This document shows, piece by piece, positions 1 to 34,669 of a stretch of 34,669 nt of DNA (positions within the stretch are counted from its first letter, which is position 1; every line of letters begins with the position of its first letter). Position numbers and translations under genes: made by a program. Where the stretch lies: IMG/VR virus record IMGVR_UViG_3300012988_000030, positions 1-34,669 of that record; one strand, 5' to 3'. Source of the DNA: a virus. The notes beneath the pieces were generated by a model. The model had not been told where the DNA came from. It was given only the letters and a program-made list of their open reading frames with translations, and ran no database searches.

Positions 1-201
1 CAATCCCTTTTTGCGCATCTTCTTCACCCAGTGGTACACACCCTGCCGGGTGATGCCAAGGTCGCGCGCAATGCGCGACAAATGCGGAGGCTCACCCAGC
101 TCGGCTGTCAGGGTGACGGCGATTTGCAGGATGGCGAGCTCGTACTTGTTCGGTGCGCCTGGCGGGCGGAACGGCTCGTAGGTGATGCCTTCGACGCTCA
201 C
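1..201 (-). CDS. Helix-turn-helix DNA-binding protein, C-terminus cut by window edge
   Basis: Reads leftward off the window from a GTG at 201; 67 codons are visible with no stop. The GTG overlaps the TGA of the upstream gene (GTGA), the usual linkage in this genome. Residues about 42-66 form a helix-turn-helix: LSRIARDLGITRQGVYHWVK, followed by basic KMRKKGL. This resembles the small HTH domains of phage terminase small subunits and resolvase or Trp-repressor-like DNA-binding proteins. The visible part is too short to choose. A regulator or a terminase small subunit are the main options. Family assignment is inference; the HTH is seen directly. Confidence 0.65.
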   Translation of the reverse strand, partial: MSVEGITYEPFRPPGAPNKYELAILQIAVTLTAELGEPPHLSRIARDLGITRQGVYHWVKKMRKKGL

Positions 202-344
202 TTGGCCGCCGGCTGCTGGATGCACCCATCCAGGCCATAACGCATCCCGCGCTCGGCGCACTTGCTGTCAAGAGCAGTGCAGCAGCCAAGCGCGGTGCAC
301 ACTACCAGCGCGATGCAGATGAAAAAGACGCTCTCGCTGTCCAT
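198..344 (-). CDS. Cysteine-rich single-pass membrane microprotein (48 aa)
   Basis: Starts at ATG 344, which overlaps the TAA of the upstream gene (TAATG), and ends in a GTGA overlap with the HTH gene. An open frame extends further upstream, but the TAATG junction supports this start. Residues about 5-25 (VFFICIALVVCTALGCCTAL) are hydrophobic and could be a membrane segment or signal anchor. The short tail carries two more cysteines (five in all). No family is recognised. Its place in a tightly packed leftward operon argues that it is translated. Confidence 0.5.
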   Translation of the reverse strand: MDSESVFFICIALVVCTALGCCTALDSKCAERGMRYGLDGCIQQPAAK

Positions 345-634
345 TAGCTTTCTCCAGAAATCCCGCGCCCGATGAACAGGTACGCGCAAACCGCCGCCTC
401 GCACGTCGGCAGCTCCGCATCGACCACCCAGAGCTCCGGCAGCGGCTTCGTCGTCTCGTGGACGAGCGACTCCCAAAACGCCAGCTCGGCGCCTCGAAGG
501 TCGACTACTCGGTCTGCTCGGGTGGACATTGGCTGTAGGCGTTCGGGCTGTTTCTCAGAGCTGGAGTTCATACCCGTCGCAGGCTCTCCCTGCGCACCAT
601 GGCGCCGAACGCATTGCAGTGTATCACACGCCAC
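344..634 (-). CDS. Hypothetical phage protein
   Basis: Open from GTG 634, which overlaps the previous stop by 11 nt, to the TAA at 344-346. An in-frame ATG at 571 (MNSSSEKQPE) would give a 75-residue product. Neither start has a good Shine-Dalgarno sequence, so the start is uncertain. The C-terminal half (AFWESLVHETTKPLPELWVV) looks like a folded, mildly amphipathic segment. No motif or family is recognised. Third from last in the leftward operon headed by the SSB-like gene. Confidence 0.45.
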   Translation of the reverse strand: MACDTLQCVRRHGAQGEPATGMNSSSEKQPERLQPMSTRADRVVDLRGAELAFWESLVHETTKPLPELWVVDAELPTCEAAVCAYLFIGRGISGES

Positions 635-815
635 TTGACGATGCCAGATCGAGGTGAGCGTAGATTCGGTGCCGAGTCTTGATGCGGTCCACCCACGTCT
701 GCTTCACGCGCACTGGTAGCTCGGGCGGCGCATCCGGCGCCACCTCGTAGACCGCGGTCGGCTCGGCTGGGAAGCCAGGCAGGCAGTCGTCGCAGTCGCA
801 GTATCGCACGTGCAT
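624..815 (-). CDS. Small hypothetical protein with N-terminal CDCDDC motif (63 aa)
   Basis: ATG 815 overlaps the stop of the upstream gene in a TGATG junction, so translation is probably coupled. The N-terminus reads MHVRYCDCDDCLPGFP: three cysteines within six residues followed by a Pro/Glu-rich stretch, which may bind a metal. The C-terminal half (VKQTWVDRIKTRHRIYAHLD) is basic and helical. Function unknown. It is one of several short Cys-containing proteins typical of phage early regions. Confidence 0.5.
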   Translation of the reverse strand: MHVRYCDCDDCLPGFPAEPTAVYEVAPDAPPELPVRVKQTWVDRIKTRHRIYAHLDLASSSGV

Positions 816-991
816 CAGCGCCACTCCGATTTCCAGAAGACCGAGAAGAACGCCGGTCGCGTGCGCCACGCATAGTGGTTGAACCTGTGAAAGTTCGCAT
901 GCTTGTCCTCCCACACACTTCTAGGATTCCGCAGCTCTGGGAAACGAGCGGCCAGCTCATCGAAGTTTTTCGGCTGAAATTCCTCGCTCAC
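815..991 (-). CDS. Small hypothetical protein (58 aa)
   Basis: GTG 991 overlaps the upstream stop (GTGA), which is preferred over the in-frame TTG at 1003. The product is rich in aromatic and charged residues (RFNHYAWRTRPAFFSVFWKSEW near the C-terminus contains three Trp and four Phe), suggesting a small compact domain or a peptide that binds a protein partner. No family is recognised. It is in the same leftward operon as the SSB-like gene. Confidence 0.5.
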   Translation of the reverse strand: MSEEFQPKNFDELAARFPELRNPRSVWEDKHANFHRFNHYAWRTRPAFFSVFWKSEWR

Positions 992-1197
992 GGTCGCCCC
1001 CAATGTCGGTGCCAGTCGAGCGAGGTGAGCTGGAGAGCCTGGAGACCAAGCTCATAGCGCTTTAGCGACAGCTCGCTTGGGTTCCGGTCCTCTAGCGCGT
1101 CAGCCAGCTCAAACGGCGCCGGTGGCGGAACGTACTTCCGCTGCACGAGTTCCTTCTCGCCCAGTCGCCAAATCCTGTCAGAACGGAATCGTGTCAT
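988..1197 (-). CDS. Hypothetical protein following the SSB-like gene (69 aa)
   Basis: Start ATG 1197 lies 20 nt inside the end of the SSB-like gene in another frame. A much longer open frame extends upstream, but it is antisense-like low-complexity Arg/Ser sequence and is not believed. The product is charged: an N-terminal basic part (MTRFRSDRIWRLGEKELVQR) followed by a helical Glu/Leu-rich part ending in WHRHWGRP. No family is recognised. The overlap with the SSB-like gene suggests coupled expression and perhaps a related role. Confidence 0.5.
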   Translation of the reverse strand: MTRFRSDRIWRLGEKELVQRKYVPPPAPFELADALEDRNPSELSLKRYELGLQALQLTSLDWHRHWGRP

Positions 1198-1522
1198 CAC
1201 CTTCAGCTCCTGTGTAATCCGTTCGCGCCGGCTCGCTCGGCGCATCCCACGAGATAATCGCCGGCCTGTCGGTCGGCTGAGCCGCCACCACCTCCTCGTT
1301 CCCGCGGACTCCCTTCCAGCGGCTATAGGGGTCAGCCTCGCGGAACTTGACCCAGTAGCTGAGCTTCTTGGCCTTCTCCTTGTCCTTGGCTTCGTACTGC
1401 GGGTTCGAGCTCGTGCTGAACTTGCCGTGCCAGAACTGTAGGGACTCGAGGTTGCATTCGGAGGCCCAGACAAAGCCTCCGCGTCGACTAATCCGCATGT
1501 CGTATCGGGGAGCACTACTCAT
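1178..1522 (-). CDS. Putative single-stranded-DNA-binding protein with SSB-type acidic C-terminal tip
   Basis: 114 residues from ATG 1522, preceded by an AGGA sequence at good spacing. The body (about 1-80) is rich in beta-type and aromatic residues and includes a Lys/Glu stretch around 45-55. A Pro/Ser/Thr/Asp linker follows, and the protein ends EGDDTIPF. Bacterial SSB proteins end in DDDIPF, the tip that docks RecO, PriA, RecQ and other repair proteins. The acidic, linker-borne IPF end is what supports the call; a classical OB-fold signature was not recognisable by eye. It heads a seven-gene leftward operon and lies next to a copy of the operator found at the ERF gene, which fits a recombination/replication role. 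Function is inference. Confidence 0.55.
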   Translation of the reverse strand: MSSAPRYDMRISRRGGFVWASECNLESLQFWHGKFSTSSNPQYEAKDKEKAKKLSYWVKFREADPYSRWKGVRGNEEVVAAQPTDRPAIISWDAPSEPARTDYTGAEGDDTIPF

Positions 1523-1528
1523 TGCCAA

Positions 1529-1587
1529 ATCCTAGCACACTTGACGCGCGTTACAATGTAATACGCAGTTCCCGTGGAGGTTTTCAA
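1529..1587 (-). promoter_or_regulatory. Leftward promoter region of the SSB-like operon
   Basis: Two overlapping candidates point left. One has TTGAAA (1587-1582), an 18-bp spacer and TATTAC (1563-1558). The other has TTGTAA (1556-1551), a 16-bp spacer and TAGGAT (1534-1529), whose start would fall on the ATG. The TTACAnTGTAA operator overlaps the -10 of the first and the -35 of the second. The GCTAGGAT around the proximal -10 is also found in the 3462 promoter cassette. Confidence 0.45.
1551..1561. promoter_or_regulatory. Operator candidate, core TTACAATGTAA
   Basis: An 11-bp palindrome around a central A, flanked by GCG and TACGC. The same core with a central C occurs at 6608-6618 between the ribbon-helix-helix gene and the ERF gene. 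Both copies sit inside promoter regions of recombination-type operons, so a shared repressor site is likely. Confidence 0.55.
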
Positions 1588-1602
1588 AATTCGTCCACCG
1601 GG
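1571..1602 (-). terminator. Stem-loop at the end of the repressor unit
   Basis: Arms 1571-1578 (CCCGTGGA) and 1594-1602 (TCCACCGGG) pair with one bulged base around a 15-nt AT-rich loop. The stop codon of the 64-residue gene lies in the loop. No U-run follows, so it is at best a weak terminator or an RNA-processing or stabilising hairpin. It also overlaps the -35 of the next leftward promoter. Confidence 0.3.
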
Positions 1603-1778
1603 CAGATACGGAGGGCGAGGCGACCGAGGTCGGTTACCTTCCAGTCCCCATCCGGAAGGTGCTGAACCCGCTCAACGGCAGACATGCCTTCGAGCGCTTT
1701 GAACTCTGCGTCCTGTGTGGCTACAAAGCCAACCGGCACGGCTAGTAGGTGGCGCTCCACCGGAGTGAGCCCTCTCAT
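1584..1778 (-). CDS. Small winged-helix-like partner of the repressor (64 aa)
   Basis: ATG 1778 overlaps the TGA of the upstream repressor gene by two bases (ATGA). A longer open frame upstream is Arg/Gly-rich and is judged a shadow. The C-terminal part, DGDWKVTDLGRLALRICP, has the beta-wing pattern (W/F-x-LTDLG) also seen in the upstream protein, suggesting that both carry related winged-helix elements. It may be a co-regulator or an anti-repressor. The pairing and the shared motif are seen directly; the role is inferred. Confidence 0.5.
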   Translation of the reverse strand: MRGLTPVERHLLAVPVGFVATQDAEFKALEGMSAVERVQHLPDGDWKVTDLGRLALRICPVDEF

Positions 1779-2176
1779 AGGTCCCAACTCGCTGGCCGGG
1801 CGACCGTTTCTTCGACCACCCGCTCTCCAGGAGCAAGCGCATGCTTTGCAAACGCGCGCGCCATTCCATTGCCGGCCGCTACTAGGGCAGGACCCGGCGG
1901 AGCAGTTCCGACCGGCTCGCCGTACAGCCCCACTATCTGCTCCCATAGCAGCAGCACCCTGAACCCAAGGTCGGTCAGCTCGAACCCCCGCCCAAGCAGT
2001 ACCGGCTCGACCAGCCCTGCTGCCTCGCACGCCCTGACGGTAACCGCCAACGACTTTGGGTAGCACCCGAGCGCCCCCATCGTCTTGCCAAGCGTCTCCC
2101 CTGGCGCATCACGCACCCGGCGCAGGAACTGGAATCCGTACTGTAACCCGAGTGTGCTACCAAGGTGATACACCAT
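1775..2176 (-). CDS. Winged-helix transcriptional regulator, probable lysogeny repressor
   Basis: 133 residues from ATG 2176. Residues about 30-75 read as a winged helix-turn-helix: a helical region (GALGCYPKSLAVTVRACEAA), then GLVEPV and a wing GFELTDLGFRVLLL, as in MarR/PadR-type DNA-binding proteins. A Pro/Ala linker and a short C-terminal segment follow. It lacks a LexA/CI-type autoprotease Ser-Lys module, so induction by RecA cleavage is not expected. It is read away from the rightward cargo operon, the usual place of a phage repressor. Its own promoter puts the start of transcription at about the ATG, as in lambda cI mRNA from PRM. The repressor role is inference. Confidence 0.6.
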   Translation of the reverse strand: MVYHLGSTLGLQYGFQFLRRVRDAPGETLGKTMGALGCYPKSLAVTVRACEAAGLVEPVLLGRGFELTDLGFRVLLLWEQIVGLYGEPVGTAPPGPALVAAGNGMARAFAKHALAPGERVVEETVARPASWDL

Positions 2177-2181
2177 GGGAT

Positions 2182-2209
2182 ATCATAGCAGTAGCGGACG
2201 CTGGGGCAA
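2182..2209 (-). promoter_or_regulatory. Repressor promoter giving a leaderless transcript
   Basis: On the minus strand TTGCCC (2209-2204), a 16-bp spacer and TATGAT (2187-2182). Only five bases (ATCCC) separate the -10 from the ATG at 2176, so transcription should begin on or next to the A of the start codon. No Shine-Dalgarno sequence can exist on such an mRNA. Confidence 0.6.
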
Positions 2210-2267
2210 GACGAAGGTAGAGGACGATGGTGATAAAGTTGCTGGTAAAAATTACGGTTGGCGGGGG

Positions 2268-2297
2268 CCCCCCTTCCCCCCCCCACCCCTCTCCCCC
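2268..2297 (-). other. G-quadruplex-prone tract
   Basis: The plus strand carries C-runs of 6, 9, 4 and 5 separated by only TT, A and TCT. The minus strand therefore has four closely spaced G-runs of four or more, which meets the usual quadruplex pattern. It lies about 60-90 bp upstream of the repressor promoter on the same strand. Confidence 0.6.
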
Positions 2298-2672
2298 TGG
2301 GGTAGGGGTCGCGCGGCCCGCGCGCAGGGCGGCACACTGCGCATCCGAGCAGGGGTGGCGCATGTTCAGGTGGGCAGGCGAGCAGGGCTATTCCTGCGGG
2401 GAATGCCGCAAGTTTCCCGTGCGCGTAGGGAGCAGGGGATTCCCGGATTCGCGAGGAGGCGGGAGAGGGGGCGCCCAACTTCTCACCTCGTTCGGCTCAC
2501 GGCTGCGCACCGAGACGCCGCTTCGCGGCGGAGAGGAGAGTCCAGTTCGAGCCCTTCCGGCTCCTCACTCTATCCTCACTGGGGTTCTGGATTGGGGATT
2601 GGGCTAAAGCTCAGCGAGCCCACGGCGCATTCCGTCGACAGCGGCAACGCCTCTTGGAGACCCCACACGAAC

Positions 2673-2686
2673 CTATCGGCCGATAG
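2673..2686. repeat. Perfect 14-bp palindrome CTATCGGCCGATAG
   Basis: Perfect inverted repeat with no spacer in the control region, about 150 bp upstream of the first rightward promoter. It could bind a dimeric regulator. Only this copy was noticed. Confidence 0.5.
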
Positions 2687-2716
2687 CCTGCTAGCGGGCC
2701 GGTCGCCTAGACTGAG

Positions 2717-2753
2717 TGTGCCAGTGCCAAAGTGTGCCAAACCGTCTGGCACA
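2717..2753. repeat. Cluster of TGTGCCA direct and inverted repeats
   Basis: TGTGCCA at 2717-2723 and 2733-2739, a shorter GTGCCA at 2724-2729, and the inverted form TGGCACA at 2747-2753. Such closely spaced copies are typical of iterons or multiple operator half-sites. They lie about 80-115 bp upstream of the rightward promoter. Confidence 0.5.
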
Positions 2754-2831
2754 GACTGGCTCACGTCAAGCGACCTGGAGGGTAACCGGCCAGCCGATTA
2801 GTTAGCCTGTGCATTATGTTGGCCGATTCGC

Positions 2832-2860
2832 TTGACGTCTGCTTTACGGTGCGCTAGATT
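2832..2860 (+). promoter_or_regulatory. Rightward promoter cassette 1
   Basis: TTGACG (2832-2837), a 17-bp spacer and TAGATT (2855-2860), a good sigma-70-type promoter. It shares CTTGACG, GCTTTAC inside the spacer and GCTAG with the promoters at 3462 and 4906. The leader ends AAGGGAACCACATG, giving a Shine-Dalgarno for the gene at 2883. Confidence 0.7.
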
Positions 2861-2882
2861 CAAGGGGTCGAAAGGGAACCAC

Positions 2883-3140
2883 ATGACCATCCGAGACGTA
2901 GCTGCAAACATCTTCCACGTAGCCTCAAACCCGTCGGGCGCTGATGTCGAGCGAGCCCGCATGTACCTGGAAACGTTCGAGTACAGCACCTGTGCGGTGT
3001 CTGCCATCATGTTCGCTCTGCGCGAGCAGTACGCCCGTCACCAAGCTCAGGGCATTGCCGCTGTCGATGGTACGCCGTGCGCTGACGCTGTGCGCGACTG
3101 CCTCATCCCGCTTGCCAACGCAGAGTCGGAGGAAGTTTGA
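2883..3140 (+). CDS. First cargo protein of the rightward operon (85 aa, unknown)
   Basis: ATG 2883 follows AAGGGAA at good spacing, 51 bp from the start of promoter cassette 1. The product is mainly helical (MTIRDVAANIFHVASNPSGA at the start, then FALREQYARHQAQG), with two Cys near the C-terminus. No family is recognised. Being the first gene after the control region, it would be among the earliest expressed in a rightward programme, where phages often place host-takeover or anti-repressor proteins. That placement argument is inference. Confidence 0.6.
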   Translation: MTIRDVAANIFHVASNPSGADVERARMYLETFEYSTCAVSAIMFALREQYARHQAQGIAAVDGTPCADAVRDCLIPLANAESEEV

Positions 3141-3451
3141 TGGCTCGCCTAGGCCGCTTCAGCGTCTCCGCCAGCCTCCTTGCCGCCTTGCTCGCGCTAC
3201 CCTGCGTGTGCCAGGCCGCCGAGTACGAGGAGCCTACCCAGCTCTGCCACGACCGCGCCGAGGGTGCCTACCAGGTCGCTGTAGCCAAGGGTGACGGGCT
3301 GCCAGACGGCGAGTATGAGAGCGAGTTCGCGTTCTGCCAGTGGGAGTCCTACCGCGCGCACCTAGTCGCGGACCCGAAGGTCTCGCTGCGCGAGCTGGTC
3401 GAGTTCGACTGGACAGATGCGGATGACGGGCGCTTGGGAGCGTGGAATTGA
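3140..3451 (+). CDS. Exported small protein with signal peptide (103 aa)
   Basis: ATG 3140 overlaps the upstream stop (TGATG). The N-terminus is a clear Sec signal peptide: basic MARLGRF, a hydrophobic core (ASLLAALLALPCVC) and a cleavage site after CQAA. The mature part is acidic with two cysteines (LCHDRAEGAY, FAFCQWESYR) that could form one disulphide in the periplasm. Cys23-type lipidation looks unlikely because the core lacks a proper lipobox. Function unknown; exported early phage proteins often modify the envelope or block superinfection. Confidence 0.6.
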   Translation: MARLGRFSVSASLLAALLALPCVCQAAEYEEPTQLCHDRAEGAYQVAVAKGDGLPDGEYESEFAFCQWESYRAHLVADPKVSLRELVEFDWTDADDGRLGAWN

Positions 3452-3461
3452 ACGAAAGCGC

Positions 3462-3490
3462 TTGACGCTCGCTTTACCACTTGCTAGGAT
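3462..3490 (+). promoter_or_regulatory. Rightward promoter cassette 2
   Basis: TTGACG (3462-3467), a 17-bp spacer and TAGGAT (3485-3490). The spacer again contains GCTTTAC at the same offset. It is followed by AGGAGAACCACCC and an ATG at 3510. It lies just after the stop codon of the exported protein. Confidence 0.7.
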
Positions 3491-3509
3491 ATGCACAGGA
3501 GAACCACCC

Positions 3510-4151
3510 ATGCGAAACCAATCCAAAGTACGCGCGTTTCTGGACGGCTTGCGAGCCGGTAAGTACACCGGTGTCGGCTGTTACCCCACGTTTTTTCTTA
3601 TGTCCGACGGCGATACGCTGTCTTACGAAGCGGCATGCGAGAACACCTGGCTCATTGCGCGCGCCACTAGGGACGGCGACAGCTCGGGATGGGCTTTCGA
3701 GGCGTTCGACGTGAACTGGGAGGACGGCGACATGGTTTGCGCCGACACCGGCAAGCGCATCGAGTCGGCCTACGCCGAACCGGAACCCATGCCTGATGCG
3801 TTTTTTGACGCATTCATCGAGTGCGCGCTTTGGTCGTCCACTGAGTGCGATGAGGATGGCAACATGGGTTCGTCGCTGGACGAGTACTACTCGGCCGACG
3901 ACATTGCGCCCGAGACCGTTGCCGCCCTGCGCAAGGATTGCGAGGACTTCTGGGAGGCGAACTACGCGCTACTCCAGCGCACGGAAGCCGATGACGAGCA
4001 GAACGGCCATGACTTTTGGCTCACTCGCAATGGCCATGGCGCGGGCTTCTGGGACCGTGGGCACGGCGAGGTAGGCGAGGAGCTGTCCAAGGCTGCCAAG
4101 GTGTACGGCTCGGTTGACTTGGTTGTGTGCGACGGGAAGGTGTGCTCGTGA
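3510..4151 (+). CDS. Conserved-type phage protein made of two acidic domains (213 aa)
   Basis: Start ATG 3510 follows AGGAG. The N-terminal part (about 1-90) contains CYPTFFLMSDGDTLSYEAAC and is like small phage proteins of unknown function. The C-terminal part (about 95-213) ends with the stretch HDFWLTRNGHGAGFWDRG (about 170-187) followed by a SKAAKVYGSVDL helix, a pattern I know from separate small phage proteins. The gene therefore looks like a fusion of two modules usually encoded apart. The whole product is strongly acidic. Function unknown. It is followed by a GTGA-coupled gene. Confidence 0.65.
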   Translation: MRNQSKVRAFLDGLRAGKYTGVGCYPTFFLMSDGDTLSYEAACENTWLIARATRDGDSSGWAFEAFDVNWEDGDMVCADTGKRIESAYAEPEPMPDAFFDAFIECALWSSTECDEDGNMGSSLDEYYSADDIAPETVAALRKDCEDFWEANYALLQRTEADDEQNGHDFWLTRNGHGAGFWDRGHGEVGEELSKAAKVYGSVDLVVCDGKVCS

Positions 4152-4645
4152 GCCGCCTAGCCGACGACATTACCGCCATTCTGGATGGCGATTGCGACGC
4201 AACGCGCGTTGCTCTGTACAACCCGCGCCGCACCGTAGCTGCCATCCGGGAGCGCCTAGCGAAGCCCGAACCGGAACCCACGGTTGACGATGCAATCCGC
4301 ATCCTAAACCGCGACTACTTCGACGACGTGCGCGGCATTGTGGAGGACTGCAAGCGAGCCATTCGCGACGGCGAGGTCTCATCGGACGATGAGTTGCGCG
4401 ACTACCTGCACGAGTCGGTCGACGGCTGCCAGCGGGTTATCCACACGTTCCAGGCTCGTTGCGGCCTGCTCTCATCTGACCATCCGGACGCTTACGAGGA
4501 TGAGACAGGCGAGCGCCCTAGCGACGTTTCAGTGCAGATGTACTGGGCGTTAATGGCAGACGTGAACGACCGCTTGGAGTCGTACGACGAATTGTGTGAA
4601 GAGCTCGAAGAGGAGCGCCAACGCGCGGAGAATGGCGATGTCTAA
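4148..4645 (+). CDS. Acidic hypothetical phage protein (165 aa)
   Basis: GTG 4148 overlaps the upstream stop. The product is highly acidic and helical. Its middle (DDELRDYLHESVDGCQRVIH) resembles a widespread phage domain of unknown function found beside the domain at the end of the upstream protein. The C-terminus (YDELCEELEEERQRAENG) is a likely coiled coil. Strong acidity is a trait of DNA-mimic and inhibitor proteins, but there is no direct evidence of such a role here. Confidence 0.6.
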   Translation: MSRLADDITAILDGDCDATRVALYNPRRTVAAIRERLAKPEPEPTVDDAIRILNRDYFDDVRGIVEDCKRAIRDGEVSSDDELRDYLHESVDGCQRVIHTFQARCGLLSSDHPDAYEDETGERPSDVSVQMYWALMADVNDRLESYDELCEELEEERQRAENGDV

Positions 4646-4931
4646 AATGGAATGGGCCGTGGGAATCGGCTCCGCCCTGCTCGCCATTCGCCTCCTGACA
4701 GCATGCGGCGCCCACGTCGAGCCCGCGCCACTGCCCGAAGGATGCGAGGTCATGGCCGACTACATCCGCGTCCAAATCTGCCCAAACCAGCCAGTGTTCG
4801 TCCAATGCCGCGACGTGGCGAGCACCAACCCAGCGCCAGGCTTGTGCGCAGGGCCAGACTGGACCGAAGGAAAGCAGGAAACTGGCAACGGCTGGTGCTG
4901 TCAGCTTGACGAGCGCTTTACGATACGCTAG
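4638..4931 (+). CDS. Putative lipoprotein (97 aa), superinfection-exclusion candidate
   Basis: ATG 4638 is chosen over ATG 4632 and 4647 because GGAG lies 7 nt upstream. The N-terminus is hydrophobic (AVGIGSALLAIRLLTAC) and ends in a proper lipobox L-T-A-C at Cys23, predicting lipid attachment and an envelope location. The mature part has six further cysteines, which may form disulphides. Phage lipoproteins of this size often act in superinfection exclusion or serum resistance; that role is inference. Its last codons overlap promoter cassette 3. Confidence 0.6.
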   Translation: MSKMEWAVGIGSALLAIRLLTACGAHVEPAPLPEGCEVMADYIRVQICPNQPVFVQCRDVASTNPAPGLCAGPDWTEGKQETGNGWCCQLDERFTIR

Positions 4932-4934
4932 GTT
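4906..4934 (+). promoter_or_regulatory. Rightward promoter cassette 3
   Basis: TTGACG (4906-4911), a 17-bp spacer and TAGGTT (4929-4934), with GCTTTAC in the spacer and GCTAG at the -10 as in the other two cassettes. It begins inside the last nine codons of the lipoprotein gene. The leader ends AAAGGAACCACAATG. Confidence 0.7.
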
Positions 4935-4954
4935 ATCAACAGAAAGGAACCACA

Positions 4955-5155
4955 ATGACGAACCAATTCACACTGGAGCACGTGAACAGTCTGCTTGGCT
5001 CGCGACAGCATCGCAAAGCGTCACCTTATCCGACTCGCGAACTGGCTGCTATGGCCGCCGCATCCGAGGCGCTGCGCTGCCGTCCGTTCGTTACCATCAA
5101 TGTCTTGGACTCGTCTGGTCGCGTGGTCGCGGAAGTGGTCGGGTGTGCCAGGTGA
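4955..5155 (+). CDS. Small hypothetical protein (66 aa)
   Basis: ATG 4955 follows AAAGGAA and promoter cassette 3. The N-terminal half is helical (FTLEHVNSLLGSRQHRKASP). The C-terminal half looks like two beta strands (FVTINVLDSSGRVVAEVVG). No family is recognised. It ends in a GTGA overlap with the next gene, the first of a run of four coupled small genes. Confidence 0.55.
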   Translation: MTNQFTLEHVNSLLGSRQHRKASPYPTRELAAMAAASEALRCRPFVTINVLDSSGRVVAEVVGCAR

Positions 5156-5328
5156 CCATCACAATGCATCGGTGCCAGTGCCACGAGCTCAGCAACGGAC
5201 TTTGCGCCGCTTGCGAGGTGCAGCTGGCCGACGAACTGCACGCGCTGGAAAACGCCCAGCACGACTACAACCGCTCTCGCTTTGACCAGCTCGTGCCGCC
5301 CAATGGCGACGAAGTGTGGCCACGATGA
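5152..5328 (+). CDS. Zinc-ribbon-like microprotein (58 aa)
   Basis: GTG 5152 overlaps the upstream stop. Residues 8-21 carry CQCH and CAAC (C8, C10, H11, C18, C21), a likely zinc site. The rest is an acidic helix (LADELHALENAQHDYNRSRF). Function unknown. It is one of about eight CxxC microproteins in the rightward operon. Confidence 0.55.
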   Translation: MTITMHRCQCHELSNGLCAACEVQLADELHALENAQHDYNRSRFDQLVPPNGDEVWPR

Positions 5329-5501
5329 GCGAGCGCTACATCGCTTCCCAGCATGCCGAGTTCGTTGACGCGCTTCGCGCATGCCTCGGACTGCAACCCC
5401 TCTACAGCGCAAGCAAGCCCACGGCCGAGTGGTGGCAGGCTGGCATGCTTCAGCACTTGGCAATGCGTGACGGTCGCAAGGCGCGAAAGGGCTCCCTATG
5501 A
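5325..5501 (+). CDS. Small hypothetical protein (58 aa)
   Basis: ATG 5325 overlaps the upstream stop (ATGA). The product is amphipathic (ASQHAEFVDALRACLG, then EWWQAGMLQHLAMR) with a basic C-terminus (RDGRKARKG). No motif is recognised. The overlap at both ends supports translation as part of the operon. Confidence 0.5.
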   Translation: MSERYIASQHAEFVDALRACLGLQPLYSASKPTAEWWQAGMLQHLAMRDGRKARKGSL

Positions 5502-5791
5502 GCAAGAACGAAGAGAGCTTTCCGACCGTCATTGGTCGAGTGCGTGACACCATGCCGTGCCCTACCCTGGCCTTCCCTGGTGGCGAAGTAACGCCACGCA
5601 AGCCCGCGGCAGCAGAGCTCGTGCTGAGCGCCAAGCAGTGGGCGACGGCGGTGCACGAGCACTTCGTTGACCACTACCAAAACATCGGACACGACAAGTC
5701 CGACCACATGCACACGGACGCGCGCATGCTGTCTTATCTGCGCCACCTGGAAGGGCGCCTGCTCGAACTGGAGGACATGTGTCGCGAGTAG
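5498..5791 (+). CDS. Hypothetical protein (97 aa)
   Basis: ATG 5498 overlaps the upstream stop (ATGA). The second half contains a His-rich helical stretch (AVHEHFVDHYQNIGHDKS, then HMHTDARMLSYLRHLEGR), which could bind metal or be a small helical bundle. No family is recognised. The next gene starts 13 nt before its end. Confidence 0.55.
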   Translation: MSKNEESFPTVIGRVRDTMPCPTLAFPGGEVTPRKPAAAELVLSAKQWATAVHEHFVDHYQNIGHDKSDHMHTDARMLSYLRHLEGRLLELEDMCRE

Positions 5792-5982
5792 TCGGCTGCT
5801 ACTGCCGCAAGCGCAGCTGCCGCCGCGGTCGACCCCTTTGCCGGCGCGCCGACAACCCTCGCAATCTGACATGCGAGTGCCCCGCAATGCACTTCCCTCA
5901 CCGCATCGGCTCGGGCCGGTGCTTGTCCAATCCGAAAGGAGTAGAGCGAATGAATGCCCTCGTGTGGGGGCCAAGCCCATAG
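5779..5982 (+). CDS. Cysteine-rich zinc-binding microprotein with HFPHRIGSGRC motif (67 aa)
   Basis: GTG 5779, 13 nt inside the previous gene in another frame. Cysteines at 7, 9, 14, 21, 32, 34 and 48, with H38 and H41, are arranged as CxC, CxC and H-x2-H-x6-C. The segment CECPAMHFPHRIGSGRC resembles a motif I have seen in small phage and bacterial proteins of unknown function (HFPHRxGSGxC). A zinc-binding fold is likely. The C-terminal tail runs into the tRNA-like element. Function unknown. Confidence 0.6.
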   Translation: MSRVVGCYCRKRSCRRGRPLCRRADNPRNLTCECPAMHFPHRIGSGRCLSNPKGVERMNALVWGPSP

Positions 5983-6061
5983 TTTCTAGGGGCCGTAGGT
6001 CGGGCGCGCTTTGGGTGGTTCCTTTCGCGCCTCACGGGTTCGATTCCCGTGGGCTCCACCG
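5967..6061 (+). other. tRNA-like element, possible attP core
   Basis: The 3' half is a typical tRNA end: T-stem ACGGG (6034-6038), loop TTCGATT, CCCGT (6046-6050), acceptor strand GGGCTCC (6051-6057) and A58-CC (6058-6060), without a full CCA. Two possible 5' acceptor strands, GGGGCCA (5967-5973) and GGGGCCG (5989-5995), each pair at six of seven positions and would give a G3:U70 pair as in tRNA-Ala and tmRNA. Between them and the T-arm only GGCGCG/CGCGCC (6003-6008/6026-6031) pairs well, and no normal D-arm is seen. It could be a degenerate tRNA or tmRNA, or an attP core copied from a host tRNA or tmRNA gene. Confidence 0.4.
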
Positions 6062-6086
6062 CGCAATTCAGCGCACGGAGATTCAC

Positions 6087-6320
6087 ATGAAACAATTTGC
6101 CATCATTGCTGCTCTGCTCGCGTTCTCTTCGGTCGCCTCAGCCGAGGAGACCAAACCGGCCAAGCCGGTTACCTGCCGAGACTTCTCGGTCGCCACCACC
6201 ACGGACGGCGCCAAGGTGGGCATCTGCGCTGCTGCCAAGGCCGGAGGCAAGCCGACGCTGCTACGCACCTTCGAGGTGGTCACCGTGGCGGGTGAGCGGC
6301 TGATGGTTGGCTTCAGGTGA
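6087..6320 (+). CDS. Exported small protein with signal peptide (77 aa)
   Basis: ATG 6087 has GGAG 8 nt upstream. The N-terminus is a good Sec signal: MKQF, a hydrophobic core (AIIAALLAFSSV) and cleavage after ASA. The mature part of about 57 residues is a beta-rich, Lys/Thr-rich sequence with two cysteines (VTCRDF, GICAAA). Function unknown; it is likely periplasmic. It lies directly after the tRNA-like element, a common insertion point for cargo genes. Confidence 0.6.
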   Translation: MKQFAIIAALLAFSSVASAEETKPAKPVTCRDFSVATTTDGAKVGICAAAKAGGKPTLLRTFEVVTVAGERLMVGFR

Positions 6321-6340
6321 GCGGCCTAGCGGAGCTCGAG

Positions 6341-6601
6341 TTACTCCGCGTCGCCCTGGCGCACTGGAGAGTCAAGCTCCGCGCCCGAGGCCACGACGTT
6401 CAGCCCGACCGCCATCAGCCCATCCTGATGGCCTTCCTGCGCGGACCCAAGGTCCCTGATGGCTTGAGCGTCGCACGCGCTCCGCAGCCAGTCGGACCAA
6501 TCGATACTTGGCCGGGCCCGTCGAGCCAGCTCGAAAGCCTGGCGGTAAACCGCTAGCCGCTCGGCCGTTTTAGTCCTGAATGTGATCGTCTTACTAGTCA
6601 T
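6341..6601 (-). CDS. Ribbon-helix-helix-type regulator candidate (86 aa)
   Basis: Read leftward from ATG 6601. Residues 1-52 fit a ribbon-helix-helix: a beta strand (KTITFRT), a first helix (AERLAVYRQAFELARRARP), a turn, and a second helix (DWSDWLRSACDAQAIRDLG). The C-terminal third is low in features. Only 3 bp separate its ATG from the GCGTTACACTGTAACAC operator, and it faces the ERF gene, as an autoregulated repressor would. It probably has a very short or no leader. A rightward frame (6317-6556) overlaps it antisense. Fold and role are inferred from pattern and position. Confidence 0.55.
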   Translation of the reverse strand: MTSKTITFRTKTAERLAVYRQAFELARRARPSIDWSDWLRSACDAQAIRDLGSAQEGHQDGLMAVGLNVVASGAELDSPVRQGDAE

Positions 6602-6604
6602 GCC

Positions 6605-6621
6605 GCGTTACACTGTAACAC
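6605..6621. promoter_or_regulatory. Operator between the RHH gene and the ERF operon
   Basis: GCGTTACACTGTAACAC contains the perfect odd palindrome GTTACA-C-TGTAAC (6607-6619). It holds TACACT rightward and TACAGT leftward, possible -10 elements on both strands, so binding here would block both directions. The 11-bp core TTACAnTGTAA recurs at 1551-1561. Confidence 0.6.
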
Positions 6622-6641
6622 ACGAAAAGGAACCTCTCCAA

Positions 6642-7364
6642 ATGGACGACCAAAAGCCCGACACCATTCCCGCCCCGCCCACCCCTCGCGTCAGCTTCGT
6701 AGGCACGCCCGAGGCGCTTGGCGACCTGTTTGCCGCCCTCTCTGCTGCCCAGGGCGAGTTCTCGCCCATCGTCAAAGACTCGCAGGCCACCGTGGCAATG
6801 AAGGCGGGCGGCTCGTACAAGTTCGACTATGCCGGCCTGGACGTGGTGATTGCCGCCACGCAGCCGGCCTTAAGCAAGCACGGCCTGGCTTTCCTGCAGC
6901 TGCTGACCGAAGACGAGGTGCACACGGTCCTGGCCAAAGGGGGCGCCCGCATTGAGTCTGTCATCGCCTTCCAGGGGTGCGCCAACGCACAGGAGTTCGG
7001 CTCGAAGGTCACCTACCTGAAGCGCTACGCCCGGCTGAGCATCTTGTCGGTTTTCCCCGAGGCTGAAGATGATGACGCGAACGCCTCAGTAGGCAACACC
7101 GCTAGCATTCAGCGCCCGCGCGCCAGCGCAACGCCCCCCGTGGTGAAGCCCGCCGAGTCAAAGCCGACCGGCTATGAGGGGCCCACCGACGAGACCAAGG
7201 AGCGCATTCGCGAGCTGGCGAAGGGCGTCGGGTTCAAGAACACCGAGCTGCAGGACTTCAGCATCAAGCACGGCTGCGGCCCGCTGGACAAGTTGAACCA
7301 GGCAAAAGCCGACGTGCTGGTCAAGATGCTCGAGTCGCAGGCTAACCCGCAGGTGACGACGTGA
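6642..7364 (+). CDS. ERF-family single-strand annealing protein
   Basis: 240 residues from ATG 6642, preceded by AAAAGGAACC; an upstream in-frame start would run through the operator and is rejected. Residues about 29-146 match the ERF family pattern: ALSAAQGEFSPIVKDSQAT, then FDYAGLDVVIAATQPALSKHGL, and the closing VTYLKRYARLSILSVF with acidic EAEDDDAN. ERF proteins anneal complementary single strands in phage recombination and genome circularisation. A Pro/Ser linker and a C-terminal helical domain (about 185-235) follow. It opens the recombination block and is followed by a nuclease and a helicase, as annealases usually are. Confidence 0.88.
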   Translation: MDDQKPDTIPAPPTPRVSFVGTPEALGDLFAALSAAQGEFSPIVKDSQATVAMKAGGSYKFDYAGLDVVIAATQPALSKHGLAFLQLLTEDEVHTVLAKGGARIESVIAFQGCANAQEFGSKVTYLKRYARLSILSVFPEAEDDDANASVGNTASIQRPRASATPPVVKPAESKPTGYEGPTDETKERIRELAKGVGFKNTELQDFSIKHGCGPLDKLNQAKADVLVKMLESQANPQVTT

Positions 7365-7450
7365 GCAATGTCACAACAACGGCGCTAGGACTTCTCTTGG
7401 CGTGCGCTGCAGGATTAATTCTGGGAGCCATCTTCAGGAGCGGCAAGTGA
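7361..7450 (+). CDS. Membrane microprotein (29 aa) between annealase and nuclease
   Basis: GTG 7361 overlaps the ERF stop (GTGA), and its own stop overlaps the GTG of the nuclease (GTGA). It fills the gap exactly. Translation: VSNVTTTALG, then a hydrophobic stretch LLLACAAGLILGAIF and a basic RSGK end, a single membrane span. It may exist chiefly to couple translation across the gap or may be a membrane peptide. Confidence 0.5.
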   Translation: MSNVTTTALGLLLACAAGLILGAIFRSGK

Positions 7451-8460
7451 GCTACATCAAGCAAGGCGCGCGCGTGAGCCTGCTTCCTGTGTCGCAGTTC
7501 TGTGGGCTTGCTGCTTCACTGTCCGAAGCGCACGGAGCTGGGCGTGCGGCGGCTATGTCCTCGGCATGGCACGCGCTGGCAGCCAAAGCCGACGACGCGG
7601 CCACCAAGCTCGCTCGTCTGACACCCGAGGAGCGCGCCACCATCGAGCAGTGGAAGAAGCCGTCAGACATCAAGGTTCTCGGCCAGCTCCTGACCTATGA
7701 GGAATCAGAGAAGGAGCAGCCGATTGGCCTCACCGGCGACGGTAGCTTCGCAGAGGAGGGCGAGGTGGTCACGTGCGGCACGCTCGACTTCGCTTGGATA
7801 GTCGACCACCCGGACCCTTTCATTGGGCGCGTGGCGGTCATTGGCGACCTGAAGAAAACGCGGTGGGCCAGTTCGGGCCCAGACAGCTTGCAGCTGCTCA
7901 CCTACGGCTACGCATGGGCCAAGAAGCACGGGTGCCGAGCGTTCATCACCGGCATCTGGGTCATCGAGGACGAGGAGTGGCAGTGGTCCGAGAAGGTTTA
8001 CGAGCTGGACTCGTGGACTGAGCTCGACCTGTTCCACCGCATCAAGTCGGCGGCGCTGAACACCACGGGTGAGGCCGCGTTTGGCGAGCACTGTAATAAC
8101 TGCTATGGCCGGCTTCACTGCCCAGAATTTACGCTGCCCGCTCAGTTCGCTGAGACAGTGCTGGCACCCGTGGCGGCCGACAGCGGGCTTATCCACGACG
8201 GTGAGCGCCTAGGCCAGCTGTTCGCGTTTGCCGAGCGGGTCGCTCCGCTCATCGAGAAGGCCAAGGAGATGGCCAAGGAAGCGGCTCGGCGCGGAGTGAA
8301 GGTGACGCATCCGGTGAGCGGCAAGCAGCTCGGGTTCATCAAGTGCAAGAGCCCCGAGGCGCTCAACCGCACGAAGCTGTTCGCCGCCATCCCAGAAGCC
8401 ACGAAGTTCTTGGAGCGTGGAAACGGCTACGAGCGAATGATGTGGGGGAAGGCCAAGTGA
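7447..8460 (+). CDS. PD-(D/E)XK nuclease with predicted Fe-S cluster (Cas4/AddB/RecB-type)
   Basis: 337 residues from GTG 7447. Core motifs: an early His (SSAWHAL, H42), D114 in GTLDFAW, D134-x-K136 in IGDLKKTRW, and Q149/Y153 in LQLLTYGY, the usual order in RecB-type nucleases. A cysteine near the N-terminus (C19, in SQFCGLAAS) and three late cysteines in CNNCYGRLHC (C216, C219, C225) match the four-Cys iron-sulphur arrangement of Cas4 and AddB. It most likely resects double-stranded ends to make single strands for the ERF annealase. Nuclease class is well supported; the cluster is inference. Confidence 0.8.
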   Translation: MSYIKQGARVSLLPVSQFCGLAASLSEAHGAGRAAAMSSAWHALAAKADDAATKLARLTPEERATIEQWKKPSDIKVLGQLLTYEESEKEQPIGLTGDGSFAEEGEVVTCGTLDFAWIVDHPDPFIGRVAVIGDLKKTRWASSGPDSLQLLTYGYAWAKKHGCRAFITGIWVIEDEEWQWSEKVYELDSWTELDLFHRIKSAALNTTGEAAFGEHCNNCYGRLHCPEFTLPAQFAETVLAPVAADSGLIHDGERLGQLFAFAERVAPLIEKAKEMAKEAARRGVKVTHPVSGKQLGFIKCKSPEALNRTKLFAAIPEATKFLERGNGYERMMWGKAK

Positions 8461-8726
8461 ACGACCGTATGGCTACGTACCTAGCTTGCTTTCAGCGTCT
8501 GGCGCTGGAGGCTGTATCAAACTCAGAATTCCGAAGCCGTCGAGCGCACGACGGCTCGGAAGACATGGAGGTAACAATCTCTGTGCCATGCGGCGAGCGA
8601 CTGCTTCGGCACTCGCGCATCGTTAGCAACCTGGAAGTCAGTTCACTTGTTATGTCTCCAGTAGCTATGGCGCAAATCCACTGCGACTGGGCCTTTTGCG
8701 CTCTCCGATCGGAAGGGTTGAAGTGA
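8457..8726 (+). CDS. Hypothetical protein between nuclease and helicase (89 aa)
   Basis: GTG 8457 overlaps the nuclease stop, and its own stop overlaps the GTG of the helicase. The N-terminal half is helical (RMATYLACFQRLALEAVSNS); the rest has short beta-type segments (MEVTISVPCGERLLRHSRIV). No family is recognised. The double GTGA coupling to nuclease and helicase suggests a role in the same recombination complex, but nothing in the sequence shows one. Confidence 0.55.
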   Translation: MNDRMATYLACFQRLALEAVSNSEFRSRRAHDGSEDMEVTISVPCGERLLRHSRIVSNLEVSSLVMSPVAMAQIHCDWAFCALRSEGLK

Positions 8727-10423
8727 GCCAGTCGCAGCTCATCTTCCAGCAGCCCACGCTGTCCACGCTCGACGACCGCTGGGACGGCAGTCGCTGGTAT
8801 CAACGCGAATGCTGCGAGGCGACACTCGCCGGCTTCGAGGAGTACCGCTCGCAGCTGCTGGTGATGGCCACGGGCTGCGGCAAGACGTTCGTGTTCAGCA
8901 GCCTGGCTCGACAGTGGAAAGGGCGAGTGCTGGTGCTCGCCCATCGCGAAGAGCTGGTCGAGCAGGCTCGCGCATCGCTGGAGCGCATGACGGGCGAGAC
9001 TGTCGACGTAGAGCAGGCTGGTCGTCGCGCGGCGCTCTACTCGCGGCTTGTGGTGGCGAGCGTCGACACCATCAAACAGGACAAGCGACTGGAGCGCTTC
9101 CCCGCCGACCACTTCGGCCTCGTTGTAGCCGACGAATGCCACCATTTTTTGGCCAAAACGTACAGAAAGCCGCTCGACTACTTCACTGGCGCCAAGCTGC
9201 TCGGGGTCACTGCCACGCCGGACCGTGGCGACGAAAAAGCACTCGGAAAACTGTTCGAGAACGTCGCCTACTGCTTCGACATTCAGCAGGGCATCGAGCA
9301 GGGCTACCTCGTACCGTTTGGTAATTGCCAGCACGTGGAACTCGGGGAGATTGACCTCGATGGAGTTGATACGGTAGCTGGCGACTTCGCCAAGGGCCAG
9401 CTCGACGAGGTGATGCTGCGCGCGGTTGAGGGCATTGTAAAGAAGACGCTGGAGCTGGAGCCCAACCGACAGGCGGTGTGCTTCTTTCCCGGTGTGAAGT
9501 CTGCTGAATACGCGGCTGAGCGCTTCAATGCCCTGAAGTCGTTCTCCGCCGGGTTCATCAGCGGTGAGACATTGCCGCATGACCGCAAGCGCATCGTTGC
9601 TGAGTTCAGAGAGGGGCGCATTCAGTTCCTGTGCAACTGCATGGTGGCTACCGAAGGCTTTGACGCCCCATCAGCGAGCTGCATCGTTCAGGCTCGCCCC
9701 ACCAAGTCACGCGGGCTCTACGCGCAGATGGTGGGGCGAGGCACCCGTGTGCTCGGTGGGCTCGTGGAGGCCATCCCTGGGCGCGAAGGCGCTGCAGAAC
9801 GCCGCGCGCTCATCGCCGGCAGCCGAAAGCCGGACCTTGTGGTGCTCGACTTCGTGGGCAACTCATCGAAGCACGCGCTGGTCACGCCCGAGGACTTGCT
9901 GGGTGGCGACTACTCTGACGAGGAGGTCGAGCTCGCCAAGAAGAAGGCTAAGCAGGACAAGGGTGCCAACCCGCAGCAGATGCTGGCCGAGGCCCGCAAG
10001 GAGCTCCAGCGCATCGCCGCCGCCATCAGCAGCCGCGTTGCTGCCCAGGCGCGCAGCTTCAACCCCTTCGCCGTGCTCGAGCTGGACACGACCAGCACCA
10101 CGCGAGACGATATGCGCTGGGGCCGCCAGCCGCCTACGCCGCGCCAGCTCGAGGCGCTGGCCAAGATGAAGCTGCCGAAGGAGGTGCTCGGGCAGCTGAG
10201 CAAGCGCCAGGCAAGCAAGCTGCTCGAGGAGCGCGCGCGGCGCCACGAGGCAGGACTCGCGACGTACGCGCAGGTAGGGCATCTCACCAAGTTCGGGGTG
10301 GATGCGCGCAACGTCACCTTCGAGCAGGCGGGCAAGGCGCTTACTTACATCGCTGGGTGTGGTTGGAAACCGAAGAACGTCGACATGGCAAAGCTCAAGC
10401 TCATGATTGAAGAGAACCCGTGA
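8723..10423 (+). CDS. Superfamily 2 DEAD/DEAH-type helicase
   Basis: 566 residues from GTG 8723. Motif Q-like RWYQRECCE precedes the Walker A MATGCGKT (48-55). Motif Ia is VLAHREELVEQA, Walker B is DECH (127-130), and motif III is TATP (163-166). The second RecA-like domain has AVCFFPGVKSAEYAAER, motif V TEGFDAPSASCIVQARPT, and motif VI QMVGRGTR (335-342). The layout resembles UvsW/RadD and type III restriction-type helicases acting on branched DNA or R-loops. The C-terminal 170 residues are helical and Lys-rich, with no known domain recognised. Likely role: remodelling recombination or replication intermediates. Confidence 0.9.
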   Translation: MSQSQLIFQQPTLSTLDDRWDGSRWYQRECCEATLAGFEEYRSQLLVMATGCGKTFVFSSLARQWKGRVLVLAHREELVEQARASLERMTGETVDVEQAGRRAALYSRLVVASVDTIKQDKRLERFPADHFGLVVADECHHFLAKTYRKPLDYFTGAKLLGVTATPDRGDEKALGKLFENVAYCFDIQQGIEQGYLVPFGNCQHVELGEIDLDGVDTVAGDFAKGQLDEVMLRAVEGIVKKTLELEPNRQAVCFFPGVKSAEYAAERFNALKSFSAGFISGETLPHDRKRIVAEFREGRIQFLCNCMVATEGFDAPSASCIVQARPTKSRGLYAQMVGRGTRVLGGLVEAIPGREGAAERRALIAGSRKPDLVVLDFVGNSSKHALVTPEDLLGGDYSDEEVELAKKKAKQDKGANPQQMLAEARKELQRIAAAISSRVAAQARSFNPFAVLELDTTSTTRDDMRWGRQPPTPRQLEALAKMKLPKEVLGQLSKRQASKLLEERARRHEAGLATYAQVGHLTKFGVDARNVTFEQAGKALTYIAGCGWKPKNVDMAKLKLMIEENP

Positions 10424-10590
10424 GAGACGACAAGCAATGGTACATGCCTGACGGGGCCGAGTTGGTGGTCGCGTTCTACGAGGGCTGCGAGCTAATTGGG
10501 TACGGCCTGATGCGGTGGTTCGATGGCGAGGCCGAGCATGTGCACGGTCCGCTGCCGCCCAACGAGAACGATTGGCTGGCGCCGTCGTGA
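10420..10590 (+). CDS. Small hypothetical protein (56 aa)
   Basis: GTG 10420 overlaps the helicase stop and ends in GTGA with the next gene. The product is acidic with many aromatics (DDKQWYMPDGAELVVAFYEG, then LIGYGLMRWFDGEAEHVHG). It looks like a small beta-sheet domain (beta strands with Gly turns). No family is recognised. The coupling on both sides supports it. Confidence 0.5.
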   Translation: MRDDKQWYMPDGAELVVAFYEGCELIGYGLMRWFDGEAEHVHGPLPPNENDWLAPS

Positions 10591-10703
10591 GGCCGCCAGT
10601 CCTCCTATGCTTTGTTGCCGTGTTCGCCGTCTCTCTATCGACCGGGCACGATTGGTTCGCGCTGTCAGCATTCATTTGCCTTTTTATGGAGTGCTGTTCG
10701 TGA
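10587..10703 (+). CDS. Membrane microprotein (38 aa)
   Basis: GTG 10587 and a stop that overlaps the next GTG. The product is almost wholly hydrophobic: PPVLLCFVAVFAVSLSTG, then FALSAFICLFMECCS. That would form one long or two short membrane spans. No family is recognised. It is the second membrane microprotein embedded in the recombination block. Confidence 0.45.
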   Translation: MRPPVLLCFVAVFAVSLSTGHDWFALSAFICLFMECCS

Positions 10704-11008
10704 GGCCCGGCTGGACAGGCGCGCTCGAGTCCACCACCGAGCGCTACGGTATGGGCGCAGTGGAGCTGCTCGAGAAGCGCCGCTGGCGGCGCACGGTGCA
10801 AGCCCGCCAGTACTTCTGGCTGTTGCTGCACGACACCTACGGCTGGAGCTACCCGGAGATTGCCAGGTACACTGGCGACTACAACCACACCACCGTGCTC
10901 TCGGGCGTCAGGAAGGCCAGGAAGCGTGAAGCGGAGTCCAATGCCGCGCCGAGCGGCGTACATGAAACGGTCCAAGTTCAAGAGGCGTACGATGACCAAA
11001 CAGGCTGA
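10700..11008 (+). CDS. DnaA domain IV-like DNA-binding protein (102 aa)
   Basis: GTG 10700, coupled by GTGA. Residues about 34-75 match the DnaA C-terminal DNA-binding domain: RQYFWLLLHDTYGWSYPEIA, then RYTGDYNHTTVLSGVRKARK, which corresponds to the DnaA signature GRDHTTVLHAVRK. The AAA+ ATPase domain is absent. DnaA domain IV alone binds 9-mer DnaA boxes, so this protein could compete for host or phage origins, recruit a helicase to the phage origin, or act as a regulator. Domain call is strong; role is inference. Confidence 0.75.
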   Translation: MRPGWTGALESTTERYGMGAVELLEKRRWRRTVQARQYFWLLLHDTYGWSYPEIARYTGDYNHTTVLSGVRKARKREAESNAAPSGVHETVQVQEAYDDQTG

Positions 11009-11306
11009 GCGCACGGGCGACGCGGAATATCTTGCCTGGATTCGCACGCTGCCCTGCTGCGCGCCGAGCGTGACCCAGTGCGAGTCGCCACCACCACAGC
11101 ACCCGCACCACGAGACTGGCGCTGGCATGGGCATGAAGGCACCGGATAGGCGGACGATGCCGCTGTGCAGGGCGCACCACCGCTGCTTCCACGACGGCAT
11201 GGGGCCATTCGTAGGGTGGTCGAAGGAAGAGCGCAAGCATTGGCAGGAAGAGCGCGTGGCTGAATGTTTGGCTGCGCATGTTGTTTTCGAGAAAGGATTG
11301 CTATGA
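10926..11306 (+). CDS. Ref/DUF968-like HNH-type nuclease, recombination enhancer candidate
   Basis: 126 residues from GTG 10926 (AGGAAG upstream); ATG 10941 and 10992 are alternatives. The basic start VKRSPMPRRAAYMKRSKFKR is typical of phage HNH proteins of this class. Key residues: C44-C45, C52, H61-H62 in PHHETGAGMGMKAPD, then PLCRAHHRCFH (C81, H84, H85, H89). This matches the Cys/His pattern of the phage P1 Ref and lambdoid DUF968 families, which are zinc-containing nucleases linked to recombination. It overlaps the end of the DnaA-like gene by 83 nt. Confidence 0.7.
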   Translation: MKRSPMPRRAAYMKRSKFKRRTMTKQAERTGDAEYLAWIRTLPCCAPSVTQCESPPPQHPHHETGAGMGMKAPDRRTMPLCRAHHRCFHDGMGPFVGWSKEERKHWQEERVAECLAAHVVFEKGLL

Positions 11307-11977
11307 CTAATTCAGAGGATCGCCCGATTCAGGCTGGTGATTGGGTTGAGTGTGTAAACGCGACTGACGCGGGCGAGCTGGAGCTTGGTGCGCGCTACCA
11401 AGTCGATGTCGTTACCATGGGTTCGCTTGGAGTCGTCAATGTCGGACTCGCGAGCACCGGCATTACCCGTCACGACTACCGCTTCAAGCGCGTCGATGGC
11501 CCGCATCCGGTGAATGCGTCAACCGATTCGATCCTCTGCTACGAGTGCAGCGAGCATGACGGGCTAGGCGACGGCGACATGCTGCGCGTTGTTTGCGCTC
11601 AGTGTCCGCTAGGCGAGAAGCCCGAGGCTAAATACGAGCCAGGCGACCCGCGCGCTCACGCCTACTGCAAAGAGTGCGGCGTCACCGTCGTTGCTGGCAC
11701 GAGGTGCGAATTTCCACTTTGCGCGAAGTGCTCGGAGAGGCGGAATCCGCCCGCGAAGCGCGACCCATACACGGAATACCGTCTCAACAAGTCCGAGGTG
11801 ATGGTGGAGAAAGCGACGTGGGACTACCCGCAGAATCAATGGGTGCGACACACGCGCGAGGCTGACGAGGCCGCGCTTCGGCGTGAGGCTGAGAGGCCGA
11901 GGGGTAACCCTGCTGAACGGAAATCTCTAGCAGCGGGGCACCCCGCGAGCTGGCCGAGCAATGAAGGAGAGGATTGA
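11303..11977 (+). CDS. Zinc-ribbon protein with four CxxC pairs (224 aa)
   Basis: ATG 11303 follows AAAGGA and overlaps the previous stop (ATGA). The N-terminal 65 residues look like a small beta barrel (IQAGDWVECVNA, YQVDVVTMGSLGVVNVGL). Four CxxC pairs follow at C79/C82, C98/C101, C122/C125 and C140/C143, enough for two zinc ribbons. The C-terminal tail is charged and Pro-rich. No family is recognised. It starts the accessory region after the recombination genes. Confidence 0.6.
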   Translation: MTNSEDRPIQAGDWVECVNATDAGELELGARYQVDVVTMGSLGVVNVGLASTGITRHDYRFKRVDGPHPVNASTDSILCYECSEHDGLGDGDMLRVVCAQCPLGEKPEAKYEPGDPRAHAYCKECGVTVVAGTRCEFPLCAKCSERRNPPAKRDPYTEYRLNKSEVMVEKATWDYPQNQWVRHTREADEAALRREAERPRGNPAERKSLAAGHPASWPSNEGED

Positions 11978-11980
11978 GTC

Positions 11981-12259
11981 ATGCTGAAAAAGTCAGGTCA
12001 GAATCTGCGCGAGGGGAGCTGGTATCGCATCGTCGAAATCGACCCGACCGACCCGTCACCGTCGCTCAAAGTCGGTGACATTCTGCTGTGTAAACCCCAG
12101 GCAGCCGACTGCATCGACCCGGAAAACCATGTCGACGACGGCATGGGGACCGAGTGGTTCGCTGACTACTTCTTCGACCCCGAAGAGGATGACGGCGCCT
12201 ACCGCACGCTGATTACGAAGGTCGAATTTGTGCGCGGGCCAGACGAGGCGTCACCGTGA
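11981..12259 (+). CDS. Acidic SH3-barrel-like protein (92 aa)
   Basis: ATG 11981 follows AGGAGAGGA. The product looks like a small beta barrel: LREGSWYRIVEIDPTD, LKVGDILLCKP, and LITKVEFVRG at the end, with a very acidic middle (YFFDPEEDDGA). The pattern (G-x-W-Y-x-I-V, V-G-D) resembles the N-terminal part of the upstream protein, so both may share this fold. Function unknown. Confidence 0.55.
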   Translation: MLKKSGQNLREGSWYRIVEIDPTDPSPSLKVGDILLCKPQAADCIDPENHVDDGMGTEWFADYFFDPEEDDGAYRTLITKVEFVRGPDEASP

Positions 12260-12747
12260 CCACCACCCCCGACACCCCTCTGGTCGACTTGGATGAGCTG
12301 GTGAGGCTGGCGAAGGCGGCGACGCCCGGACCCTGGTGCCAGCATCCAAATGGGACTAGCGCGTGGCAAGGCGAGAGCTGGGAGTCGATTAACTACTCGG
12401 AGGCCCGTGCGCAGAACACCAGGCACGTCTGCAACGCCACGTCAGTGGACGAGGCCGGGATTGCGGACATTGAGCTCATCGTCGCCATGCGCAACAGCAT
12501 CGACGCCCTCATTGCCGAAACCCGAGCGCTGCGAGCCAAAGCGCAGTGCGGTGGGTGGATTCCGTGTAGCGAGAGGATGCCGCCGCGACAAGAGCTAGTC
12601 GTCATCGCTGTGACCTGCATGGGTCACCAGGACACGCGCGGTGGCTATCACTTGGACGACCACTGGGTCGACAGCGTCGGCGACAAGCTGGAGCTGTACG
12701 AGGTTACGCATTGGAGAGAATACCCAGCTCCACCCGAGGCCCCATGA
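12256..12747 (+). CDS. Ea22-like/DUF551 fusion protein
   Basis: 163 residues from GTG 12256 (GTGA overlap). Residues 8-30 (LVDLDELVRLAKAATPGPW) are the opening of the lambda Ead/Ea22 accessory family. Residues 99-158 match DUF551: GGWIPCSERMPPRQELVVIA, a central Trp, and the closing VTHWREYPAPPEAP. Both families are known from lambdoid phage accessory regions and have no firm function; Ea22 has been linked to host takeover. A helical linker (about 65-95) joins them. Confidence 0.72.
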   Translation: MTTTPDTPLVDLDELVRLAKAATPGPWCQHPNGTSAWQGESWESINYSEARAQNTRHVCNATSVDEAGIADIELIVAMRNSIDALIAETRALRAKAQCGGWIPCSERMPPRQELVVIAVTCMGHQDTRGGYHLDDHWVDSVGDKLELYEVTHWREYPAPPEAP

Positions 12748-13124
12748 CCGACCAGAAGGCAGCGGGTGAGGTGGAGGCGAAAGCCGAAGCTGCGTGCCTT
12801 GCGTGGATGCGCGAGTGCAACGAAGACAGCGCCACTGGTGACGAGATGCGCGCATTCGAGGCTGGATACGAGGCCGCCTGCCACCAGCGAGACCAGCGCA
12901 TTGCCGAGCTGGCGACGGAGAACACCATGCTTCGCGGTGACGTTGAGATGCTGCGCTCGAAAGTCTTGCTGCTAGAAATCGAAGCCCTGAAGGCGCTTCT
13001 GTCGCATTCGCAGATTGTCTACGGCCACGCTCACGTGGTGACCGTTGGGATAATCGAGGCCTATCTGGCCAAGCACACCCCAGCAACCGAGACGCAACCG
13101 GCTCAGGATGGGGAGAGGCGATGA
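12744..13124 (+). CDS. Coiled-coil accessory protein, duplicated N-terminus and tail (126 aa)
   Basis: ATG 12744 overlaps the upstream stop. The N-terminus MTDQKAAGEV recurs in the gene at 13296, as does CHQRDQRIAEL in the middle. The tail QPAQDGERR recurs at the end of the gene at 13966, where 32 bases are identical. Residues about 50-85 form a coiled coil. The Ea22-like neighbour and the heptad pattern suggest it belongs to the same shuffling accessory family. Function unknown. Confidence 0.6.
   Translation: MTDQKAAGEVEAKAEAACLAWMRECNEDSATGDEMRAFEAGYEAACHQRDQRIAELATENTMLRGDVEMLRSKVLLLEIEALKALLSHSQIVYGHAHVVTVGIIEAYLAKHTPATETQPAQDGERR
13093..13124 (+). repeat. 32-bp direct repeat, copy 1
   Basis: Identical to 14327-14358. 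Covers the last codons of one gene (QPAQDGERR) together with the ATGA start of the next. A junction that carries stop, start and the AGGCG upstream sequence could serve as a recombination point for swapping accessory genes. Confidence 0.8.
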
Positions 13125-13303
13125 GTAAGCGCACCTGGGAAGGGCTCGCCACAATCGACCCGGTGAAGGTCACGATCATCACCTCGACAACGCGCGAGTG
13201 CGCCAAGTGCAAGCGAGCCTTTCAGCTGACCGGGGAGCAGGCCGCGAAGGACCCGCTAATTCGAACCATCTACTACTGCTCGATGGAGTGCGCCCTTGAC
13301 TGA
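13121..13303 (+). CDS. Zinc-finger microprotein (60 aa)
   Basis: ATG 13121 overlaps the upstream stop (ATGA). C27-x2-C30 and C53-x3-C57 (ECAKCKRAF ... YYCSMEC) form a four-cysteine zinc site resembling a treble-clef or MYND-like knuckle. The N-terminal 20 residues are beta-type. Function unknown. It lies between two genes that share their N-terminal sequence. Confidence 0.6.
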   Translation: MSKRTWEGLATIDPVKVTIITSTTRECAKCKRAFQLTGEQAAKDPLIRTIYYCSMECALD

Positions 13304-13673
13304 CCAGAAGGCGGCGGGTGAGGTGACTCGGGAGCATCGGAGGCTAGCTCTGCTGGCCCAAGGGTACGGGACGCGCTTCTCGACCATCCCAGCCGGCTCC
13401 GACATGGCGAACTGGCTAGAAACGAACGTCTACCCTGGGCACCGCCCGATGGGGTCCGACGTGATCGCCCAGGCCATCGCCGACGCTGAAGCCCGCGGTC
13501 ACGCCTCCGCCTGCCACCAGCGAGACCAGCGCATCGCCGAGCTGGAGGCGGAGGTAGCAGCTGACTTGGACATAATCAATAGCGCTCTCGACTACGACAC
13601 GCACCCTAGTGCCGTGCTGGCGCTGCAACGGGTGCAGGATCGAATCGAAGCCGCCCTCGGGCTGAAAGGATGA
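13296..13673 (+). CDS. Accessory protein paralogous to the gene at 12744 (125 aa)
   Basis: TTG 13296 is the likely start: it aligns with the ATG of the gene at 12744 (TTGACTGACCAGAAGG against ATGACCGACCAGAAGG) and lies 6 nt before the upstream stop. The middle repeats ASACHQRDQRIAELEAEV. The rest differs: residues 15-60 (LALLAQGYGTRFSTIPAGSD) have no counterpart. The C-terminal part is helical. This is a mosaic paralogue produced by recombination between short shared segments. Confidence 0.6.
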   Translation: MTDQKAAGEVTREHRRLALLAQGYGTRFSTIPAGSDMANWLETNVYPGHRPMGSDVIAQAIADAEARGHASACHQRDQRIAELEAEVAADLDIINSALDYDTHPSAVLALQRVQDRIEAALGLKG

Positions 13674-13969
13674 TGATGGCTGAGGTAGACGTAGACCAAT
13701 TCCTAGACGTGCTGAGCGAAGGGCTGACGCTGCAAGAGGACGGCTGCTACCTGGGCGACGACGCTGGCCTGCTCATTCGAGAGCGCGACACCGCCATCCG
13801 TGAAGCGGCGAAGCTGGAGGCGCTGGATGAGGTTGTGGAACTTGGGCTTGAGCTGATGAAGATGGCGATGGTCGACACCAGACTCGACGATGCCTCTCGC
13901 TTGGCGGCGCTTTCTGGTGGCGTGTTTTGCGAGGCGATTCGAAAAACGAAAGAGAAGTACAGAAAATGA
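13670..13969 (+). CDS. Helical hypothetical protein (99 aa)
   Basis: ATG 13670 overlaps the upstream stop; ATG 13673 and 13676 are also possible. The product is acidic and almost all helical (DVDQFLDVLSEGLTLQED, then AAKLEALDEVVELGLELM), ending in a basic KTKEKYRK. No family is recognised. It is coupled to the next gene by ATGA. Confidence 0.55.
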   Translation: MMMAEVDVDQFLDVLSEGLTLQEDGCYLGDDAGLLIRERDTAIREAAKLEALDEVVELGLELMKMAMVDTRLDDASRLAALSGGVFCEAIRKTKEKYRK

Positions 13970-14358
13970 CCGACGCAGACGTGGACCGCGGACTCTATCG
14001 TAAATACTCGGTGATGCGGCTGCGTGACCCACATGACAAGCACGCCGATTGCACCTACTTCGTGCTCGACGAGGTGCACGACAAGTTCACTGGGCCAGCG
14101 TTACTCGCATACGCAGATGCGTGCGATGTCGAGTTTCCGCAACTGGCCGCTGACCTACGTGCGCGATGGCTGAATAAGTCGACTCCCGCTTCCGTGCTGA
14201 TGCCGGATGCCGAACATGCACTGGCGACACTCTGGGGATGCATCCGGTCTGGAAACGTCGATGGAGGCGGGATCGCGCTGCGGCTGATTGAGCGAGAGCT
14301 TCGCGCCAAGTACCAGTCAGCCAATTCGCAACCGGCTCAGGATGGGGAGAGGCGATGA
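13966..14358 (+). CDS. Hypothetical accessory protein with shared QPAQDGERR tail (130 aa)
   Basis: ATG 13966 overlaps the upstream stop. The N-terminal part (YSVMRLRDPHDKHADCTYFV) reads like the beta-rich domain of small phage proteins of the same type; the C-terminal part is helical. The last nine residues and the following start codon are identical in DNA to those of the gene at 12744. Function unknown. Confidence 0.55.
   Translation: MTDADVDRGLYRKYSVMRLRDPHDKHADCTYFVLDEVHDKFTGPALLAYADACDVEFPQLAADLRARWLNKSTPASVLMPDAEHALATLWGCIRSGNVDGGGIALRLIERELRAKYQSANSQPAQDGERR
14327..14358 (+). repeat. 32-bp direct repeat, copy 2
   Basis: Identical to 13093-13124 and in the same context, the end of one gene and start of a small zinc-finger gene. 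The block between the copies (about 1.2 kb, four genes) could be lost or duplicated by recombination. Confidence 0.8.
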
Positions 14359-14540
14359 TGAGCAAGTGTCAGCACCAGTTTCAGGTCAGGCTGATTGCCG
14401 AGCACAAGCTCTTCGGCCCAATCGACTGGTGCTCTGAATGTGGCGCGATCAAAAAACGCCAATGGGCGCGCGGACAAGGTGCCAAGCTGCGAATGACTAA
14501 CAATCGAGCGACATGGCGACTGCCGAAGGCATCCAAATGA
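14355..14540 (+). CDS. Zinc-finger microprotein (61 aa)
   Basis: ATG 14355 (or 14358) overlaps the upstream stop. C5-x-H7 and C26-x2-C29 (SKCQHQF ... DWCSECGAIK) make a plausible CHCC zinc site. The C-terminal third is basic (KKRQWARGQGAKLRM), which would suit nucleic-acid binding. Function unknown. Confidence 0.55.
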   Translation: MMSKCQHQFQVRLIAEHKLFGPIDWCSECGAIKKRQWARGQGAKLRMTNNRATWRLPKASK

Positions 14541-16174
14541 CCGACCCCAAATCCCGAGTCCAGCTACCCAGCGAGCGCATCCGAGAAATCGCCAAAGACA
14601 ACGACTGGCGAACAGACGGCCTGGTTCGGAATTACCCTCGCGACCTATCCGCGCACGTGGCGGAGTTGGCGACGCGACTGGACGCTGTTGCCGAATACCT
14701 CGACGAGCGCGAGACCCAGCTGCACCCGATTGCGAGGGCTCACCCGACGGGCCTGCTTCGACCCGCGGTTAGCGTCAGTGCGCCGACAGCGCCACCCGAG
14801 CTGGTTGCCTACGTGCGGCATCCGGACGGCGCGAAGACACCGATTACTCCGCGGCAGTGGGCTCAGGCTGTTCTTGCTCACCCAGCGCCAACATCGTCAC
14901 CTGGTGATGACCACCCAGACCCCACCGGTGTACCGCAGCCTCGGATACGTTCGCCAATGTCACCACCAAGTGAGGAAGATCCGCCTTTGCCCGTCGCGCA
15001 TCGGGTGACGTTCGAAGTCATGCGCGAGCGCGACACTCTCCGTGCCCGGGTGGGCGAACTCGAAGAGTTCCTAGAGCGCTTGGCACAGGTCCACGACCGA
15101 AGCGCCATCGCGGCGCGCGCCATGGGACTGTTTAACGTCGCAAATAGTCACGCCGTATTTGCTGAAGCTTATCGCACTGGCAACTCGTGCGTGATGAGAC
15201 TCAATGGCGACGGGACCGCCTTTGCGGAAGTGGTCGCCGACCTAGAAACGCTCACTGATGGTCGGCTCATGATGGCGCAGCGAGAGAGTCATCCGGAAGA
15301 GCTGCTCTTCGACCAGGCGGCAAACGTCACCCATACTGACATCGATGCTCTTGATACACGGATCACTCGTCTCGAAGCGGAGATCACCGACGCCCGCGCA
15401 AACCTCACCCACGACGGCGCCACCGCTGCGGAATGGGCCTCTCGATACGCCGACCTAGCCAATGCCGCAGCCGGAGCGGTGGGCGTCCTGGCCGTCAATG
15501 ACCCTGCGCAGCGGATGGTGAAGGAGAGGCTGGAGGGGGTGCTGGCGGGGCAGGAAGAGCGTCTCGATTGGAAGCAGGCCGCCGATGCTTTCGTCAAACA
15601 GCGCGACGAGGCCCTGGATGCGGTTCGCGACGCCCAAGCCGAGATCACCCAGTTGAAGAAGGAGAACGCGGACATTCGCAATGAGGTGTTGAATGATAAC
15701 GCCCGCCTCAAAGAGGAGAACGCCAGGCTGGAACAGACGCGGGTGAACCTGCGCAAGCTTTTGGATAGGTCACGAATGGATGGCCGTAAGCGTGACGCGG
15801 TGGTGGAGCGAGCGCAGTTAGTGGCCAAGCTCGACGACACCGACTTGCATGACCCGAACCTGCGAATGGAAGCGCTACGGGATGCCCTCTCCGCTCTCGA
15901 CCGCACAGAAGGCGAGCAGGCTGCCACCCCTCTGCAGTCACCGGCGCCAGTCGAAGGGGTGAGGGAGATTCGGGTGGGGTCGAAGTGGCGCGGAAACTTT
16001 GACGAACTGATCAGAGAAGTTATGAGCCTGGAGGATGACGGGGCCGTCAACTACATGCGCCCTTCTGACGGTAGCTACCACTGGGCAGACCGATGCAGTT
16101 TCTTGCGTGACTTCACCTGGCTCTCCGACCACGAGCCCCCAGCAGAGCGCCCCTTGGGTGAGGAGAAGCTGTGA
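14537..16174 (+). CDS. Long coiled-coil accessory protein (545 aa)
   Basis: ATG 14537 overlaps the upstream stop (ATGA); an upstream GTG/ATG at 14513 is less likely. Layout: a helical N-terminus (about 1-60), a Pro-rich linker with PPSEEDPP (about 105-145), coiled coil 1 (about 160-180), a mixed region to about 265, and long coiled coils from about 275 to 410 (ITQLKKENADIRNEVLNDNA). The last 75 residues form a compact module beginning REIRVGSKWRGNF and rich in Trp. It is much longer than its neighbours and may result from fusion of several small accessory genes. Function unknown. Confidence 0.6.
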   Translation: MTDPKSRVQLPSERIREIAKDNDWRTDGLVRNYPRDLSAHVAELATRLDAVAEYLDERETQLHPIARAHPTGLLRPAVSVSAPTAPPELVAYVRHPDGAKTPITPRQWAQAVLAHPAPTSSPGDDHPDPTGVPQPRIRSPMSPPSEEDPPLPVAHRVTFEVMRERDTLRARVGELEEFLERLAQVHDRSAIAARAMGLFNVANSHAVFAEAYRTGNSCVMRLNGDGTAFAEVVADLETLTDGRLMMAQRESHPEELLFDQAANVTHTDIDALDTRITRLEAEITDARANLTHDGATAAEWASRYADLANAAAGAVGVLAVNDPAQRMVKERLEGVLAGQEERLDWKQAADAFVKQRDEALDAVRDAQAEITQLKKENADIRNEVLNDNARLKEENARLEQTRVNLRKLLDRSRMDGRKRDAVVERAQLVAKLDDTDLHDPNLRMEALRDALSALDRTEGEQAATPLQSPAPVEGVREIRVGSKWRGNFDELIREVMSLEDDGAVNYMRPSDGSYHWADRCSFLRDFTWLSDHEPPAERPLGEEKL

Positions 16175-16269
16175 GCGCTGAGCGGTTGGCGTTCGACATC
16201 ATCGCGGCCGTGATTCTCACAGCTATCGCGATACTGGGTGCCGTAGCTATTGGAGACCGAAACGAATGA
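16171..16269 (+). CDS. Membrane microprotein (32 aa)
   Basis: GTG 16171 overlaps the upstream stop and its own TGA overlaps the next ATG, filling the gap exactly. Translation: VSAERLAFDI, then a hydrophobic span IAAVILTAIAILGAVAI and GDRNE. A single membrane segment. Function unknown. Confidence 0.5.
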   Translation: MSAERLAFDIIAAVILTAIAILGAVAIGDRNE

Positions 16270-16538
16270 CCGAATTGACAGCAGAGAAGCGGGCGGAGCT
16301 GCGGGTGCAGCTGACGAAAGAACAGGACTTCAGCGAGGACTTTGTTTGCGCGCGCTGCGACGAGAGTTATTCGCTTGGTGACGAGACTGAGCCGACCCGA
16401 TTCTGCAACAACTGCGCACATGAGTTGGCCGAGTCGGTCACGCTCTCCCTACTCGACGCGCTCGACGCTGCTGAAGCGAAGCTGCTGGAGCTGCAGGACG
16501 CAATCCGTGACGCTAGCGGCGCGGGTGACCAGCTATGA
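16266..16538 (+). CDS. Zinc-ribbon protein (90 aa)
   Basis: ATG 16266 overlaps the upstream stop. C28-x2-C31 and C47-x2-C50 (FVCARCDESYSLGDE ... FCNNCAHEL) form a four-cysteine zinc ribbon. An acidic helix (LLDALDAAEAKLLELQDAIR) follows and may mediate pairing. Function unknown. Confidence 0.6.
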   Translation: MTELTAEKRAELRVQLTKEQDFSEDFVCARCDESYSLGDETEPTRFCNNCAHELAESVTLSLLDALDAAEAKLLELQDAIRDASGAGDQL

Positions 16539-16921
16539 CCGACGTAGCGACTTGCCCTGATTGCTTGCGACCAAAGGCTGATGACGCGCGTCCGACCACA
16601 CCCGGATGCAAGCAAGGGCTGCTTACCGCGCTAGGTGAGCCGTATCGGAGCAGATGCTTCGAGCTTGCTGTCGACCGCCTCCGCTCCGACCTCGCCAACC
16701 TGCAAGCCAAGTACGACACCCTCGCAGCAGCTCACGCCAAGCCCTCACCCGAGCTGACGGCGGTGGAGGCTCACAATGCGGAGGCGGTGCGGTTGCTGCG
16801 AGTTCTTGGCGGCGTGGTTTTTACGAGACACATGGGCGGCGAATCGAATGTCGTCGCGGTGGCCAAGTGGCTCGACAATGACGCGCTGTTGCTAGCCGAA
16901 CGCGCGAAGGCGGGGCGGTGA
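16535..16921 (+). CDS. Zinc-binding coiled-coil protein (128 aa)
   Basis: ATG 16535 overlaps the upstream stop. C7-x2-C10, C25 and C41 near the N-terminus may bind zinc. A helical segment (LRSDLANLQAKYDTLAAAHA) forms a likely coiled coil. The C-terminal part (LRVLGGVVFTRHMGGESNVV) is mixed. No family is recognised. It ends in TGATG with the next gene. Confidence 0.55.
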   Translation: MTDVATCPDCLRPKADDARPTTPGCKQGLLTALGEPYRSRCFELAVDRLRSDLANLQAKYDTLAAAHAKPSPELTAVEAHNAEAVRLLRVLGGVVFTRHMGGESNVVAVAKWLDNDALLLAERAKAGR

Positions 16922-17115
16922 TGCGGCACACGGATTGCGTCACATGCGACGATTGCGGCGTTGTGGCCGCTCCAGGTCCAGTGCCGCGCGGCGGACACGA
17001 AACGGAATGGTTCCGCATGGGAGGCGTGCCGCCAGGGTGGACCATTTTCAACAACGACACCTCGACGAAATCGCTTCACCGATGCGTCAGGTGCACGCGA
17101 AAAGCGAAGAAGTGA
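16921..17115 (+). CDS. Zinc-ribbon microprotein, last gene of the rightward chain (64 aa)
   Basis: ATG 16921 overlaps the stop of the previous gene (TGATG); an in-frame GTG at 16918 is possible. C6, C9 and C12 (TDCVTCDDCG) and C55-x2-C58 (HRCVRCTR) suggest a zinc ribbon. HETEWFRMGGVPPGW in the middle is a compact aromatic loop. The stop codon is 2 bp from the stop of the convergent late gene. Confidence 0.6.
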   Translation: MRHTDCVTCDDCGVVAAPGPVPRGGHETEWFRMGGVPPGWTIFNNDTSTKSLHRCVRCTRKAKK

Positions 17116-17117
17116 GC

Positions 17118-17483
17118 CTACCGACTCGACAACCTCGCCAGCAGCGCAGTCCCAGCGGCGACGATGGCGGCTAGGGTGACGACGAGCCAGCGGGGGATGC
17201 CTCGCACGCGCATCGGGCCTAGCTCGAGCTGTGGCTCATCCTCGCGGTCGGGTTGCGAGGGCTGGTGGACGTGAACATGCACCTCATGGCGAGCAGTGTC
17301 CTCGTCCTCGCCAGTGTATTCCGGCAGCGAGCGCTGCTCCCTCCGCTGCTTATCGCGGATGATGTCTCGCGCATCGCGGGCGGCCTCGTAAGCCTCTTCG
17401 AGCTTGAAGGTATCGCTATCGAGACGTGGAAGCTCTTCGCGCTTGGTAATCCGCTTCAATGGGTTGTAGGCGGGCTTGGACAT
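17118..17483 (-). CDS. C-terminally anchored membrane protein with HxHxH motif (121 aa)
   Basis: ATG 17483; its start lies 68 nt inside the end of the upstream gene. The first 65 residues are charged and helical (EEAYEAARDARDIIRDKQRR). HEVHVHVH (66-73) is a histidine alternation that could bind metal. After a Pro/Glu-rich linker, residues about 98-118 (RWLVVTLAAIVAAGTALLA) form one membrane span close to the C-terminus. It is the last gene of the late transcript, near the lysis cassette, so a holin-like or membrane-associated lysis role is possible, but this topology is not that of a classical spanin. Confidence 0.6.
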   Translation of the reverse strand: MSKPAYNPLKRITKREELPRLDSDTFKLEEAYEAARDARDIIRDKQRREQRSLPEYTGEDEDTARHEVHVHVHQPSQPDREDEPQLELGPMRVRGIPRWLVVTLAAIVAAGTALLARLSSR

Positions 17484-17742
17484 CCTTCATCTGGGACTGT
17501 ACCACGCGCATGTTGCGTTCGCTGTCCCGATGCTTCGATTCCCAGCGCGCGTTTGACTGCTCGACCTGTCTCAAAATCTCCGCGTTCTGATCGCAGATTT
17601 GACCCAGCGTCGCAACGGCCGCCCGCAAGCTTTCCGCCATTGCAATCGTCGAGCTCTGCGTTTGCCGTAGCACGTCAACCGTGAGCAGTTGCGATTTCGC
17701 CAGGGCGGCGATGGCGTCGGATAGAGCTCGGTCTTCGTTCAT
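17416..17742 (-). CDS. Coiled-coil late protein (108 aa)
   Basis: ATG 17742 with GGAG 8 nt upstream; the frame extends upstream but that part is not supported. The product is helical throughout, with a hydrophobic heptad pattern (LAKSQLLTVDVLRQTQSS, then ESLRAAVATLGQICDQNAEI) and a charged second half. No family is recognised. It lies between the HNH gene on the other strand and the last late gene, and may once have been closer to the endolysin. Confidence 0.55.
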   Translation of the reverse strand: MNEDRALSDAIAALAKSQLLTVDVLRQTQSSTIAMAESLRAAVATLGQICDQNAEILRQVEQSNARWESKHRDSERNMRVVQSQMKDVQARLQPIEADYQARRASTSR

Positions 17743-17743
17743 G

Positions 17744-17752
17744 TGGTATACT
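17744..17752 (+). promoter_or_regulatory. Extended -10 promoter for the HNH gene
   Basis: TGGTATACT has the TGn-TATAnT form of an extended -10 promoter; no good -35 is present. It reads toward the HNH gene 62 bp downstream and against the surrounding late genes, giving the HNH gene its own expression. It also overlaps the start of the leftward coiled-coil gene. Confidence 0.4.
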
Positions 17753-17813
17753 CCACGAAAGAAGCCTCGCGACGCGGCAAACATCCGAGGCCAGACCCAC
17801 GAGGAGTTAGCTC

Positions 17814-18284
17814 ATGGATGAGAAGACGATTGCACGTTTCTGGGCCAAGGTCGACAAGCGCGGTTCTGATGAGTGTTGGGAGTGGACAGGCGCTCGCAAC
17901 GAAGCGCGTGGCGGCTATGGCGCCATGGGTCGAAACGTAATGGCCCACAGGGCCAGCTGGGAAATCCATAACCGCCAGCTGACCTCTGGCGAATGCGTGC
18001 TGCATCGGTGCGACAACCCGCCCTGCTGCAACCCGGCACATCTGTTCGTCGGCACCAGAACCGACAACCACCTGGACAAGATGGCGAAGGGCAGAAACAA
18101 GCCTCCGCCGCGCCACCTTGGCAATACTCACCCCATGGCGAAGCTCACCGAGGAATCGATCCCGCGAATTCGCGCGGCGCTTGCGTCCGGCATCGGGAAA
18201 CAGAAGGTCGCCGCCGCTTTCGGTGTCAGCAAAAAAACGGTGCTGAACATCGCGGCTGGCAGAATATGGCGCCACGTCCCATGA
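17814..18284 (+). CDS. HNH endonuclease with C-terminal HTH (homing-type)
   Basis: 156 residues from ATG 17814 with GAGGAG 8 nt upstream. The N-terminal CWEWTGARNEARGGYGAM, H45 (MAHRASWE), and VLHRCDNPPCCNPAHL (H64, C66, N73, H76) form the HNH_3-type nuclease common in free-standing phage homing endonucleases. Residues about 111-154 (SIPRIRAALASGIGKQKVAA, GVSKKTVLNIAAGR) are a helix-turn-helix for target recognition. It lies on the strand opposite to all its late-gene neighbours, between the endolysin and a coiled-coil gene, as a mobile insertion would. Its stop is 1 bp from that of the endolysin. Confidence 0.88.
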   Translation: MDEKTIARFWAKVDKRGSDECWEWTGARNEARGGYGAMGRNVMAHRASWEIHNRQLTSGECVLHRCDNPPCCNPAHLFVGTRTDNHLDKMAKGRNKPPPRHLGNTHPMAKLTEESIPRIRAALASGIGKQKVAAAFGVSKKTVLNIAAGRIWRHVP

Positions 18285-18285
18285 G

Positions 18286-19026
18286 TCAGACATTGGGCAG
18301 CGTGTCCTCGTCCTCGGGGAACCGATACGGCACGCCCTTCCACTCGGCTTCCGTCTTGCGGGCCTCGGCTTGCAGGTTCGCAATGGTGTCGCCGTTGGGG
18401 TCCGGGTGGCTTGGCCAATACAACACATCGGGATCGAGCTGGCGCAGCGTCACCGTCTCCGCGTTATGCAGGCATACCTGATTGGCTGCGTTGCGCGGCA
18501 CGATGCCCGGGTTCCCCTCGGTCTTGATGGCGGCACACTTGGCGGCATTGGTAAAATCGGACTTCAGCAGAAACGCTACGCAGTTCTTGAAGATGTCGAC
18601 CCAGCCAGGGCCGACCGCCCAAGCCATTGAGCAGCAAAAAAGCTGAGCGTCCGCCGGCAGCCTGTCCCAGTTCGTAAGCCGCTTCCGCATGTAGGCTTCG
18701 TTTTGGAGCAGCTTCGAACGAACGAGAATGTCGACGCCCGTTTCGGTCAGGCGAATTCTGGTAATCGGCCGCGCCGCGTTGTAGTGCCGCTTTGCCAGCT
18801 CCTTGCGGGCCTTCAGCGCGCTCCAGTCGGCCAGCACCTGCTCGCGTGTCGCCGGGGAACCGTCGCCCTCCAGGACCCACGGTAGCGCCAGCGCCGCGCT
18901 CACCGGGTCGATGAGGTTGCCGATGCCGACGGTGACCAGGCCCTTGATGTCCAGGTAGGGCCAATGCACGAGGCCCTCGAAGCGGATCGAGAACTCCCGG
19001 AAGCGGTCGACGACGGTTTGGTGCAT
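18286..19026 (-). CDS. Endolysin, T4-type lysozyme (glycoside hydrolase)
   Basis: 246 residues from ATG 19026 (TAATG overlap). The catalytic triad E17, D26, T32 in RFEGLVHWPYLDIKGLVTVG has the same spacing as E11, D20, T26 of T4 lysozyme. It cleaves the glycan strands of peptidoglycan. No signal peptide or signal-anchor is seen, so it needs a holin to reach the periplasm. It is longer than T4 lysozyme (164 aa); the C-terminal part, with NCVAFLLKSDFTNAAKCAAI and several Trp, completes the helical lobe and adds about 60 extra residues. It is the last gene of the lysis cassette. Confidence 0.85.
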   Translation of the reverse strand: MHQTVVDRFREFSIRFEGLVHWPYLDIKGLVTVGIGNLIDPVSAALALPWVLEGDGSPATREQVLADWSALKARKELAKRHYNAARPITRIRLTETGVDILVRSKLLQNEAYMRKRLTNWDRLPADAQLFCCSMAWAVGPGWVDIFKNCVAFLLKSDFTNAAKCAAIKTEGNPGIVPRNAANQVCLHNAETVTLRQLDPDVLYWPSHPDPNGDTIANLQAEARKTEAEWKGVPYRFPEDEDTLPNV

Positions 19027-19172
19027 TAGAGCCTCTTCAGCGCCTCGTCCGCCGCAGTGTTGAGCGCCTCAGTCTCAGCCGCCACAATCGCCCGTCGCAT
19101 CGCCGCGTCCGGGTCCTTCGAGGCGAGCACAATATCGAGCAGCTGCTTCAGCAGTGACATAAGCACGGTCAC
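19026..19172 (-). CDS. Small lysis-cassette protein (48 aa)
   Basis: GTG 19172 overlaps the upstream stop (GTGA); ATG 19160 (44 residues) is the alternative. The stop overlaps the endolysin start. The product is a single amphipathic helix (SLLKQLLDIVLASKDPDAAM, then AIVAAETEALNTAADEALKR) without a clear membrane span. Function unknown; it may be a regulator of lysis timing or a membrane-associated peptide. Confidence 0.5.
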   Translation of the reverse strand: MTVLMSLLKQLLDIVLASKDPDAAMRRAIVAAETEALNTAADEALKRL

Positions 19173-19411
19173 TTGCACCCCGCTTCCCGCTCGCGCGCGT
19201 TGCGCCGCTCTTTGATGGCGGCACACTGCGGGTCGTCGAAGTGCTCGCCCTTGCAGCCGGCGGCAATCATCTCGGCGGTGTAGAGCGCGACGATGGCGGT
19301 CGCACACGGGGCTTTCGGCGGGCTGCTCGGCTGGCAACCAAGAGCCAGCAAATCAAGGCTGCTTCCCAGTACCATGGCCGCTGCGATGGCAATTCGCACA
19401 TTACGGCTCAC
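19169..19411 (-). CDS. Small Cys-rich (lipo)protein, outer spanin candidate (80 aa)
   Basis: GTG 19411, 8 nt inside the end of the holin gene. The N-terminus is a signal sequence (VRIAIAAAMVLGSSLDLLA) leading to LALGC at Cys26, an imperfect lipobox, followed by QPSSPPKAP, the Pro-rich start typical of Rz1-type outer spanins. The rest is charged with four more cysteines, which is unusual for Rz1. Its place between holin and endolysin supports a role in lysis. No inner spanin partner was found. The spanin call is inference. Confidence 0.5.
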   Translation of the reverse strand: MSRNVRIAIAAAMVLGSSLDLLALGCQPSSPPKAPCATAIVALYTAEMIAAGCKGEHFDDPQCAAIKERRNAREREAGCK

Positions 19412-19637
19412 GGCTGACCGCCTCGGTCGCGATCGCCTTCGCCTTGGCCTCGACCACATCAGCAGTCCCGAGCGCCGGCAGGTAATGCGCTACGCCGGCC
19501 AGCACAGCCCCCGCGATGCCTTGCCATCCCTCGGGCAGCAGGTGAAGCGAGGCGTTCGCCCACGTTAGGACGGCTCCAAGGACCATGACGGCGAGCCCGG
19601 AGAGGGCCTGTTTCAATTTCGGCGATAGTGTCGGCAT
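19401..19637 (-). CDS. Holin candidate with two membrane segments
   Basis: 78 residues from ATG 19637. Two hydrophobic segments, about 11-27 (ALSGLAVMVLGAVLTWA) and 36-55 (EGWQGIAGAVLAGVAHYL), flank a short turn, and a charged tail follows (VVEAKAKAIATEAVSREP). This is the size and topology of class II holins, which open the inner membrane so the endolysin can reach the peptidoglycan. First gene of the lysis cassette. It has only a weak Shine-Dalgarno (GAG), which would keep its level low. Confidence 0.65.
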   Translation of the reverse strand: MPTLSPKLKQALSGLAVMVLGAVLTWANASLHLLPEGWQGIAGAVLAGVAHYLPALGTADVVEAKAKAIATEAVSREP

Positions 19638-19678
19638 TGCGAGCTCAGTTTGCGTGAAGTTCGGCCGGGTGTCCAGTG

Positions 19679-21256
19679 CTACGCGAGCGCCGCCTGTAGC
19701 GCGGGAATCAGTGCGGTGTCTAGTAGCGCGTAGCCGCCAGGAGCGAAATGGGTGCCATCGACAGATACTGCGGGGTTAGTCATATCGGCCGGAGTATTCG
19801 CGCCTGGCACACGTCCGATGTCTGCCAAAAAGTGTGCGTGCGCTAGGTAGTTCGCAGCAACTGTTGGATTTATGATTGCTCGAGCAGCTTCATACGCCGC
19901 ACCCGTTGAGACTGGAGTGAGCGTGCACGCCAGCACGATGAAGCCGTCGGCTTTGGCCCTATCTAAAATCGCGAAGTACGCCGCCAGTACCTGTGCTGCG
20001 GCAGCGGATGCGCCAATTGACGGCGCCAGTGCCGCCACGTCGTTGATTGAAATACCTTGGCATACGAGGATGTTCTTAGCTCGCGACTTGGAGTAACGCG
20101 GCAGCGCGTCGGTCACATAGTACGATGGTATCTGCTCCGGTAAGGTCGTCCGTGTTCCAGCGGCCGCCACATTGAGCACACGCGGCGGGTTGGAAAGTGC
20201 ATTTAGCGCCGTCTGATAGTTCGGCGGCCATCCGGCGCCAACGGAGTCACCCAATATCGTGACGGTGGACGCACCCACTGGAGGATTTCCCACCGGTTTA
20301 CTCAACAAGTAACCTTGGAGCCCGGACAGCTCCGCAGGATTCAGTGCCCGCGCATAGATAACGTATTGGCTCACCGCCATGCTCGTGTTCGCGTAACCCG
20401 TCCAGCGACCGAGCTGAAATGCGCTCAGTGTCCCGACCGTGGGAGCAATTGGTATTGTCGCGCTCGTCGCCACCCCTCCAATTGTCAGCCGCACATCATA
20501 CTGTGTCGGCGAGCAGGTGAGAATAAGAGTGCACTCTGTCACGAGATGGCCAGGCAGAGGCGAAGCGAGGCCAGGCACGTTTCCGGTAAACGCTGGCGAC
20601 TGCAGGAAGAAAAAACCCTGCATCAGTAGCGCTAGGTCTGTTCCGGCCGTATGCGTGGCATAAATAAGCGGCATCGTCGCTTGACCGCCGCGCGACTGCC
20701 AAGCGAGCGCGATCGTGCAGTTGTTCGCTGGCGCCGTCGTAGGCGGAGGAAGCAGAAGCGACGGGTCTCCAGCATGCAAGTCGAGCGCACTATTGTCGCG
20801 CCACGGCCGGGATATGCCACTGGCTGTCCAATTTCCGGACAGCGGATAGGGCTGTGTAATCTGCTGTACACGACCGTATGGCGGGCCAGCAACCGTAGAA
20901 CCCAAATCCGAGGCGTCGAAAAAAGCTACCAAGCCGCTGAGCGTCGCCGGGAATGGCGGAGGCGTCGGTTGCGGCGGACCATTCGGATTCACAAACCCGG
21001 GACTCGGAGGACTGGTGAACTGGTCGAAGTTCCCGTCGCTCGGCCCTACCGTCTTCGGTTGCCTACTACGCATCAAGCGCGCATTGCCCTCGGTCAGCGA
21101 AACGATGTCGAGCCCTGGCGCGCAGTCGGGGCACGCCAGGTTCGCCGAGGCGTCTCGCGTCAGCTGCGAGCGCCGCCACTGCACGCCACAGTACGAGCAA
21201 ATCGTCTGTCGGTCGGGGCCCTGCGCCTCGGGCCATCTGCGCCCGATGGTGCGCAC
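19679..21256 (-). CDS. Zinc-knuckle / LamG-like / SGNH hydrolase virion protein (525 aa)
   Basis: Three parts. Residues 20-45 hold two CxxC pairs (C20, C23, C42, C45) in TICSYCGVQWRRSQL. A Pro-rich linker (about 80-103) leads to a concanavalin/LamG-like beta-sandwich (about 105-320), ending YVIYARALNPAELSGLQGYL. Residues 330-525 form an SGNH/GDSL hydrolase: block I ILGDSVGAG (S338), Gly367, GISIND (N405), and DGTHF (D500, H503). SGNH enzymes remove acetyl or other ester groups; on a virion this would deacetylate host surface polysaccharide before or during tailspike action. The start is GTG 21256, directly after the preceding late gene. Location on the virion is inferred from context. Confidence 0.75.
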   Translation of the reverse strand: MRTIGRRWPEAQGPDRQTICSYCGVQWRRSQLTRDASANLACPDCAPGLDIVSLTEGNARLMRSRQPKTVGPSDGNFDQFTSPPSPGFVNPNGPPQPTPPPFPATLSGLVAFFDASDLGSTVAGPPYGRVQQITQPYPLSGNWTASGISRPWRDNSALDLHAGDPSLLLPPPTTAPANNCTIALAWQSRGGQATMPLIYATHTAGTDLALLMQGFFFLQSPAFTGNVPGLASPLPGHLVTECTLILTCSPTQYDVRLTIGGVATSATIPIAPTVGTLSAFQLGRWTGYANTSMAVSQYVIYARALNPAELSGLQGYLLSKPVGNPPVGASTVTILGDSVGAGWPPNYQTALNALSNPPRVLNVAAAGTRTTLPEQIPSYYVTDALPRYSKSRAKNILVCQGISINDVAALAPSIGASAAAAQVLAAYFAILDRAKADGFIVLACTLTPVSTGAAYEAARAIINPTVAANYLAHAHFLADIGRVPGANTPADMTNPAVSVDGTHFAPGGYALLDTALIPALQAALA

Positions 21257-21257
21257 G

Positions 21258-21656
21258 TTACGAGCTCTTTACGCGCTCGCCGGTGAGCGCCAGGTCGACA
21301 ATGAACTGCGTCTGCGGCGTGGCGCCGTTGGTCCACTCCAGCTTCCAGTCCGCGAACTCCTCGACGAGGTACTCGCTCTGATTGGATGCGTTCGCGGCTG
21401 CGATAGCGATGGGGGCCGTGCCAATCGCTACCCACACCGGGGCAGCGCTCGGCGCAGTGTTGCGAGTCTGCGACTTGTACCAAAAGAGCGTGCCGGCCTG
21501 GTCGTTCTTCAGGTCGACGACCAGCCGCTTCAGCTTGTTCATGGCCAGATACTGCGCACTCGGGAACGCCACCGTGGTGTCGAACAGGCTCACCACCTGG
21601 GCGTTGCCGGGCAACGCTGCGCCAACGTACTTTACGATTACAGTCTCTGCGCTCAT
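21258..21656 (-). CDS. Putative virion protein (132 aa)
   Basis: ATG 21656 overlaps the stop of the 894-residue gene (ATGA). The product is a beta-rich, Ala/Val-rich domain (VIVKYVGAALPGNAQVVSLF, then WKLEWTNGATPQTQFIVDLA) without signal peptide or membrane span. It sits between a large ejection-type protein and the SGNH hydrolase protein in the late operon. Likely a structural or decoration protein; family not recognised. Confidence 0.55.
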   Translation of the reverse strand: MSAETVIVKYVGAALPGNAQVVSLFDTTVAFPSAQYLAMNKLKRLVVDLKNDQAGTLFWYKSQTRNTAPSAAPVWVAIGTAPIAIAAANASNQSEYLVEEFADWKLEWTNGATPQTQFIVDLALTGERVKSS

Positions 21657-24337
21657 GGTTGCTCCAGCAATTGTTGCAGCTTTGCCTTCTCGTCGGGCGA
21701 CAGGCTGCTGCCAGGGCCAGCGCGTCCGCTACTAGAATCATACACCGAGCCGGTCTTCACGCCCAGCGCTCCGCCACCCATCGACAGCAGCCTGGCGAAC
21801 GGGCCCGACGGCGTTACCTCGCGCCCGAGCGGCTCATTGAGCAGCCGGGGATTGAACTTGGAAGCGTACAGCGCTTCGCCTTCAGGGCCGCGCGCCAGCG
21901 TGCGGGCAAAGGCGTCGCCGCGTAGCTTCAGGCCCGGCAGTAGGCCGCCCAGGCGTGCGAAGCCTCCGCCCTGCCCGATGCTCTCGTGGATGTTCGGCAG
22001 CGCCTTCTCTTTGAGCGCCGAATAGGCCCTGGTGCCGCGCAGCGTCTCCAGGTTGCCACGTACACCCGCATTGTCGGCCAGGCTCGCCAGGGCCTCGTTG
22101 GTCGCCTTCGGCGCCACGCCATAGTTCGTGATGGCCGCGTTCGCTGCCTTCTGGGCGTTACCGCTCAGCTCGTCATAGGTCGGCTTCTGCTCGGTGATGC
22201 CCGCGTGCGCCGCGCGTTGCTCGAGCGCCGTGAGCTCCTGGTGGTGCACATTCTTCAGCCCAGACCACGCTTTGCCAAACTGCTCGCGGTCGATGCGCGC
22301 CGCCCGCATGAGCTCGGGCCACATCGGGTCCACCTTAGCTTCGGTCCCAGCCTTGCCGGCCTGGTCGATAGCCTTGATGACCTGTTCCATTTTCTGCGCG
22401 TCGTAGGCGCGCGGGTCCAGAATGACTCGGAACTGCTTGGGGTTGTAGCTGTCCGGGATAGACAGCGCCGCCTCCGGCTCCGAGGCAAGCGTCTTGGTCA
22501 GCGAGCGCGCTGCCGGGTCAATTTCTGGAATCGTCGCGCCTTGCGCCAAGTCCGGCGGCTGCCAGTCCGGCACGGGACGAGTCGGCATCGAATTGCGCGG
22601 CTCGGCGCCTCCGGGCAGCAGCTCACTGTCACGCACAGGCGAGTACTCACTCAGCGACGGTGCGTTGTGGGGGAGCCCAGTCTCCGGGTTCACCTCATTG
22701 GCGAGCCCCTTCACCGGGAAGCCCATCTGCTCCGCTTCCTCCAGGGTGACGACTCGGCCACCGGTGCGCGCCGCTTCCTTCGCGGCGTCCACGTCGAGCG
22801 CTAGGCGAGGCTTCACCACCTTTCGAGCCAGGTCGATGAAGGGCGAGTTGTTGCGCGCGCCGAGCGCATCGGCGGCGCCTGGCAGGAACTTGTCAGCCGC
22901 TTCCGGCTGGCTGCGCTCGCGGATGCCGTTGAGCAGGGTGTCCAGGAGCGACTTCACCGGCTTCGGCTGCTTGAGCTCGGGCGTGCGCGAGTACATCTGC
23001 CCGCTCTCATTTTCCATGCGCTGAAGCGCCGCCGCTCGCTCGAAGTCCTGTTGCGCGACGAGGGGCCCGCGCACATCGCTAGCGGCGTACTCGACCGCGC
23101 TACCGGTGGGCAGCGCCTTGTCCTCACCAGGCACCGGCCCTCGAGCTTTCTCGAGGTACTTCTCCACATCGCTCGAGGGCTTCAAGCCGCTGAGAGCGTC
23201 CGTGGCGGTGCCGGTCGACTCCGCGTTGGTGAGCTCGGTGCCAAGCGGATTCGTCGGCTGGCGCAAGCTCGTGCGGTAGCGCTGGGCGAGCGACGCGATG
23301 CCCTCGCCGGCCATGCCGCCGAGTGAGCCGACCGCCATGCTGCCGAGCAGCTTGGTAGTGAAATGGCTCTTGGCGTCCTGGTCCAGCGGGCGGCCGTGGA
23401 GCTTGTCGGCGAGCGCGTCGGCGCCAGAGTGCGAGGCTGCGTCGATGGTCGAGCCTACACCGCCAGCGAACGCCGACGCTCCGTACTTGCCGAGCCCGGC
23501 ACCTTTCCCGAGTCGCCCAAGGCCACCGAATAGCTTGCCCGCGAGCGAACCTGGCGAAACTGCTCCGCCTACCTCTCCGACAGCTTCGGCCACCGGGTGA
23601 CGAGCAAGCTGCTCACGGTCCGCGTCGGTCTGGAGCACGCGCGTCATTCCCAGCGTCCCGCCGCTGGCGAATCCGGTAGCGAAAGCCGCCGCCGCGTCTG
23701 TCTTGTCGGCGAGGTACGCCTGGAGCTTGGTCCAGCCGCTGGCGCTGTCCGGCACGTGCGCGACGCGCAACAGCGGCGTGTCGGTCGCGGCAGCCTGCTC
23801 GTAGGCGAGGTGCCACTTGCGGTCCTTGTAGTCGGCGTATGCATGGGCGTAATCCTCGCTGCCAGGCGCCACGCCCTTGGCCTTGAGGTACTCGCCCATG
23901 TCGGCGGCGAATTGCTTCTCCGATGGCTCGAAGTACATCGCGCCATTGGTGCCGTTCAGCGGGTCGACCATCCGGTTTTTGGCCAGCGTGAGCAGCGCCT
24001 TGCCCGGGCTCTTGGTGACGTACTCCGGCGGGTCCGCCCACTTCTTCCGCTTGCTCGCGTTCGGCAAGTCCGGGTCGAAGTCTTCCGGGGGGTGGTACTG
24101 GTAGTCCGGAGCGATGCTCTCGTTCGGCAGAGCGCCGCCGATGGCAAGCGGAGTCTCCAGACGCTGGATGTCGCCCTCGCTCAGCGCCGGTTGGTCCGCC
24201 GCGCTCTGCGCATGCGTGGAGTCGTACTCTGCGAGCTTTGCCGCCCATTTGCCCAGGCGCTCCGCTCCTACCTTGGCTTCTAGGCCAGGGTCGAGCATGA
24301 GTTGTCGCAGCTCTTCGGCTTCTTTGTCGGTGTACAT
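21653..24337 (-). CDS. Large internal virion/ejection protein candidate (894 aa)
   Basis: ATG 24337 overlaps the upstream stop. The N-terminal 60 residues are a charged helix. Around 205-230 (AAAAFATGFASGGTLGMTRV) and 250-360 lie Gly/Ala-rich stretches (GGAVSPGSLAGKLFGGLGRL, GSMAVGSLGGMAGEGIASLA) that could insert into membranes. The second half is Pro/Glu/Arg-rich and helical. Podoviruses carry such long, Ala/Gly-rich proteins inside the capsid and inject them to form a channel through the envelope. No lytic transglycosylase motif was seen. Role is inferred from composition and place. Confidence 0.65.
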   Translation of the reverse strand: MYTDKEAEELRQLMLDPGLEAKVGAERLGKWAAKLAEYDSTHAQSAADQPALSEGDIQRLETPLAIGGALPNESIAPDYQYHPPEDFDPDLPNASKRKKWADPPEYVTKSPGKALLTLAKNRMVDPLNGTNGAMYFEPSEKQFAADMGEYLKAKGVAPGSEDYAHAYADYKDRKWHLAYEQAAATDTPLLRVAHVPDSASGWTKLQAYLADKTDAAAAFATGFASGGTLGMTRVLQTDADREQLARHPVAEAVGEVGGAVSPGSLAGKLFGGLGRLGKGAGLGKYGASAFAGGVGSTIDAASHSGADALADKLHGRPLDQDAKSHFTTKLLGSMAVGSLGGMAGEGIASLAQRYRTSLRQPTNPLGTELTNAESTGTATDALSGLKPSSDVEKYLEKARGPVPGEDKALPTGSAVEYAASDVRGPLVAQQDFERAAALQRMENESGQMYSRTPELKQPKPVKSLLDTLLNGIRERSQPEAADKFLPGAADALGARNNSPFIDLARKVVKPRLALDVDAAKEAARTGGRVVTLEEAEQMGFPVKGLANEVNPETGLPHNAPSLSEYSPVRDSELLPGGAEPRNSMPTRPVPDWQPPDLAQGATIPEIDPAARSLTKTLASEPEAALSIPDSYNPKQFRVILDPRAYDAQKMEQVIKAIDQAGKAGTEAKVDPMWPELMRAARIDREQFGKAWSGLKNVHHQELTALEQRAAHAGITEQKPTYDELSGNAQKAANAAITNYGVAPKATNEALASLADNAGVRGNLETLRGTRAYSALKEKALPNIHESIGQGGGFARLGGLLPGLKLRGDAFARTLARGPEGEALYASKFNPRLLNEPLGREVTPSGPFARLLSMGGGALGVKTGSVYDSSSGRAGPGSSLSPDEKAKLQQLLEQP

Positions 24338-25482
24338 CAGTCGAACTTCGAATATGGGTCAGCGGGCGCAGAAGTGGCGGCCGGTTGCGCGGCTGGCGCG
24401 GCGGGCTGCGCCCCAGGCGGCGAGTAGCTACCGCCGCGGAAGTTGCCCGACATAGAGCCGTAAACGTAGTCGCCCATCGCGGACGCAGCTTGTGGCCCGA
24501 AACCGCCCGCCGCTTCCCGAGCGCGTGTCGCCGCTTGCACTGCAATCTGCTCGCGAGCCTTGCGGATGTTTGCACGCTCTGTGGCAATCATCTGCTTGAA
24601 CCGAGCCACGTATGCCCGCGACAGGTTCGGGTCGCTGCTGCCGTACAGGGACAAGCGGTTCTTCAGTTCCTCCCACTTGCCCGACGACGCGGTGATGCCT
24701 TCACGCTCGGCGGCGGTCGACGCCTTGCCGGTCAAGATGAGCAGCTGCTGCATCTGTGCGATGCGCTCAGCCATGGGGTTACCCGAACTGAGATTGGCGT
24801 CCATTTCCTGGAGGCTGTTCTCGAGCGCCGAGATGGCAGCCGACTTGGTGTTCTTGCGCTCCGACTCGATGATTTGGTCGGCCCGGTCGCGCAAGTGCTC
24901 GTCCAGCTGGAGCCCCATCTTGGTGCTCGCGCTCGGCAAGCCGTCAGGGCCCACGGGCGGATTCGGCACTCCACCGACACCGCCACGGTTCGCCTTGGAC
25001 TTCATGCTCTGGAGCTCGGTCTTCAGGATGCCACCGGTGCCGTTGTCCCAGTAGTGCGTCATCTCCTTGCGGATTTCGCCCACGTCTGACTGACCAACCT
25101 GCGCCATGCCCCATTCGATGGCTCGCTGCGCCACGGCCTTTTCCTGGTCGGATACGGCGTGGTTGAGCAGCGCGTCGCCGAGCGCCTTGACCTGCGCCTG
25201 GTCACGAGCCTTGTGCGCATCGGAGCGCAAGTGCACCACGTTGCCGTTTGGGTCGGTCAGCTCCCATCCCATCGGCTCCGCCATCGGTTGCTGCGGGCCC
25301 GGCTGAGGCGGGTTTGCAATCGGCGCGTCTAGGTCAATCTTGTCCGGCTCGGGCGGCTTGTTCCACGCCGTCTCGGACATGTCGTTCACGCCGGGCAGCA
25401 CCGCGCGCACCCCTGGCGTCATGCCGTACGGGGCACGCATTGCAGCGCCAGGGAGTAGCGAACGGGGGCCTTGGTCGGTCAT
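24337..25482 (-). CDS. Helical virion protein, ejection-type (381 aa)
   Basis: ATG 25482 overlaps the upstream stop (ATGA). Mostly helical and Gln/Ala-rich with disordered Pro-rich ends (PPQPGPQQPMAEP near 57; QPAAPAAQPAATSAPADP at the C-terminus). Long amphipathic helices lie between about 190 and 330 (MAERIAQMQQLLILTGKAS). One of four consecutive proteins of this kind between the gp10-like tail protein and the lysis genes, the region where P22-like phages encode ejection proteins. Confidence 0.6.
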   Translation of the reverse strand: MTDQGPRSLLPGAAMRAPYGMTPGVRAVLPGVNDMSETAWNKPPEPDKIDLDAPIANPPQPGPQQPMAEPMGWELTDPNGNVVHLRSDAHKARDQAQVKALGDALLNHAVSDQEKAVAQRAIEWGMAQVGQSDVGEIRKEMTHYWDNGTGGILKTELQSMKSKANRGGVGGVPNPPVGPDGLPSASTKMGLQLDEHLRDRADQIIESERKNTKSAAISALENSLQEMDANLSSGNPMAERIAQMQQLLILTGKASTAAEREGITASSGKWEELKNRLSLYGSSDPNLSRAYVARFKQMIATERANIRKAREQIAVQAATRAREAAGGFGPQAASAMGDYVYGSMSGNFRGGSYSPPGAQPAAPAAQPAATSAPADPYSKFD

Positions 25483-26315
25483 TGAACGATTCGGTTCAGT
25501 GGATCATCTGGGCTGAGCATCTGGTCGGATTCGATAGCGCGAGCTCTCAGCGGGCTGCGGCGCCCACCGGGTACGAGTCCACGTTGCGGCGCTCCACCGA
25601 GCGCTCCCATGTACTGCTTTTCGATTTGGTCGAGCTGACCCGATAGAGCTGGGTCTTGGTTGCCCGGGCGCTTCGGCGCCGGCTGCGGTGACGGGGTGTT
25701 CACGGGCGGCGAAGTGGCCGGCGCGGTAGGCCCAGTGCCGCGCAGCTTAGGGATGATGCTCCGCTCTGCCTGGTCGAGTTCTGCGCTGATTTTGGCATCG
25801 GCCGGCGACATGGGCGCGCGCTGGGGCGCTGCACCACCGGGTGCGGACTGCTGCATTGGTTGCGCCGGCGCCGGGCTACCCTGCGCACCAAGCGGCTTCG
25901 CGCCCCAGCCGCGACCCTTGAGCTCGGCAGCGATGGCCTCGGCAATGCCGTGCTCGCCGTCGTTCACCGCTGCCTGCATGGCTTGCACGAGCCGCATCGT
26001 GTCGGCGGACTTGAGCCGGTCGTTCTCGAATCCCTGCTGCGTCTGCCGGCGCTCTTCCATCGTGTCGAGGTACTTCAGCCGATGCTCGTCGCGCGATGCC
26101 GATGACCGGTTCTCACGCTCACGCTCCGACTGCTCGCGCGCACGGAAGGCGTTGTTCTGGTCGACTTCGCTACGCCGCTCGTTGCGGTTCGCTATCTCGG
26201 TCAAGGCTTGGCCTGGAGCCGCCATGTAGCCTTCGCTCGGCTGACCCGCGTTGGGGTCCCGACGAGTCATCGGCATGCCAGCGAAGTAGCTCGGTTCGAT
26301 TCCACGTACGGCCAT
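25479..26315 (-). CDS. Gln/Arg/Pro-rich virion protein, ejection-type (278 aa)
   Basis: ATG 26315 overlaps the upstream stop. A charged helical part (about 40-100: NERRSEVDQNNAFRAREQSE) is followed by a Pro/Ala/Gln-rich disordered region (about 145-240). No domain is recognised. Composition and place suggest an internal capsid protein ejected with the DNA. Confidence 0.55.
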   Translation of the reverse strand: MAVRGIEPSYFAGMPMTRRDPNAGQPSEGYMAAPGQALTEIANRNERRSEVDQNNAFRAREQSERERENRSSASRDEHRLKYLDTMEERRQTQQGFENDRLKSADTMRLVQAMQAAVNDGEHGIAEAIAAELKGRGWGAKPLGAQGSPAPAQPMQQSAPGGAAPQRAPMSPADAKISAELDQAERSIIPKLRGTGPTAPATSPPVNTPSPQPAPKRPGNQDPALSGQLDQIEKQYMGALGGAPQRGLVPGGRRSPLRARAIESDQMLSPDDPLNRIVQ

Positions 26316-27448
26316 CAGTTGCTCGCCTTGTACTTGAGGTAGTTGCTCGTGCCCTGAGCCGCCGCATTCAGCAAGCCGGCCGTGGCGGAGTTGGATGCAT
26401 TCGCGTTGGCGTTCGCATTGCTCAGCGAGTCAGTGGCCTGCCCCTGCCTGGCGTTGATTGCCGCGTCGGTTGCCGCGCTCACGTCGTTGATAGCGCCGGT
26501 GGCGCCCGCACCGTAGATGCCTGCTTTGGCAGCAGCGAGCTGGAAGTTATTGTTCCACAGGTCCTGGTTGCGCTCCTGACCCATGCTCTGGTCCTTCGAG
26601 GCCAGGTCAGCTAGCCCCTTGGTCCACTGGTATTGGATGCCGTTGGAGGTGTTGCCCTGCTGGTCTGCGGCGCCAGCGAGCGAGCCCTCCTGCGCGAACC
26701 GCGACAGGCCGTAGCCAGCGTTGTCCTTGGCCTGCTGCGCACGCAGCGCTACCTCGGCTGCGCCAATCTGGCCCGTGGCGTTGCTCGAGCCGTACGAGCC
26801 GCGCGCAGCCATGGCGTTGTCGATTTTGGCCGACGTGAGCTTGCTCGCCTGGTCGTAGTACGGCGACATGTCCGCCGGCTGCGAGCTGCGGAACCGGTCG
26901 AGCGTCTGCTGGCTTTGGTTACCGACTTGTGGCACCCCGGACTCGCCATAGTGCTGCAAAATGGAGTCGATGTAGCTCTCGCCCTTGCCTTGCTTCGTCA
27001 GGTCGACGCCGCTGGACTGGAAGGGCGTGGCGGGCGCGGAGCTCTGCACGGGAGCGGCGGGCTTCACTTGCCGCTGTGACTCGTGCTGTTTCTGCCAAGC
27101 CTCCTTGAACTCCTGGTTGCGCTTCAGAGCGTCGTTGTGACTCCTCCACCGCTTGTATTGCGCGCTGCCTGGCGGGTAGGGGTTGTTGATGTCCTGGTCC
27201 GGCGGAGCCAGGCTCGGGTCGTAGGCACCATCTCCGGCTTTGCCTTTGTAGTAATAGCCTTGTTTGTACGCCTGAACCTGGTCCGCGTTTGGGAGCGGGT
27301 AGCCTTCGGCGTCGTACTGCTGTTGCCCCTGACCAGTCGGCTGGGTCGCTTTCCCAGGGGTTGTGTTCGTGCCTTGCGTGCGGAAATCCAGCGGACCGCT
27401 GCTCGCGGCGCTGTTGCCGACCTGGCCGTTGATGTCGTTGGCTGGCAT
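26315..27448 (-). CDS. Asn/Gln/Ala-rich virion protein, ejection-type (377 aa)
   Basis: ATG 27448 overlaps the upstream stop. The first 160 residues are Gly/Gln/Pro-rich and disordered (QPTGQGQQQYDAEGYPLPNA). The second half is helical and Ala/Asn/Gln-rich (NANANANASNSATAGLLNAA near the C-terminus). Such repetitive Ala/Asn composition is common in podovirus internal proteins. No domain is recognised. Confidence 0.55.
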   Translation of the reverse strand: MPANDINGQVGNSAASSGPLDFRTQGTNTTPGKATQPTGQGQQQYDAEGYPLPNADQVQAYKQGYYYKGKAGDGAYDPSLAPPDQDINNPYPPGSAQYKRWRSHNDALKRNQEFKEAWQKQHESQRQVKPAAPVQSSAPATPFQSSGVDLTKQGKGESYIDSILQHYGESGVPQVGNQSQQTLDRFRSSQPADMSPYYDQASKLTSAKIDNAMAARGSYGSSNATGQIGAAEVALRAQQAKDNAGYGLSRFAQEGSLAGAADQQGNTSNGIQYQWTKGLADLASKDQSMGQERNQDLWNNNFQLAAAKAGIYGAGATGAINDVSAATDAAINARQGQATDSLSNANANANASNSATAGLLNAAAQGTSNYLKYKASN

Positions 27449-27909
27449 TACTGACCCCTCGGCACGTAGCTCAACGGCTGCGGCGCGTTCTGCGTCGGCA
27501 TCGGCTGGCCCGTGTACTTCGGCGCCGTGCTGGCGACAGAAACGTCCTTCATGCCGTCAGCCTTGATGGGCGACGTGTACGCGCCGCCAGCGATGTCCGG
27601 GGAGCCTTGCCCGCCGTTCATCGAGTTCGCCATGCTGCTGTTCATGTCGAAGAACGACTCTTGGTTCGCCGTCGCCTTCATGTGCGCCTGGTTCACCGCG
27701 TCGCGGTAGCTCAGATAGTCGGCTGCAGCCTGCCGGTCCGCTTCGACCTTCGCCCGCTGGGCTTCCTGCTGCGCCTCGTCGTCGCCGCTGCCGAAGTAGC
27801 CCATCAAGCCACCGATGACAGCCCCGCCGGCCATTCCCCAAGGTCCGAGCGCCGCGCCGGTAGCCGCGCCACTTGCTGCACCAGTCGCCGTTCCGCTCAG
27901 TCTGCTCAT
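27448..27909 (-). CDS. Glycine-zipper virion protein (153 aa)
   Basis: ATG 27909 has AAGGAA upstream. The N-terminus is a run of GxxxG/AxxxA repeats (TATGAASGAATGAALG, then GGAVIGGLMGYFGS), a glycine zipper able to insert into or pack within membranes. A charged helix (EAQQEAQRAKVEADRQAAAD) and a disordered tail follow. It lies just after the gp10-like gene and probably takes part in the ejection channel. Confidence 0.6.
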   Translation of the reverse strand: MSRLSGTATGAASGAATGAALGPWGMAGGAVIGGLMGYFGSGDDEAQQEAQRAKVEADRQAAADYLSYRDAVNQAHMKATANQESFFDMNSSMANSMNGGQGSPDIAGGAYTSPIKADGMKDVSVASTAPKYTGQPMPTQNAPQPLSYVPRGQ

Positions 27910-27918
27910 GGGATTCCT

Positions 27919-29412
27919 TCAGTCAGATAGTACGTCAAATTCCTCGGTCATACCAACCAAAGCGAGGTCTTCGGTGCCGGAATATTCGAACCGCCACTGG
28001 CGGCGCCTGTACACGCCCAGGGATGTGAGCTGAATCACAATCTCAGTGTCCCCAAGCGGACCCAGTTCAATCTCCAGGGGAGTGCAGAACGGGCCTGGGT
28101 TGTCGCGCCAGCTGAGCAGAGCCTTCGAGTCGGCGCTGGCTGCGGTAGCCCCGCGACGCATCGCGACGTAGACCTGCCGGCAGTGTTTGCGCTCGTCGGT
28201 GCCGCGATTGATGAACCCGGAGTCCACCCGCATGTTGATGGGCTCGCCGAAGTCGTCCTGCGCGTCCAGGCTGAAGCGCCCGACGCGCCCGCTTGCCGTG
28301 CCCACCAGCACGTCGTGGCTCGTCGGTGAAATGGTCGACGCAGTGACCGCGAATTGCGTCCAGTTGCCGTTCGCCCAACCAAGCCACTCCGACCAACCGC
28401 TGCCCTTCTGGAAGGCGAAGGTGCGTCCGTCCGTGGGGAACGTCCAGACCATGGCGTCTAGCGGTCCCGTGGTGACGCGGTAACCGAAGCAGTCGGACAC
28501 CGTGCCGATGTCGTCCAGCGTTCGCTTGATAGGGTCGCTGATGACCGACTCCGAGCGCGCATCGCTGAGCACGACGCGGCGTAGGTCGTCGAGCCACGCG
28601 AATTGCTGGTTGGCTTTCACGACGCTGTAGGGCGCCGCGCAGCCGAGTTCGCGCGTGACCGAAGGCGACCACCCCGCCGGGATGCCAGTATCGCTCACGA
28701 ATGGGTCCGGCGAGAACACCTGCAGGCTCTTGGTCCCGAAGCAGAACACCTCGTTGGTGTTCTCGTGCACCGCGAGCACCGGGTCTGGGTTGGCCTCCGA
28801 GCTGAAGTGCCCAGCGCCGCCCACAATGGCGCCCTCGGTCCACACCTCCATGTTGGCGTAGCTGGTGTTCCCGTTAGAGATGCCGCTGAAGCGCACGATC
28901 GACTTGTCGTAGTCGACGGTGGTGCTGATTTGCGCGATGTTGCCGAGCAGGCGCGACGAGTTCGCAGCGACGTGCGTGGCGCGCGGCGGGTCTCCGCCGA
29001 GGCGTGACGCGGCGTTCGTGGAGAGCACAATCTTCTCCATCGCGTCGCCGCCAGCAATCACCAGGATGAGCTGCGTTTCAGCGAAGATTGGCCGACCTGC
29101 GCCGGCGAGCGTAGCGTCGGTGTTTGGTGCGCCGAGCAGTGTCGCGCCGGCCGGGCCGACCGCGTAGAGCTGCCGGAACAGCGGCTCGTTGGCTACGGCG
29201 TACAGCGACCCGCCCACCGTCGCGTACAGGCCGCTGATGCCCGTCGCATCGACCACCGACGAGGTGAAGCCGGGCGCTGCTTGGAGCCCTGGGCGACGGC
29301 GGATTGTGCCCGCTGGGTCGACCATCACGTTGACGGCCACGCCGGGGGCGCCAGATAGCACGTCCTGCCCGGTACTCTGCTGGTTCACGAAACTGATTGG
29401 CGCGCTCGGCAT
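27919..29412 (-). CDS. P22 gp10-like tail hub / DNA-stabilization protein
   Basis: 497 residues from ATG 29412 (TAATG overlap); P22 gp10 has 472. The start (FVNQQSTGQDVLSGAPGVAV, then PAGTIRRRPGL) is the family's typical opening. The rest is a run of beta blades with TSHDVLVGTASGRVGRFSLD and DSGFINRGTDERKHCRQVYV near the end, like a beta-propeller. In P22 gp10 forms a hexameric ring beneath gp4, closing the portal channel and carrying the needle and tailspikes. It is followed by ejection proteins, as in P22-like phages. Confidence 0.75.
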   Translation of the reverse strand: MPSAPISFVNQQSTGQDVLSGAPGVAVNVMVDPAGTIRRRPGLQAAPGFTSSVVDATGISGLYATVGGSLYAVANEPLFRQLYAVGPAGATLLGAPNTDATLAGAGRPIFAETQLILVIAGGDAMEKIVLSTNAASRLGGDPPRATHVAANSSRLLGNIAQISTTVDYDKSIVRFSGISNGNTSYANMEVWTEGAIVGGAGHFSSEANPDPVLAVHENTNEVFCFGTKSLQVFSPDPFVSDTGIPAGWSPSVTRELGCAAPYSVVKANQQFAWLDDLRRVVLSDARSESVISDPIKRTLDDIGTVSDCFGYRVTTGPLDAMVWTFPTDGRTFAFQKGSGWSEWLGWANGNWTQFAVTASTISPTSHDVLVGTASGRVGRFSLDAQDDFGEPINMRVDSGFINRGTDERKHCRQVYVAMRRGATAASADSKALLSWRDNPGPFCTPLEIELGPLGDTEIVIQLTSLGVYRRRQWRFEYSGTEDLALVGMTEEFDVLSD

Positions 29413-31070
29413 TAGCTCAACACGGCTTTCCCGATTTGGTACCAGAACCCAACGCCGGCAGGGCTAGGCAGCCAAGCGAGGGTCACTTCGGCTAATCCGA
29501 AGTTGTTGATTGGCAGCGGGGCCACCCCCGGGTCGAATATGATGTTGGTGCCGCCGGCAACCGTGATGGCTACACCGGCCGTGTTCGTGATGTGCAGGAC
29601 CCACTTGTCGCCGAACGATCCTTTATTCGCATTCACGGTCAAATTGACGCCGCCCGTACGCGCTACGATACTTGTGCCGAACGCTTTCGGGTCCACGGTT
29701 ACAGCAGCTGCGGCGACGCCCCCGAGTGTCTCTGTGCGCGCCATGCGCGTCTGGTGGCCGTTGTACTGCCGCGCCGTTCCGATCGCGGCATAGCCGTCGG
29801 TGGTGTACCCGTATGGCGTGCACCCGGGCGCAGACGAGCCCATGTCACCGAATACGTTCCCGTACTCGAAGCAATCTAAGTAGGGTGCGGCCAGTGAGTT
29901 GAAGATGGCCGTACACGCCATCGCGGTGTTGGCGGCAAAGTTATTCCCAACGACGACCACGCTTCCAGTTACAGGCGCGATGTTGATGTACTTGATTCCG
30001 GGCCCGGCGAGCGCGGCGGACCAGTCGAAGCGATTGCCTTCGAACACGCCGTTGTCGACGCAGTCGACCATGGTGACGCCCACCGCGTTGGCGTTGATGA
30101 GGTCGCAGTCGCGCACAATCATTCGCGCGTTGCCACTGTTGATGAGCAGCTGTGCCGCCGTCAGAGAAATCTTCATAAAGCAGCGCGTGAAGACCGTTTT
30201 CAGTGCGCTGGTCCCGCCGACCCCCGCGTACAGCGTCTCCGACCGCGCGTCGTTGCCTAGAATGCAGTCAGTGAAATGGAACTCCCCAGAGCTGGCTCCC
30301 GTGTACGTGATGTACACCCCGGGCGCCGCACCGTTGATGTACCCGAACCACATCTGGCTCACGGAAGAGATAGAGCCAGCCGGATTGGCCGGCAGCGTGA
30401 TGGCGCCCACCGAAACAGCGCTGTCTACGGCCAACCTAGTCGACATGCCCCCGCTACCGAGCCACGCCACGTTGGCGGCCAACGGGATAGCCGCGGTGAT
30501 GCGGTAGGTGCCTGGCGGGAAGAACACCGTGCCGCCGCCGACCGATGTGGCAGCAGCTTGCGCGGTCGAAATTGCAGGCCCATCGTCGGCAATGCCGTTA
30601 CCCACTGCGCCGTAGTTCTTCACGTTGAAGAACGTGGTGGAGAAGGCGGCACTCAGGTTCGTGGGTACGCCGTTGAAAAGCACCTTGAAGTCGGGAGCGC
30701 CCGCACTCGTGAGCCACCGGTCGAGCACAATCTCCAGGTTCGTCGGCTTCTGGGTGCCGCTCGCGCCGGTTGTGTAATCGATGCCGGTGAAGCTCGGCGA
30801 GATGACCTCGACCGCCGCATCGTAGTCGCCAGCCACGAACTCGCACACGTCGGTGCCGAGCGAGCTGTACACAGTCACGTCCACCAGGGCAGAGACGTAC
30901 GCAATGAGCCGCCCATCCGAGTCCAGCGGCACACCGGTCCCCGGGAGCAGCTGCGTGCCCTCGAAGTCGGCGTAGTAGTTGGCCGGCGTAGTTGTGCCGC
31001 GGAGTACCAGGTTCACCGACCCGTTTTCGGCTCCGCGAATACCTGCCGCGAGTGGCGCTATCAGCTTCAT
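29412..31070 (-). CDS. Tailspike with pectate-lyase-type right-handed beta-helix
   Basis: 552 residues from ATG 31070, with GGAG 5 nt upstream. The N-terminal part (about 1-100: IRGAENGSVNLVLRGTTTPA) resembles particle-binding domains of phage fibres. Residues 148-192 (FNVKNYGAVGNGIADDGPAI, then GGTVFFPPGTYRI) are the pectate lyase 3 superfamily opening that begins a beta-helix. Repeated short strands with Asn/Gly turns follow to about 450, then a beta-sandwich-like end. Tailspikes bind and cut host surface polysaccharide. The enzyme's specificity cannot be read from the sequence. Confidence 0.8.
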   Translation of the reverse strand: MKLIAPLAAGIRGAENGSVNLVLRGTTTPANYYADFEGTQLLPGTGVPLDSDGRLIAYVSALVDVTVYSSLGTDVCEFVAGDYDAAVEVISPSFTGIDYTTGASGTQKPTNLEIVLDRWLTSAGAPDFKVLFNGVPTNLSAAFSTTFFNVKNYGAVGNGIADDGPAISTAQAAATSVGGGTVFFPPGTYRITAAIPLAANVAWLGSGGMSTRLAVDSAVSVGAITLPANPAGSISSVSQMWFGYINGAAPGVYITYTGASSGEFHFTDCILGNDARSETLYAGVGGTSALKTVFTRCFMKISLTAAQLLINSGNARMIVRDCDLINANAVGVTMVDCVDNGVFEGNRFDWSAALAGPGIKYINIAPVTGSVVVVGNNFAANTAMACTAIFNSLAAPYLDCFEYGNVFGDMGSSAPGCTPYGYTTDGYAAIGTARQYNGHQTRMARTETLGGVAAAAVTVDPKAFGTSIVARTGGVNLTVNANKGSFGDKWVLHITNTAGVAITVAGGTNIIFDPGVAPLPINNFGLAEVTLAWLPSPAGVGFWYQIGKAVLS

Positions 31071-31071
31071 G

Positions 31072-31899
31072 TCAGCTCCAGCTCACACGCGAGCCGCCCG
31101 TGGCCAGCTGCACGTTCACTCTGCCGGTGGCGCCCGGTCCCATTGCGACATCCGCGCCCAATAGTAGGCTGAGCCCCTGCCATTTCACCTGCGTCACCGA
31201 TACAGCCGGAGTCATGTCGATGGCTGCGTAGTTCGAGAAACCTACCGTTCCCGCAGATACGACAACACTCTCCATTGTGAACCCTACTGCTGTGACGGTA
31301 GCCGGCACGGTGATGGCCATCTTGGGTTGCGCGCCTGTAGCCGTAGCAATGGAAATAAATGTAGACGTGTCTACGCGGGCGCGAGACGCGGCTACCGCTA
31401 GGGCGGCTGCGTTGTCGGTTGCGCCGCACTCGAAGTAGCATCCGCGTACCACGCAATCGGTCCCGGTAATCGCCACTCTGTCAACTGTATTCGCTTGCAC
31501 GCTGGGCGGGAAATAGATGTTCCTTATCTCACACCCCACCGACGACATCACTATCACCGTGGAGTTTGGGTTGTTGATGAGGAACGACACCGCTGGCTTT
31601 CCGCTTGTAGTACCCTCTCCGATTAGCGTGAGCCTCTTGTTGAGCACCGCTGGGGCCACCAGCGTTTGGGTGTGCCCAGCTAGGAACACGATGATGTCGT
31701 CATCGGCAGAATTCGTGATGGCCTGGGCAATCGTCGCCAGAGGCTTCTCTCGGTTCTGCCCCGCTGGGCTTGCGGCATCGGTGCCAATGAGCGAGCTCAC
31801 GTACCAGACGTTGCCGGTCATTTGCAGTGGCTTCGCCAGGTCGAGCGAGTCGCCAGGCGCCGTGCCACCGATGCCGTTGGGATAAAATTGGACAGTCAT
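31072..31899 (-). CDS. Beta-helix virion protein (275 aa)
   Basis: ATG 31899 overlaps the upstream stop (ATGA). Residues about 30-75 (VWYVSSLIGTDAASPAGQNR, then KPLATIAQAI and IIVFLAGHTQ) match the opening of right-handed beta-helix proteins of the DUF1565/pectin-lyase class. Rungs such as CEIRNIYFPP and CVVRGCYFEC follow. It lacks an N-terminal particle-binding domain like that of the tailspike. It may be a second, shorter spike or a capsid fibre. It resembles the protein at 32688 in style. Confidence 0.65.
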   Translation of the reverse strand: MTVQFYPNGIGGTAPGDSLDLAKPLQMTGNVWYVSSLIGTDAASPAGQNREKPLATIAQAITNSADDDIIVFLAGHTQTLVAPAVLNKRLTLIGEGTTSGKPAVSFLINNPNSTVIVMSSVGCEIRNIYFPPSVQANTVDRVAITGTDCVVRGCYFECGATDNAAALAVAASRARVDTSTFISIATATGAQPKMAITVPATVTAVGFTMESVVVSAGTVGFSNYAAIDMTPAVSVTQVKWQGLSLLLGADVAMGPGATGRVNVQLATGGSRVSWS

Positions 31900-32645
31900 C
31901 GCCTTCGGTACCTATTCCAACCCGTCATGTGGTCAATTGTGGCCTGCATGTTGACGCTCTGCTTGGAGTAGCCTTTGCAGATGTCCTTCTTCGCACCGGC
32001 AAGCTGGTCCATGTAGCCCACGCGCTCGAGCCCCATCGAGTTGTCGAGCGCCAGGCGCCCCGCCAGCGCGTAGATGAAGTACTCGTCCCAGTAACGCTCG
32101 AACGGCAGCGTGTTGTTGCCGTCAGTCACGTCCGGTCGCAGCTGGTGGTACTGGAACCGAATCCGCCCGCCGTCCTCCGAAGCGCTCGGCGTCGGCCAAA
32201 GGTAGAGCGTCGACTGCGGAGCGTTGCGCGCGAAGTAGTACATGGTCGGCCGCGACTGCGCGGACTTCGAGCTCATGTTCTGGTAGGTGTCCCGGTCCAT
32301 TTTGATGACGACAGTTTCACTGGACGCCTGGAACGGCACCTGGCTCACCGTCGGATCGATGTAGGCGCCGTTTCCCACGCAGTCGATGACGTTCTCCGGC
32401 AGCGTGTAGAGGTTCTGCGCTTCAGCCAGCACCACGTAGCCGGGCTGCACCGCGCGCATGGCGATACCCTCGGCCTCAAGCGCCGTCACGATGACACTGA
32501 GCAGTTGGCGCGCCACGCGAGCCTGTACAGTCGTCGGCGACTGCTGGACGTTCAGTACGCCAGCGCGGCGGTACGCCATGGCCACGATTTCATCTATCGT
32601 GGGTACGTAAGTGCTGGTCGCTGCTTCGGTCTGTGCGAGAGGCAT
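31896..32645 (-). CDS. P22 gp4-like head-to-tail adaptor
   Basis: 249 residues from ATG 32645. The N-terminal helices (TIDEIVAMAYRRAGVLNV, then ARQLLSVIVTALEAEGIAM), the central LPENVIDCVGNGAYI and the RPTMYYFARNAPQSTLYLWP segment fit the P22 gp4 / tail adaptor group (P22 gp4 has 166 aa, so this is longer). It would bind below the portal and receive the gp10-like hub. The C-terminal helical part (RLALDNSMGLERVGYMDQLA) is typical too. The only Shine-Dalgarno (GGAG) lies in the arm of a stem-loop that ends next to the ATG. Confidence 0.65.
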   Translation of the reverse strand: MPLAQTEAATSTYVPTIDEIVAMAYRRAGVLNVQQSPTTVQARVARQLLSVIVTALEAEGIAMRAVQPGYVVLAEAQNLYTLPENVIDCVGNGAYIDPTVSQVPFQASSETVVIKMDRDTYQNMSSKSAQSRPTMYYFARNAPQSTLYLWPTPSASEDGGRIRFQYHQLRPDVTDGNNTLPFERYWDEYFIYALAGRLALDNSMGLERVGYMDQLAGAKKDICKGYSKQSVNMQATIDHMTGWNRYRRR

Positions 32646-32680
32646 TGGGCTCCAGGGGCGCCAGTCCCAGCTGGAGCCCA
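32646..32680 (-). promoter_or_regulatory. Stem-loop hiding the Shine-Dalgarno of the gp4-like gene
   Basis: Perfect 10-bp arms TGGGCTCCAG (32646-32655) and CTGGAGCCCA (32671-32680) around a 15-nt GC-rich loop fill the space between two late genes. In the leftward mRNA the 3' arm contains GGAG four nucleotides before the ATG at 32645. No U-run follows, so a terminator is unlikely; translational control is the better reading. Confidence 0.6.
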
Positions 32681-32687
32681 GCTTCTG

Positions 32688-33650
32688 TTAGGTGTCGACG
32701 GTAGGTAGAAGCTTGCCGCTTGCAAGCGGGTCGTTGACGATGAAGTTTTGGAAGAACCCCATGGTCACCGCTGCGCCGATGGTAATCCCGGTCGTTCCGG
32801 ATACGCTCGCGCCAGTACTCAGCACCGTAATGGTGTTGTAGGCGCACTGCCCAGAGATAGCGACGTTACCAAGTGCAATCGCGGCCACTGATCCGGCCGT
32901 GATATTGTTTATCACGTTGCGAAGAATCTTCAGCCTTGCCGCCACGGCGATGACGTTGATATTGCCGGTAGCGCTCGTGGCCCCAGACATAATTTCGTTG
33001 TCACAGATGCGCCCGTCTCCACCGGTACTGTTGATCAGGATGGTGACAGTGTTGGCGCTGTTTGCACCACGGAAAACATTGCCGCTGATGTCGTAGCGCC
33101 CAGCCGTACCAGTAACGCTCAACACAGTGATTGCGTTGGCTAGCCCGTTTCCGACCTCGAGCTCATTTTGGAAAAAACCGAAGTCGTTCCCGCTGACCGT
33201 AATCGCCAGTACCGTGTTCGTCCCGGTGGCCGCCGGCCCTGCCGTCAGTAGCCGCAGCCCGGCGATGAGTACGTCGTTTTGCGCTATCACAAGCGATCCG
33301 GCCGTGTTTGTCCAGGTGAAAGTAGGGGCGTTATTGCCCCGTCCGACGCCAACGATTTTCGTACCAGGCAGCAAAGCCGCTGCGAACGCCGCGCTCATCG
33401 TCGCGTCTACGTTCTCAACGTGACCAGGTAAGCAGACAACGAAGTCTCCCATGCCCGAGCGAACACGCGCCAACCCCTGAGCCAGCGTAGGCACCAGGTT
33501 CGTTGCCAGGAAGGCATCGTCTCCATTCTGGACTCCCGTGGAGCGTACGAAGGCCGCCACCCGAGCGCCAGGAGGTAACACAAGCCCATATTGGGTACGA
33601 AGGCCAGCGTTTGAGTAAATCTGCTGTGCGTCTTGTAGGGAAATGCCCAT
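32688..33650 (-). CDS. Beta-helix virion protein next to the capsid gene (320 aa)
   Basis: ATG 33650 with a strong GAGGAG. Residues about 55-135 (LVPTLAQGLARVRSGMGDFV, then PGTKIVGVGRGNNAPTFTW) open a right-handed beta-helix, and regular rungs with AITVSGNDFGFFQNELEVGN follow to the C-terminus (TIGAAVTMGFFQNFIVNDPL). It lies directly after the major capsid gene, so it could decorate the capsid or act as a head fibre rather than a tail part. The fold is well supported; location is inference. Confidence 0.65.
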   Translation of the reverse strand: MGISLQDAQQIYSNAGLRTQYGLVLPPGARVAAFVRSTGVQNGDDAFLATNLVPTLAQGLARVRSGMGDFVVCLPGHVENVDATMSAAFAAALLPGTKIVGVGRGNNAPTFTWTNTAGSLVIAQNDVLIAGLRLLTAGPAATGTNTVLAITVSGNDFGFFQNELEVGNGLANAITVLSVTGTAGRYDISGNVFRGANSANTVTILINSTGGDGRICDNEIMSGATSATGNINVIAVAARLKILRNVINNITAGSVAAIALGNVAISGQCAYNTITVLSTGASVSGTTGITIGAAVTMGFFQNFIVNDPLASGKLLPTVDT

Positions 33651-33660
33651 GGTTCACTCC

Positions 33661-34578
33661 TCAGGCGTTCACGAACAGGCAGCAGCGCGGGTCAGACCAC
33701 CCACGTGCCCAGCGGGCATAGATGCCGTACTTGAGCAACAGTTGGTCGTTGTCGACCCAGCTTCGGGTGTTCGGCTTCTTGCGCCACTTCCACTTGAACC
33801 CGTTGTCGATGTCGCCGAGCAACGCCCAGTTCGTGGTCGAGTTCGACCAGTACTTGATGGGCGTGGTGGTGAGGTTCATGTCGTGAACCACGTTGATTTC
33901 GTTGAAGGCGCCCGGGGTCGGGTCCTTGATTGACTTGTTCAGGCCCTCCCAGATGTACCACTGCTCCTCGGGACACACGGAGCCCTTCACTTCGACACCT
34001 TCGGTGATGCCGTCGTGACCGGGGAACTTGTGCATCTGAGTCGTGGCGGTCGCCACGGCAATGCGACTCGGGCTCATGGGAACCGTCATCAAGTTGGAGA
34101 ACGTTCCGCCGCCTGGCAGCGTGTGCGTCGCGCTCGCCAGGGGCTGACCGTCTCCGCCAACGTACAACACGTTCGTCGCGCGTTGCCAGATGTTGGTCGC
34201 GTCGATGTCGACCGTCTTGTATAGCGCACGCGGGAGGCGAGCGGCCGCTTGGATGATGGCGGGGTACTTGGAGTCCTCGGCCGCCTCTTCCGTGACGATG
34301 AGCTTCAACGCGAACGTGCGCGCGATGTAGCGGGTCAGCGCACCCTCTTGGATGCCTCCAGCTTGCATCTCGGCGCCTTCCGCCTTCTCGGCAGCCAACC
34401 CGGGGCCGGCCATTTCCAGGTCGTCCTCGTAGTTGTCTTCCATGTTCGTCTGCTTCATCCACTTGGGCATGAGCAGCTTCTTCTTGTAATCGGTCAGGTT
34501 GTCGTCGACCACTTCGTCGAGCGTCAACTTCAGACCGTCAGCAATGGTGCTGGTAAAAACGGGAATGCCTGCGGGCAT
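33661..34578 (-). CDS. Major capsid protein
   Basis: 305 residues from ATG 34578 with GGAG upstream. The N-terminal region (LKLTLDEVVDDNLTDYKKKL, about 14-40), central GGIQEGALTRYIARTFALKL and late DIDATNIWQRATNVLYVG fit HK97-fold-type phage coat proteins of this size. The position also fits: last in the head genes, followed by a connector and tail genes. The C-terminal part (NNTRSW-type loop and KYGIYARWARGWSDPRC) closes the domain. No scaffold-like extension is present. Fold assignment is by pattern, not by search. Confidence 0.7.
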   Translation of the reverse strand: MPAGIPVFTSTIADGLKLTLDEVVDDNLTDYKKKLLMPKWMKQTNMEDNYEDDLEMAGPGLAAEKAEGAEMQAGGIQEGALTRYIARTFALKLIVTEEAAEDSKYPAIIQAAARLPRALYKTVDIDATNIWQRATNVLYVGGDGQPLASATHTLPGGGTFSNLMTVPMSPSRIAVATATTQMHKFPGHDGITEGVEVKGSVCPEEQWYIWEGLNKSIKDPTPGAFNEINVVHDMNLTTTPIKYWSNSTTNWALLGDIDNGFKWKWRKKPNTRSWVDNDQLLLKYGIYARWARGWSDPRCCLFVNA

Positions 34579-34581
34579 GGC

Positions 34582-34669
34582 TCAATTCTCCGGGGTTGGC
34601 GCGACGCGCCGAGGTCGTGGGGGTTGCTTGCCTGCCGGTGCGGGACTTTCGTCCGGGGCCGGTTTCTCC
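34582..34669 (-). CDS. C-terminal end of an upstream head gene (partial)
   Basis: The last 28 codons of a gene reading in from the right edge, stop TGA at 34584-34582. The visible part is Pro/Arg/Lys-rich and disordered (EKPAPDESPAPAGKQPPRPR, then VAPTPEN). It lies just upstream of the major capsid gene, where scaffold or head-maturation proteins are usual. Nothing more can be said. Confidence 0.45.
   Translation of the reverse strand, partial: EKPAPDESPAPAGKQPPRPRRVAPTPEN

Follow-up and report, generated by a model that had tools for sequence, protein, structure and literature searches.

Gene content of the window

The window, that is, the whole stretch of DNA analyzed (34,669 nt, IMGVR_UViG_3300012988_000030), covers part of a circular or permuted phage genome of about 45.7 kb, and a second contig from the same phage, G4, overlaps it at both ends. 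The phage represents an uncultured soil lineage, and none of the phage and genome collections searched yielded a close relative: 84,980 genomes contained no relatives, the search for hosts or prophages found none, and no close ERF was recovered from IMG/VR. The features considered are listed below.

1..201, minus strand: 5' part of a gene, late in the S1 operon, for a winged-helix protein (LexA-DNA-binding-like)
614..624, minus strand: weak fifth operator S5, CGTGTG-ATACACTGCAA-TGCGTT (PWM score 19.8 bits)
1178..1522, minus strand: first gene of the S1 operon ("SSB-like")
1529..1556, minus strand: putative S1 promoter, from the sequence and the alignment of orthologous sites
1551..1561, minus strand: S1 operator core TTACATTGTAA, palindrome flanks at about 1545–1567
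2832..2860, plus strand: putative early promoter without an operator, TTGACG-N17-TAGATT
6317..6556, plus strand: 79-aa ORF overlapping the RHH-like gene on the opposite strand
6341..6601, minus strand: 86-aa ribbon-helix-helix (RHH)-like protein, first repressor candidate; ATG 6 bp from the S2 operator
6608..6618, no strand assigned: S2 operator core TTACACTGTAA; the 13-mer 6607–6619 is GTTACACTGTAAC
6612..6620, minus strand: putative extended -10 TGTTACAGT for the RHH-like gene, lying within the S2 operator
6625..6632, plus strand: Shine-Dalgarno sequence AAAAGGAA of the ERF gene, recognized from the sequence
6642..7364, plus strand: ERF-family ssDNA annealing protein (PF04404, 2.8e-10; phrog_2324, 4.5e-25)
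7447..8460, plus strand: exonuclease-like protein (phrog_69, 1.5e-8)
8723..10423, plus strand: SF2 helicase (ResIII, 5e-29)
10700..11008, plus strand: DNA-binding protein resembling DnaA domain IV (PF08299, 4e-12), further downstream in the ERF operon

Profile matches to PF04404, phrog_69, and ResIII bore out the ERF-nuclease-helicase operon described in the first-pass annotation. The same annotation had called the gene that opens the S1 operon SSB-like, and this name was not supported: neither profile nor fold searches gave an SSB match for the 1178–1522 product, its AF2 model (hairpin, two helices, hairpin; pLDDT about 80 over residues 1–80) had no OB barrel, and the IPF ending of the window's DDTIPF tail was not kept in the orthologs (GEIPNW in G1 and DDDFAKGW in G2). 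The remainder of the winged-helix gene lies outside the window, at G4 2597–2887.

The RHH-like gene was found to be a real gene, with 15–19 silent changes versus 3–7 amino acid changes over its first 50 codons; in its 3' part, where this frame shows no constraint, constraint follows the frame of the 79-aa ORF. The gene adjoined S2 in all three phages covering it, and the first 50 residues of its product were 86–94% identical, the corresponding values for the SSB-like neighbor being 52–62%. A 43% match to the product in L005/G3 was discounted as local and due to chance; it is a different gene, with no motif and no synteny.

The operator and its places in the phage and its relatives

Two exact copies of TTACAnTGTAA had been reported at 1551–1561 and 6608–6618, and both were confirmed, each in a promoter region; Markov models of order 1–3 predicted 0.001–0.002 copies per window. 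No further TTACNNNGTAA was present in the window. Thus, the absence of a third copy stood for exact copies within the window; it did not stand for the degenerate site at 614–624 or for S3 and S4, which are located in the same phage 577 and 955 bp past the window's left end, respectively. A match with two mismatches at 24535 was set aside, being within a predicted ORF and not among the PWM matches above 8 bits. At this threshold, above which a simulated window gives 0.25 matches, the PWM matches were confined to S1–S5, marginal ones of 8–9 bits aside.

Alignment of 18 sites at orthologous places on seven phage contigs from the lineage showed that the core sits within a longer palindrome of approximately GYGTR-TTRCAnTGTAA-YGCRYG (23 columns; 27.9, or about 28, bits). 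In this phage and its relatives, the palindrome occupies four fixed places, S1 to S4, S3 and S4 being added to the two known copies. Sites were conserved at orthologous places in G1, G2, G4, L026, L029, and L032. The counterparts of S1 are G1:3968, G2:6695 (degenerate, TTACGTTGCAA), and, in the same phage, G4:1237; those of S2, at the same place, are G1:43927 and G2:1208; and those of S5 are L026:705, G1:5378, and G2:8180. In an IMG/VR pattern scan, the full operator together with related genes was found only in this lineage. The 20-bp pattern also matched contigs outside the lineage; these matches were discounted as single sites with no genes in common, and most of them came from one family of contigs with about 39% GC, in one repeated sequence context.

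The S3 site heads a small CxxC-protein gene, and S4 heads the late RusA-terminase-structural operon. The same operator therefore serves more than the two recombination loci to which the earlier reading had assigned it; the set is phage-wide and stands before at least four gene groups, and the two original copies belong to a larger control circuit. A comparison with Rfam of the conserved S3–S4 interval gave no family above the gathering score.

The overlap of the sites with promoter-like hexamers, as well as their sequence, places, and conservation, was seen directly, and the sharing of one operator by the S1 and ERF loci over promoter elements was upheld, with the same places used in relatives. 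At S1, the putative -35 TTGTAA (1556–1551) lies inside the operator and is followed, after a 16-nt spacer, by -10 TAGGAT (1534–1529) of the leftward operon; the transcript is probably leaderless, with its ATG at 1522. The S2 site is divergent, with the RHH-like gene on one side and the ERF operon on the other, and its -10 hexamer TACAGT (6617–6612) is immediately upstream of the 6601–6341 ATG. The operator covers an extended -10 at S2 and S3 and a -35 at S1 and S4, the arrangement expected for repressor sites; S5, inside the S1 operon, surrounds the extended -10 TGATACACT. The site centers lie at about -34 (S1), -29 (S4), and -11 (S2 and S3) from the presumed start point. Since this position varies, steric repression fits better than activation.

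In L026, both S3 and S4 were kept although the intervening sequence was replaced, and S3 was kept while the gene behind it differed (L026 and L032). In L033, S3 and S4 were lost together, with TCGTCAAACGA at S3 and TCGTCAAACAA at S4. An "operator switch" in L033 is only suggestive: the comparison comprises two sites on one contig of 6.4 kb, and GCTCGTCAAAC, which they share, also reads as the -35-like string TTGACGAGC in reverse.

Candidate regulators

We consider that TTACAnTGTAA may be the core of a palindromic operator of about 21–23 bp, for which the likeliest phage-encoded repressor would be the 86-aa RHH-like product; we give this reading about an even chance. The strand-helix-helix layout is compatible with the RHH identity proposed in the first-pass annotation; no RHH match was found in Pfam or NCBIfam, and a search of PF01402 against the window was empty. 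In the model, helices 13–29 and 35–55 had pLDDT of about 90 and fit such a layout, residues 1–7 were below 50, and the monomer had no formed strand. A PDB profile search was empty, and the Foldseek matches were not significant; the weak second PDB match was the centromere-binding ParB 3no7, a ribbon-helix-helix protein. It is plausible that the 86-aa product belongs to this class, and likewise plausible that this candidate binds the operators. The claim of a regulator separate from the main repressor was not substantiated: no CI-like, S24, or integrase gene was found among the proteins scanned.

The MatP-matS system of enterobacteria offers a parallel in its DNA site. With a beta strand and a helix of its dimer set into the major groove, Photorhabdus thracensis MatP binds GTTACNNNGTAAC (PMC8669397). 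The tested MatP site GTTACAGTGTAAC equals the phage S2 13-mer (6607–6619) on the other strand. However, the role of MatP is to organize the chromosome terminus, not to repress promoters, and no sequence relation to the phage 86-aa protein was shown.

The winged-helix gene is also within the regulon and also conserved, which counts against the RHH-like product as the repressor. Its product, autoregulated from S1 and S5, could itself be the repressor, a possibility we consider somewhat unlikely. The gene is part of the S1/S5 operon and accompanies the operator in G1, G2, G4, L026, and the L027/L032 contig; in addition, the weak best match of the G1 copy is the LexA DNA-binding domain (E 0.02), other winged-helix families match the G4 copy at 4e-5 to 1e-3, and the Bdellovibrio bacteriovorus LexA box is TTAC-N3-GTAA (PMC8565304, citing Campoy 2005). 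The phage core equals this 11-bp box, which is that of Bdellovibrio and may not be that of the phage host. However, the best LexA-domain score (17.5 bits) was below the cut-off of 23.7, other HTH families, including a terminase one, scored alike, and the gene is not adjacent to S2. Unlike LexA, the phage protein had no S24 peptidase domain. A search for a phage in which the operator and one candidate regulator had changed and the other candidate had not found none.

The same LexA box would also suit a host LexA or another host repressor, which would make the recombination genes and late genes of the phage follow the SOS state of the host; LexA motifs vary widely among taxa, and a change of host would explain the loss of sites in L033. 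We regard this as quite unlikely: no relatives were found in 84,980 genomes, the conserved GYGTR/YGCRYG flanks and the A and T beside the center reach past the known box, and the full operator with related genes is restricted to this lineage. It is very improbable that the palindrome is only a promoter element, made of two face-to-face extended -10 boxes TGTTACAnTGTAACA with no operator for a protein. While TACAnT fits a -10 hexamer on either strand and S2 is divergent, S1 and S4 have a separate -10 with the palindrome on the -35, the flank conservation and symmetry exceed promoter needs, and the palindrome is absent from the other promoters of the phage.

Proposed control circuit

A small phage repressor probably runs the circuit. 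The promoters, the repression, the leaderless mRNAs, and the repressor's identity are inferred. At least four transcription units, and perhaps a fifth, would be headed by the operator. They are the operon running leftward from 1522 at S1; the RHH-like gene with, in the divergent direction, the ERF-exonuclease-helicase operon at S2; the CxxC gene at S3; and the late operon at S4. The weak fifth would be a promoter inside the S1 operon, at S5. Once bound, the repressor would keep RNA polymerase out by occupying the extended -10 TGTTACAnT (S2, S3, and S5) or the -35 (S1 and S4). At S2, the RHH-like product would repress the almost leaderless gene that encodes it. The operator-free early promoters TTGACG-N17-TAGRTT (2832, 3462, and 4906) would fire first; the sister promoters at 3462–3490 and 4906–4934 have the spacer GCTTTAC in common.

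Multi-operator repressor circuits are well known in phages, as in the CI/Cro operators of lambda or gp71 and the stoperators of mycobacteriophage L5. Here, too, one short operator recurs at several promoters in a single phage and overlaps their -10 or -35. However, no CI-like or L5-gp71-like gene was found among the proteins scanned, the operator sequence differs, and the targets include the late operon. Phage repressor operator sets are thus known as a kind, and this instance is new.

A bolder reading, which we think unlikely, is that a small RHH protein, rather than one of CI type, is the master repressor of the whole phage and that L033 exchanged its S3 and S4 operators together for another one. 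Such a protein would gate recombination, its own gene, and the late packaging and structural operon through one palindrome carrying the -10 or -35 of leaderless or nearly leaderless genes.

The finding yields a sharp, testable control map, in which recombination genes and the late operon are tied to one operator and two unrelated candidate regulators stand side by side. The loss of both sites in L033 would offer a seldom-seen case in which the operators of a set change in concert.

Operator places in the phage and its relatives

Scanning the whole window revealed exact copies of TTACAnTGTAA at 1551-1561 (TTACAATGTAA) and 6608-6618 (TTACACTGTAA), as the first-pass annotation had reported, against 0.001-0.002 expected per window (Markov models of order 1 to 3), and no further TTACNNNGTAA. 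The AT-rich palindrome is conspicuous because the GC content of the window is 0.629.

Scans with the ribbon-helix-helix-like (RHH-like) protein of 86 amino acids and with the 1178-1522 (-) product retrieved the viral contigs G1 (44,269 bp; RHH-like protein 80% identical to that of the window), G2 (16,814 bp; 85%), and G4, or L019 (15,975 bp). The two ends of G4 match window positions 1-2796 (99.96%) and 32480-34669 (100%), both in reverse; G4 is the same phage, and the overlaps therefore join the two contigs into a ~45.66 kb circle or a genome that is circularly permuted. About 11 kb, including S3, S4, and the RusA, terminase, and portal region, is absent from the window. The fragments L026, L029, L032, and L033 were retrieved by terminase and winged-helix searches. 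No relatives were found in bacterial or archaeal genomes, and the nearest terminases in phage records, those of Roseobacter, Puniceispirillum, and Pelagibacter phages, were only ~30% identical. The motif recurred in the relatives at the same places as in the window and at two additional ones, S3 and S4.

Places of the operator
S1, leftward operon starting at 1522: window 1551, G1 3968, G2 6695 (degenerate)
S2, between the RHH-like gene, 6341-6601 (-), and the ERF gene, 6642-7364 (+): window 6608, G1 43927, G2 1208
S3, immediately 5' of a small CxxC-protein gene: G4 3375, G1 7024, G2 9324, L029 580; 5' of a different gene: L032 915, L026 1789
S4, 5' of an operon whose first product starts MP-[VI]-RD, followed by a RusA-like resolvase (profile match phrog_1682, 2.7e-13) and terminase (phrog_979, 4.6e-29): G4 3753, G1 7428, G2 9732, L026 2186, L029 960, L032 1298
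S5, weak: window 614-624 (19.8 bits); counterparts L026 705, G1 5378, G2 8180

Eighteen sites gave a 23-column motif of 27.9 bits, approximately GYGTR TTRCA n TGTAA YGCRYG. Rescanning with this matrix (background of 0.25 matches >8 bits per simulated window) recovered only S1-S4, marginal 8-9 bit matches, and the weak S5, all five places lying inside ~7.6 kb of the circle. Thus, the earlier count of two copies did not hold for the phage; S3 and S4 were invisible in the window because they lie 577 and 955 bp past its left end. The description as a "two-locus recombination regulon" was too narrow, since a late operon is included.

Persistence of the sites and probable promoter elements

In L026, the S3-S4 interval is replaced, but both operators are kept, and the S3 operator persists in L026 and L032 despite the differing gene behind it; such persistence signals function independently. 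Conversely, L033 retains much of the interval and has lost both operators, with GCTCGTCAAAC (TCGTCAAACGA / TCGTCAAACAA) present at both former places; on this one short contig, the operators may have been exchanged jointly. The interval itself (L019:3390-3750, L033:600-960, and orthologues) is conserved, carries ATCAAAACGGCCTCATTTCTCAT and CCTACATGTAGGTAACCACTG, is missing in L026, matched no Rfam family, and is possibly an origin or packaging site. A 20-bp form of the motif matched 17 stretches among 2.9 million viral contigs; matches outside the lineage were single sites, with no genes in common with it.

Both window copies appear to overlap promoter elements, as had been proposed. At S1, the right arm forms a -35 (TTGTAA), followed after 16-17 nt by TAGGAT, TAAGGT, or TAGGGT as the -10. 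S4 covers a -35-like TTGCAn (TTTACA in G2), with a TACAAT, TACAGT, or TAG-type -10 16-17 nt on, whereas S2 (RHH-like direction) and S3 contain an extended -10, TGTTACAnT. The -10 lies 5-10 nt from the ATG at S1 (window), S2 (RHH-like), and S4, and 7 nt at S3 (G4, G2), which suggests leaderless or nearly leaderless mRNAs there; an obvious Shine-Dalgarno sequence (AAAAGGAA, 6625-6632) precedes the ERF gene and no other gene located at these places. Since the site centre varies relative to the presumed starts (about -34, -29, and -11), repression by steric hindrance would fit the sequences better than activation.

Three rightward early promoters (2832-2860, 3462-3490, and 4906-4934; TTGACG-N17-TAG form) lack the operator. 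They share the -35 TTGACG, a GCTTTAC spacer, which may be the site of another regulator, and GCTAG at the -10.

Candidate regulators and gene identities

The RHH-like gene adjoins S2 and is real, as silent changes dominate its first 50 codons. It overlaps an antisense frame, 6317-6556 (+); in three phages, the RHH-like frame is constrained over those codons and the opposite frame over the remainder. The AlphaFold2 model contains two confident helices (13-29 and 35-55) after a KTITFRT stretch, plausibly the layout of the ribbon-helix-helix protein proposed earlier; the fold assignment itself was not borne out by profiles, none of the RHH type matching, and the best RHH-type PDB match, 3no7 (a centromere-binding ParB and ribbon-helix-helix protein), was not significant. 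The S2 13-mer is the site tested for MatP of Photorhabdus, a protein whose target is GTTACNNNGTAAC and which reaches into the major groove with a strand and a helix (PMC8669397); by analogy, a protein of this kind could bind S2 DNA. We put the chances of the 86-aa protein being the binder, as a putative repressor, at about even. The winged-helix protein (window 201-1, remainder G4 2597-2887) is encoded within the S1 operon and shows weak similarity to the LexA domain, but is a rather unlikely binder. Host LexA, a candidate because LexA of Bdellovibrio has TTAC-N3-GTAA as its box (PMC8565304), is less probable still.

The ERF, nuclease, and helicase genes of the S2 operon were all confirmed. 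The earlier SSB-like label of the 1178-1522 product was not confirmed: the protein was modelled as a hairpin, two helices, and a hairpin with a disordered tail, the model shows no OB barrel, there was no SSB match, and the IPF tail is not conserved. The regulator had also been considered distinct from a main repressor, which is unsupported, as the scanned proteins (a subset of ORFs) included none of CI-like, S24, or integrase type.

Other features were observed as follows.
10700-11008: stand-alone DnaA domain-IV-like protein (PF08299, 4e-12), encoded farther downstream within the ERF operon and 82% identical in G1
17814-18284 (+): gene for an HNH endonuclease that carries a resolvase-type HTH, adjoining late genes on the - strand; it looks like a homing insertion
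5989-6061: element resembling a tRNA, with GGTTCGATTCCCGTGGGCTCCACC at its end, part of a stretch that is 88% identical in G1; it had no ARAGORN call and a weak tmRNA match (22 bits, below the gathering score), and may be what remains of a tRNA, or an attachment site

In conclusion, the operator set is genuine, conserved, and phage-wide, and most likely constitutes a repressor circuit with its regulator at the candidate stage. Circuits of this kind are already known; this particular one and its arrangement are new.
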